Positions 1 through 64,000 of a stretch of 64,000 nucleotides of DNA are shown piece after piece; position 1 is the first letter of the stretch, and each line of letters opens with the position of its first letter. A model generated the notes under the pieces. That model was not told the origin of the DNA, made no database searches, and worked only from the letters and a program-made list of their open reading frames with translations. The DNA is from Medicago truncatula. Its lineage: Eukaryota > Streptophyta > Magnoliopsida > Fabales > Fabaceae. The position numbers and the translations under genes were made by a program. The DNA lies in assembly GCF_003473485.1 (NCBI RefSeq), contig NC_053042.1:34500762-34564761 (forward strand), written 5' to 3'.

Positions 1-664
1 CAATTAAGTTCAGCTTACTATTGCAGCTATTATCAGGAAAAAGCTATTTTGGTTAAAACAGGAGTATTTTCACTTGAGGAACCCAGGTTACCATTGCAGC
101 TACTATTATTTAGGAAGAACCTAGTTTGGTTAAAACAGGAATTAAGAATTTTCACTTGAGGAACCCAGATCACAAGTATACACACACGGCCTTGAACCTT
201 ATCAAAGTCATACAGAGAATTCCAAAAGCTGCTTAAGTTAATAGACGTGCAAAACTGTGGTTTATTTTATTTGTTAAAAAAGGGGGTTTAACTGCCGATG
301 GCAACTGATGTCCAGAATCTAGATCCTGCCAATAATGTCAACATCTATTGACAAATGTAAAAATTTGTATACACAATCTGATAACTCCAAAAATCAAACC
401 ATTAGTTAAACCTAGGTATCATGTTAATATCACACACTGAATTTCAGAACATTCAAACAAGAAGATTGTACCACCTTAAATACATGCATATCAATGATAT
501 GTAACTAATAATAGTTAGCAAATTGATATCTCAACATGAATGAATATACAATAATAATAATGATTCAGATTGTAACAGCCTAACAATGACCCACCTATTG
601 ATAGCATAAAAGTAATAGTATATTGTCAATGTAAATATAGACTATATCTAAAAGCCATTTATAC

Positions 665-2299
665 CTTGGCTTTCAATTTCTCATTTTCAGCCACTACCCA
701 ACACTGATCCTTTTCAAGAACAAACGATTCGTCCTTTTCATCAGTAGAAGCCATTTCATAACCTTCAGTCGCAGCTAATCTTCTGACTAGATAGTCATCG
801 GGCTTTTCAGGGTTCTTCAAGACCACAACATCTCCTACATAAACACGTCTGTCAAAGAAAAATGTCTATCACTAGCAAATAATGGAGAATATACATAACG
901 GGCTGCATATGAAAAAGTCCATTGTCAGATAATCTCTTAACTAACTTTTGTGGAACTTAGGAATAACAAGAACAAAATGGAGTCAGACCAATTTCAAATT
1001 TTGAAATTGACACAGTAAGTTGGTAATCTTTTTACGATGGAGGGTGATGATCATGACTTAGACCATCCATTAGCTTCAAAATAATATTAGTTGCACCACA
1101 AAAAAAAAAAAAAAAAAAAAAACACATAACCACCACCTGGGATGAGCATGAAATTAGTGAAACCACTAGAACCAGCTAATTTATAACTTCATAAATAACA
1201 ATGTCCAAAACAAACGTGTCACTGGGAAGGTTGTTTCCACAACCTTATCGTTGCAGCAAGGCTCGCCCTTGAGCACGCTACTGAATAGAAGAATAACACC
1301 AACCATAGTATTTTCTTACTATGTGAAATCGACGAATCAAATGAAGCCATAATGTCCTATCCTATAATAAATCATATCTAATGCTCCAATATTTAAATCC
1401 AAATCTTAAGCAATAGTTTGATCTATAATTTTCCTTGATCTCCCTCTAAATGTAACTATTGGACAGTCCTCTATCAGATCTACCCTCCTTACTGGTGCGT
1501 CAAAGGGTCTTCTCCTATTGGGTAATGAGGGGAGCCCGGAGGATCAACCACACCACATTGGGCTCAGAGCAACAACACAAGTGAGAGAGACATTACATTT
1601 TTACCCAAAACATTAAGACATTATGTCTATGGGTCCTCTCACTCATAAAGTGTTCAACCTCTACTTTTGGGTCGACCACTAAACTAACTTAAACTTGCTA
1701 CACAACATCTCTGCACATACCCAGACTGAAAACTCTGCCATCTTTTCCAAAATGCAAACTTTTGCTCTAATAATTGATTCCTAAGCTTATATTGTTTGGT
1801 GAGCCACTAATCTACTCGAATTTGTCTCAGCAAATGAAGCACTGACACAGACACTAGACACCGCACACGACAAAATGAAAGGACAAACAATACAAAATAT
1901 ATGAGTATGATTAATTACTTTTGGTCCGGAATCGGTAATCTGCGAACAAGAAGAGTAGCTCCTTTGGCATCAATAGTAGGGGCCATCTCCTCTCCTTTAG
2001 TCCAATGCAAAAAGGTCATCTTTCCATTAGTGAAATGCTTGAAAATAAAATCCATTAGCTCATTATCTTTCACATGACCACCTTTATGATTCTGTCAATC
2101 AAATTTCAGCATTCAAAACAGCTTAACAATAAAATTCGTAACGAAGGCACAATTATTGAAGAAACACACTCGCTTGAAATGAAACCCTAAAAGAGAAATG
2201 AAAAAAGAAATTAAAATGAAGAGATACCTTGTAGCCGAGATCGATGGTGTATTGAGCTTTGGATTGAAGGTAGCGACACCACGTTGTGAAGGAAACCAT
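665..2299 (-). CDS. Mitochondrial inner membrane protease-like protein (S26 family fold), 5' part only
   Basis: Three exons read on the minus strand: 2228-2299, 1919-2091 and 665-848. All junctions are GT-AG and in phase, giving the first 143 residues from an ATG at 2299. The rest, probably about 60 residues, lies beyond the left edge; no further exon was found in 1-664. The protein matches, from memory, the plant group annotated as mitochondrial inner membrane protease / S24-S26 peptidase-like (Arabidopsis At2g31140 type): a short N-terminus, then HWTKGEEMAPT around residues 53-63 and YLVRRLAATEG around 101-111. In active S26 peptidases these two boxes hold the catalytic Ser before Met and a Lys before Arg. 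Here those positions are Glu59 and Arg104, so a catalytically inactive relative is likely. It is divergent from the eL21 gene, with about 1 kb between the start codons. Family assignment is fairly sure; function is not. Confidence 0.72.
851..1916. other. Intron 2 of the protease-like gene, with repeat-derived sequence
   Basis: This long intron holds a poly-A run near 1100-1121 and a block at about 1560-1700 resembling the LTR-like repeat at 55.6 kb. No other coding signal was seen in it. Confidence 0.5.
1557..1705 (-). repeat. LTR-like repeat fragment (TRIM/copia-type fossil), copy 1
   Basis: This block shares a long diverged match, in the same orientation, with 55600-55745 (both contain TTACCCAAAAC, ATGGGT.CTCT and ATAAAGTGT in the same order). 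At the 55.6 kb copy a primer-binding-site-like motif adjoins it, so this copy is read as an old LTR fragment on the minus strand. It is truncated and clearly ancient. Confidence 0.5.
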
Positions 2300-3170
2300 T
2301 GTTGGAGAACAAAAACAACACCTCTACACTCTCTACGTTAAACCCCCCAAAAAATGTAGAACTTGTGATTTCTCGGAGTATAACGTGGCAGATATTAAAA
2401 AAAATGAATTTTAATATTTATTTTCTTTTTTTCTCAAAAAAAAAAAACATATTTATTTTCTTTTTTAGGCAAAAATAATGTTACTTTATGTAGTAAAAAA
2501 AATTACTTTCTGCGGATGAAAAAAAACAGATAATAATTAAAAGAGTCTTCCTTCAATAAAACAAAAAGAGTCTTGATAACAAAATATATTTGTCAATTAA
2601 CCATGGGGTGAGTGAGAAGTTAATCAGCTTGGATTAGGGTGTGTTAAGTTCACTTGAAGAAAAGTGAAGGGAAATCTTATTAATGGAGGAGACGAAAGCG
2701 ACTGAGAATAAATATATGTCTGATTCTTCGAGAAGTTAGGTAGCTCAATCGATTTAAGTTAAAAATTAAAATAGTTTGGGATCGTAGATGCAAACCTAAA
2801 CGAATAAGTTAAAATGCTAGTTCAATTAATTTGAGTTAACAGTTAATTATCAACATTTTGTTATTAAAAAAATATATGCACGGTGAAAACCCCCTATCAC
2901 CTCATAAGTAACACATTATACTATACAACAAAGGGATGAATAATTAAAGAGTAAGAGTTCAAATTCTATAATCGAAAGTGAGTATTTTTGCAATAAAAAC
3001 TGTGAATTGCTAGAGAGATTGAAAAGAGAAAATGTAAAATGCACTTTAAACTACAAATAAAAATTCAAACAATGGTTAAATAAAATTGTCAAATTAGAGT
3101 GCAGGTAAGAAGTGTGTCGGGTGGGAAAAGAAATTCTCAAAAGAATTTGACAAGCAGTAAGATTGAAAGT

Positions 3171-3285
3171 TGAGCCCATTAACAGAAAGCATATAAAAAA
3201 AAAAGCCCAATAAAAAGCAATATTAGGGTTCTTCTTATTCCTCCTTTCTTCTTTCGAGCGGCAGCAGCAACACCAGAAACCCTAG
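3171..3285 (+). promoter_or_regulatory. eL21 promoter: site II and telo-box motifs, pyrimidine-rich leader
   Basis: Two AGCCCA motifs (reverse of site II, TGGGCT) lie near 3173 and 3204. A reverse telo-box TTAGGGTT lies at about 3223, a pyrimidine-rich tract at about 3230-3255, and a forward telo-box AAACCCTAG at 3277-3285, just before the ATG. Site II plus telo-box is the known arrangement of plant ribosomal protein promoters. Confidence 0.7.
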
Positions 3286-3296
3286 AAGAAGGAAAC

Positions 3297-4725
3297 ATGC
3301 CTGCAGGTCATGGTTTACGATCCCGCACCAGAGATTCATTCTCTCGTCCCTTCCGCAAGAAGGGAACAATAGCCTTAGCCACCTACCTCAGGACCTATCA
3401 TATCGGCGACTATGTCGATATTAGAGTTAACGGAGCTGTGCACAAAGGTATGCCGCACAAATTCTACCACGGTCGTACCGGTCGTGTCTGGAATGTGACT
3501 AAGCGTGCCATTGGTGTTGAAGTCAATAAGCAAGTATGTCAAAGCTTCTTATAGTCATCACTTCGTTATCATTTTTGTTTTTTCACTGATTCGTACTGGT
3601 TAATGATTGATTTTACTGTTATATCTGCAAATATATGTCATGTGGTAGTTGTGATGATTTGTTCAATTGATATTTTTTTGTTTCATTTCGAGCTTTCTAT
3701 TCAGGATCCAGTTTAAGTTCATGTTACAAATGAATTGTTGATTGTGTTTTGTTTTATATTAGGTCATTGCTTTGTTCCTTGATTCATTTTGTTGTTTGAG
3801 TTTTGTTTGGATGGATTAGCTTCTGAGTTTTGTTTTTGTTGTTACAAATGAATTGCTGATCGAGTTATGTTTGTTTTTGAAACCTTTTTATAACATTCTT
3901 CAGAAGCCTTTTGATCTTATTTTTACAAGTTCTCTAAGATAGCTTACTGCTTATAGCATATACAGAAACAATTCAATTTTATTTTATCATTTGGAGCAAA
4001 AAAAAAAAAAGCTCTTATCATAATAAGCACCAGTGCTATAGGCTGTCTATCCAAACATGCCCTAAGTTTTTGTTTTCCCCAACTTATTTAAGAGACTTTA
4101 AGTTTAGTCCCTACAAATAATTTCGTTTATGTCAAGGCTCCAATTTCTCACTTGGAACAAATATTATTTAAAGTTTTCATCATAATCACCAATTCATTGA
4201 CAAACCTTAGATGAGGTTTTTGAAGAGACTAAATTGGACATGATGTTTTATATGGACTCAAACCATATTTAACACAAGATTCTTGTAAGTTTTTAGGTTG
4301 TAAGTTAAATGAGATTGAGACGAACATTTTTAATTTCCAGAGAATCTCTTGGATAGAATGTATGATTGTTTCATAATTACCTCAATTTTTTATGTTCTCT
4401 GCAAGTGCTCCGTTGCTTGTAAAGATATTGTTTACTCAATTTTAAAATGTTGCTATTTGTGTTTCAGGTTAGGAACAAGATATTGAGGAAGAGGATCCAT
4501 GTCCGAGTGGAGCATGTTATGCCATCAAGGTGCACTGAGGAGTTCAGATTGAGGAAGATCAAGAATGATCAATTGAAGGCTGAGGCTAAGGCCAAGGGAG
4601 AGGTGATAAGCACCAAGCGCAAGCCAGAGGGCCCCAAACCTGGTTTCATGGTCGAAGGTGCTACATTGGAGACTGTTACTCCAATTCCGTATGATGTCGT
4701 TAATGATCTCAAAGGAGGATACTAG
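3297..4725 (+). CDS. RPL21: Ribosomal protein eL21 (60S L21), complete
   Basis: Two exons, 3297-3533 and 4468-4725, joined by a GT-AG intron after the codon for Gln79. The product is 164 residues, the usual length of plant eL21. It begins [13 protein letters not shown], has the HIGDYVDI and [12 protein letters not shown] segments typical of the SH3-like barrel of eL21 in exon 1, and a basic second half ([16 protein letters not shown]) ending VNDLKGGY. It is a structural protein of the cytosolic large ribosomal subunit, contacting 5S and 28S rRNA near the central protuberance. The upstream telo-box and site II motifs fit a growth-linked ribosomal promoter. No stop or frame problem was seen. 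The intron carries a MITE-like fragment at about 3940-4065. Confidence 0.96.
3940..4065. repeat. MITE fragment of the AGCTTATAAGC family in the eL21 intron
   Basis: The segment contains TAGCTTACTGCTTATAGCATA at its start and GGCTGTCTATCCAAACATGC at its end, with TTTATTTTATC between. The same modules recur in SMC1 intron 1 (6650-7240) and the first patellin intron. The ends form an imperfect inverted repeat. It is a small non-autonomous DNA element of a family spread through this window. Confidence 0.5.
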
Positions 4726-6048
4726 GATTTTATTTGCACTTTCTACTTCTCTGTTAGACTGCATATTGTTGTGCTTGGTTTTGTTTTGTTTTTTGTCATC
4801 TATCTTTCTTCATCTGAACACCCTTCAAATTTATGAAATACCAGACTCAAATTTTGTTTTGTTCGATTATTAATCCACCTATATTTTATATGATTCTCGT
4901 TATTATTCTATTCTTCTCAATAATGTGATTTATGAATATGCTTGGGGATACACATGTCTTAAGCAGAAGATGTGCATTGGGGTATACCTTCAATCTATGT
5001 ACTTCAAAACTAAACTTGTACCAACCTATGCACAAAATCTTTATCTTTAACTACTAATTTCTTTCTATAAAGTAGGGCAATAGTAATATCACCAACAACT
5101 TAATCAGCTCAAGCGGTTGGAGGTTGGTCGATTTGATGACAATAATAATTGCACCTTTTCAAATTTCAATCACTTGATGAATCCCATTTTTTCATACGTT
5201 CTTTTTTGTTTCTATGTTTGAAGAAGTATTCACTACCCCCGCTCCTGTTTGTTTTTATTTCTGTTGTAAAAAGAACAATGTAACCATGTAACCATTCTTT
5301 GGCTTTAGTTTCTTCCTTACCCTGTTCTTTACGACCACCTGTATAAGCAAAATTAAGCTGGGAAATGGGTTGAAGGTTAGAGTATCTTTTTAAAATGTGA
5401 AGGTTAAGAGTTCTTTGAAGATAAAGGTGGAGAGGAAAATCTAATGTGGCTACACATTAGATCGATTTTTTTTGGAAGAGGTTTTACTCCCCTACATATT
5501 TTGCTGTAGTTGGGTGAACTTGTTCATCGTATGGATTCAAGAACATTTGGTTCTATATTTTAAGGCTCAAAGGGCTTATTTGTTGGTGATTTATCCTAAA
5601 TATGCCGAGAACAAGATGATAGTAACACATTGCAATTAAACAAATACAAATCAACCCTCTATATCTAATCTATATATCTACACATACGTTACCCTCACTA
5701 AATATTATTCAAATTACACACAATTACCTTAACCCACTATCTATACCAGTGCAATAGTGTTTTTCTTTTTTAATAAATAGACCCCTTTGATATTCATCCT
5801 TACCACAAGATTGAAGAGTGAATGTTGCAATTTTGAAAATGATATTATATTAATGGACATAATCAATTTGTTGTGTCCTAGAATCACTTCAAGTGATGTT
5901 AATCCAGTAACTTCCTAAGCAAGTGATGTTAAATGTTAATGTTAATACTTCCTAAGCACACTCGTCACTAAATTTAGTAACGCATCGTCATGCTACAAAA
6001 AAGCCGATAATAATAACCGTACCAAATCAAAATTCCACAATCACTGAA
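4726..6048. other. Intergenic spacer between eL21 and SMC1
   Basis: This holds the 3' flank of eL21 followed by AT-rich sequence. There is no open frame with family resemblance and no clear repeat boundary. The last 100 bases belong to the SMC1 promoter. Confidence 0.5.
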
Positions 6049-6056
6049 ATTCACAA

Positions 6057-6090
6057 TCCCGCCAATTCATTTTCACTTCCAAACCCTAAC
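6057..6090 (+). promoter_or_regulatory. E2F-like site and telo-box upstream of SMC1
   Basis: TCCCGCCAA at 6057-6065 (reverse TTGGCGGGA) resembles the E2F/DP consensus of S-phase genes. A telo-box AAACCCTAA follows at about 6081. Both sit within 95 bases of the SMC1 start codon. S-phase control of cohesin genes by E2F is a known pattern; its use here is inferred. Confidence 0.5.
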
Positions 6091-6148
6091 CCCTCTTTCT
6101 CCCCCCAAATTCCCTCTCCGCTAGTGTTTCTCTTCCACCACCGCAACC

Positions 6149-9100
6149 ATGCCATCTCTGCACTCGCCAGGCAAAATCCTCCGCCTGGAACTCTCCAACT
6201 TCAAATCCTACAAAGGATTCCAGCAAATCGGCCCTTTCTACGATTTCACCGCCATCATCGGCCCCAACGGCGCCGGAAAATCCAACCTCATGGATGCTAT
6301 CAGCTTCGTCCTCGGCGTTCGCACCAACCAACTCCGTGGCGCTCAGTTGAAAGATCTCATCTACACTTTCGATGATCGTGAGAAAGAACACAAAGGTCGA
6401 AGAGCCTTTGTGAGATTGGTTTATCAGCTTGCGAATGAATCCGAAATCAAATTCACTAGAACTATTACTTCTGCTGGTGCTAGTGAGTATCGGATTGATG
6501 ATAGTGTTGTTAATTGGGATGTCTACAATGCTAGACTCAAATCCTTGGGGATTCTCGTCAAAGCACGCAATTTCTTGGTTTTTCAGGTTTTTTTCCCTCA
6601 ATTTCTTTGTAATTTCTTGTTGATAGTGTTTAACTATGGACTTGTTTGGATAAACAGTTTATTTGCAGCTTATAGAACAAGTACTTTTCATGATAAGCAG
6701 TTATACATAAGCTATTTTTATAGAAAACGATGAAATAAAGTTAAATTGTTTTTTTATATGCTATAAGTTTTTTTATAAGCCATATTTGGGAGCTTATGAA
6801 AATAAGTTGAAAACAGCTTATTTGTTTTTTATTTTAATTTCTTGTTGGTGGTATTTACGAGCACAGACACCAGACACTTTGAAACTACGTTGACACCGGT
6901 AATAATTTGAAATAATTGCAAACATGGCTTCTATTGGAAGTGTCGGCGCTACAATATAGCTTATAAAAACAGCTTGTAGCATATACAAAAACAAGTTAAC
7001 TTTATTTTATCTTTTTCTATAAAAATACCTTATGTAAGCTTTATGCATAAACACTTATTTTTGGCTATAAGCTGTTTATCCAAGCTCTCCAATATGGCCG
7101 AAAAAGCTTGTCCAAACAGCTTTTAAGACAAATTGAAGTTGCACTAAGCTTTTTTTTTTTTTTTTTTTTTTTTTCCGGCTATAAGCTGATTTTATAAGCT
7201 ATAAACTATTTTTATTAGCTATATTCGAAAGCTTATCTTTGTTTTACACTGGAATGGTTGTTGAGTATGGTGAAATTATTTATTGTAGGGTGATGTGGAG
7301 TCGATTGCGTCGAAGAATCCGAAGGAGCTCACTGGGCTTATTGAGCAGATATCTGGATCTGATGAGCTTAAGAGAGATTATGAGCAATTTGAAGAAGAGA
7401 AAGCTTCTGCTGAAGAGAAATCGGCACTTGTTTATCAGAAGAAGAAGACGATGGTGATGGAGAGGAAGCAGAAGAAAGAACAGAAGGAAGAGGCGGAGAA
7501 ACATATTCGCTTGCAGGATCAATTGGTAACTTTATCTGCTTTTGATTTATGTTTGTTTGTGTATAGTATACTTCATAGGCACTTTATTGATATGGAGGAC
7601 AGGTGAATAAAAAAGGAAAATTTTTTGGTATGCTGGACAGCTTATCTGTATTCGTTTGCTGTTTCAGTTGTTCTTGTATATAGGATTTCCCTTCAGAGTT
7701 CATCTTCTATACAAATCAGTCTTATTTCAGTTTAATATTTTCTGTTGGATCTATTAATTTCTTTGCTTGACAGCATTTTCCATTTCATATATGTACTAGG
7801 AATTATGATTGCTACTATCATTATATCATACATTTTTTATTTTCTCTTCAGTTTTTCTCTTGATCTTTATCCGACTGCTTATGGTGAAAATGAAATTCTC
7901 AAATATGTTTTTTTTTTTTCCCTTGCAGAAATCTATGAAGAAGGAACATTTTTTGTGGCAGTTGTTCAATATAGAAAATGATGTTGTTAAAACAACCGAG
8001 GAACTTGAAGCTGATAAAAGAAGCCGTGAAGGTGTTATTAAAGAATTAGAAAATTTTGAACATGAAGCCGGCAAAAAGAAAAAAGAGCAAGCCAAGTATC
8101 TGAAAGAAGTTATGCTACGCGAGAAGAAAATAGCTGAGAAAAGCAATAGACTTGACAAGACTGTGAGTGTTTTTTCTTCTTCTATTTGGGGTGGGTTTTG
8201 GGAATTAGCCACTTAATTTTCTACTCTAGCTATTGAACTTTTCACACAGGTTGATCCTATGCTATGCATCTTAAACATTGCTCGTTTTTAATAGGCTATA
8301 GTGTGACTTGTACATAAGGACTACAGTTTGAATCCTCCCTTTTGAGCTGTTTCCTACTCCTTCGGAAACAAAAATGAAATATATATCTTGGACTATGTGA
8401 AAATCATCTTTCTAAGTTTTTTAGTTTTGTTTCTTCTGTTGATTTTATTTGTTATGCGCCTTGTCGTTTATGGGATTTTTCTGGTTTCTGTCCTCCTTGC
8501 AGCAACCTGAGCTTCTGAAGTTAAAGGAGGAAATGTCTCGTATCAGTACAAAAATTAAAAAAGGGAAGAAAGAGCTTGGCAAAAAAAGGGAAGAGCAAAA
8601 GGGGCACGCCAAAGATATAGCAGACCTACAGAGTGGTATTGAGGATCTTACAGGGAAAATGAAAGACCTAAATGAAAAGGGTCGAAATGTTGGCGATCAG
8701 ATTCAGTTAGATGATAATGAGTTGCAAGAATATTTTAGAATGTGAGTGTTTATCCGCTGCATCACCATTCTATATTTTGTTCTTTTTCGTTTAGAACAGG
8801 ATAATTGCTTAGTGCTCGGAGTGAGCTAAAATCTTATGTTTTTAAACAACAAAGAAATAAATACATAGAAAGGAATACAATGGATATTCCAACCCTTGTA
8901 CAGTTAGAGCCAGAGCACAAAGAGACACTGATAGAACTGGAACCCAGAAACTGGGAAATCGTATTGTGTTTTGGGTTGCACCAACTATCTTATTTGCCTT
9001 TTACCCACTATATACTAATTCCTCTAGTCTTGATTCTAAGCAAAAATACCTCAAATCATGCTAAATAAGAATTTAAGTTGAGTACAATTAATTTTCTTAA

Positions 9101-12100
9101 TTTGAAAAAGTAATTGTATTTTTCACTTCATGAGAACTTGTTCCACGAGAATGAAATGGTTATTGAAAAATAAAATCTATATTAATTGAAGGGTATTTTA
9201 GAAAATGTTTTATTTTTGCTTATAATCAAGACCGGAAAGAGCATGTTATTTGATCATGCTGGTGGGGTAAAAAATGTGTTGACTTTTAGGTATAGTAGGT
9301 AAAACTATTTTAGTATCATGTCATTTTTTTATCTCTTTGTTGAAGAAAGTCTTTATTCCTCATTGGTTTAAATTGCACATTTAATGTCAAAATGAAACGG
9401 ATACAAGAAACAAACATCACTGGCCTGAAGTTTGAACATGTATAGATTAGTAATATTTTGCCTAATATCACGCGGAGGTTTGCAGATGGTGTTAGCTGCA
9501 TATGATATTTCTTTTATTCAGTGGTCGATTTCTTGTTATTTGCCGTTGGCCATGTGTTTCCAGTACTTGGTAGTTAGTATTCTTTTCAACTTTTAATTTG
9601 TTATTGATGTTTCATCTTTCTGCTTTGGAACTTGTGATGATAATGCTGTTATTACAGAAAAGAGGAAGCTGGGATGAAAACCGCAAAGCTTAGAGAGGAA
9701 AAAGAACTTCTAGATAGGCAGCAACATGCTGATAGTGAAGCTCAAAATAATTTGGAAGAAAATCTTCAACAATTAAAAAACCGGGAGGCTGAGCTGGATT
9801 CACAGGAAAAGCAGATGCGAGAAAGGCTTGAAAAAATTCTTGATAGTTCTGCAAAGAATAAGGATGTAGTTGAAGACTTGAATAGACAATTGCGTAAGAT
9901 GAAAGAAGATCATAGTGCATCCAAGTAAATCAACTTGTTATTCTTTTTTATTTTATTTTTCATTTTAATTTAAGGTATCCTACTGCATTACAGACTTCAT
10001 TGTGGACATTTGTGAAATGATATGTGCTACTTTTGTTCTGCAGGAGAAGGTATGATAACTTGAAGATAAAAATTGGCGAAATAGAAAATAAACTACGTGA
10101 TCTGAAGGCGGATCGCTATGAAAACGAGAGAGATGCTAAATTGTCTCAGGCTGTGGCAACTCTGAAACGCTTGTTTCAAGGAGTCCATGGTCGCATGACT
10201 GATCTTTGTAGGCCTACACAGAAGAAGTATAACCTAGCCGTTACAGTTGCTATGGGTAAATTAATGGATGCAGTTGTTGTGGAGGATGAAAAGACCGGGA
10301 AGGAATGCATCAAGGTCAGTGAGATTTCCCAATATCCTAGTTTGTCCCTTTTTATTTTTCAAAACTTTATGATTATTGATTGCTAAGAAGTTAGACTCTG
10401 TTCCTGTTTGCTGTTGATGGCTATTTTTTTTTTTGCTTTAGATTTTAATACATTTTTCTTATAGTTGATACACAGTGAATAAATTCAGAAAAAAGGAAAC
10501 AAGGTAGAGAACCATTAATAAGTATGGTGGCATCAGCGTATTCTAACATGGACCACCTAGATGGTGGTTCTTGATGTGCCACTAGTTCTGGTCATTAAAT
10601 TCTTCTGGTCTTGCATCCCACACCCTACCAAATTACCCCTTCCTCAATCCATCTTGTAGCGGCCTCACCCTAAATCGTCGGAGCCCATTCCCAACCCTTG
10701 CTGGGCACCCATCTTCTCCCCTCTCCTCCAAAAAAACCCTCGCCTCCTAGTCTACGACAGTAGGAGCAAAAATAAAAAAGAGATGGAAGAAAAAGAAGCC
10801 ATAAAATCGAAAACCAAGGGGTTAGAAGGTTGCAACTTCGACATCCTTCCTTGGAATCAAACCCAGCTAGGTAGTACTCTTGGAGGAAGTGAGATGGGAG
10901 ATCCGTGGTGTGGTGCCAGTTATGACAGAGGCACTTCTGTTTGAGTTTGCATGATGCGTGTGATTGCTGTGAAAGGGCATTAAGGTTAGGAAGAGAGGAT
11001 AATCCGGTATATAGGGTCTACCCTATTACGGTGATGACCAAATTAATCAATGTTGCTTAATGATGGTCCACTGTGGTCCATGTTATAATAGGCCTAGTAA
11101 TGTATCTATATAGGAACACAAATTTTGCTTGCATTGATATTCATGGACTTCAAAATAAGGTAGAAAGTCATGTGAAACATAAACCTTGTGAACTGAAAGC
11201 CCAAACATGAAACTAGCTTCGGGATTTCAAGCTGGTGGACCTACATATTGTTGCCTTTTCATCTATGAGGACCTAAATAATTACATTTAGCCTTCTGCCA
11301 TTCCGGCGGATTTTGTTTGACCCATCTCTTTAGTTGGAATGACAAGATTGCTGTTATGCAGTAGAGTTTTTGTGTTACAATACAAGATGTAGGACTATTG
11401 CTTCCATTTCGTCACTTCCTATTTCTTTGTTTTTTAATAAGATTGTTATATTATTTTTTTCTAAGGCTGTTATATAATTGTTACTGTTGAAAGGCATGCT
11501 TTTCTATCTAATTCTTTGAGGAACCTATGTAACTGCTGAAAAGCTATATCTTTGGTGTAAATATATGCAATTCTTCCTGTTTGAACTTTGAAGTTCTGTA
11601 TATTCATTGAAATTTTTATTATTTTTTTGCTTCTCTACAGTATTTAAAAGAGCAGAGGCTTCCTCCCCAGACATTTATTCCTCTACAATCTATTCGGGTG
11701 AAGCAAATAATGGAAAGATTACGCTCATTAGGGGGTACAGCAAAACTGGTTTTCGATGTGATCCAATATCCTTATTTAACTAGTGGCTACTTTGAGGAAC
11801 CTGGTTGTGAGGGTACAAAGGGTCAAGATCCTCTCCATTTTTTTTTCCACCCTCCATTTTTTTCCATTACCAAAGTTTTGGAAATATAAATGGAATGATG
11901 TGCATTTGGTGGGTCTGATTATTTTTTGTACACTTCAAAACCCTTCAAAACTATAGTAATGGAGAGGGAAAATGGAGAGACAAAATGGAAAGGATCCTAA
12001 CCCGTCTACAAAAGCTTCAAATTTTGCTGTTTGAATTTGTTCTAACACCTCGTTTATAGATCTATTTTGAAATTTACCTTTTAAGCTAGTTTGCCCATCA

Positions 12101-13693
12101 AGACTTCATTGTTTGATGGATTTAAAAAATAAACAATATATGATTTGATGTCAGTCACAGTACTTGAAAATTTCTCAATTTTGAAAAAGCACAAAATGGT
12201 GATAGGTAACCATCCATCGGTTCACTCTTTACCTTTTTATTTACTGCAATTGTTTGTCCAGTGGTTTTCTCCCTACAAATTATTTTTGATTTACATGCTT
12301 CCTGCTAAATTTAGATAGTATTTCAAAATTTTACAGGAATTTGTTTAAACAAATTAAAAAACGAAAAACATACAAATGTCTGTTTTTGTTGGTGTTACCT
12401 TGTCAGTCACGGTGATAGAGCTGCAGTCGATAGTCATCTTTGCATTATCAAAAAATTGTCAGTCTCAATTCTTTTGTTAATCTGCAACATTTTACCATTA
12501 GTATATTGTTCTCACTAATCTAGTGTTGTACTGATCTATGTTTTATCTTCTGTTTATGCATGCTGTTTCCCATAGTTCACTAAAATCAAATCTTCTCGCT
12601 AATTAGACGCAGTTTTTGAAGACAATATTTTGTTCAGTGATTTCCTTTCATCAAAATGCTATTGTATGGTCTATCAATTTAATGTATTCCTATAAAGATA
12701 TTCCACTTATAGATTTTAACTACAGTCTGTAAACATTGAACATAACCCGTTCTTGTATTCTTTCCCCTTTATATGAATACTTCATGAAGTTTTTACTTGT
12801 ATTGATAAATTTTGTTTTAACTAATCTATATGCCTATAGTGAACTTAAAAGTGTTTAAAGCTTTTTAACTTAACTAGTGCAAGTTTGATCCCTCCTTGGA
12901 GAAGGCAATTCTTTTTGCTGTTGGGAATACTCTTGTTTGTGAAGACCTCGAGGAAGCCAAAATTTTAAGCTGGAGCGGGGAGAGGTTTAAAGGTAACAAT
13001 GCCTTCTTGATATTATCTGTTAGAGTATATAATATTCACAGTCTAATTATACTAGATATGCTTAGAGAGAACTAGTGTTAGCTTGCTGTGTAAGATTTAG
13101 TGAGCTGTTAACAGCTGTTGGTTATGACAGCTGTCTCATAAGCCTAGGGATTATAAATATCTGTAATCAATCTCTCATTCATCAGCAGTAATAGAATAAC
13201 AGAATTCAGTTACACTTTTCTCTCTCTCTCTGAGCTTCAAGCTCTTCACACATTCATCAATGGTGATTCCAGTTTTTAACACATATCATTATTACTTAAA
13301 CGGGATACATGGATATCCCTTCCTGTTTTTCTGTGGGTTTTTCCCTCTGGCTTCTTGTTATGCTTTCTGTTTGTCCAGTCAAATTTCGAACTTTTTCTCA
13401 ACTCTATGATCTTCACACCTTGAATTTTTTTGATGTGTTGTTGCTGTCTTAAGTTCTAACAACCCTTTTGCATTTTGAGAATTCTACCATGTATGTGTTA
13501 AATTCCTGGTGCCTTGAAGCTTGGCCGAATACAAACAAATTATTGAACATTTCCATATGTAATTTGATCAGTTGTAACCGTGGATGGAATTTTGCTGACA
13601 AAATCCGGCACAATGACTGGTGGCACTAGTGGTGGAATGGAAGCAAGGTCAAAACAGTGGGATGACAAGATACTTGAAGGTTTGAATTAAATT

Positions 13694-13750
<57 letters not shown>

Positions 13751-16700
13751 TTCTGTTTTGCTCTTGAACTATGCATTCTGTTTTTCAGGATTTGTCAAAA
13801 AGAAAGAGGAGTATGAGTCGGAGTTGGAAGGGATAGGATCAATAAGAGATATGCACGTTAAAGAGTCTGAAACAGAAGGGAAAAAAAGTGGACTTGAGAA
13901 GAAAATTCAATATGCTGAGATTGAAAAGGTAACTTCATGATTTTCACCTTTTTTTTCATAAAAATAAAATAATAATTGTTCTGGCATTCAAGCTGCGCCA
14001 TCCTTTGAAGGTTTTTTGTGTGATACAATTAAGCATGAAAAGCTTGTTTCATTTGTTGTGTGGATACATTTATCTTTTTCTATGTGCTTGCTATGTATGT
14101 GTTTCACAATCAGATGGGAGTGTGGTTTTTTTGAGAATAATGGAATTCTTTTTGGCAAAATCGTGGGATAGAAGATGGAAAGGCGCTATAGTGGACCTGT
14201 TTTGAGATCTGGGTCAAGTTTTCATAAGATGATTGGTTTTAAAAAAGAAAACCCTGATCATGCTGTCTTCGTTCTTTCGATCATTCCACTCGCTTAACCA
14301 TTAGTCCATTTTGCCGTCTGAATCTCTCCCTTGCTCTGCGCCTGCGACGGCACCTCCTCTTTGCACCGCTGCTGCATGTGACTCTCCCTCCTTCTCTGCT
14401 CTGTTCCTGACTCTCCCTCTGTACCCTCTCTTATGCAGCCCAACAGCGCTTAGGTTTAGAATCATCCGAAGGAAATATTTTAGGTTTAAAGCGAGAATTG
14501 GGCCATATGGGCCCTACTTCTAGTGTTATTTTGAGTATGTCCCCCTCTTTTGTTTTGATTTGCCGGAGTCTCAATTAGGCTGCTCTTTTCTTTGTTTTTA
14601 TTTATTTATTTATTAAAGCATAATAACAATACAATAAACCAAATCTATATTGTGAATCCCAGATAGTGGCCACGTCAGACCGTAAACCTGCGGAAGCGTT
14701 TAGCAGGGTAGCTGCTAGAGGTAGGGCCACACTTATGATATAATGAAATGGTCAAAAACTCTAAAATGAAGAAGCTTAACGGATTTAAGAATGGGTAAAT
14801 TAGATATATCAAACAATTGGTCGAGTTACGGCACAACAACGTTATTCGGGTGTGTTTTGGCTGTGGTTTGCAGCCGTGAACACTGTACCTGCAGGAGATG
14901 GGTAGCCTGTAGAACATGTTGCAGTGGACTACGAGTCTGCTCTGTGATTGACTACAGAGAACTGAATTCTAACAATAAATATATTAAATATAAATTGCTA
15001 ATGATGTGGGTGGAGTAATTATTCTTCCCTGTTTATTTTATCTTACTTCTAACTTAACTTATCATTAATTGATATACATAAATGGAAAAGTTAGTCTTAG
15101 ATTAGCTGTTCTTAACAGTCTGTGAAGTGCCACATATGCACTGTTTGTTGTAACTGTTAATAGAGTCTGTTACAGAGTGTGTAGGTTAGCATCTAAGTTA
15201 GTGAAGATTAGTAGTTAAGAAAACAGAATAGAGAGTGTTCAGAAATATCAATTTCCCTTCTCCAAGTTTTCGTTCTATTGCATATCCGACCACCATCTAG
15301 AAATCTTCCCAGATTGGCCTGATTTCCCCATATTTAGATCTTAATACTTCATAGGGAGTTTTTTCTTTCTTTCTACATTCATCCTCCATATCTAATTACA
15401 TAGGAGAGCTTGCAGTATTGGATTATGACTTCATTGTTGGTATTGTGATACTATTCAGTGCTTGGATTTTTAGTTTCTTTTTGTTTTTGCATCTGTGGCT
15501 GGATAAATGCTAGTTTTGGCTGGGTATGGATTGGAAAACCTTTCTTCATTAGTGATTTCTCTGTCTTCTGTTCCTCTTGGAATATTTGAATTTATTTTGG
15601 TTTCACCTTTTACCAGAAAAGCATTGAAGATAAACTTTCAAATTTTAGTCGTGAAAAGGGGACCATCAAAGAAGAAATTAAACGTATTAGTCCAGAACTG
15701 AAGAAGGTGACATTGACAATTCCTTTGTTTATTCATAGCAGTATTCTTGTATACCGAACTTGTTACTTATTGTTTATCTACTGCAGTTAAGAGATGCTGT
15801 TGAAAAGAGGAATAAAGAATTACATACTCTTGAGAAGAGGATAAATGAAATCACTGATCGGATCTACAAAGAATTCAGCAAGTCAGTTGGGGTTGCAAAC
15901 ATTCGCGAGTATGAAGAAAATCGACTCAAGGATGCTCAAAGTCTAGCAGAGGAGAGGCTGAAACTGAGTAGCCAACTTTCAAAATTAAAATATCAGTGTG
16001 TTCCTTCTTCCCTTTTTTTCTTTAATTTATTTATTTTGATACTAATGAAATTGAAAACACTAAATGAGGTACAAGCGTTTCATTTTACAGCGATGATATT
16101 TTATAGCATGCTATTAATAATCTTAGTTTTATACATATATATATATAAAATCAGTTACATGTTTGACTTTTGTACTTGCCAACTAGTTATTTATTCTTGA
16201 ATTGTTTTATGCATACATTTATTAATATTCCTTATTGAAATTATTCTGCAGGTTGGAGTATGAACAAAATCGGGACATGAGTTCACGGATTCAAGAATTG
16301 GAATCTTTCGTAAGTGCTTTGGAGATTGATTTAAAAGGAGTACATACCAAAGAGGCTGAAGCGAAGTTAGCAGCAGAGAAAGTTACTGAAGAGATCAATC
16401 AGTTAAAAGATGAAGTTAAAGGTATAAAAACCACGCCTCATCATTGTATTTTGTTGCATTCTCTCTCTCTCTCCCCCCCCCCCCCCCACCCCATTCCCTT
16501 TTTCTGGGGTTGGGGATGCTATTATTGTGATAGATCGGTTCTCTGTTTAGTACTTCGCTGTTTACCATTTGAAATAAACAGGAACACACTTTGTTGATCT
16601 TGACTGAAGCAGACCCATCATCATTTCAATTTGCTGTTTATTGTTTCTGTCGTTGGAGTTTTATGGTTTCTATGTTTTTCTGCCCTTGTAGAGTGGAAAT

Positions 16701-19700
16701 CAGAGGCAGAGGATCGTGAAAAGGAAATCCAGGAATGGAAGAAGAAGGCTTCTGCAGCCACAACAAGCTTAGCCAAACTTAATCGTTTGATTAGCTCAAA
16801 GGTTAGATGGGTGAAATTTCTATGCCCGTGTACTTTCATGCATAATGCATAGATAGCCAACATCTTTAGTGTCGTTACAGGAGGCACAGATTGAGCAGTT
16901 GATTGGGCAAAAGCAGGAAATCGTAGAAAAGTGTGAACTAGAGCAAATTAGCCTTCCAATCATACCAGATCCCATGGATACTGATACTTCAACACCGGGT
17001 CCAGTTTTTGACTTTGATAAGCTCAGTAGAACACTAAAAGATAGGAGACAATCTGACAGGGATAAAATAGAGGTAGACTTTAAGCAAAAAATGGATGCAT
17101 TGATATCTGAGATCGAAAGAACAGCACCAAATTTGAAGGCATTGGACCAGTATGAGGCTCTGCTTGGAAAAGAAAGAGCTGTAACTGAAGAGTTTGAAGC
17201 TGTCAGGAAAGAAGAGAAGGAAAAAGCCGATAGATTCAATGAAGTAAAGCAGAAGAGGTGCAATATATTTTTTCCTTTCACATTGTCATTATTTGTCTTA
17301 TTTATAATATTAGTACTTAGCCAATAGTTTGGGCATGCATGGTTTTGGGTTCAACTTCATAGCTTCTTTGTCCACTCCGACCGCTATTGTGGTGAAAATC
17401 GCCGCTATAATCTCTACCTTGGCAAGCCCACACCATAAGGTGTAACCCAATCAAGGTGGATTGCGGTGCCGGACTTTTTAATGATTGTCATGGATTGTCA
17501 TGGCCAGTTCGGGAAGGATTGTGTTGCCATGGCGTGTTTTGCCAGCTTTCTATGGCGGACTTTTAGCTTCCCATCATGGTCCACCATAAGGCATTGATAA
17601 ATGAAACTTTTTCTGTGTTCATTTCCTCTAGGGGTGAGAATTGGTTGGGACGAGCAAGACTTTGCTTAGATAGTCCTTGCCTGTCAAAAGAATCTAAGGC
17701 CTAACTGTCGTAGGTTTTATTTTAAGCATGATTTGACCTGTTCAGAATGAACAAACTGAGCTTCATAGTCCAAGTTAATTTTTTTTTATTTTTTATTTTT
17801 TATGATGTAAACATTTTTTAAGGTGTAACCCAATCTTCTAAGAAGTTTAATTGAGTGATAGTCTATTTTGTAACAAGGCATTTATAATTCTCTCATAATG
17901 TGTCCCTGAACAAGCTTATATGTTGAAATTGAACTATCTTAATTAAATTATTGATAAGGTCAATGAACATATGGTTTTAATCACAACTCTACTGCAATCA
18001 TAATATCAAAGTTATTTTTTTTGTTCACTTAAATAGGCTGACCTGTTACGCCTGAAATGTGTTTCAGATGACATTACGCTCAACCTTTTTAGTTAAATAA
18101 ATAGACTTAAAATAGCTTTGACCTGGCTTGGGCCTAAAATAAGTCTAGCTTGATATGGGTCTGATGTAGGCTAAGTCATAGGCCCCCGTCGCTGGACTGG
18201 TCTATTCCCACTCCCTAATTTCATGTTTTTAGTTTTAATTATAAAAATATCACATTGTTTTCATTTTGTTTCTTATATTTAAAGCCTTGCAGAAAAAAAA
18301 CTACAAAAACAATATAAAGCTGTTTTTACTATGATGGAACAATTCTTGGCCAGACTATACTTACCTCATGACCGAACTCCGGATTACCATGTCCCCTTTC
18401 CCTTGGGAACAGAGGGTTAACAAAAAAAAAAAAAAAAGGAAAACAAGGAACTAAAAAGAAAAGATGTATAATTTTTATAATTGACTATATTTATATGCCA
18501 TTGTTTGTCATCTGCCTTTTTGTGAGTCCAGTGTTTATTTATATGTTGAATACAGATATGATTTGTTCATGGATGCTTTCAACCATATCGCTGGTAATAT
18601 AGATAAAATTTACAAACAACTTACAAAGAGCAACACACATCCTCTGGGTGGAACAGCATACTTAAATTTGGAAAATGAAGACGATCCATTTCTGCACGGC
18701 ATGAAGTACACTGCTATGCCACCAACAAAGCGGTTCCGCGACATGGAGCAACTATCTGGTGGCGAAAAGACTGTTGCTGCACTTGCATTGCTGTTCTCCA
18801 TCCACAGGTAGAGTTTTTTGTACTTGTAAAATTTAAGATATCTTTCTAGTTGAGCATATTTGGTTTGAGAAAATATTTTTTGTTTTTTTATCTTAATCAT
18901 AAAGGGTGCCCCTAATATGGTCCCATTTAAGAAGGTCCACCGGTGAACCCATTGTATTGAACCTGCTATAGCTGGTTATAAGTTAACTTCTTTTTTTAAT
19001 CTTATCTTTGTCCAATTATATTCCCTTTTTTCTGCTACAATCTTCTACCCATGTGCAACAAACCCAAATGTTCTTATAAAATTCCAGCCATTCGGTGTTG
19101 CTATGGGAATTGGGGGTTGTATTACATCCGTGTTTGTGTAACTCGAGCGGAGACATGTGAAAAATCCAATTTCTTTAGACACTCGTACGGAGGCGTCATG
19201 CTCCTAAATTCTTCTACCTCAACCAATGGCGTCTGCTTCTTTGTATTGCCTCGCCAGCTAATAAGAACTTTCTTCGCCACTGAATGGTAGAATTACTCGA
19301 CGTTGGCCACCACGACAAAGTTCTCTCTGTGACGGGCACTAGACGACAAGAATAGGTGGCGATGTGGAAAGGAAGATGATTTAGAGGAAACTGAAGAGAT
19401 CGGAGGATCGTGGAGAAAGTGAGAATTTTCCACGGCTTCGGAAGATTCTCTATAACTAGTAGGACTCATAGAAGAATATACATGGTTATAGTTAAGGAGT
19501 ACATTTTTAATACATATTTGTGGTTTAGGGATGAAGAATTGGTTATTACAGGAGGAATAAATAGAAATTATGTTTACTGATAGCTTAACTGGTTACTTGT
19601 TGTGTTGCATGTGAAGTTTAAGAAGAAAGAAGAGTCAACAAGTAAAATCTGGGTCATAACAAGTAAAAGTTTTCTGGATCATTCGAAATTGCATGGATTG

Positions 19701-20678
19701 CTTAAAAAATCTTCTAGCAGGTTGATTCAATACATAATCATGATCTAAGCATGACAACATTTCACTGAGAATAGTCAATCATATAAATCCAAATAAATAG
19801 ATTTAATCGATGTTATTAACAAACATCTCACAATAAACATAGTCACTGACATTGGTGGTGGTTGTATTAATGCGGCGACAGGGGCAATTGGGTGTTGGTG
19901 ATGGGAATAGAAGAGGAAGAAGAGGGGTGCATCCGTATAAAGTAATAATTTTTTTTTCCCTAAATGTGCCAACCGGTAATATCCGGTGTTTTTCAGTGGT
20001 CCACCCATGAACCTTACTCTAACGTGTGCATATTAGGGGCTCCCAATCATAAATCCATCCTTTGTTTTCTGTTTTCAAAGATTTGTATATGCAATCATGA
20101 AGACAAAATATATAAAACAATAATATTTTAGATGGTTCTTGTTTAAATTTTGGTAAGAGTTCATTCAAGTAATAGACCGACACATCTTTGCCTAAAATAG
20201 TTTAATGGATATTTGTTCCACATGTCTATTAACATGGTTCCCACTTCCTTATAATTTCAGTTATAGGCCTTCACCATTTTTCATACTGGATGAAGTTGAT
20301 GCTGCATTGGACAACTTGAATGTTGCAAAGGTTGCTGGCTTTATTCGTTCAAGATCTTGTGAAGGAGCAAGGACTAATCAGGATGCTGATGCCGGATCTG
20401 GTTTTCAGAGTATTGTAATATCTCTGAAAGACAGCTTCTATGACAAAGCTGAAGCGTTAGTTGGGGTTTACAGGGACTCTGAGAGAGGGTAAACTTCTTC
20501 ACATCATGAAATGATATAAAAGTAGTACTTTTTTCCTTTACTATAAGTTGATTGATGGCATAAATATATTCTATTTACCTAGTTTCTTCAAGATATGCTG
20601 GATTGTATACTGATTTTGCGTTTTTGCAGCTGTTCGAGTACTCTCTCATTTGATCTACTCAAATATCGGGAGTCCTAA
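6149..20678 (+). CDS. SMC1: Cohesin subunit SMC1, complete 18-exon gene
   Basis: Exons: 6149-6586, 7289-7525, 7929-8162, 8503-8741, 9658-9924, 10044-10314, 11641-11765, 12883-12992, 13572-13679, 13789-13928, 15617-15706, 15787-15995, 16252-16421, 16692-16801, 16881-17257, 18556-18807, 20261-20488, 20630-20678. Together they give 3654 nt, 1217 residues, about the length of Arabidopsis SMC1. Domains in order: ATPase head with Walker A GPNGAGKS at 38-45; coiled coil to about 500; hinge at roughly 510-680 ([22 protein letters not shown]); returning coiled coil to about 1040; then LSGGEK at 1108-1113 and Walker [13 protein letters not shown] with Asp1136 and Glu1137. SMC1 pairs with SMC3 and a kleisin to form the cohesin ring that holds sister chromatids and folds chromatin. 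All junctions keep frame. All are GT-AG except intron 7, which looks U12-type. Introns hold many repeats, including a 1.14 kb MULE in intron 16. Confidence 0.95.
6650..7245. repeat. MITE cluster of the AGCTTATAAGC family in SMC1 intron 1
   Basis: Multiple inverted modules of ATAAGCTATTTTTAT, AGCTTATGAAAATAAG and GCTATAAGCTGTTTATCCAA fill most of this intron, with a poly-T run at about 7150-7174. A short GTGTCGGCGCTAC segment near 6940 also occurs, reversed, near 35285 in a MEAF6 intron, so at least two small element types are present. Confidence 0.55.
11766..12882 (+). other. Apparent U12-type intron (ATATCC donor) of SMC1
   Basis: The donor ATATCCTTA at 11766 matches the strict minor-spliceosome AT-type 5' site. 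Near the 3' end, CTTAAC at about 12869-12874 lies 8-10 bases from the junction and matches the core of the U12 branch-point consensus. The frame is fixed on both sides (DVIQ before, FDPSLEK after), which places the acceptor after GCAA and so gives AT-AA ends. The intron also carries the MITE at 11820-12002. Confidence 0.7.
11820..12002. repeat. MITE in SMC1 intron 7
   Basis: The terminal inverted repeat starts GGGTCAAGATCCTCTCCATT on the left. On the right, AATGGAAAGGATCCTAACCC is nearly its reverse. The interior is AT-rich with no coding capacity. The target duplication is unclear. Confidence 0.65.
13018..13255 (+). mobile_element. Probable solo LTR of a copia-type element (fossil) in SMC1 intron 8
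   Basis: The segment starts TGTTAGAGTATATAA, holds a TATA-like region (GGGATTATAAATATC) and a CT-rich stretch, and ends in a CA-type terminus near CTCTTCACA. This is the layout of a short copia LTR without internal region. No clean target duplication was seen. The age is probably moderate, since the ends are recognisable. Confidence 0.45.
13694..13747. repeat. (TA)n microsatellite in SMC1 intron 9
   Basis: An uninterrupted TA dinucleotide run of about 50 bases, 40 bases upstream of the exon 10 acceptor. It is probably length-polymorphic. Confidence 0.95.
18895..20053. mobile_element. Non-autonomous Mutator-like element with 9-bp target duplication, SMC1 intron 16
   Basis: The element body is 18904-20044 (1141 bp). 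The left terminus GGGTGCCCCTAATATG and the reversed right terminus GGGAGCCCCTAATATG match at 15 of 16 bases. AATCATAAA is repeated perfectly on both sides (18895-18903 and 20045-20053). A 9-bp duplication is the hallmark of Mutator-like elements. No transposase frame is visible, so it needs another element for movement. The interior has a less AT-rich block (about 19050-19450) that could be captured host sequence; I did not recognise it. It lies sense-neutral in the intron, away from both splice sites. Confidence 0.85.
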
Positions 20679-21111
20679 AATTCATCCATTGGATACATAA
20701 TATACATTGCTTTTGATGTACAGAGCTCGTGTTGCAGTTTTATTTCTTGTTTAATGGTTTTCGAACTGATATACTCTCGTCCTCTCTTATCAAACTTGTG
20801 TTTAAATTACCAGTTGCCTCTATTGTGTAAATAGGAATTCCTGACCTCATAGTAGATGATTAAATGCCTTTTCCTTCACTAGAAGTGCTGTGTAGCTAGA
20901 CTAGGTGGCCGAATATCTGTTGGTAAATGTATTGAATTAATTGAACTTTCTTCTCTGCCACGACTTGGTATTCGTAATATTATCTGCCATATATGCATTC
21001 CTCCCATAAGTCGAACGGTCATGAAAACTGAAGCGCATTGTTTATTATGAGAACTATATAAAATAAGACGTGAACTATGTAAAGTAGCACACTCTGCATG
21101 TTCAAATTAAT

Positions 21112-21358
21112 ACTCCCTCTATCCCAGATTAATTGAGCCAAAAACTCATGTCGTAATATTTATTTTAGAAAAAGGTGATAAAATAATACTTTCACCATTA
21201 TTATAAATGTAAACCGAAAGATATTGAATTGAAATGATTAAATTAATATTAATTAGAGATTATAATTGAAAAAGTAATTATATTCAATTGAAAATTGAAT
21301 GAATCATTCTTTTTGAGATTTTTTTTACAGAGTCACTTATTGTGGGAGAGAGTACTTA
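21112..21358. repeat. Stowaway-like MITE
   Basis: The left end TACTCCCTCTATCCCA and right end TGTGGGAGAGAGTACTTA are inverted copies of the widespread plant CTCCCTC terminus. Both are bounded by TA, as expected for Tc1/mariner-derived Stowaway elements. The interior is AT-rich and about 215 bp. Confidence 0.7.
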
Positions 21359-21674
21359 ATATTCTCTCCTTGTCACTTTGTTTTAATTGAAGAGATTAAA
21401 TAGTCGATCTGTTTTCTTTCAAAATACTATTCTGTAGAAATTATCATAATTTTAACGAGTGCTGCAGAGATATTTTTTAAGACCTTTTAATAATAATTTT
21501 TTATAAAAATATGTGTAATCAATGCATTTGAAATTGAAATTTTTTACTTTTGTATAAGATCCTTTCTTTAAATATTTCTATATTTATTTTATTTTTTTTA
21601 TATTTGTGATATTGTGGTTGACCAATGTCACATATGTGCTACACCATTTTACAAAAAATTGTTTCTTATTATAT

Positions 21675-21846
21675 GAGAAATGATATATGTACAACCATTT
21701 TGGTACAACTTTCTCTTTCTCATACTCATATTATGTTTTTAGTCTCCCTCTTCCTTTTTCTCATTCTATAGTTTTTGACCAATGAAAAGAAAGAACAATA
21801 AAGTTGTCTCAAAGGTTGTACCAAAATAGCTGTTCAAATATCAGTG
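21675..21846. repeat. MITE, family shared with 56687-56873
   Basis: The ends GAGAAATGATAT...GTACAACCATTTTGGTACAAC and GTTGTACCAAAATAGCTGTTC are inverted repeats. The whole element, including TGACCAATGAAAA and CATACTCATATTATG, recurs in reverse orientation at 56687-56873. Confidence 0.75.
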
Positions 21847-22245
21847 CTTTTATCATATTGTTCAAATCAAACCTTTTTTTTAAGATTAAAAAACAGATAA
21901 AGCAACGACGTTATTATGCAACTTGATTTTGATGTGATATGATTTGATTTTTATATATATATATATATATATTATAATGCATGTAAGATGTAAAACCATA
22001 ATAAATAAATTATAATGCATGGTAGACAGTTGTTGGCCTATAAGACATGAATTGCCAATGAAAATGAAACCAATTAAATTAGCTATACTCTCTATATTTG
22101 GCGCCACTCAACTAACGGTTGAGAATTATCAAATTCAACAAACTGATCCATCATCACATAAAAATTATCTGGTTGCCACAAATCATAACAAATTTCTTCT
22201 AACACCATCATTCCTGATCCCTCCCCATCCTCTCCACCCTCTTCC

Positions 22246-24273
22246 ATGCTCCAGTTTTCTGGCAAATTCTCGTTGCCGGAAAATCCGATCAGGGAAGAGG
22301 CCATGAGTGATACCGATGAATACAATGATGATAATGGGAACAACAAAAATTATATCCATTTAGATTTCAATGAAAATCAAATAAGCCTTATCAATGAGGA
22401 CGAATATGATCATGATCTTGTTAGTGATCATGATCTTGTTAGTGATGTGGAACGAGAATTGGTTGATGATGAGGAGGTAGGGACACCAAGTCCTGCAGAG
22501 ATTAGGCTCAAGAGAAAGAAATCATTGTTGGAATTTCGTTGCAAAATTCAAGAAGCAATTATTGGAAAATATTTGTTAGGTGAAGGAGAAAAAGGAGAAA
22601 AAATTTCATTGCCAAAGGAAAATCTTAGAGATATTACATTATGGGGTGTTCCTTTATTACCAAGTAGGGCACATGAAGGTACTGATATTGTATTGAGGAA
22701 ATTCTTAAAGGCTAAAGATTACAAAGTCAATGATGCATTTGACATGTTACAGAAGACATTGGTTTGGAGAATTAAGAATAATGTTGATAAAATTCTTGAT
22801 GAAGATTTGGGTTCTGATTTTGAAAAAGTTGGATATTTGGATAGTAGAGATAAGGAAGGTCGACCGGTTTGTTACTATGTTTACGAGGTTTTCAAAGACA
22901 AGAGTTTGTACAAGAAGACATTTGGAACACAAAAGAAATGTGACTTGTTTTTGAGATGGAGGATTCAATTGATGGAATTTGCTATTAAGAAGTTGAGTTT
23001 TAGAGGCGGTGTTGATGGAATTATTCAGGTTTATGATTTGAAGAGTGCACCAATTCAAGGAATGAAAGAGCTTAACTCAGTCAGCAAAAAGGCTCTTATG
23101 TTGTTTCAATGCTATTATCCTGAGATAGTTTATAAAAATGTTAGTATCGTTTGGATTGACTTATTTGAACTTATCTATTGGTATAAATATTCGTAAGCTG
23201 TTCTCAGCTTATGACAATAGCTTATAGTTCATATGAAAATTGTTTGCAGATTGTAGTAAATGCACCATTTTGGTTCTACACTTCACAAGTATTATTCTCA
23301 AGGTTTATGAACCAGAGAAACAAAAAGAAGTTCATCCTTGCAAGACCACAAAGGGTCACACCAATTCTTCTCAGGTGAGTGTTCTTAAGTATGACATAAA
23401 ATTCAAGTTACTTATAAATTTTATTTTATTCAACTATCGTTAACATTATGAAATGTCACAGGTACATAGGCCCAGAGCATCTTCCAGCAGGATATGGTGG
23501 TCTAAGGAGGAATAATGACCATGATTTTTCTCCTGATGATAAAGTTTTAGAGCATAGAATCAGAGCAAATTCTGTTTCAACAGTTGAATTTCCTGTCAAT
23601 GAGGTGCTCAACATTATTAATTTTTTTTTATATTATTTGCTATTTGTTTCAAATTGAATACATTATGTTTCATAAAGTCTTTTTTATTTATTTTGTTTAA
23701 ATATCAAATTCGGTCCTTGAAGTTTTAGGGTTGTATCAACCTAGCCCCTCATGTTATCAATATTCCAAAATGACTCATGGAATTGCAAAATGTTAATCAA
23801 GTTCGTCCCTCTATCTGAATGTGTTATCCAATGCATCATTCACGATATTACGAACTTATGTCCCTACATATATCATTTTGGAAGATCGATATTGTGAGAG
23901 ACTAGATTGATAATGTCCTATAATTTCAAAGACCAATTTAGAAATTTACTCTATTTATGAACCATGTTGGACTTTCCTTTGTTCTAATTTATTTCTTTGA
24001 TGTGTCTAGACTGGAGTGACAATAATGTGGGACATAACTGTTGTTGGATGGGAGGTGATTTACAAGGAAGAGTTCATTCCAAATGATGAATGTTCATACA
24101 ATGTATTACTACAAAACCAAAGTGTTGTTGGTGACAGCATTAGAAACTCTTTTTACATAAATGAACCAGGGAAGATAGTAATAACAGTTGAAAATGGGAA
24201 TTTCAAGAAGAAGAGAATGTACTATAGAACAAAAACTAGAGTCACTGTTCCAATGTTCATTTTGCTATCATAA
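22246..24273 (+). CDS. Patellin-like SEC14-GOLD phosphoinositide transfer protein
   Basis: Four exons, 22246-23139, 23250-23374, 23462-23603 and 24010-24273, all GT-AG and in phase, giving 474 residues. An ATG at 22303 (MSDTDEYND) is an alternative start, because the first 19 residues are not obviously conserved. Order: acidic N-terminal region to about 85; basic coiled stretch (RLKRKKSLLEFRCK); CRAL-TRIO N domain (LRKFLKAKDYKVNDAF) at about 140-185; SEC14 lipid-binding domain about 195-355 (GRPVCYYVYEVF, IIQVYDLK, LPAGYGGL); C-terminal GOLD domain about 375-474 (TGVTIMWDITVVGWEVIYKE). Patellins bind phosphoinositides at the plasma membrane and forming cell plate and act in membrane trafficking. 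The N-terminal domain holds an exact 18-bp duplication (HDLVSD twice). I cannot place it in a numbered patellin group with certainty; it is nearest the PATL4/PATL6 type. Confidence 0.9.
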
Positions 24274-25160
24274 ATAAAAAATAGTAGTTTTCTCCTCTTC
24301 ATTTGAAGATATTGTATTTTTTTTTTTTTGTATTCAGTAGGCCAGAAGCTACCAACATGAAATTGATGGCAGAATAGATCCATTTTACTTGCTGCTAAAA
24401 ATTCATAAGGTAGTTCATGATGGCTACAATTGATTGTATATGTATCCACATGTTTTTGATGTTTTTTTTAACATGTGAACCTCAATGCCATGAATTAATG
24501 GAATAGGTAATTTTATGTAATAACTATAATTGTTGATGGTGTGCTTCGTGTGAGTTAGAAGTTGCACATTGAATGAAAAAAATGGATGTTGAGCAATATA
24601 CCTAATGGTTTAAGGTTTTGAGTGAAAATCTGCTGTCTAAACCACTTGTGTAGTTGCTCTTAGCACCTAATGTGATCTTCGAGGCACCCCTCGTGACCGA
24701 ATAGTTGTCTAGTTTAAATGTTCAACTGCAATCCTCGACTACAGGTAGCATGGTTCTAAATTATAGTCCGCAATTGCGGCTGCCATATCAAAGTTTTAGT
24801 GGTCTTTGTAGCAAAAGCAAATTATTCACGGTATAACGGCAACTGCAATTTAGAACCATGACAATTGACATGTAGTTTTCCATTAGTTGGAGACATGCAA
24901 AATACACATCATTGGTTGCATTATCAAAATCATAATAAAAAGTAAATGCTCAAATTTGTAAAAATTAAGAATGCTTGCTTATGTAGCTCTAATATTTCAT
25001 CCCTACAACATAACCAATAAGTCCAAATTTGCTAATATGTCATAGGAAAACAAAAGACTCACATTGTTGTAACACTAATGAGTGGTCTTCATTCAATTTA
25101 ATCATTGTTACATTATTTATCCTTGTAAGCTTTAAGGAAACTGCATTTGACACTTAAATT
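24274..25160. other. Patellin 3' flank and AT-rich spacer
   Basis: This is non-coding. Apart from the small MITE at 24749-24860 I see only AT-rich low-complexity sequence. Confidence 0.5.
24749..24860. repeat. Short MITE with perfect 14-bp inverted ends
   Basis: CATGGTTCTAAATT at 24749-24762 is matched exactly in reverse by AATTTAGAACCATG at 24847-24860. The 112-bp body includes GCAATTGCGG near the left end, partly mirrored by AACTGCAATT near the right. Confidence 0.75.
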
Positions 25161-25162
25161 AA

Positions 25163-25275
25163 ACCGTACACTCAAGCTGAGGGATTGAAATTTTCCCTTC
25201 TTTTAACTTAATTTTCAGCTAGGATTTGCGGTCCTTCACTGTATTACTTGCCCTCCCATTGATCACTGAAATGGT
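25163..25275 (+). repeat. Direct repeat unit, copy 1 (partner 28769-28880)
   Basis: About 110 bp containing GGATTGAAATTTTCC and TCAACTTAATTTT-like stretches in the same order as the partner copy, at roughly 75-80 percent identity by eye. Together with the pair at 27.1/29.1 kb it suggests that the two flanks of this spacer are copies of one larger repeat. Confidence 0.6.
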
Positions 25276-27080
25276 GTTTCCACACTTTATAACATCTCTA
25301 ATCTTTATCTTTATTTTATTTTCACTTGTATCTTTTCTTCTCAATGGTGTATACTCAGGGGTATCAAATAATCATTAAAAAAGTTCAAATTGAATTCATA
25401 CCGAAGCAGGAGAGGATTAGTTAAAGAACGATAGAAAGAGAGGGGATGGAGAGAAAGTGTGTATCTAAAAAGAATATATATATATAAAATTTCAAAGTGG
25501 TAAATGATATAAGAATAGTTATTTGATAGACAATATATATATGCCACTATTTCAAAGTTGTTGATGTTCATAAAATAATATAATGTTACAAGATATATGC
25601 CACTATTTGTATATAAAAAGAGTTATTTGATAGACAATATATATAATACATAAATGTAATAGGGTTAATCTTTTAAAAAATAAATTTAATAGTGTTAAAT
25701 TTTACAATCACTTTGTACTTGTAACATATTCAATAATTGTTTTCACATGACATGTATGACTCAAGTGTTTATATTTAATACATGAATAATAAAGGAGATA
25801 TGTATTCTTTGCATGATATATTGCTAATTCATGCATGTAGTTGGAGCTGATGTTTGTGATCAAAGTTCACGACTTCAAGAGTAACGTATAATTGATGAAA
25901 ATCAGAGAATATAAAGTGTGTAATTCGTCTAATATTAAAAATTGAATTTTTAATTTAAAATTGATAATATAATAATTGTGTTTTAATATCATTTTTTAAT
26001 TTATAAAATCATGCATTCACCAAAGTTTGATAAGTTTCTAAAATAGTTTTCTTTGTTAATCGATTCAAGCAAGTTGTGAATCAATTCACAATAATTTTAA
26101 ATATTTGTTATGACTAATTTCTTAATAGGATTTTAGACAGTTTAATTTTTTAGGTCGTTCATATTAACTGAAAAAATAAATCTAGTTGTTTATTAAGATT
26201 GATGTTTGATCAGTTTAAAGAAAAGTTATCTTATGTTGTTTGTTGTGATGTTTCTTATATTTATTTGTATGCTCCATAATGAAGATGTAACCATACTAAT
26301 GCTATTATGGACCCGTTTCTTTATATATTTACTAGTAATGAATTTGTCTCTTTATTTTTTGTTATTTTTGTTTTTGTAAATTTATGAATTAAATTTTTTT
26401 ATCTTCAATTTGTCATTTTCAAGATTTTTGTTCAAACCCTAGTGCTGTGCACAACAGAAAAATTATAATAATGTGATGTGATGTGATTAAGAGAGGCACA
26501 TTATTTTAGTTGTCCTAAGGTGACAAAAATCTCTAGACCGATGCTAAATTAACGAGTCTTGCTATTTCTTACGAAAATGTGGTATAAGAAAAGCAAGAAT
26601 CAACACGTATCCCTTTTAAAACAAATCAACAACTTTTCAGTTTCAGTGGTACACAATACAAGGAGGTGGTGGGTGAATTAATTACAATGCTATAAAACAA
26701 CCGTTCTTGCATTTCGTCGTTTACATTTTCGTAAAAAATAGTATTATCCTAAACTAATACTTGACTACTATATGTTCATATACACGGAGTTTATAGAATC
26801 ACATTGTTATTTTTTCAGGTAATAATGATTTTTTTTATTAAAAGATTTAGAAATTTTATCACATTTTTTTTTTAATTCAAATGTTGGAATTTAATATTAT
26901 CTTTTTCCAACTTTTTTTGTTGTTTAAAATTCATTGAGTTCTTTGAAATCTTAAAGATCTGTGTAATAAATTCATTTAAAATTATTATATTGCATTTGTA
27001 CACTGTAATTTAGAACTATTGTCGACACACCTCGTTGATTTCCTTATGTGTCATGCAAATATCAATTTTTTTTATCTTAT

Positions 27081-27735
27081 ACTTTGAAGGAATAAAGTTT
27101 AAATTTTATCCGAAATAGTTGTAAAGCGACCATTAATTATATCATATTAATAAATACTACTTTTAATGTAACCAAAAAAAAAAAATACTACTTTTAATTT
27201 TTGTTTTTGTTTTGAAAAGGCAATACTTTTAAAATATTAATAAAAAGAGAAAGATAATTTTATCTATTTTAAATTGAGGCGTGCTTTTGTTGAAGTTGGT
27301 TTTGAAGTTGTTTGTAGTTTGTTATTTGTTTCACATTACTCAAGTTTCCGGGCTGTTACGTGTATGCTTGAGTACCTTGATCCATTGAACTAATTTTTGA
27401 GATAAGATCCAAACCTATTTAACATGATATTAGAGTCAGGTTAAGGATTGCAATTTGGAAATTGGATCCAGGCCCACGCTAGGAGTGAGGGTGAGTTTTG
27501 AAGTTGTTTGTAGTCTTTTGTTAGTCCCACATATCGCTCAGGTTTCTAGCTGTTGAGTGAATAAATATGTTTAAGTACTCTCATCATTTGATCTAACTTC
27601 TAGGATGAGATCAAAGTCTATTTAAAATCTTTAACCTCACTCATACATTTTTTTAAACTTCTTAAAATCAAACACATTTAACCACGAGATTCTGATGTTA
27701 TTATCGACCGAAAAGAAGATAATTCTAAGGTGGTA
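27081..27735 (+). repeat. Repeat copy 1 interrupted by a TRIM-like fossil
   Basis: 27081-27285 and 27640-27735 match 29094-29335 in order (AAGTTTAAATTTTATCCGAA, TCACACATACATTTTTT-like and GAAAAGAARATAA stretches). The 350 bp between the two halves are absent from the second copy and coincide with the TRIM-like element. Confidence 0.6.
27288..27630 (+). mobile_element. TRIM-like LTR fossil with a very short interior
   Basis: Two direct repeats of about 125 bp (27299-27424 and 27494-27612) share TTTTGAAGTTGTTTGTAGT and the order CTCARGTTTC..GCTG, AGTAC, TGAGATAAGATC. The first is followed by TGATATTAGAGTCAGG, resembling a Met-tRNA primer-binding site. The interior is only about 65 bp. It has no coding capacity, its repeats are diverged, and it is old. 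Confidence 0.5.
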
Positions 27736-28768
27736 GATTTTTTCAATTCCCACACTGTTGATATTGCATAATTATGATCTATTAGCCTGTATGGTTTTAG
27801 CGTTTTCAACATCATTCTTGCATCCCAATGCAATTCCAACATAACTTTTAAGAAGTTGAAAATCCTGGCATCAGCCTGGGGTGGCTTTTCAACGCAATTC
27901 CAAACACATCATATCTCTACTTGTAGTTGTAGGACTTACATGCCTTCCATTTGCAAAAACTCTCATGTGTGAAGTTTTTTAAGATATAGGCCCAATATGT
28001 TTGCTTATAAACTAGCAAAGACGCTATATCTCATGGTTAATCAAATGGGGTTCTTGAGGGTATAATCATGTCATGTGTAAGAACTTAAGACTTTGATTTT
28101 GAGGCATTTTTGCCTAGATTTATATTACCTTTCGTTGTGGGGTTTGTTTAGAGGTTTTTCGGTTGAACCTTATTATTAATTTTTCCAAGGATTCAAGATT
28201 TGAGGATGTTGCATACTTAAAACGTTTGTTATTTTTTTTTTTTGAGTGAATTAAAATGTTTGTTATTGTGATCAAACAAAAAGTCATTGTATATTTATCC
28301 CTCTAGGTCTCTCTAGACACTCTTTGACGATAACATGATCATTTCCTCCACAGCTTAAAAAAGATCATAAATAAATAATCGATTCTCGCAAGTTATGTAA
28401 AACAAAATATGATAGACAACTGATAGACAAGAAACACCTACTTCACACAACAAGAACCTTTCCTTCGTTGATCTTTCCATTCTTTTTTGTTGTAAATTTA
28501 TTGATCTTTCGAATTCTACATTGGGAAAATAAAGTGGAGAATAGAAAATGAAAAATTGTAATCTTGAGTTTTTTTTAAAGTATAAAATTTCTTTTTAAAA
28601 AATAAAGTATAAAATTTTATTTTAAAATAAAAATTGTTACCGGAACAAAAAAAATTAAAAACAAATCGTCTATATGGACCAAAGCATTGAAAACGTAATA
28701 TATATTTTATATTTAAATAACACAACTATTCTATTTAAATCAATAGTGAAAACTAAATTTAACATAGA

Positions 28769-29335
28769 ACCGTACATTCAATATGGAGGATTGAAATTTT
28801 CCACTCTTTCAACTTAATTTTTCGGTTAGGATTAGCAGTCCTCAACTGCGTTACGTACCCTCACATTCATCACTAAAATGAAATATAATGGATTTTAAAA
28901 TTCTCTGCAATTGTTGTTAAGAGTTCTACATTGTTTCAGGAGATATGGCCTGAATACCTTCACATATGTGCCTCCCTTATTATGTGGAGAAGTGGGATGT
29001 TCGTGGTTCGAACCCCGACCCCTGCATATATCATGCATAACATTGTCCCTATCAACTGAGTTAAGCTTAAGGGGACCAAACGTTTTATCGTCTAACTTCA
29101 AGAAACAAAGTTTAAATTTTATCCGAAATAATTGTAACATGACTATTAGTATCACATTAATAAATAATACTTTTAAAAATATTAATAAAAGAAAAAGAAA
29201 GACAACTCTATCTACTTTAAGTATTGCCGCGTGTTCCGACTTCACACATACATTTTTTGAAACTTTTTAGAAAGTCACCCATCCTAAAAAGAAAATAACG
29301 AATCATGATCTATAGAAAAGAAAATAACTCTAAGA
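28769..29335 (+). repeat. Repeat copy 2 (partners 25163-25275 and 27081-27735)
   Basis: 28769-28880 matches 25163-25275, and 29094-29335 matches the split copy at 27.1-27.7 kb. Between them lies the tRNA-like short element at 28970-29084. No coding potential. Confidence 0.55.
28970..29084 (-). repeat. Short tRNA-like (SINE-like) element
   Basis: On the minus strand it reads CTTAACTCAGTTGATAGGGA, a box-A-like start, then GCAGGGGTCGGGGTTCGAAC, which holds a perfect B-box-like GGTTCGAAC, about 45 bases on. It belongs to the family listed at 53252, 57309, 53084, 58567 and 42419. Confidence 0.6.
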
Positions 29336-29640
29336 GCACCCACATCCGAGGACACAGCTAAGAGACTTCAATCTCCACGTGACCAAAGGAGTCAAATCTA
29401 TAACGAATATCAAGACCTAACTCATCCATACAAAACCGGCTTGTAAGATAAGGAGTGTCTCCTCTTTATAAACTATTCTCAAGATTCCTATCTATCCGAT
29501 GTGGGACTAAATCCCACCCGAGAGTTGACCGCTAACACACCCCCTCACGCTTCAGCCCGGTCCAATGGGCCTGAAGTGTGGAGATGCAGGAAGCCCAATG
29601 ATGGACCAGATAGGCTCTGATACCATGACGAGAGAGAGAG
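29336..29640 (-). repeat. LTR-element-derived debris with a primer-binding-site-like motif
   Basis: GGCTCTGATACCA at 29605-29617 is the reverse of the common TGGTATCAGAGCC primer-binding site, and ATGTGGGACTAAATCCCACC near 29500 is a frequent plant LTR-element motif. It directly abuts the legumin remnant, so an old insertion or recombination may have removed the 5' half of that gene. No coding region. Broken and old. Confidence 0.4.
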
Positions 29641-29647
29641 GGGAAGG

Positions 29648-30656
29648 CACATGAACATAGAAGAAGAAGAAGAACAAAGTCGTGAGAGTGGAGGGTGGTC
29701 TCAGAATTATCAGCCCGGACTGGCAAGTCATAGAGAAGAAGAAGAAGATGAACAAAGACCAGGATGTAGTCCTAGCCACAGGAGGGAAGAGGATGAGGGC
29801 AAAGAAGAACGAAAACAAAGACCAGGTAGACATAGCGAGGATCAAGGACCAAGACGTCCAAGACCTAGCAAAGAAAAGGAAGAAAGCTACGAGGGAAGGG
29901 GAAAGGGAAGGAAGAATGGTTTGGAAGAAACTATCTGCAGTGCGAAGATTCGCGAGAACATAGCTCACCCTGCACGTGCAGACCTCTACAACCCACGTGC
30001 CGGACGAATCAGCACCGTCAACAGTTTAACCCTCCCAATCCTCCGCAATTTACGTCTTGGTGCCGAATACGTAGTCCTCTACAGGGTACAGTATATTTCT
30101 ATATTCCATGCATGATTCTCCCTTTCCCTGGTCATAAGTATAAGAGACGGTCGAATCATTAAATGTTCATATATTTGGTCTAAAATTTAGATTAAATACA
30201 TGAACTTTTGTTGATGTCTTTTATATTTAGAACTAGAGGGAGTATTATATATGTAACATTTAACATTTATGTATATAAATGCAGAATGGTATATATGCTC
30301 CACACTGGACCGTGAACGCCAACAGCCTAATGTACGCCCTAACAGGAGAAGGAAGAGTTAGGATAGTGAACTGTGAAGGAAACGCCGTGTTCGACGACTG
30401 GGTGAGAAAGGGACAGATGGTGGTGGTACCACAGAACTTTGTGGTGGTGCAGCAAGCTGGAGAGGAAGAAGCATTTGAGTACATAGTGTTCAAGACAAAT
30501 GACGGAGCTTCTGTTAACAATGTAAAGTAGGTGTTCAGGGCCACTCCTGCAGAGGTTCTTGCAAATGTTTTTGGCCTTCCTCAACGCGAAGTATCTGAAT
30601 TAAAGCAAGGTGGAAACCGTGGCCCTTTGGTTCACCCTCAATCTCAATCTCAGTGA
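29648..30656 (+). pseudogene. Legumin (11S seed globulin) pseudogene, C-terminal half
   Basis: Recognisable legumin sequence: [13 protein letters not shown] (end of the acidic chain cupin), a Glu/Arg-rich variable region, the NGLEET cleavage site used by vacuolar processing enzyme, then the basic chain ([35 protein letters not shown]). The conserved legumin intron follows (30086-30284, GT-AG), and then [14 protein letters not shown] to PLVHPQSQSQ, ending at 30656. 11S globulins are hexameric storage proteins of the protein-storage vacuole. The first half of the gene is missing. RVEGGLRI and NGLEET lie in different frames, so there is at least one indel between about 29730 and 29915. A TAG at 30528-30530 stands where family members have Gln before VFRATP. 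The intron contains a MITE remnant. Non-functional. Confidence 0.88.
30116..30247. repeat. Stowaway-like MITE in the legumin pseudogene intron
   Basis: The left part TTCTCCCTTTCCCTGGTCAT and the right part AACTAGAGGGAGTATTA resemble the two ends of the CTCCCT-type element at 21112. It fills most of the 199-bp intron. Confidence 0.55.
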
Positions 30657-31722
30657 GATCATGCTATCCTATGCAATGATGAGGTGCCCATCTTGTCATC
30701 ATGAAATGATAATAAAATAAATTTTGGATGTAATGTAGTTAAGAATTTCATTTCCGGTAATAAAATAATTAAGTATGGTTTTGTAACCCTGGTCCTTGAT
30801 CTAAAGTTGTATGCATGTATAAGTGGCGAATAACACTATAGGGAGCAATAATGCCACTAGTTTTGTACATCTTCCAATTGCCATAATAAAATGCAGACAA
30901 TTTTGAAAGGAAAAAAAAAATCCTTCATTGAGACTAATGATGAATTTTGTCTTAACATAATGTAAATTGTTTGGTTACAGCAACATTTGTTTCCCAACAA
31001 TCTACATGTTCTTACTCAACAACAAAAATCTATATGTTGACATATTTTCAGGTAAAATGATCCAGGATGCACATACTTATCTTCTACCTGTTTATTGCCA
31101 TGAACCCAAATTTTTTCCCATATCCTTCTGTCAACAATCAATCATCATAGCTTATATTTATGTAACAATGACCTCTTTGTTTAATAACTCTTAATCATAT
31201 GCAGATTTTTAATATCTTTTGAGTTGTTTATTTATCTTATTTATTGTATGTTTTGACTGATTTTAGGAGTCATTTGAATAAATTAGTGCTTTTTAGTTCT
31301 TTACTCAATTAGGTGTTTATGAATTTGAAGTTTTTTGTGTCTTCAATGATGTTATTTTGTGTAATGCACCATACATATATGTCTCACCTAGGACAAAAGA
31401 AAAACACAATGAAGCAAAAGACTTGTCTCAAATTTCTCTCATTTTGCATATGTAAATTCCATAGAAGATACAAAAAAACTAATATACCGATATCAGTATT
31501 ATAAACCAAAAACTATAGGATACTAATAACTTTCAGCAGAGCTGTACAAAAGAATAAAACAGAACAGAGGCGCAGATTTGTATGCCCCCTTCGGAGCTTA
31601 AACACGATATATTTGTTTGTAGAAATTACGTTTGACACTTGTTTTGAACGGATGATGGCACAAAACAGTGTCTAGTTACAAAAGTATCGTGTGAGCAACG
31701 TTACGGACCTTCAACAGTCTCC
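30657..31722. other. Spacer between legumin and SLU7 remnants
   Basis: This holds the legumin 3' flank and AT-rich sequence. Small open frames (30967-31194 and 31313-31504) show no family resemblance. Nothing else was seen. Confidence 0.5.
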
Positions 31723-32108
31723 TTATAGGTAATATTCATTTGCGGCCTCAGAAGCCTTAGTACCAGCAGCACCTGTACAATAGCTATTATGTATTGTCTG
31801 CTTGCAGCACCTGTAGCCCCATTGGTGATCCTTCCACAATGAGCTCCAAATAGTTCTGTTGTTGTTTATGAAAACATCTTCTTCATACTTGCTCCTTGGA
31901 AGTGCAGCCTCCTGATGAAAAGCAACATACAGATGATTATAACTAAATCTATCATCTTAAATAACGGTATTTATTAGCGTAATAGTGCAGTTTCTGCTGT
32001 AGTATATTTTCTGAACTTTGCCTCATCAACCCTTAGATCATCTTTGTCATCAGTTGCCACATCCTCATCAGTTTGGTTGTTCTTCTCCAATTTCTTAAGC
32101 TGACTTTC
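31723..32108 (-). pseudogene. Two exon fragments of pre-mRNA splicing factor SLU7
   Basis: Minus strand. The block from 32108 down to about 32016 encodes ESQLKKLEKNNQTDEDVA and DDLRVDEAK. The block 31911-31723 encodes LPRSKYEEDVFINNN, WKDHQWGYRCCKQTIHNSYC and TGAAGTKASEAAN, then stops at 31723. These match two separated parts of plant SLU7, a step-2 splicing factor; the long central region between them in the family is absent here. Both blocks begin after an AG resembling a genuine acceptor, so this is a genomic rather than a processed fragment. SLU7 is normally over 500 residues. The fragment is non-functional as SLU7, though the reading frames remain open. Confidence 0.75.
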
Positions 32109-32229
32109 CTATAAGAATTTCTTTCAAGCTTCATCTATATCTTTAATTTTAAAAAACTGTGGTAACCATCTTTGTCATCAATTACCACAGTTTTTAAAAA
32201 TAAAAGATAAGAAATATTGCCACAAACAA

Positions 32230-32262
<33 letters not shown>

Positions 32263-33051
32263 TTTTTATAAGGGAATGATCAACTAAGCTAGGCAAGATT
32301 TCTTTGAAGCTTGGTTTTATTAAAAATTATGATCAGGCCACATTTTTAATTAAGAATGATATTTTTCCTCAATGAAAATCGAAAATATTTTCTAAAACTC
32401 CATCTTTTTGCAGAAATATTTGTAAACAACAGATATAATCATAGCTCAATAGTGCTTAGAAGAGTTGTTAAGTCTCTTCCAACTTAATAAGTAATATTGA
32501 GTTTGAATTCAACCCTAAATACAATAATATACAACTCTTGAAGAACAAGTACTACTAAGCACCATCCAAGCTTTTCAGCGTCCCAAACATCGAATCAAGT
32601 AAAAAAATGCAGTAAGTACCTTGTTCCGGATAACAAAAATTAAATCAATGCAGTCTCAATATCTAATCATTTTCACATGTGGTTACTAACAAATAAAGAA
32701 CATTTTCACTTTAAATGTTTTTTTCTTTCCAAGGTAGTGGTACTCTGGATTCCCACCAAAAACCGCAAATGGTAAACATCAACTTCTACAAGTTGGTGAT
32801 CAAACTTGGTTCTGTACAGGTTTACAATAACAAATCATAACAAAGCTAATGAAACAATCATCTAGTCTTCCAATTTTTTTTGTTGCATAAAGCATAAAAT
32901 TCACCTAAGTAGAAAATCCACCTACTAGGAGCCAATATATACATAGAATGAGGAATTGCAGAGAACCAATGGCCTATCTAATGCAGGTTTTTCCAGGCTC
33001 TTATATTCCAAAAAGTTTAACAGAAAGTTGTATTTGCTCCAACATGTTCAA
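32109..33051. other. Spacer with a hairpin and a poly-T run
   Basis: A hairpin at about 32150-32200 has arms AAAAACTGTGGTAA and TTACCACAGTTTTT. A poly-T run lies at about 32231-32261. The remainder is the 3' flank of MEAF6. No gene was seen. Confidence 0.6.
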
Positions 33052-35781
33052 TCACAATGTCATGTCAGGATCATCTTCATAATCAAAATCTTGTTCACTT
33101 GAAGCCCTTGCTCTCTTCGCATCTCTTGGCGCACCTCTTCCTTTCTTCGGTTTACCCCTATAGTAACATGATGATTTTTTAGCTTATGCAGCAAACATTC
33201 TTTACATATTTGACATGATTTATGGAGAAAAATTTCTATAAACAAAAGCATTTATCCAATTCAAAAACAATAAAGCGAAGATATATTAGTTGAGTGCTTA
33301 CTGTCCATTTGCATAAATCGTTCCACCTTTTGATCGACCAGGTCCAAAATCTGATCTCCCATCTGAGATAAATGGAAATATATAATATAATTAATACACA
33401 AAAAAAAAAAAAAAAAACATGCAAAAGAAGTCATTGAAATGTTGTTTATAGGATCTCACCGTCTCGTCCAGCCGCAAGCTCTTCTGCCTACAATAAAAAG
33501 ACGAAGATCATCTCAGAATTCAGAAATAACCCTGTTGAGATAAGATGCCTACACTTGATATATGGACCATGATTAAACAGAATTGACAATAAAAGGTTTA
33601 AAAGGAGGGATCATTTTATGGGATGGGAGAGGTGTTATATGTTTTATCCACATGAAACTTGGATGCATCCTGTTGGTCATAATTATTTCTAATAATGACT
33701 AAATTTTGATGCTCTTGAGTTTGAAAATTACAGACATGTACTCCTCTAATTTAGTAGCAAATATAACACCTGGCAAAGTTGAAATAAATGACAGGACCTT
33801 CCACTCATGTAAAGCATTTAATTTTCAGTTCTACCAAGGCCTAGTCCTAGGCTTCTGGAACAAAAAATTACCAGGGTTTCTAGTACTTTTTGTATCAAAG
33901 ATCAGACATAGAACAATCATATGATATAATTGAGTCTAGGAGGAAATTATTAACTATGGTTATTGTTTTATATTTGGAAAAAATCCTCTGAAATGCTTCC
34001 TGTTTCAAATGGATTAAATTGGTGCCATAAGATCAGTTTTCCATGCTAAACTCTTAACTTATGACTCCAACCTGTTTTAATCACTTTTATCACCCTAGAA
34101 GAAGATTAACGTGCTAGACTATTACAAAAACCAAAGACACTGAAAAGTACTACGACCACTTTCATGATAAGGATGTAAAAAGTGAATAAGCAATGAAAAC
34201 GATGAAGTTAGCTTCAGTTATACCAAGACCTAGTCACACTCTTATTACTTGATGCTCACTAGTGGACATTATATCTTTTTTTATCTAATTCTGTTAGGAA
34301 GCCAATCACTGAAAATCAGAAACACACCGCTGGCGAGGTCACTGAAGATAATGAAAAGAGCCTATCTTCGGGCTGAAACTTTCTAGACCGCTTCAAGCTG
34401 CCAAGAAAAAAAAAAAAATTCAACAATGTCATATAAACCATGAATAACAAAACAGCATGCATGTAGCTAAGATGAACAGAGGCATACAATCCATAAATTA
34501 CTATTTATTTTTTACATGGAACTCAGATGTATTCAAAGACAACATTTGACCCAATTTCATTTTGCTTTCAGCAGCACTCTTTGAACTGCCTTTTCTTCTC
34601 AGTAATTCAAATGATTAAATTTTCCATCTAAAATCTTAGTAAGATTCAATTGGTAGTGCATCTAGACAAGACCCAGTACAGTATCACAGTGAGTAGCATT
34701 TTAGCAATCAATGTAAGCAATAAAACCCATGAATTTGCTTTTCCAGACCATAAATGAATACAAATTACAGATGACCCGACCAGATGCCTAATAAATATGA
34801 TTTGTGATTATGAAGTATAACAGATCATACAAACATGACATTACCAATCCTATCTTCCTTAGGATAATCAAAACTACAGATTCGGACAGAAAATTTCGAT
34901 GGTACTTCTTCTAGGGAGAAACTAAATATACTTCATAACTACCAAGTACTGAAAGAACAGGTAGTATGAACATGAGAATTCTCGTAAAGAAGAAAATTAT
35001 CAGAATTTCAATCAAAAAGAAAGAAAGCTAAAGAAATTCATACAATGCAGTGTTCTTTGTTGACGATAGGAACCCTTCAAATCCCTTTAATACATTGCCA
35101 CACTGTCCAGGATCCTGTAAATAACTTGTTTCCATATCATAAACCTGTGTCGACAACAAAAGACACACGATAAATTATATTGTTAGAGCAAGTAAATGGC
35201 CCAATTTAAGGTTAAATTGTATTTTTCACAATTATCCTATTGCATTGAAAATTTAATCAAACAATCAAACAAAATGCACCTCTGTAGCGCCGACACTTCT
35301 GATAAAAAGTGTGTCGGTCAAACATTGACACCAACACATTTACATTCAATTAAGTCATTTTTTTTTTTCAAATAATTATTAGTGTAGACTTGTCAGTGTC
35401 GCATTGTTGTGTATGTGCTTCATAGAAATGCACATTAATTTTATAGAATAAAATAAAAAATGAATAAAAGGTCTATATTATAAGCTCTCAAAAGAAAATT
35501 CAAAAAAATTCAATTAAAAAAAAAAAAAACTTTAATCCAGTATAGTGAAAGAACAGAACCCAGATGCTAAAATTTACCTGCTTTTCAATATTACGAAGCT
35601 CTTCATGAAGTTTGGCTCTTCTACTAAGCAAAGAAGCCAACATTGCTGAAGGGTTCACCGCACTTTTTTGCCCTAAAAAATGATATAATAAAAAATTACG
35701 AATTGAAATACCAAATTGAAATTACAATAGAATTCAATCGAAAAGTAACAAGAATTAAGGGTTATTACCTTCGGATTCCAT
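33052..35781 (-). CDS. MEAF6/Eaf6-like histone acetyltransferase complex subunit, complete
   Basis: Seven exons on the minus strand: 35769-35781, 35578-35672, 35044-35144, 34328-34397, 33460-33487, 33302-33362 and 33052-33157. All junctions are GT-AG and in phase, giving 157 residues. It begins MESEGQKSAVNPSAML. The NuA4/Eaf6 domain with a coiled coil (LLSRRAKLHEELRNIEKQVY) covers about residues 15-65, followed by NVLKGFEGFLSS and KRSRKFQPEDRLFSLSSVTS. A basic, Gly/Lys-rich tail (GKPKKGRGAPRDAKR) ends in the acidic DYEDDPDM. Eaf6/MEAF6 is a small subunit of NuA4-type (MYST) acetyltransferase complexes acting on nucleosomal H4 and H2A. The first coding exon is only 13 nt. A telo-box AAACCCTAA lies about 40 bases upstream of the ATG. 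Length and sequence match the plant family closely. Confidence 0.92.
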
Positions 35782-35829
35782 TTTCAAGGAACGATTTAAT
35801 TGAGGATTCGTGCAGAAGAAAACCCTAAA

Positions 35830-36170
35830 TCCCCCAAATTTTATTCTGTTTCAGACGCGCGCGTTCTTCTGCATTCGATTTTCAGCAACACGATAAGAAG
35901 TAACCAATCATTTTATGCCATGTCAGCAACTAAATTTGAGATTAAAATAATTAAAGGAAAATGGTAAACGAGGTCGTATGAATGTGTTTAGAGAGTGAAA
36001 TAATATTTGTTCATGTGATATTTTAATTTAATATTCATTCATACAAATATATATTGTTTTTGTAAATTATGGTTGTCTCAAAAATTGTCAACTGTTCAAA
36101 TAACATTTCTTAAAAATTTAAGTCTCTAAAGTCAATCAAACGATTGTTCAAATAACACTTTTTAAAAAAT
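35830..36170. other. MEAF6 upstream region
   Basis: This holds the GC-rich short stretch GACGCGCGCG at about 35855, then AT-rich sequence with a fragment (GTTGTCTCAAAAATTGTCAAC) related to the 21675/56687 MITE family. No gene. Confidence 0.4.
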
Positions 36171-36561
36171 AGGTTAAATTGCATTTTTGGTCCCTTAACT
36201 ATTTAGATATTATCACTTTGATCCCTTAATTAAAATTCGATTTATTTTAGTCCCTTAACTTCTCTCTGTTACATAATTTGGTCATTTCTATTAGTTTTAA
36301 TTAAAAAACGTTAGGTTTTCTTCATCTTCTTCTCCTCTTTTTCATCTTCATATCATCTCCATCAACATTCAACAACAAGAATCCCAAAAAAAATCCGGAA
36401 GAAAATGAAGAAAACCTAACGTTTTTGAATTAAAACTAACGAAAATGACCAAAATGTGTAACAAAGAAAAGATAAGGGACCAAAAATAAATCGAATTTTA
36501 ATTTAGGGACCAAAGCGATACAACCTAAATAGTTAAGGGATCAAAAATACAATTTAGCTTA
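36171..36561. repeat. Long foldback MITE (about 390 bp)
   Basis: The left arm begins AGGTTAAATTGCATTTTTGG and the right arm ends with its near-perfect reverse (ATCAAAAATACAATTTAGCT). The arms pair for over 130 bp (TCCCTTAACTATTTAG, ATTAAAATTCGATTTATTTT, AAACGTTAGGTTTTCTTC each have a reversed partner). The transcript would form one long hairpin with a small loop near 36370. Confidence 0.85.
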
Positions 36562-37970
36562 AATAATAAGTGAGTTGAGTTTTAAAAAGGTTCTTAGGAG
36601 TTTAGTCCTTGACAACAAAAGTTATATTTACGACTTTGTACGCGAATCAACTTCTCCTCTAAAGTTTTGTTGACATATGCTCAATATTCGATCTTTAAAC
36701 GTATGTATTTTTTATCTTTTCAAATGAAGTCTTAATTAGAATTAACCGCCATGCTATTTAGTACGGTGGAAAAGCAACGAAAATTGACGACAAAGAGAGA
36801 AACTACGGTTACAGTTTTTTAAGGTAAATTACACCAGCAGTCCTTTAAATTTGAGGTTTGGTAACATGTTGGTTTTTAAGTTATTTTAGTCACACATAAA
36901 TCCTTTAAATTTGATGTTTTAACAAAGACTAAAACTGCATGTCGAATTTTTGTACGGGGATGCAAACATATCACTTAGTTTTATGAGGACAAAATTTGAA
37001 ATTCGGCAATATTATAAGTAGAAAAAATATTTAACACTCTTTTAATTATAAATAGAGTGAAGACAAAAAATATTCTCTAATAAAACAACTCAAATTGAAC
37101 TTGCAATGAAAAAAAATACTCATTTTAGTTTTTTACAAAAAATAAATGGGCATTTAAGTCAATGGTGGGATTAATTATTTGACATCCTCATATATGTTTT
37201 CAACACATTTTTCCTTTTGAAGTCCTTGCTAAAATGATAAAGTTTATTGTGGAGTTTCATCCTCGATTTGGCTTATGATCAACAATCCTATAACACGCTC
37301 AAAACAACAAACCTTTCCCAACTTGTGGAAGTAAGTGATAAAACAAAGGTTTTCCAGATTGAAAAGTAGCGTTGAGATGTGGCCCCTTCCTTAAAAAAAA
37401 AACATGAAGGTAGGAGATAAACCTACAATTGAGTGCATTGAACAATCTTAGAATTTGTAAGGCACTTTTAGATGCTAATCAATTTGGTTTTCAACCAAAG
37501 TTGAGACCTTGGGGTTTTTGAAACAATCTACATTCTTGCCCACATCATTACACCTTTATGAACTTCGGCTCTTCTAATGTGACAATGTGGTGTGTCCAAG
37601 TGTTTTTAACAAAAGAATACTTATTGTAAGGTTTTTTAAGGAGTTTCTTTTGTCTTTTAATTTCATGGTAGACTTCATTTCACCTTTAGAGACTTATTAT
37701 AGCTTAAGAGTTAGGGATTTAATTTTCTTATGTATGCTAGTACACGTTTCACAACTCGCAAAATCCATCCAATTTGAATCACACTTGGGAGGATTTTGTT
37801 TAGGTGACTCAAGACAAGGCAATGAGTTACAAGTATTTCATTAGGAAGAGATGCATGTTCTTCTTTTAAACATTCAAAATCATTTTTAAGTTGTGAAAAC
37901 TCTTTTTCCAATTTTAAAATAGTTTTCTTTTGAGCTATTAATTTCTCAAAAGCATACAAAGTCTTTTACA
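36562..37970. other. AT-rich spacer; possible retroelement debris
   Basis: A minus-strand frame at 37711-37959 has a short coiled-coil-like stretch (LEKEFSQLKNDFECLKEE) of the type seen in gag-related plant repeats. It is too short to assign. Nothing else was recognised. Confidence 0.35.
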
Positions 37971-38660
37971 CTTTGTTTGGTTGTCAAGAGAAGTTGTGAA
38001 GAGAGAAATAGGTGAGAGAGAATATGAAAAGAGAGAAAGATGTGAGAAATGTGATGGATTTGAGGTATTGTTTGATTTAAGAGAGATAGAAGAGAAATAG
38101 AGAAGAGAGAAGTATGATAACTTTTTTAATTGACAAATAAGCCCCTTGCCAAAATATATCTAATTTTAAGTATACTTCTACTTATAAATATATTTTTTTG
38201 ACAAATTTAATTTTTTTTTTTTTGTAAATCTATTATTTTTTTAATAAAAGTAGTTTTTTTAAAAGATATAAAAGTAAATATATTGTTATCGCTCGTTAAT
38301 AACAATTGCGAACGTCTTGCCATAAAAGAAAGAAAACTATGTTGGCGTCTTAACACTTTAACTAAATACAATATTAAAATGCTTATCAAAATAACATAAC
38401 ATAGTAAAAAAAAAAAAATGAGAGGCCCTCGTGACTATACAACAAATAAACAATGAAAGCATGGACAATATTATAATTGCAGCAACTAGTCAGCCTTTTT
38501 CTTCGCAGTGCAGGGAAGAACGTAAAAAGTTGCAATTTGATCTCTTCAACTTCTCTCTCGCCAACTTCTCCCCTCAACCAAAAAAAAGAAAGTCACTATC
38601 TCTTCTCAACTTCTCTCTTCCCTATTTCTCTCTTCTATATTTCTCTTCAAACAAACAAAG
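37971..38660. repeat. Foldback element with GA/CT-rich arms
   Basis: The left end CTTTGTTTGG followed by GAAGAGAGAAATAGGTGAGAG is mirrored by the right end, CTATTTCTCTCTTC...CAAACAAACAAAG. Arms are about 140 bp, GA-rich on one side and CT-rich on the other. The interior is AT-rich with no coding signal. Confidence 0.65.
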
Positions 38661-39446
38661 ACTTGAGGAACCACTATCTAAAAATAGTTTTTTTTTTGTG
38701 CCTTATTTGGAATTTTTTTTCCCGCCCGATCTTGCATGTCATACGGTTACCACATATGTCATGTAGCAATAGTTTAAAGAGACACTTTAGTCCTTTACAA
38801 AACTTTGCTAATGACATTCCAGTCTCTATTTGATTCTTAGAATTTTTTTTCTCGAGAATACTATCTCAATATTCTTTCATGGGTATGCAAAGAAGACAAC
38901 AAATAAGAAAACAGCCTAAACAGAAGATTGTATCACAAATATGTTTCATTATGATTAGAGCATAGTTGTGTCTTAAGTGAAGATAGTAGTATAACATTGC
39001 TAGTGGATGGATCTCCATGATAATTTATCTCTGATATTTAATCTTTCTCCCATTGCCTTTGAATATTTTCATGTGTCTATTGATTCAAATAACATTATTA
39101 GCTCAATAAAGGTGAAAACTAAAGTGAAATTCATTGATCTTCAACTAATAACCGTATATTTTTACTGTCAAAGCCAGTATTTAATTTGCTAAGTGTAATA
39201 AGGATCATGTATCACTCTATTCAAATCTTCCTTACTTTCATAAAACTACATAGAAAAAAAAAAAAAAAAAAACTAGTGATCTAATCAAAGAGACAAGGAA
39301 GAAATACACATTGCTAATCCGAAAAAGAAAAGAAAACCTACAATATACACATTCAAACAGCAATATTTCCCAATATTCTTAGAATAGAAAGAGAATATCT
39401 CATATGTCCATATTACAAATTGACGTATTAAAAAAAAAAAGGAAAC

Positions 39447-39583
39447 TGCTAACTAGTGCTCCTGGAGTACTAGATAAGGAAACAAAATATAGTTAACGTT
39501 TTAAAAGTGTAAAAGATATGTTTTCAATGCAAAAATTATTTTTTTTGTTTCCTTAACTAGTGCCTCATGGACACTAGTTAGCA
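39447..39583. repeat. MITE, ACTAGTG terminal family, copy 1
   Basis: GCTAACTAGTGCTCCTGGAG on the left pairs with CATGGACACTAGTTAGCAA on the right, then AGGAAACAAAA with TTTTGTTTCCT. It lies about 100 bases downstream of the first PHT1 stop codon. A relative is at 52536-52699. Confidence 0.75.
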
Positions 39584-39682
39584 AGACCCTTAAAAAAAAC
39601 GTCAAACGGGACTAGAAATCTTTGTTGAAAGCACTCCCCTTTTATTCTAGTAAAATGAGGATGACAATGGTAATGATCAAAC

Positions 39683-41299
39683 CTAAGGATATGACATCAT
39701 TCTGTTACTACTGCTGCTATGACTAATAGTATCATCAACAATATCATCAATGTCCTCACCAGACATTTCCTCAAGAGATCTTCCCTTTGCCTCAGGCACC
39801 AAGAAAGTAAAACAGAATCCCAAAATGGTAACAGCACCTAAACAAAACAATGAGTTTCTCACACCAATACCAGCAGGGTACCCTGCATCAGTTTTCTTGG
39901 GATCTTGATTCTGTACTAAAAATAAAAACCCGAACGCGCCAACCATCGCTCCAAGCTTCCCTGCTGCAGACGACATTCCATGACAAGTTGATCTAAACCT
40001 AGCCGGGAAAATCTCGGCAGGCACAACAAATGTGGTAGTATTAGGCCCGAAATTTGCGAAGAAGAAGGTTAAGGCATAAAGCACAGCAAACCCAATTTTG
40101 TTCTCTGTTATTGTCCAGTGATCAAAAGGAATAGCAATTGCAAACATAAAAACTGTCATAAAGAAGAATCCCATTAACTGAATAGTGAACCTTCCCATTC
40201 TATCAATGAGTGCCACTGTGAACCAGTAACCAGGAACTGTACTACATAAAGCAATAAGTGTTTGCGCCTTCGCAATTATATAAACCTCTTCCATTGCATT
40301 CATTGTCTTCGGATACCGAATCCAACCAACGGTACAAAAGACATCTTTTTGGAAAAGATTCATACTATGAAATACAACATCAAGGAAAAACCATGTGGAC
40401 ATTGTTCCAAGCAAATGTACACCATGACGCGACATAAATTCCTTTGAAAAAAGTCCAAATTGTTTATTTTCTTCAACATCATCATCTTTTAGAGGTTCAG
40501 CTTTAATATCCATCTTCAAAACCTTAGACATATCTGCCACAGCTTTATCCATATCCTTCGCAACAAGTGCGGTGTAACGCGCGGTTTCAGGCATTGTAGA
40601 TCTTGAATAATAAGTCAATGCAGCTGGAATTGCTCCAAACATTAAGATTATCCTCCAAACATAATCGGCTTCCGGAACAGTTGAACCCGTAGGATCAACC
40701 ACGTAAGGCGGTGCATCGAATTTCGATTTAAATGCAACTGATACTATGATAGCAAATACACCACCTGCTACAATTCCAAAACCCTGCATAGCAAAAACTG
40801 CAGCTACAAACGCCCCACGTGTTTTTTTGTTTGAGTATTCAGACATAATTGTAGCAGAAAGTGGATAATCACCACCAATACCAAAACCAAGCCAGAATCT
40901 GAAGAAGCAAAGAGTTCCCAACACCATTTTTGGTTCATGTCCAAATGAAAGACCAGAACCTAGGGAACAAATAATCATAATGTTTAGAGTGATTCCATAG
41001 ACTGTTCTACGGCCTAGTTTGTCACCGAGCCAGCCGAAGAAGAGTTGTCCGGTAAATGTTCCAACTAAAGCGAGGCCGTTAACTGTTGCTGCAACGTTTG
41101 GTGGCAATGTTCCAGGCTCTTCAGCTCCGTCGACATAGTAATATATACGACCGAGTAGCCTTGTAACAAGCGATATGCAAAATAGATCATATGCATTGGT
41201 GAAGAAGCCCAGTCCAGTAATGGCAATTGCTGTAAAATGGTAACATTGTGTTCTTGCTACATCTAGTGCACTTAGCACCCTGAGATTCTCCCTTGCCAT
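39683..41299 (-). CDS. PHT1-family phosphate transporter, with altered Pi/H+ path residues
   Basis: Single coding exon, 538 residues, plasma-membrane H+/phosphate symporter of the major facilitator superfamily. It has 12 membrane segments and the large central cytosolic loop at about 240-290. The PHT1 signature [13 protein letters not shown] is at 142-154, and the whole length fits the family. Compared with the tandem partner and with the family, this copy has Asn35 in [10 protein letters not shown] (family Asp), His311 in LDVVFHSMN (family Tyr) and Met313 (family Gln). Arg134, Asp144, Trp303 and Asp307 are kept. These changes fall on residues assigned to proton coupling and phosphate contact in PHT1/PiPT work. 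The C-terminus is extended ([13 protein letters not shown]). The reading frame is intact. A 5'-UTR intron (41352-42143, GT-AG) is likely. Confidence 0.95.
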
Positions 41300-41351
41300 G
41301 CCTCAATGTTTTTCCTTCCCCGTCTCGCTATATTAAAATGTTTCTACTTCT

Positions 41352-42143
41352 CTGCAAAAATTGGGAAAATGCAAAATGTTTTTGTTATGTTATGCTAACT
41401 TGTCCATACTTTTTTAAGAGTCATCCTAACCATTTTAACTGCTAGACTCAATCTGGTCTCTGAAAAATTCAAAATCAACTTTTAGTCCCGGGACAAAAGA
41501 AGCAGGAAAACTTAGCCCCTAAGAATTAACGAGGATACATCGAAAAACGAGTTCTCAAGTACTAAGTTGTCCCGATTATTTTCCCGGTGACTAATTATTT
41601 TCTCATGTACCGAGTCTCAGATACTAAGTTGGCCAGTTTGTTTTTAAGGGATGGAAAATTGGGATCTTGGGACTAAAAGTTACTTTTAATTTACTTTTTA
41701 TTAACCAAATTTGGGTATCATCACAACTTTTTCAAGGGTACTAAATGTTGGAAGACATTCATTTAGTTTCAAAACCAAATCCACAAAATTTTGATTCTAG
41801 CAGTCATGTCATTTATCTAAATTTTGATTCCTAGGTGTACCTCTAAATAATGACATTCCCCTCTTAAAAAACTATAATAATGTCATTTTCATAAAAGATC
41901 ATTGAATCCATGCTAATATGTGCAATGTGCATATCAATTCAGAAATTTTGATGTAAAACAAATGGTATATGATGCGATATTGTAAGTAATGAATGACATA
42001 CACAAATCTAAATTAACATAAAACTATTAATAATAATACAATTAGGATATAATGATGGATGATCATTTAAGTAATAGTCAAATTATGCATGCCATGCATG
42101 GGATGAAACATGTAGAAAGTGACAATGCAAGATTGTTAATTAC
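41352..42143 (-). other. Probable 5'-UTR intron of the first PHT1 gene
   Basis: On the minus strand, ACATGCAG/GTAATTAAC is the donor and TTTTTGCAG/AGAAG the acceptor, 52 bases before the ATG. The donor-side context CAAGATTGTTA is shared with the matching intron of the second PHT1 gene. Confidence 0.55.
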
Positions 42144-43189
42144 CTGCATGTAACAGAGAAGTAATAAAGAATTGCGAGAGGAGAAGAAAAGACAATGAAT
42201 GATGAATAAAAGGATGTGTCTCTCCCCCAAAAAAAAAAATGAACAGAGTAGACGATGATTTATAGGCAACAGAACAGAACATATTGCAGAGAAAAACAAC
42301 TAGCATATGTTCCTGCATTTTCGCACATTCTATGCTCCAGTTAATCTCTTAATTATATGTGCTGTAATATCGAATTTATCTTAATTTTGTTTTATCCCAA
42401 TTCATTAATTTTTTTGGCCGGAGTTCGAACCCCGTACCTTGCATATATTGTCCATACCAACTGAGCGGAGCTCACGAGGTCTATCCCAATTCATTAAATG
42501 GACATATATCATATATTTCCTTGAGACTTTGTTGAATTAAAAAATAATTAAAATAAAATATGGCATTTAATTTACTATAGTTATTTTCCAAAAATAATAT
42601 AGTTAATGTTTAAAAAATTATGTCACATTAACAAATTTATTTAAATCGTTAACAAGCAATTCATTTCTTCATTATCAATTTTTATTAATATATTTGAAAA
42701 GTGACGGAAAGAAGTATAAACATCGAAGGAGATGGTACTAAATTGTCTCTTGTGTATTGATCTAGAAGGAGGGATTCTAGTAATTCGAAATTCGATCAGA
42801 AAGTGCAAGTAAAAGTCTTAAAAAATATTGTTCATGCATCAGGATTCAAACTCGAGATGTGGCCGAACGTTTCATACTTAACTAAAGTTTATTAACCATT
42901 TGACCTCAACAAATTGATTAACGTATATTTTTTTCTTCATTAAAAATTGAACTCAGGTTACAACAATCTAACTTAATTAACGCGTATAATTTAAAGATGC
43001 TTAAATATGTGCATGTTTTCACGGTGATGATGCAATCGCAAACATATGTTTCTCATGAAGCTACACTTTATAACTTCTTGTTAACTCTGGAAATGGATGT
43101 GAACATACGTTTTCCTTTATTGGATGTGGATCTTATTATGAGTGAAGAGAAATTTAATAAAAGAGTGAGAATTTGTTAATTGAGCAGTT
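42144..43189. other. Spacer upstream of the first PHT1 gene
   Basis: This holds promoter sequence of the first PHT1 gene and the truncated tRNA-like element at 42419-42482; the rest is AT-rich. No phosphate-starvation P1BS motif (GNATATNC) was found by eye. Confidence 0.5.
42419..42482 (-). repeat. Truncated short tRNA-like element
   Basis: The minus strand reads GAGCTCCGCTCAGTTGGTAT, a box-A-like start, and then GGGGTTCGAACTCC with a B-box-like core. It ends soon after the B box, so it is a 5' fragment of the family at 53252. Confidence 0.6.
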
Positions 43190-44027
43190 CCATATGCTAA
43201 CTACTATGTCTATGTGAAACAAGCACCAGAAACTAACTTCTAACTAACAAGACAGATTATTTGCTATGCAAGTAATTGTTATTAACTAACTAATTCTATC
43301 AGTTTTCCCCTCACAAGTTGGAGGTTGGTAAATGTCAACCATCCCCAACTTGGATAGTAGAAGATTTAAGGGTATGAGACTTGGTGAAAAAGTCTGCAAC
43401 TTGATCTTTGGAGGAGACTGGAGGGAGCTTCAAGAACTTGGCTTGCAATTTTTCTCTCACAATGCGACAATCAATTTCTAGGTTCTTGGTACATTCGTGA
43501 AACAAATGATTGACAACAATGTGAAGAGCACTTTGATTATCACAGTATATGACAGACAATTTTAAAGAAGAAACCTGTAAATCTTTACTCTGACAAAGAA
43601 ATTCCAGATTTTGAATGTGCCAATTCAAGCCCAGGGAAGTATTTAAGTTATTCTAAATCCTTAATCTTGAAATATTTATGTAAGATGCTTATGGTAGAAG
43701 TGAACTCAGATAAAGAGTTACTAGCAAGGATCACATCATCAACATAGACCAAAAGTAAGGTAAGTCAGAAGCTGAGTTTTTAAGGAAAAGAGAATGATCA
43801 GAGGTTGCTTGTCTATAACCATGATGAAGGAGTAAAGAAGTGAGTTTCGCATACCACTTCAAAGTTCAAACTAGCCTGTTTAAGACCATAGAGAGATTTG
43901 ATGAATTTACATGCTTGATTTGGCTTTGAATAAGTAATGTCTAAGGGAGAAGCATGTAAACATATTCTTGCAATTCACCATGAAGAAAAACATTGTTCTA
44001 GTCATTTGAGCTAAGAGTTGAAAATAT
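43190..44027 (-). mobile_element. Copia-type LTR retrotransposon fossil (RT-RNase H end and 3' flank)
   Basis: The minus strand shows the C-terminal part of a Ty1/copia polyprotein: reverse transcriptase LLVYVDDVILAS, then RNase H with YCDNQSALHI and a KDQVADFFTK-type end. A purine-rich tract and a likely LTR start follow toward 43190. It is truncated at the 5' side, broken by several disruptions, and lies between the two PHT1 genes. Age is probably moderate. Confidence 0.8.
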
Positions 44028-44243
44028 TGTTGTCAAAATCCCGACTTAAATCCTAAAATCCAGGATTTTGCGATTTTCTTCACCTTCAACGACTCAAATC
44101 CTTCGATTTGATTGCGATTTTACAATTTTTCATATCGATTCTACAAAAGTAGTTGAGTAAAATCCTTCGATTTTTGTTGCGATTTACGATTGTCGATTTT
44201 GCTCTTCTCTTTCGACCTGAAGAAAATCCCGATTTTGACAACC
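44028..44243. repeat. MITE with TTGTCAAAATC ends
   Basis: GTTGTCAAAATCCCGAC on the left pairs with CCCGATTTTGACAAC on the right; internally, GATTTGATTGCGATTTTAC and TTGTTGCGATTTACGA repeat the same theme. It abuts the end of the copia fossil and may have inserted into it. Confidence 0.7.
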
Positions 44244-44475
44244 TTGGTTGAAAGAGTAGGAAGAATTAGAGAACCTGAATTCAAACATGGCGAAAGAAAG
44301 AAAATACTAATCTAATAAGCAATTACTAACATTTGTGTATCCAAAAAATATACAACATTTGAAAATTAATGTCTTGAAGTGAACAATTGTCTTAAATTTA
44401 AGGAAACAGTAAAAATGCCAATTGCTATTTTTATTATTTTCTAAAGTGCATCATCCCCAACTACACTTTAAAAGT

Positions 44476-46050
44476 CTATTCTGTAACTACAACAATTTCA
44501 TCAATGTCCTCACCAGACATTTCCTCAAGAGATTTTCCCTTTGTCTCAGGCACCAAGAAAGTAAAACAGAATCCCAAAATGTTAACAACACCTAACAAAA
44601 TCAATGAGTTTCTCACACCAATACCAGCAGGGTACCCTGCATCAGCTTTCTTGGGATCTTGATTCTGTGCCAAATATAAAAACCCGAACGCGCCGACCAT
44701 CGCTCCAAGTTTCCCCGTCGCGGAGGATATTCCGTGACAAGTTGATCTAAACCTAGCCGGGAAAATCTCGGCAGGCACAACGAAAGTGGTTGCATTAGGT
44801 CCGAAATTCGCGAAGAAGAAAGTTAAGGAATAAAGTACAACAAATCCGATTCTGTTCTCTTTATGTGTCCAGTGATCATAAGGAATAGCAAGTGCAAACA
44901 TAAAAACTGTCATAAAGAAAAATCCCATTAACTGAATAGTGAACCTTCCAATTCTATCAATGAATGCAACTGTGAACCAGTAACCAGGAACTGTACTGCA
45001 TAATGCAATAAGTGTTTGCGCCCTCGCAATTTTATAAACCTCTTCAAGTGCATTCATCGTCTTTGCAGACGGAATCCAACCAATTGCACTGAAGATATCC
45101 TTTTGGAAAAGATTCTGACTGTAAAATGCAATATCAAGCAAAAACCATGTGGATGCTGTTCCAAGCAGATGCAAACCGTGACGCGACATAAACTCTTTCG
45201 AAAAAAGCCCAAATTGTTTCTTCTCTTCAGCCGCAACATTTTTAGTTTCAGCTTGAATATCCATGTTCATAACCTTAGACATATCTGCTGCAGCTTGTTC
45301 CATATTCTTTGCAACAAGTGCGGTGTAACGCGCAGTTTCAGGCATCTTAGATCTTGAATAATAAGTCATTGCAGCTGGAATTGCTCCAAACATTAAGATT
45401 ATCCTCCAAACATAATCGGCTTGCGGAACAGTTGAACCCAAAGGATCAATCATGTAAGCCGGTGCATCGAATTTCGATTTAAATGCAATTGAAACAATGA
45501 TAGCAAATACACCACCTGCTAAAATTCCAAAACCCTGCATAGCAAAAACTGCAGCTATAAACGCACCACGTGTCTTTTTGTTCGAGTATTCAGACATAAT
45601 TGTTGCAGAAAGTGGATAATCTCCACCAATACCGAAACCAAGCCAGAATCTGAAGAAGCAAAGAGTTCCCAACACTGTTTTTGGTTCATGTCCAAATGAA
45701 AGACCAGAACCTATGGAACAAACAACCATAACAGCTAGAGTCATGCCATAGACTTTTTTACGGCCTAGTTTGTCACCGAGCCAGCCGAAGAAGAGTTGTC
45801 CAGAAAGTGTCCCAACAAAAGCAACGCCATTAACTGCTGCTGCAACGTTTGGTGGCAACGATCCTGGCTTTTCAGCTCCATCGACATGGTAGTAAATGCG
45901 ACCGAGTAGCTTTGTGACAAGGGATATGCAGAATAGATCGTATGCATCGGTGAAGAAGCCCATTCCAGCTATGACAATTGCTGTGAAATGGTACCATTGT
46001 GTTTTCGCTACATCTAGTGCATTTAGCACCTGGAGATTCTCCTTAGCCAT
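44476..46050 (-). CDS. PHT1-family high-affinity phosphate transporter
   Basis: Single coding exon, 524 residues, strongly similar over its whole length to the partner at 39683-41299 and to Arabidopsis PHT1;1-type proteins ([18 protein letters not shown] start). It keeps the canonical residues: Asp35 and Asp38 in [10 protein letters not shown], Arg134, Asp144 in [13 protein letters not shown], and [14 protein letters not shown] with the Asp and Tyr that contact phosphate in the family. Predicted 12 membrane segments with a central cytosolic loop. It is expected to take up phosphate with protons at the plasma membrane of root cells. The two genes are 3.2 kb apart in the same orientation. A 5'-UTR intron (46072-46419) is likely, its acceptor 22 bases before the ATG. 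Confidence 0.96.
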
Positions 46051-46071
46051 GCCTCAATGTTTTCCTAGTGC

Positions 46072-46419
46072 CTGTAAATAATGATATTCCCCGCTTAAAA
46101 AACAAATTACGTACCTTATTTTTATAAACAAAAGATCATTAAATCCATGCTAACATGTGCAATGTGCATATCAATCAAACGGTGTATGCAATATTTTAAT
46201 TAATGAATGTAATACATATACATTATGATAATTAAACTGACATGAAACAGAAATGTAGTGCAAATTAATATTAAATGTAATACATGTTGATGTTGAGATG
46301 GAGAATTATACAACATATATATAATGCATTTGGAGGGACGTAATGGTCACATGATGTAATATGGTACCAAGAAAGAGAGAGAGAGAGAGACGTAGATAGT
46401 GAGAATGCAAGATTGTTAC
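46072..46419 (-). other. Probable 5'-UTR intron of the second PHT1 gene
   Basis: On the minus strand, ATCTTCAG/GTAACAATC is the donor and TTTACAG/GCACTAGG the acceptor close to the start codon. The position and donor context match those of the first PHT1 gene, supporting a shared structure before duplication. Confidence 0.55.
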
Positions 46420-48534
46420 CTGAAGATAATTAACACAGAAGTTGGAACTACAAGAGAGAGAAAGAAAAAGATGAATAAAAGAAATTGGCTTTAGTGAAAA
46501 AAAAATGAAAGGCAGTGGAAAATGATATATAGGAAAAAGAAAAAATTTCATTGGCAAAGGAAAATTACAGTTACTGAAAGTGCAAATATTCGAGAAGAAT
46601 ATGCTTCTGCCTCCCTAATTATTCTCCTATTTTTTTTTACTGGTCTGGCATCAAATCTCAACACCGACTCTAACTTTCGAAAAAGGAATTATTCTCTTAT
46701 TTGTACGTGTTGTACTCTAGCATACGTGGCTGAGATTAATTAGCTTATTTAGCTTACTATCACTAATTGCTTAAAAGTGTTCATTTGAAATTTTTTATTA
46801 TGGAGCTTATTGAACACCTTCTTACTACACCAAAAACATATTTCAATGAATTAAATTAAAAATCAATGCAATTAAATTCAATTGATTCTTTTTCTATTTG
46901 AAAAGTAAATATAGAAGGTCATCTTTAAATAGGCACAAACGCATCCATCACTAACCATAACATGTCCTGGTACACTTGCATGGGCAAAAGACAATTATTT
47001 CATAACCCATTGATTCCTCATTTTTATTCAAATTTTAATCAATTACAATTACAATTCTTATACTATATTTTTCTATATATACTAATATATTTTTAAGCAT
47101 TTCTTCACTAAAGCATTTCTTTATTCATGTCATGATAACTGGAACACTATTCTTGCGAGGATCAGAAACAAGTAGGAGGATGGTGATGGGTTAGTCATAC
47201 TAATCGGAGTCATGTCATTATCATTTTTATTTTTAACTCGAATTCATTAAAAATATCAGTTTCAATTTTTTTTCTTTCTGCTGATTCAAATTTAAAGTTA
47301 CATTGTTAAATCTGTATATTGAAGAATTGAGTGCATTTGTTGTTGTTAAAAGAGACTTAAAACATTGTAGTCTTTGTGCTTTTAGCCAAAGTTAAAATCT
47401 TGCAATGTATTTTGTTGATATACATTTTGTTAGATCCATTATTTTAGGATTCAATTGATCCACATTTCCAACACATATTTCTGTTTTTAGGATTCAATTT
47501 TTCAGATACATTTACTAATTGTATATTTAGATCAATTTTTTATTCATACGTAGTTTCAATTGAATAATTCTATTTTTAGATCAATTTTATTATATACATA
47601 AAAATTCTTATTTTTATAAGAAAATTTAGGTGAGCTAGGTTTTATGAAGATTTTTTTAATCAGTATTTTAATTTATGTTATTCATGTCAAAAAATAAGTT
47701 CCAACAACATCATTTCGAAGGAGGTTTAAGAGTTCTTTCAGAGGAGATGCATGGTGCAAAAGTGCAATATCCGACAATGCCCCAAGCTTAGCTACGAAGT
47801 CCGCACATTGATTCCCTTTGCGCAGCGTGTAGGAAACTTAATAATTCTTTGATTTTTTTTTTTTAACTCCTTTATGTCTTCAATTAGAACAACATAAACA
47901 TGGAACTTTGTACTATTTTATGAGTTGATTTGAAAATTTTTGGACCATAGATTTATTTCAATCGTGATATTTTTATTGTTTTTCATAGTTAAAGTATAGG
48001 TAATGGGTGCGGGTATGGACACTTAGCTACTCATAGGGTATGGGGAAGGGAACTAAAGTTGTTGCCCACGAGAGTAGAGACTCGGATATGGTATTTTTTA
48101 CGTACGCATGTATGGGGAAGTAAGGATTGATTGATACCCTACCCTACCCATAGGGTACGCAGTGTCATCCCTAGATCCACTCTAGCCTTTTTGGTTCAGC
48201 CATCTCTCCTTTTTTAATTCAATAGTTGATTGATACATGAAAGTAAGGATGGTAATAATAAAGAAGGGAGAGAAAAAAGTTAGTGAATGCTTGAGATTAA
48301 GGCAAGATGAACACCATGAGAGAATCCAAATTGTTTCTTAGAAGCAAAATTTATACAACCGGATACTTTCATATCTTTTCTACATTGATTGCAATACAAT
48401 GGAAGGAAACCAACAAATGGAGTGAAAAGGAAAGAATCACGATCAATGCTAACAATTTTAGAAGTCATGAAAGAATTAATTAACATGAATAAAAAGGTAA
48501 TTAATGAACAAAAAAACCTCAACAAACAAAGAAA
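46420..48534. other. Spacer between the PHT1 and ERF clusters
   Basis: This is mostly AT-rich. An RNase H-like fragment is listed at 47690-47832. No other gene was recognised. The end next to 48535 resembles the 3' flank of the second ERF gene. Confidence 0.5.
47690..47832 (-). mobile_element. RNase H-like fragment (LINE-associated type)
   Basis: The minus strand encodes KGNQCADFVAKLGALSDIAL and then LKELLNLLRNDVVGTYF, the C-terminal part of the RNase H-like domain found in plant LINEs and in host proteins derived from them. It is only about 45 codons long with nothing recognisable around it. Confidence 0.6.
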
Positions 48535-49257
48535 CTAACAAATGACTTGATAAGTACTCAAACTAAGAAGTTGGTCCAAATATTCAGAACCTAAATCTTC
48601 CAACACCAACACATTTTGTGAAACAATATTATTATTATTCTCCATTTCCCTTTCTACCCTTTTGGTCTTTTTGCAATTACTTGCTTTAGACTTTCTTTTC
48701 AAAGTGTGTTTCCTCTTGAGTGCCAAAACAGGAGAAGAACCATCTTTTTCCCAAGACTTGTTATTCTCCATATCTTTCAATGATTCCCTCACAACATGTT
48801 CAGGAAAATTCAACACTGCCATTGATCCTCTTGTTGATAAAGCTGCTTGATCATAAGCTAAAGCAGCAGCTTCAGCTGTATCAAATGTACCAATCCAAAC
48901 TCTAACACCTTTTCTTGTTGAGTCTCTTATTTCCGCTGCGAATTTTCCCCATGGTCTTCTTCTAACTCCTTTGTATGACTTCTTAGGTGATGATGATTGT
49001 ACTAGTTGTGTTGAATTGGATGAAACTTCTTGTGATTCATTGCTGATTTGAGAATTTGAAGTGCTGGAATTGGAATAAGAGGTTGATGATTCTTTGAATA
49101 TTTGTGCACTTTGGTTCAAGGGAAGAGTTTTGTTGTTGTCTTCATTGAAGCTAAAGAAATCTTCCCATGAAAAGGATTCTAAAAAAGAAGAGGTATTTGA
49201 AAATGAAGTGTCAAGGTTTTGGTATTGGATTTGGAAGAATGAAGAATCAAAATCCAT
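48535..49257 (-). CDS. Group IX AP2/ERF transcription factor (ERF1-like), copy 1
   Basis: Single exon, 240 residues from the ATG at 49257. An upstream in-frame ATG at 49392 would add 45 residues with no family resemblance and is rejected. Order: Ser/Asn-rich activation region with a [13 protein letters not shown] acidic-aromatic patch; AP2/ERF DNA-binding domain at about 96-153 ([38 protein letters not shown]); a basic nuclear-localisation stretch ([14 protein letters not shown]); and an EDLL-type motif [18 protein letters not shown] near the C-terminus. The domain binds GCC-box promoters, and group IX ERFs act in ethylene/jasmonate and defence responses. A tandem partner lies at 54160-54903. 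From about residue 100 to the EDLL motif it is nearly identical to that partner. Confidence 0.94.
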
Positions 49258-50879
49258 GTCTTGTGTGAATCTAAAAAAATTAGACACCAAATTAAAGTGT
49301 TTTGTATTGTTTATTTTCTTAACTACTTTCTTTCTTTCTGTGTTTGGCTCCTTTATGTACCAATTGTGAAAAAAGTGAAACATAACGACCAAACATTAGC
49401 ATATAAATCAAACGATTTAGAAATAAAATAAAATAAAGTGATGTTGAATGATTTTGGTCAAATGGGGTGTCTTCGGATATCTATTTTTTATTAGTGTTGA
49501 ATCACACTTTTGAAGGTTGAATTGAACATAACCAAAATGCAGGAGACATTCATAAATATTTTTTATTTTTTTACAGTTCATTCATGAATACTTAAGTTGC
49601 ATATTCATCAGTCTTTAATATAATTTCTATTTGAAAATAATGGGGTGCTACAAATAACTATTGAAATATGGGATCCGAACCTAGTTGAGATGTCAATTTT
49701 CTTCATGATATGCCTCCACACTTCAAAAAGAAATTTAATCAAGATTGAAACTTGTATTCTCTCAAATAATTTTTTATTAAATAAAATTTATTAACCATTT
49801 AAATACAATAAATTAGTACATTCATCGTTAATCACAACTTCACATGAATGGCAATTTTTTAGTAAATATTGTCTTATAAAGCAACTTTATATCATTTATC
49901 TTTCTTGGTGTGTGTAACAAAATAGAGTAGTTTTGTTTTACATTACACTTTTTTAAATGATAATATTCAAATATGGGTTGTGATTTCTATCTGGTCGCAT
50001 ATTCGTGTTGAACTCAATTTTGATAGCAATTACAACGGTCATATCCAACTTATTGATTCGTGGTGGTCTGCCAGACTTAGCTAGTCAGCACTTTCACTGC
50101 TCTGCTCATTATGCGTAGTTTATAAAACACTGCTTTCTTTTTTAAGAATTTAAGAATAAATACTTATATTTGTATTGGCTTGGGACCTGAGAACTCCTCA
50201 TCGAAATATTTGGTGCGATTATTTGTGGTGTCAATTTAGCTTATTGAAAAAAATACTAGTATTTATAAGGCGCATAATATTATCATTTTAGCAAAAAAAG
50301 AAAAGAAAAAAGAGTTCAATATACTTTTCTTGTAATAATACCCTATCTATTTTTTTTCTCAACAAAATATAAATTATTCTTTTTGTGTAAAATTCAAATA
50401 TGATATCAGAAATTTACGAATTTGTAACCAAATATAATTCTAGAAGGCACATAAAAGGTATCTTTTGCAGGGCTTGATAAATAGGGGTTGAGAATGTCAA
50501 AATTGGGGTTGAGAATTGAGATAACAAAGTCATAAGTTTTTTAATTTAAGGAACAAAGTCATAAGGTTTGAAAGCAAGTTTGTTTATAAAAGAAAATATA
50601 AGCAAATTTGATGGTTGGACTTTTTTTAATCAAAAGTTGACGGCTAGATTGATAATGATGATATATATTAACTCATTTCACTCCGTTGTGTGTGAAAACG
50701 GTTATATAAATCCAGTACTTTAAATAGTTATTTTACCGCTCACTAAATTGTTTTTAACAAGTTAAAATGAAATATATTGCGAACAACGGAGTATCCTTAA
50801 TAGCATAAGGTTTGTCAATAAGGAACTCACAAGTATACAAACGATCAAGTTACAAAGAAGCAAAAATACAACAAATTAG
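49258..50879. other. ERF copy 1 promoter and AT-rich spacer
   Basis: The first 150 bases resemble the region upstream of the second ERF gene, including a TTTGGCTCCTTTATG/ATAC stretch. Beyond that it is AT-rich with no gene recognised. Confidence 0.5.
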
Positions 50880-51725
50880 CCGATGCATAGACAAACAAAT
50901 TGGCTCAACCACCACATATGAAAATTTATAAGAATATTAATATCAGTAGGTTTCATCTACCAAAAGGAATGTAGCTTCTCTTTATGTAGCTACCGATGGA
51001 TATGACTTTCGATGTTCTTAAATATATGGTTGTTCCTTTCATTCTAACAAACCCAAATACAACAAAGCCAAACAAGCTGCAAAAAGGAACGACATACTCT
51101 CAAATCACCTGAAGAATAAGTAAACTGAATAGCATGCTCCTAAACATGAGACAGATCAGCTGTAGAAATGTCAAGCCAAGACCGTGCAAGGCCCCACAGA
51201 GAAGCGAAGCAAGGACAAGACGAAAACTAATGTTGAGCAGTCTCTAATCCTCCACACACAATCACATATAACTGATTATTGTGAGAAATAATGTTGCACG
51301 CCATTAGATTATCCTTTGTCGGTACCCTGTTACGAATGAGTCTCCAGGCCAAAATCGAAACTTTCAAGGGAACCTGTTTATGCAAAATTAAATTTATAGT
51401 AACGTCAGAGTTTGGGGCCTCTTGACTAGTGAGCATCCTGTACACACCCCTGATTGATTAACCGTCAATAGGATCAAGCCGCCATTGCCACTGATCTGTA
51501 GAATTTTATTGCAAAGAAATATCGTGAAGTAAAATCCAACACACCCCTAACAAATCATACTCCCATGCCCATAACCAATGGTGACACTGCTAAGCCTCTT
51601 CGCCTTTCTCCCAGCCTAAATCACACATTGCCGCCACCAAAATCGACTTATTCACAACTAAGTCGAAAAGACGATTATACCGCACACATAAGGGAGAATC
51701 TCCCAACCACGAATTCATCCATATA
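50880..51725 (-). mobile_element. 3' fragment of an L1-type LINE
   Basis: The minus strand encodes the tail of a plant LINE ORF2: DQWQWRLDPIDG, then the reverse-transcriptase zinc-binding region (YRMLTSQEAPNSDV, LHKQVPLKVSILAWRLIRNR, PTKDNLMACNIISH, CGGLETAQH), followed by weaker matches (FLQLVWLCCIWVC) toward 50880. The frame is broken by several stops and shifts (for example, a stop follows DPIDG, where the family continues). It is 5'-truncated, as is usual for LINEs. Its upstream end meets an AT microsatellite at 51742. Confidence 0.8.
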
Positions 51726-51738
51726 TATTGACAAATAG

Positions 51739-51741
<3 letters not shown>

Positions 51742-51784
<43 letters not shown>
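51742..51784. repeat. (AT)n microsatellite
   Basis: A pure AT dinucleotide run of about 40 bases, followed by a short interrupted extension (ATATATATATTATT). Confidence 0.95.
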
Positions 51785-51787
<3 letters not shown>

Positions 51788-51975
51788 AGGAATATATATA
51801 TATTATTCTATGATTCTGGTTAAAAAAAACCAAATGAAATATCTTTAGTTAAAAATTTAACCAAAGACTAATATCACAGTAAAATACTAGAAATTTTGCC
51901 TCTAAAAAACTATACTAAAATTTTATGTCATGTAATTTTTGCTTTCATAAACTAAAATCTGCTAACATGTCATAC

Positions 51976-52419
51976 GAGCATCCACAATGGTAGTTCTCTA
52001 ACAATGACTCCTTAAATGGATCCCACGTGATACATCACTTATTTATAATTTTTTAATAAAAGTACCTATTAAGGACTTAATGACTCCAATGACAATACAT
52101 TAATAAAGACTCAAATGAAAAATACTTAAATATGTCCCACTATCTTTACATCATTAAACAAAAATAATTTACCTATTACTCATTTTTACAAGTGGGACCA
52201 AGTAGTACACATTTTATTATTCCTTTATGCAAGTGGGACCAAGTAGTACACATTTTATTACTTTTTAAATGTGGGACCCGTTAGTTATCCAGGAAAGAGA
52301 AGGTCCTTATATAGTTGTTTGTTCCTTAACGATGCGATGACTCATTTTTTCTTTCTCCAATGGAGGGTCCTTAACGGGGAGTGGTCCTTGTTAAGTAAGG
52401 ACCCCCATTGGAGATGCTC
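51976..52419. repeat. MITE with GAGCATC ends
   Basis: GAGCATCCACAATGG on the left pairs with CCATTGGAGATGCTC on the right, the well-known plant terminus. Additional paired stretches (GACTCCTTAA / TTAAGTAAGGACC) lie inside. It contains a 41-bp tandem duplication at 52189-52267. Confidence 0.8.
52189..52267 (+). repeat. 41-bp tandem duplication inside the MITE
   Basis: CAAGTGGGACCAAGTAGTAC begins at 52189 and again at 52230, each followed by ACATTTTATTA. A third shortened GTGGGACC follows near 52271. Confidence 0.85.
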
Positions 52420-52535
52420 TAAGCCTTTACGTTGGTGGGATCACACGTGACGTGGGGCACACTGGCGGGTGGCGGCTGATGTAATAGGTACTGCCTCTCT
52501 ATACCATGAGGTAGTTTTGAATACAAATATATGTT

Positions 52536-52699
52536 TTGTTAACCAGTGCCCTTGAGACACTGATTAAGGAATCTATAAATAGAATTTATGTCTTGGAAAT
52601 ATAACCTGTCACTTTTTATAAAGTAATGATTACATTACTTTTTAATTAAAAATTTACTTCTCTTGGTGCTTAACCAATGCACCTGGGCACCGGTTAACA
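52536..52699. repeat. MITE, ACTAGTG-type terminal family, copy 2
   Basis: TTGTTAACCAGTGCCCTTGAG on the left pairs with CTGGGCACCGGTTAAC on the right; inner CACTGATTAAGGA resembles the reverse of GGTGCTTAACCA. The layout (inverted end, AT-rich centre of about 90 bp) is like the element at 39447, though the sequence has diverged. Confidence 0.6.
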
Positions 52700-53083
52700 T
52701 TCTTCTACAAGTATAAATAAAATATGTTTGGTACTCTCACGTAAATGAAACAAAATAAATAAGAAAGAATTTAGTCTAATTATTTAATCAATTTTTATTT
52801 TATTTTATTTATATGTATGTTGAACCACTTTTTATTTATGGTTATGATTGTGTAAGCATTTATCCTATAATATTAGGAAACACTTTTCTAACCGATCAAT
52901 TTTTTATGTTGAAGTTCGACAATTTTGTGAAGAAAAAAAAAAGTTCGACAACGCAAATAGAAAAGATGTGCAGGGAGAACAAGAGAAATATTTACATGAT
53001 TCATTTGGGGGAGCAATATTTATATAATTTTACAACACATAAAATCCTACGATATAAAATAATGTGATCATAGTCATGGTAAA
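52700..53083. other. AT-rich spacer, no gene recognised
   Basis: An 84-codon open frame at 52813-53067 shows no family resemblance and has the composition of the spacer. Confidence 0.4.
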
Positions 53084-53212
53084 TTTAGTTCAATTGATAG
53101 AGATATTGCATGATATATGTAGGAGTTGAGATTCGAACACCAAACATCACATTTATTCACTTTAAAAAGTTGAATTTATAATCACTAGACTATTTTACAA
53201 AAATAATATAAT
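53084..53212 (+). repeat. Short tRNA-like element, diverged copy
   Basis: TTTAGTTCAATTGATAGAGA (box-A-like), GTTGAGATTCGAACACC (B-box-like), then TTATTCACTTTAAAAAG and CACTAGACTATTTTAC at the 3' end, the same order as the copy at 53252. Confidence 0.55.
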
Positions 53213-53251
53213 ACATTAAAATTTCATTCAACAAATGAATCAATCAATTTT

Positions 53252-53373
53252 CGGGAGCTTAGCTCAGTTAACATAAACATTGTATAACGTATGCAGGGGT
53301 CGGGGTTCAAACTCAGAACATCTCACTTATTCACCTTAAAAATATGAATTTTTAACAAATAGACTACTGACCG
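53252..53373 (+). repeat. Short tRNA-like element, clearest copy on the plus strand
   Basis: GGGAGCTTAGCTCAGTTAAC (box-A-like), GGGGTCGGGGTTCAAACTC (B-box-like), TCACTTATTCACCTTAAAAA, then a 3' end AATAGACTACTGACC. The family recurs at 28970, 42419, 53084, 57128, 57309 and 58567. Confidence 0.65.
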
Positions 53374-54159
53374 AAAACAACACGAGTCAATCAATCGATC
53401 AAATCCCAGATAAATACGTTCTCAGGGACAAACCTAACTTAAAAAATTTGAGCATGCTCACACAATTTTATTTTTTTTATAAAGAGAAAATGGTATAATA
53501 ATGTTGAATGATATGACTGTTTTGTCATTGTTTTGTGTTTGTCCAAATAATTTTATTTATGATTGTGTCTATGTACGACTAACTCTTAATCATCTGTTTG
53601 TTCTTCGATGGAATGTCATTCAACTAAGACTATTCAAATAAAAGTAGAAAAATGTTTGTGTTGTTAAACACCCAAGATATGTATGTATAGACGAGTCTTG
53701 CTTGTACATTTCACTCAACTTAAAAACTTAAATTCCCAATAAACACCTCATACCTCTAACTTAGAACATTTGTAAATTTATTAAATGAAGAGCACAAATG
53801 AGTCAAGATTCTTACGTTTTATCAATTATTAAATAATTATTTGGCATATCATGAGTTAACACATCCCATTTATACCACTCATATAGTAGAAGAAAGTGAG
53901 GGTGAATACCTTTGTTTTGGGGACAAAAAACGATATATATGAAAGATTATATTAATTGAAACCTTTCAACAATAATTGTTTGTGAAATGTTTCTTAGAAG
54001 CAAAATTTATACAATTGGAAACTCTCCTATATCTTCTCTCTCTATTGATTACAATCCAATGGAAGGAAACCAACAAAGGGAATGAAAGGGAAAGAATCAT
54101 GAACGAATTAATTAACATGAACAAAAATAGTAATGAACAAAACTCAACAAAATAGGAAA
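53374..54159. other. 3' flank of ERF copy 2 and spacer
   Basis: AT-rich. About 54010-54150 resembles the 3' flank of ERF copy 1 (CAATGGAAGGAAACCAACAAA), marking the extent of the duplicated unit. No other gene. Confidence 0.5.
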
Positions 54160-54903
54160 CTAGAAAAAGTCTTGAGAAGAAGAAGTCAAGCTAAGAAGTT
54201 GGTCCAAATATTCAGAACCCAAATCTTCCAACACCAACACATTTTGTGAAACAATGTTATTATTATTCTCCATTTCCCTTTCTACCCTTTTGGTCTTTTT
54301 GCAATTACTTGCTTTAGACTTTCTTTTCAAAGTGTGTTTCCTCTTGAGTGCCAAAACAGGAGAAGAACCATCTTTTTCCCAAGACTTGTTATTCTCCATA
54401 TCTTTCAATGATTCCCTCACAACATGTTCAGGAAAATTCAACACTGCCATTGATCCTCTTGTTGATAAAGCTGCTTGATCATAAGCTAAAGCTGCTGCTT
54501 CAGCTGTATCAAATGTACCAATCCAAACTCTAACACCATTTCTAGTTGAGTCTCTTATTTCCGCTGCGAATTTTCCCCATGGTCTTCTCCTAACTCCTCT
54601 ATATGGCCTCTTAGGTGATGATGATTGTACCAATTGAGTTGAATTGGATGATACTTCTTGTGACTCCGTGCTGACTTGAGAGTTTGAAGTGTTCGAGTTG
54701 GAATCGGAGGTTGATGACTCTTTGAATATTTGTGTGTTTTGGTCAGTGAAATTCATGGGAAAGGTGTTATTGTTAATGTTGTTGTCTTCATTGAAGAAAA
54801 AGAAATCGTCCAATGAAAAGGATTCTAAAAAAGAAGAGGAATTTTCAAATGAAGTGTCAAGGTTTTGGTATTGGAATTGGAAGAATGAAGATTCAAAATC
54901 CAT
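54160..54903 (-). CDS. Group IX AP2/ERF transcription factor (ERF1-like), copy 2
   Basis: Single exon, 247 residues from the ATG at 54903 ([13 protein letters not shown]). An in-frame ATG 27 bases earlier is possible but not matched in copy 1. It has the same organisation as copy 1: acidic-aromatic [13 protein letters not shown] region with an Asn-rich insertion ([12 protein letters not shown]); AP2/ERF domain beginning [18 protein letters not shown] and including [16 protein letters not shown]; basic stretch; EDLL-type motif [13 protein letters not shown]; then a different tail (TSSSQDFF). DNA from about 54195 to 54582 differs from copy 1 at only about six positions, whereas the 140 bases before it in the gene differ at about 20. 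Confidence 0.94.
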
Positions 54904-55430
54904 GTCTTGTGGGACTAAAAAAGTGGACACAATATTTTAAGCGTTATGTTTTTCTTTTCTTAACTACTTTATGATTTGGGGTGTTTGGCTCCTTTATATA
55001 CTCATTGAAAAAAGGAAACATATAACGACCAAATAGATAAAGAAAAAATGATTAAATTAGTTATAATAAAGTGATGTTGAAAGATTCTGGTCAAGGGGGG
55101 ATGTGTTTGGATATCCATTTTTTCATCAGTCGTGAATTACAAAGGGTTGGCACGTGAGTCAAAGAAACATTATAGAAACGTGGGCAACTCATCTATTAGA
55201 AGGTTCGAAATCAAAGGGTTGGCCATTACTCCAATGCTACTTACTCCATTCAACCTTGAGAAATGATAATTTGGAATTTAATTTAATTTTTTTTTTGAGG
55301 AATTTGAAATTTAATTTTTGATGTCAAATGCAATGTTCTTTGATATTTTGTGTATGTTTAAGAGATATTGTATATATACGCAGATAAATCATTATGCGAC
55401 GCCCTTTTTTAATGATGATTCTTAAACAGA
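54904..55430. other. ERF copy 2 promoter and spacer
   Basis: The region just upstream resembles that of copy 1 (TTTGGCTCCTTTATATAC, CATATAACGACCAAA). Beyond it nothing was recognised. Confidence 0.45.
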
Positions 55431-55935
55431 AAACATTAAGGTAATAAGTTTACGAGTCCTCTTACTTATAAGTTGTTTTCTCCGCAAACGAACTGACACA
55501 GCCGTTGCAACGAACTGACTGTCTCGGTTGTATCTTCGTCGAACCGGGACTCTGATACCACTGTTGGGGCACTAAGTGGAGTCTGGGGGACTGCTCACAT
55601 CGAGGCCAGAACAACCACATAAGTGATAGGGACGCCCCACTCTTACCCAAAACTTTAAGGCAATGTGTTTATGGGTTCTCTTACTTATAAAGTGTCAAAC
55701 CTTTAATTTTTTATCCGATGTGAGACATATAAATCACACTTGCACATAACACTCCCTCTCAAGTGTGAGTCCATCAATTCATCATGCTCCCCCTTCAAGA
55801 GGAAGCACTTACTTGCTTGTATCGTTGTTACTACTTTCTCCGCAAACGGACCAACACAATCCTCTTACTTATAAGGTGTTCAGCCTTTAATTTTTTTATC
55901 CGATGTAAGACATATAACTCGCATTCGCACACAAT
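55431..55935 (-). mobile_element. TRIM/LTR-type fossil
   Basis: GACTCTGATACCA at 55549-55561 is the reverse of a TGGTATCAGAG-type primer-binding site. Next to it, 55562-55752 has LTR-like ends (minus strand TGTTATGTGCAAG ... CCCCAACAG). Related blocks at 55440-55490 and 55838-55925 share TCTCCGCAAACG and CTTACTTATAA. No coding capacity; small, rearranged and old. A relative lies at 1557-1705. Confidence 0.5.
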
Positions 55936-56686
55936 AAAACATGTAAATTTTTCTTCCGAAAGATAAGTCATTATTAATTCTAAATATGTTTTACACCACT
56001 AATACATAAAAGTTAATGTCATTTTTAAAAGAAAAATGTTATTTTGTGTCCAAGAGCATAAATTAAGAGATTAAATATGGAAGTATTTTTTTTTTTTATC
56101 AAATAATGTATTCAATATCCTAAAAATCTATTTTAAAACTTGTACCCTTAGCATTATCGTCAAATTAAACAACCATTATATTTGAGTTATTCATATTTTC
56201 CTTTATATTAATATGTATATACGAATTAACATATATGTCATAATTGAATTAATTAATGTTATTTGACATTCTTATCTTAATGGTACAGAAGTAGAGTAGA
56301 GATGTACACCAATCCGAAACAATTCCCTAAACTAAATCGCATAATCAAGACACTATTGTGTCTGCGTGTGTCACTATCAAAAAGTCACTCACAAGTTTTG
56401 TCTTGCTCGTTCTCTCTTAACACTAGAGTGAGTGAGTGTTGGCTAGTGATTTGGCACTTTCAACCACTTGATAAACCCAATAACATTGTGTTATTTATTT
56501 AGTTTCTGTCAAAAAAAAAAAAACAAAATAGTGTTATTTAGTTCATGAATAACTTGCAAAGTATTTGATTTCAACCCATTGTTACAATAATTTTTAATCA
56601 AACTTTAAATTATCAGAATATCATTTTGATCTTAAGATCGGAGAGTTCAAACAAAATATACTTATAAAAGTATAAACTATAGAGTA
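55936..56686. other. AT-rich spacer, no gene recognised
   Basis: Only short frames without resemblance to known families. Confidence 0.4.
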
Positions 56687-56873
56687 GTGATATTTGAACA
56701 ACCATTTTAGACAACTTTTGGTACAACTTCTTTTTTCTCACTTTTCATTGGTCAAAAACAATGGAGAGAGAAAAAGGAAGAGAGAGAAAAAACATAATAT
56801 GAGTATGAGAGAGAAAGTTGTCAAAAAGTTATCACAAAAATAGATGTACAAGTATCATTTCTCTAAACTATAT
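56687..56873. repeat. MITE, reverse-orientation relative of 21675-21846
   Basis: GATATTTGAACAACCATTTT and the far end AAGTATCATTTCTC are the reversed ends of the 21.7 kb copy. Shared inner blocks include TTTTCATTGGTCAAAAAC and CATAATATGAGTATGAGA. This copy is slightly longer. Confidence 0.75.
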
Positions 56874-56904
56874 GCCAACATGATTTGCAGAGATAAATTT
56901 TCCC

Positions 56905-57115
56905 GTTACCCGTTACCTGTTACATCAGCCGCCGGTGTGCCCCACCAACTTAAAGTGAATTATGAATGACATGATAACAGATTTTGCTTACAAAAGCAAA
57001 AACCACACTATAAAAAAATGACATGATATTATTATAGAAATATAAAATCATTTTTATATCATTAAATTGTGATATTAGTCTTTAATTATAAATAATTAAT
57101 ATAGTTTAATCATTG
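56905..57115 (-). repeat. Empty-site copy of the 51.8-52.5 kb repeat
   Basis: Reversed, it runs continuously through the point where the 51.8 kb copy carries its GAGCATC MITE: GTTACATCAGCCGCCGG, then TGACATGATAACAGATTTTG, then GTGATATTAGTCTTTAAT. Confidence 0.65.
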
Positions 57116-57127
57116 TTGAATTTGTCC

Positions 57128-57187
57128 CCGTAAACTTAATTCAGATGGTAAGAATAAGACATATTATATGTAAGCTCCGAGGTTTAA
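57128..57187 (+). repeat. Partial short tRNA-like element
   Basis: AACTTAATTCAGATGGTAAG (box-A-like) followed by CTCCGAGGTTTAAACCTTAC (B-box-like). The 3' part is replaced by a poly-A run. Confidence 0.45.
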
Positions 57188-57308
57188 ACCTTACATAAAA
57201 AAAAAAAAAAATTATTGAATTTCATTTTTATTTTGACTTCAAGAAATTAAAAGTTGTCACTACATAACAATTTAGTGAGTTAATCAATATATATATATAT
57301 ATATTTTT

Positions 57309-57436
57309 TGCCAGGTAGTCTGGTGGTTAGAATTCACCTTATAAGATGAATAAGTGTGGTGTTCGGGATTTGAACCTCGGCCCCTGCATATAACAATGCA
57401 TTGTCCCTGTCAACTGAGCTATGATCACGGGGATGA
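57309..57436 (-). repeat. Short tRNA-like element, clearest minus-strand copy
   Basis: Minus strand: CATAGCTCAGTTGACAGGGA, GGGGCCGAGGTTCAAATCCC (B-box GGTTCAAATCC), ACACTTATTCATCTTATAAG, CACCAGACTACCTGGC. On the plus strand its other end begins AGGTAGTCTGGTGGTTAGAA, itself like the D-arm region of plant tRNA-Asp/Glu. Confidence 0.65.
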
Positions 57437-57992
57437 GTTAATCAATACTTAATAACTATTTAAAGTACTCAATCTTCTAACCATCAAATTTCCATATATT
57501 TTCTTACATATATGCATACCATTCTTGTCTAAACTATATTTAAATAATTATTTTTAACGAAAAGCACACAATTGCTGTGAATAATTTAAGGTACGACACT
57601 CAACTTGCAATAAAGCATCCTCCACTTGTATGATAGTATAATATTAAAAATGTCTGCAACTTGTTATTAAAAGATTAAGATACATGCATCTCCATATTCA
57701 CGACAAACTTATATCCAACCACAAACATATTGACATTTGCTTTTGTGTGATAAGTTGTAAAAATTGTTCATTTATTAGCTTAAGACAAAAATGATCAGGT
57801 TGGTCCATCGAGATATCTATATTCATTTTCAAAGTTCAAAGTCAAGGGGAATAACTTATAGGAGCCTTTGTTGAAAGAGTATAGTAAATCTCTTCCGTTA
57901 GTTTCAGAAAGAGAGATGAGGAGAAACAAAAATGACGTATGTAATGAGCTTCTAGATTCTACCTTCCTAAGTTCCTATCATTTATTAATTAA
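57437..57992. other. AT-rich spacer, no gene recognised
   Basis: No coding or repeat structure that I can support. Confidence 0.4.
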
Positions 57993-58489
57993 GGTTAAAT
58001 ATGTTTTTGTTTCCTATAAATATATCAACTTTTCGTTTTAGTCCCTCTATAATTTTCCTTCAACTTTTAGTTCCTATAAAGTTTTCAATCTTCACTTTTG
58101 GTCCCTCTTTTAAAGTAAACTCATATGTAGAATTCATATTATTTAATAAAAAATTTCAAAAAAATTCAAAATATTATAAGAATGACTCCAAAAAAATTAA
58201 GAAATTTTTAACAAAACATAAATTTAATATGAATTTTTATATTGTTTATGGTTAAAAATTCATATTTAATTTGTGTTTTGTTAAAAAAATCTAATTTTTT
58301 TTAGAAATTGTTTTTAGAATATTTGACACATTTCTGCACAATTTCATTAAAAAATACAAAAATTAAATTAAAAATAGGGACCAAAAGTAGTGATTGAAAA
58401 TTTTATAGGGACTAAAAGTTGAAGGAAAATTTTAGAGGGACTAAAACGAAAAGTTGACATATTTATAGGGACCAAAAACATATTTAACC
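57993..58489. repeat. Foldback MITE with a nested hairpin
   Basis: GGTTAAATATGTTTTTG at the left is matched in reverse at the right (CAAAAACATATTTAACC); the arms pair for about 110 bp (CAACTTTTCGTTTTAGTCCC, CTTCAACTTTTAGT each have reversed partners). In the centre, TAACAAAACATAAATTTAAT and ATTTAATTTGTGTTTTGTTA form a second independent hairpin (58209-58284). Possible flanking duplication TATTAATTA. Confidence 0.85.
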
Positions 58490-58566
58490 CTATTAATTAT
58501 CCCTTAAAAAAATGAGTTTCTAAATTCTCCCTTCCTATCATTATAAATCAGATGCTACATGATACC

Positions 58567-58687
58567 ATGAGTATAATTCGGTTGACAATGACAATACATT
58601 ATTATACGTGAAGGGCAAGTTCGAACTCTAAACATCTCATATATTCACTTAAAAGATAAATTCTAGACGTTAAACTACTTGACAAAA
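58567..58687 (+). repeat. Short tRNA-like element, diverged copy
   Basis: AGTATAATTCGGTTGACAAT, GGGCAAGTTCGAACTC (B-box-like), CATCTCATATATTCACTTAA, TTAAACTACTTGAC, in family order. Confidence 0.55.
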
Positions 58688-60174
58688 ACTAACACTAACT
58701 TTTCCTTAGAAAAAAAAAAAAAAGAGACACTAATTTTAAAAAATTAATTGTAAAATATTTTTCATTGTTTTTTTTTTTTTCACAAAATATTTTTCGCGAA
58801 AGATTTTGGTATCGAATATACTCCCTTTGTCCTAATTATAGATACATTTTTTAATTATTATTACCAATTAGTTTGTCATGAAATATAAAAAGTAAATATT
58901 AAATACAACTATACACAAAGGTAGTGCTCCATTTGTCACATAATACATGTGCATTTGCAACAATATATGTTCAAAAAATAATGTTACTTTCAAATTTTCA
59001 AATTTTAATGTAGTTTTCCTCTCAAAAAAAAAATGTAGTTTTAATTGATTTTTATCAATTATACCCACTAATTAACATTATTTAAATATTTCTTTTTAAA
59101 AAAAGTATTAGTTAAGGGTGTTCGCGAATTGGATTTGTTCAATTTTGGGAGAAAAAATCATCTAGTCCAATCTCTTAAGTTTTGTTATTTGTTCATCCCT
59201 TTTTTTTTAAAGCAAAGAAAAATACATTAAATAAAAGAAAGGTACAAAAAGTTGGAGGACTCCCTTGAAATTGTAAGTTTCGTCAATTACCCTCTGAAAT
59301 TAACAAAACTTCAATTACCCCCCTAAAATTTCACAACGTTAATCAATTTACCCACTCCGTCAAATTTTTCTGTTAATGAACATGACGTTTTGTAAATACC
59401 CCCTGAAGTTTTGCACTTATGTGCAAAATGCTCCCGAACTTAAAAATTTATATTATTTTTTTCTTAAAGACAAACAATTAACGGTTAAATATTAAAGCTA
59501 ACTATTAATTTTGAAGTTTGGGAAAACTAAATGCATGTATACATCAAAATAGGCTTGTACCTGTTTGCTTTTCCCATAGTTTTTTTAAAAAATAAAAATT
59601 AAAAATTGGGGAAGGGAAAAATGTGTATTGTTTAAAGTGCCAGTAATGGTTATTTTTACAATGGTCATGAGAGAATTCACACTCATTACTTTGAGTTTAC
59701 CAGGCTTAAGCTTAGCATGAGTAGCATTAAGGAGAAACAAAGTTACAATTAAGGAGTGTGCACCACCTTCACAAGACAAGAACAAGATTAATACATAATT
59801 AGATGTGAACTAATTTTTCTTTATAAAACATGACACAAAGTCTTTTTTCATTTTGATACTAAAACAAGCCAAGAACCTTGGAGCATAACTCCCACTTCAT
59901 ACAATAATATAAAGGCTTTCCATTTTTCAAACAGTTCACATAGTCTAAGATTTAAGGTCCATGCATTTTCCTCTAACATGACTTGCAATGTGAAAAGAAA
60001 AGACCAAACCTCAAATTAGTTCCTATTTAAGGTCCATGTATTATCACTAGTATTTTACATGAACCTAATTATAAATGAAGATGTTTTTTCTCCCACTCAC
60101 TCATCACTATCCTTCAAAATACACTCTAGTAATACCAAACTTTGAATTTGAACTCAACATATATTGATGGTTTA
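58688..60174. other. Spacer downstream of the pectate lyase gene
   Basis: 58820-58900 has one end of a CTCCCT-type MITE (ATACTCCCTTTGTCC). 59240-59420 holds one arm of a TTACCCCC-type element. A 66-codon minus-strand frame at 59585-59785 is not recognised. No gene is supported. Confidence 0.45.
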
Positions 60175-61955
60175 CTACATTGTACGTAACACACCCGATG
60201 ATCTAGTTAATGATCTCACAAATTTTGCATCGACAACTTTAAATTTCTGTTCAAGACTATAATTGGGTTTTATCACTTGTCCATCTTTAATTTCTATAAA
60301 TGATGCTCCATTTTCAAAAGCATCCCCAACCGAATAAAATTTCCAAGTGTCTCTAACTCCATTACTAGTTTTCCTCCATGTCACCTATACACATTATATA
60401 ATTTAATTAATCAATTAATATAACATATTGCATCCATTTTATAAATGACACATTCATAAAAGTTTTGTATATGGATGAATAAAATAATTACCTCCTTCTT
60501 CCCTGTTGTTGGTGCTATGAAGAGGTTTGATTGACTCTTAAGGCTTGGTTTCATATTTCCACCTATTGCATATTGCACCCATCCCATGTACAGGTTATTT
60601 GCAACATGTGCATATCCGTGACGAATTCTGTAGAAATTTTAATTAATAATAAAAAAAATTAATAAATTTTTTTCAAATATATATTTTTACTACTAATTTA
60701 ATTTATTCTAAAAGAACTACTAATTTTGTAATAATTAATTACCTAGGCATGCGTTGGTGGCAATTAGGTCCAAAATAGTTGTACACGACAGTCACTTTCA
60801 TGTTTTTGTCTCTCAAAAATCCATCATCGTGTCCAAGAAGCATAACCTTATTTTGTTCTCTAAACCAATTGTTGGAGATTGTTACATCGGTGGAACCACG
60901 TGTAACGTCTAGAAGACCATCTTGACAATCATAAAGTGTGTAGTGATCAATCCAAATCTTTGAAGCTGAAACCAATCTAATTGCATCTCCATCCACTTGA
61001 CCCAATGGCATTATGTTTCCTTTGGGACCCATCACCATTCCAGAAGCTTGAGGTCGACAATGATGAACCCTTATTCCATGAATGATTATGTTGGTTGCCT
61101 AATAACAATGTCATTTTATGTTATGAAGTGATAGATATGTGCTTGAAATATAATAAGAAGACATTTTAAAACTATAACAAAATGATTCTACAAACTTCAA
61201 AGAAAAATAATTTAATAATAAAGCTAGAGAAAAAAAGATAAAATTTGTCTTTTGTTTTAACGTATATAAGTGTTAGAGGCAATAAAATGAAGACAAACTG
61301 TATTTGTTTCAAAAGTTGGATTACCTCCCATGATATTATGGTGTAGCAGTTGATTTTTTAAATATGACAACATATGTAGCACTTTTTTACTACATTTTTT
61401 GAGAATCTAATTATTCATTCATTTCATCTATATTTTTCATCATAACTTGAATTTTTATTTTATTTTAATGTTAAGTTGATTATGAATTTTTACCTTATAT
61501 ATCATCAAGCATGCATTATCAACAATATGGACATCAACGCCGCGACCGTCAATTGTGATGAAACTACTAATGAGAAGGGGTTTCACAAGATTAATGTTCA
61601 TGTCTCTTTGGAATGTGACCCAAACTTTACCTTAAACTTTAGAAGCTCCGTATCTTAAGGTGCCTGGTCTTGGATTTAAAGGGTGGTCACTAGGATCAAT
61701 AACTTTATAATGGATTAGGCCTTTGCCAATGTTGTTTGTCATTTTTCCTGCATAGCCCACTGAGCAAGTTGCAAGTTGTTGTCGATGTTTCCTCCATTCA
61801 AGATTAAATCTCCAACAATGATCAATTGCATTCATTTCAATGCCTTCTATTTTTGATTGTTTGGTAGAACTAACCTCTATAGTGAATAATGTGACCATAA
61901 CAACAAGTAAAATAAAGCGCCAAAAGACATAGTTGATTTCTTGATGAAAAACCAT
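60175..61955 (-). pseudogene. Pectate lyase gene interrupted by one in-frame stop
   Basis: Four exons on the minus strand: 61494-61955, 60743-61098, 60492-60627 and 60175-60384, all GT-AG and in phase. Signal-peptide-like start (FWRFILLVVMVTLFTIEVSS), then CSVGYAGKMTNN, DGRGVDVHIVDNACLM, the WIDH motif in SASKIWIDHY, DCQDGLLDVTRGSTDVTISN, and the catalytic [15 protein letters not shown] block across exons 2-3. This is the polysaccharide lyase 1 fold, secreted to cleave de-esterified homogalacturonan in walls; the closest remembered relatives are pollen pectate lyases. TAA at 61632-61634 falls between RYGASKV and GKVWVTFQRD, where the family has Leu/Ile plus Gln or Glu. Everything else is intact, so the frame without the stop would be 387 residues. 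Recent pseudogene, allele-specific lesion or sequencing error are all possible. Confidence 0.85.
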
Positions 61956-63039
61956 GGTTCAATATACTAGATTTTTATTTAATTATAATTTGTAATAAAT
62001 TATTGAGAAGAAAGGGATAGTAAGGAGGATGAGGTTTACACGGTTTTTATATAGAAGAACTTGAAGAAGTTAAAATATAGGTTCAAGTTGTTAGTGATTG
62101 CTCGTGGTTTAGAAGTTTGTTCAAGTTGTTGTTTCAAAATTTGGGTAAGGGACTCACTCGTTTAACAAGGAAACTAAGAATAGAGAGAACATAAGCTGAG
62201 TTAGTTTTAAATCCTTATCATAGATTGTAAAAATTTAACAATAAGCTAAATTTGGACAATAACTAGAAAAATGAATAAACGGAAAGCGACAAATATAAAA
62301 AATCAGTTTAAGCAAACAAACATTGTCTATCAATCCTATTGTTATTGCATTTCTTAATAAATGTATGTTAAATTTGTTTAGGATGGTTGACAGAGATGAT
62401 TTTTTGCAGTTTAAAACTTATTGATTTTCAATATGTTACATAATATGTTACCGGATCTTGTAATTTTTTTAACATTAGTTTATTAATTAAATATGTATAT
62501 TTCTACTATATCTTATTTTAATTTTTTTAAAAGTTTAATTGTAATTTCAACGTCTCTGAGTTTAATTTTTATATTTTAACTAGGAAGGGGTTCAAGTCCA
62601 AAAGAAAACTAAAAAAAAAGAAGCTAAACAGGAAATGAAAACTTCCTAAACATTACAATGGTATAACCAAAAGAGCAGGATGCTTGATAAGTGGATTTGA
62701 GCTATCTTCGTGCAATAGTAAGTATGTCGGTTTTACAAAAAATAAGTCATAGTTTTACAAAAAATAAATACCGAATTAACATAATGAAAGAAGATTATAT
62801 ATAATCATCCGGAATGATGGATGAGTTAGCAAGTGCATCAAAACGTAATAACTTATAAAGTGATAAGTTATCGTCTTCACATGGATTGTCGTTCAACAAA
62901 ACAATTTACTAAACTTGTTTGAATTAAAACAATAATAGGGTTTATAGGTTTGCAAGTTTGAATTCATTGCACATTAAGAATAGTTATGGACAGCAAAAAA
63001 TAAAAAAGGTTGATTCAGTTATTTAGTGGCGATTAAGAT
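61956..63039. other. Pectate lyase promoter and AT-rich spacer
   Basis: A TATA-like TTTTTATATAGA lies near 62043 on the plus strand reading toward the gene's 5' side. Nothing else was recognised. Confidence 0.4.
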
Positions 63040-63860
63040 TCTTTGTATCTCCTCTATCTTCTTTGTTGGATTATGCCTAAGGATCTTTAAAAAATTAAAG
63101 ATTCTTACTCATAGGTAATTATTCAGGTAAATTTGAGGTTGTTAATCTCTTAACCTAAGATTAGTTCAATAGACTAGGTTTTTCAGTCCCAGGATTGAAA
63201 AACATTATACCGTCGAAAATATAGAAATTGCATTAAGGTACTTGAACGCCTTCTTTACAACTTTACAAGGGTCCATAATTGGACAACTTTCCTAAGATTC
63301 CAACAACAAATGCAACTTTCGGCCTTATACATGATTGAGCATACATATGATTTCCAACAACATAAGCATATGTAATGTTCTTTATTTTTTCCCGATCCAA
63401 ATAATTTTTAGGAAATTTGTTCAAATTAAACCTATCACACTTCAATATGGGAGAAACACTTGGTCAACAATTTTTCTTGTGATACACCTAAAATTCCTGG
63501 AAGTTTATCTCGATGGATCTTAATGAGAATCACATAAGATGTCTCACACATATCCTTTGTATCAAAGTTATTAGAGAGGAATTATTTCGCCTCATGTAGA
63601 AAACCCTTGTCATTGGTTGCCAGTAGTATATCATTCACATACAAAATAAGAAAACAAATTTTACTCCGACTAACTTTATAGTATATGCATTGATCCATGG
63701 GATTTTCAACAAACCCAAATGAAGAAATTGTTTCATGAAATTTAAGATATAATTGATGAGATGCTCGTTTTAAACAATATATGAATTTCTTAAGCTTGAA
63801 AACCAAGTGTTCATCATCATTAGAGACGATAACTTCAAGCAAGTGTATTCAACTGTCGTC
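63040..63860 (-). mobile_element. Copia-type LTR retrotransposon fossil (reverse transcriptase region)
   Basis: The minus strand shows copia reverse transcriptase: LKKFIYCLKRASHQLYLKF, then ENPMDQCIYYKVS and FLILYVNDILLATND, followed nearer 63263-63445 by a HMYAQSCIRPKVAFVVGILG-type segment. It is broken by several disruptions, truncated on both sides, and may extend beyond the boundaries given. No LTR was recognised. Old. Confidence 0.7.
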
Positions 63861-64000
63861 AAGTAGAAAAACTAATATAGTTTGTATCCACATAAATTGT
63901 GAAATTCCTACTTACTTACTACAATTATGATCAGGATGTGTACTTGGGAGGTTGCACTTGGCAATGATTGGTTCACACTGGCGAAGTAAAATATGATTAA

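Follow-up and report, generated by a model that had tools for sequence, protein, structure and literature searches.

Evidence for a minor-spliceosome intron with AT-AA ends in the hinge region of a Medicago truncatula SMC1 gene

Genes of the window

The DNA studied here, hereafter the window, is a 64-kb stretch of the Medicago truncatula genome. Its plus strand carries, across 6164-18826, 16 stretches that match an SMC1 protein encoded elsewhere in the genome, on contig C4. When the two exons that flank the intron described below are joined, they encode a 78-residue peptide that matches the Pfam family SMC_hinge (PF06470) at 1.4e-12 and, in the PDB, the hinge structures of SMC1A, with a best E of 2.2e-16 and 16 distinct sequences at E <= 0.01. 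Judged by this hinge and by the series of SMC1 exons, the gene is a plant SMC1, a gene of cohesin.

Further along the window, two adjacent genes of the minus strand (39683-41302 and 44476-46053), each with one long reading frame, resemble by eye phosphate transporters of the PHT1 kind. Two other minus-strand genes (48535-49395 and 54160-54936), ERF-like by eye, have almost identical C-terminal halves and N-terminal parts that differ, a pattern for which gene conversion is a possible origin.

Position and ends of the hinge-region intron

The SMC1 gene is interrupted within the hinge region by a phase-2 intron of 1,117 bases (11766-12882, plus strand), the ends of which are AT and AA according to an enumeration of the frame-preserving placements and to a comparison with the near-intronless copy of the gene on C4. 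The exon on the 5' side (11641-11765, plus strand), which encodes part of the hinge domain, finishes with CTG GTT TTC GAT GTG ATC CA, the last base being 11765, and its final CA belongs to a split CAG codon. The exon on the 3' side (12883-12992, plus strand), which is covered by the SMC_hinge match and is followed by a GT-AG intron, begins with G TTT GAT CCC TCC TTG GAG AAG, the G completing the glutamine codon CAG. By frame analysis and by comparison with the C4 copy, the 3' junction reads AA|G (12881-12883, plus strand), and the AG found one base past the AA end shifts the frame when it is paired with the U12-type donor.

With AT-AA ends, the predicted spliced product is LVFDVIQFDPSLEK and the junction expected in the mRNA is GTGATCCAG|TTTGATCC; a CAA at this place would point to TA-AG ends, and the absence of the residues VIQ to a GT-AG intron. 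Were the intron retained, the first in-frame stop would be encountered at 11887-11889 (plus strand), within a transposable element of the MITE type. The initial annotation had set the junction after GCAA, arguing from the frame and from an alignment with the human protein; this placement is supported by the PDB alignment with SMC1A, in which dviqfdp stands over DVIRYEP at the junction, and by the C4 copy.

A MITE in the intron and a partial duplicate of the gene

The MITE, which had been noticed in the initial annotation and proves to be real, occupies 11820-12003 (plus strand) and has 22-base terminal inverted repeats, 19/22 alike, and a 9-base target duplication, GTCTACAAA, the length of which we take to suggest a Mutator-like element. 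The inverted-repeat search reported no pair at the thresholds of the tool, although the ends are alike to this extent. In the whole genome the element has 22 matches, including itself and its copy in a partial duplicate of the SMC1 gene on contig C1.

This duplicate (C1 29804233-29814799) matches the window from 8171 to 18143, with longer blocks mostly 81-92% identical, lacks the 5' and 3' ends of the gene and is probably a pseudogene. It also contains the MITE, with GTCTACAAA intact on both sides, whereas in the window gene four bases of the left-side duplication are missing. The insertion of the MITE is older than the C1 duplication. Fifteen bases at the donor and the last 16 bases of the intron are identical in the two copies, which share the AT-AA ends. 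Identity at the splice sites (15/15 and 38/40) is not clearly higher than the background of the intron body (773/836, or 92.5%), and it therefore bears on the quality of the assembly and not on selection.

A near-intronless SMC1 gene on C4

Using the joined 78-residue peptide as a query, we searched the genome (430 Mb, 42 contigs) and obtained five matches: two to the exons of the window gene, two to those of the C1 partial copy, and a fifth, without interruption, on C4 (C4:16297156-16297389, minus strand), which has 87% identity over all 78 residues and is part of a 1,136-codon open frame. Of the 17 intervals compared, the corresponding SMC1 gene, located within C4:16293000-16299999 on the minus strand, is without an intron in 16; the intron that it retains is a GT-AG intron of 264 bases, the counterpart of which in the window gene measures 1,453 bases (18808-20260). 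Once this intron is removed, the C4 gene encodes 1,208 residues, from MSLGK to TKYRES. It looks like a copy made through RNA and kept as a retrogene, and a crude estimate of its divergence from the window gene (dN 0.13, dS 0.48, ratio 0.27 over 1,052 codons) suggests that its protein has been under constraint.

At the place of the hinge-region intron, the C4 gene reads GATGTGATTCAGTTTGATCC, ungapped, with VIQ present and the codon CAG. Its reading GTGATTCAGTTTGAT supports the junction 11765|12883 indirectly, by way of an old copy: since dS is about 0.48, the copy records splicing as it took place in an ancestor, in which the ends of the intron were possibly different.

We then scored junctions with the C4 gene as a guide across the 17 intervals between matched blocks. 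For the intron under study the best score was that of AT-AA (48/54 bases), equalled by AA-CA, a one-base shift from which the same mRNA results. As a control, GT-AG was among the best ties in 13/16 other intervals; two of the 3 misses have unaligned sequence at the junction (8155/8518 and 9831/10044), and the third is the interval in which the C4 gene retains its intron.

Donor and branch-site motifs

The 5' splice site, ATATCCTTA (11766-11774, plus strand), is the same in the C1 partial copy and agrees with the pattern |RTATCCTT of U12-type introns. An AT-class donor of the minor spliceosome, as first proposed, is thus present directly at the exon end defined by the frame. Taken alone, the octamer ATATCCTT is nothing special, with 6 occurrences in the 64-kb window against 4.18 (sd 2.06) expected; its weight comes from its location exactly at this exon end, the probability of finding it at one preset position being about 3e-5.

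The U12 branch site has the consensus TTCCTTAAC and lies roughly 8-20 bases away from the 3' end of the intron. The branch-like CTTAAC that had been reported near the 3' junction is found at 12869-12874 (plus strand), ending 8 bases ahead of the final base of the intron (12882), and agrees with the consensus at 7/9 positions. Among 20,000 order-1 Markov sequences generated from the same intron, 0.5% had CTTAAC in the branch window (p = 0.005); the looser 7/9 match to the consensus was reached by 5% of them (p = 0.05), and for this reason we consider the branch element to be supportive, not decisive. A second possible element, TTTTTAAC (12862-12869), is altered to TTTTGAAC in the C1 partial copy, in which CTTAAC is retained; this is no more than a hint that CTTAAC may be the branch, because the intron bodies of the two copies are in any case 92.5% identical.

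Between the branch element and the 3' splice site there is a CTAG (12874-12877, plus strand), the AG of which must be skipped, and which with the U12-type donor shifts the frame. If CTTAAC is the branch, this AG would be skipped because it is too close to it.

These motifs suggest that the donor |ATATCCTTA and the element CTTAAC would be recognised by U11/U12, that the CTAG, situated practically at the branch site, would be passed over, and that the 3' cut would separate AA12882 from G12883, at a distance of about 9-10 bases from the branch adenosine. Removal by the minor spliceosome, the identity of the branch adenosine and any help from CENATAC are steps that we infer. From the sequence, the frame and the near-intronless copy that bears the predicted joined sequence, we consider it very probable that the hinge-region intron of SMC1 is a genuine minor-spliceosome (U12-type) AT-AN intron with AT-AA ends, as the initial annotation had read it; the C1 partial copy agrees with this reading.

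Other placements of the intron

A script enumerated the in-frame and stop-free placements, the donor end being allowed anywhere in 11752-11835 and the acceptor anywhere in 12839-12923; it printed the placements whose ends were GT-AG, GC-AG or AT-AC and those that use an ATATCCT donor. None of the 20 placements printed for this range was an in-frame AT-AC intron, and in the same range there was no in-frame, stop-free GC-AG placement. With the U12-type donor, the sole placement that preserves VIQ plus F is the one with AT-AA ends.

Shifting both cuts by one base in the 3' direction would give a TA-AG intron, with the exon reading ...CAA|TTT, in which an unusual donor is paired with an AG acceptor of U2-like type. 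The frame and the amino acids would be unchanged, the two mRNAs differing by one silent third-position base (CAG with AT-AA, CAA with TA-AG), and the two placements had initially been presented as equally non-standard. They are not, since TA-AG places the cut inside the donor motif of the U12 type, which stays whole only under AT-AA, and gives CAA where the C4 copy has CAG; against that copy it scores 47/54 bases. A TA donor located within a U12 motif has, to our knowledge, no precedent. Over the third positions compared between the window gene and the C4 copy, G stays G in 201/269 cases and A becomes G in 41/321, and for glutamine codons CAG corresponds to CAG in 15/20 cases and CAA to CAG in 2/14. 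The codon comparison therefore favours AT-AA over TA-AG with a likelihood ratio of about 5 to 6; the CAG and the VIQ retained by the C4 gene fit AT-AA. We regard TA-AG ends as highly improbable.

The intron could also belong to the major spliceosome, with a GT-AG pair that starts from the donor GTGATCC at 11758. This donor is in frame with four AG acceptors of the scanned range, and these are the four in-frame GT-AG placements obtained, but each of them deletes VIQ, whereas the C4 copy and the SMC1A structures retain DVI plus one residue here. Moreover, GTGATCC is a weak donor, and ATATCCTTA would then have no reason to be where it is, eight bases inside the intron. The chance that this placement is the right one seems to us very slim.

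An assembly error near 12880, which had been named as a possible refutation and for which one base change would be enough to restore AC, is unlikely in the extreme, as the C1 partial duplicate, five megabases away, has the same intron end and the same first exon bases.

Minor-spliceosome components and CENATAC genes

RNA-family searches of the genome found U12 snRNA genes at 2 loci, 8 matches for U6atac (7/8 over the cut-off) and 8 for U11 (8/8 over the cut-off). U4atac had 0 matches in the genome, which does not imply its absence, and no match in the controls either, those controls that matched for other families being prokaryotes; the U4atac of Arabidopsis was found by a special search (PMC545797).

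The genome encodes seven copies of CENATAC/CCDC84 (PF14968), one on C3 (C3:48937381-48939491) and six in tandem on C2 (C2:19844250-19886608), with exons that encode two C-x2-C...H...H motifs, recognised by eye. The six C2 copies have 99.0-99.2% identity with the C3 copy over 2.4 kb, and copies about 99% identical may reflect either a recent amplification or a matter of assembly. Autoregulation of plant CENATAC is mentioned in PMC8280824; it is not seen in the C3 copy, in which no exact U12 motif, ATATCCTT or GTATCCTT, was found (851-3600 of the reversed locus). A genome-wide search with the pattern ATATCCTTAAC and a gap, an ill-chosen pattern, matched 60 times on the forward strand and 84 times on the reverse, without relevance to the SMC1 intron.

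A possible link between CENATAC and cohesin

In Arabidopsis, SMC1 is TITAN8, and titan8 is the smc1 mutant. We take TITAN-LIKE to be the orthologue of CENATAC and assume that Arabidopsis SMC1 carries the same intron, which is the premise of what follows. On these assumptions SMC1 might be a key mitotic target of plant CENATAC, the loss of which would starve the cell of cohesin through the AT-AA hinge intron. This is an unproven prediction, and one that we think rather unlikely to hold as such. If true, it would explain why the Arabidopsis titan-like mutant resembles titan8, and the near-intronless SMC1 gene of C4 would be a built-in bypass, free of the minor spliceosome at the site of the intron.

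Two atypical C2H2 motifs are present in TITAN-LIKE, which takes part in the nuclear divisions of the endosperm; these divisions are defective in the zinc-finger mutant titan-like (PMC9370812). In human cells, AT-AN introns, AT-AA included, need CENATAC, the loss of which affected 92% of A-type introns in HeLa cells and leads to chromosome segregation errors (PMC8280824); in the main text of that paper SMC1 and cohesin have 0 occurrences each. Our literature search found no paper that joins CENATAC with TITAN-like.

The SMC1 intron offers a concrete candidate route by which the AT-AN factor CENATAC could control plant cell division through cohesin, and it connects a plant protein at the core of mitosis with an AT-AN intron. 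The case for this AT-AA minor intron is also a clean one: the gene, essential for chromosome cohesion, has a natural near-intronless copy as a witness from the same genome, an example of how gene copies derived from RNA can resolve unusual splice sites in the absence of RNA-seq.

Comparison with known AT-AA introns

The literature search, which included At3g54670 and Medicago SMC1, found no printed record of the SMC1 intron in the article texts that it covered. In the IAOD table, 'other' ends account for 0% of the U12-type introns of soybean (PMC7367187), and the annotation of legume genomes may therefore miss AT-AA introns. The initial annotation had called such introns very rare, which is overstated, as they are the commonest non-canonical type of minor intron in plants and animals; in plants they represent almost 75% of the non-canonical minor introns, which are themselves about 4% of conserved minor introns (PMC10639083).

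With canonical U12-type AT-AC introns, the SMC1 intron has in common the donor motif, the branch-like element and its distance, and it differs by its last base, which is A and not C. With the human A-type (AT-AN) introns that depend on CENATAC/CCDC84, the loss of which has a mitotic phenotype in human cells (PMC8280824), it shares the class of termini; CENATAC dependence is a feature of the human introns, to which the SMC1 intron is likened by its termini alone. Finally, the AT-AA minor introns known from plants and animals, as presented in PMC10639083, have the same AT donor with ATATCC and the same AA end, with no structural difference found between them and the SMC1 intron, which belongs to an already known class, uncommon but known.
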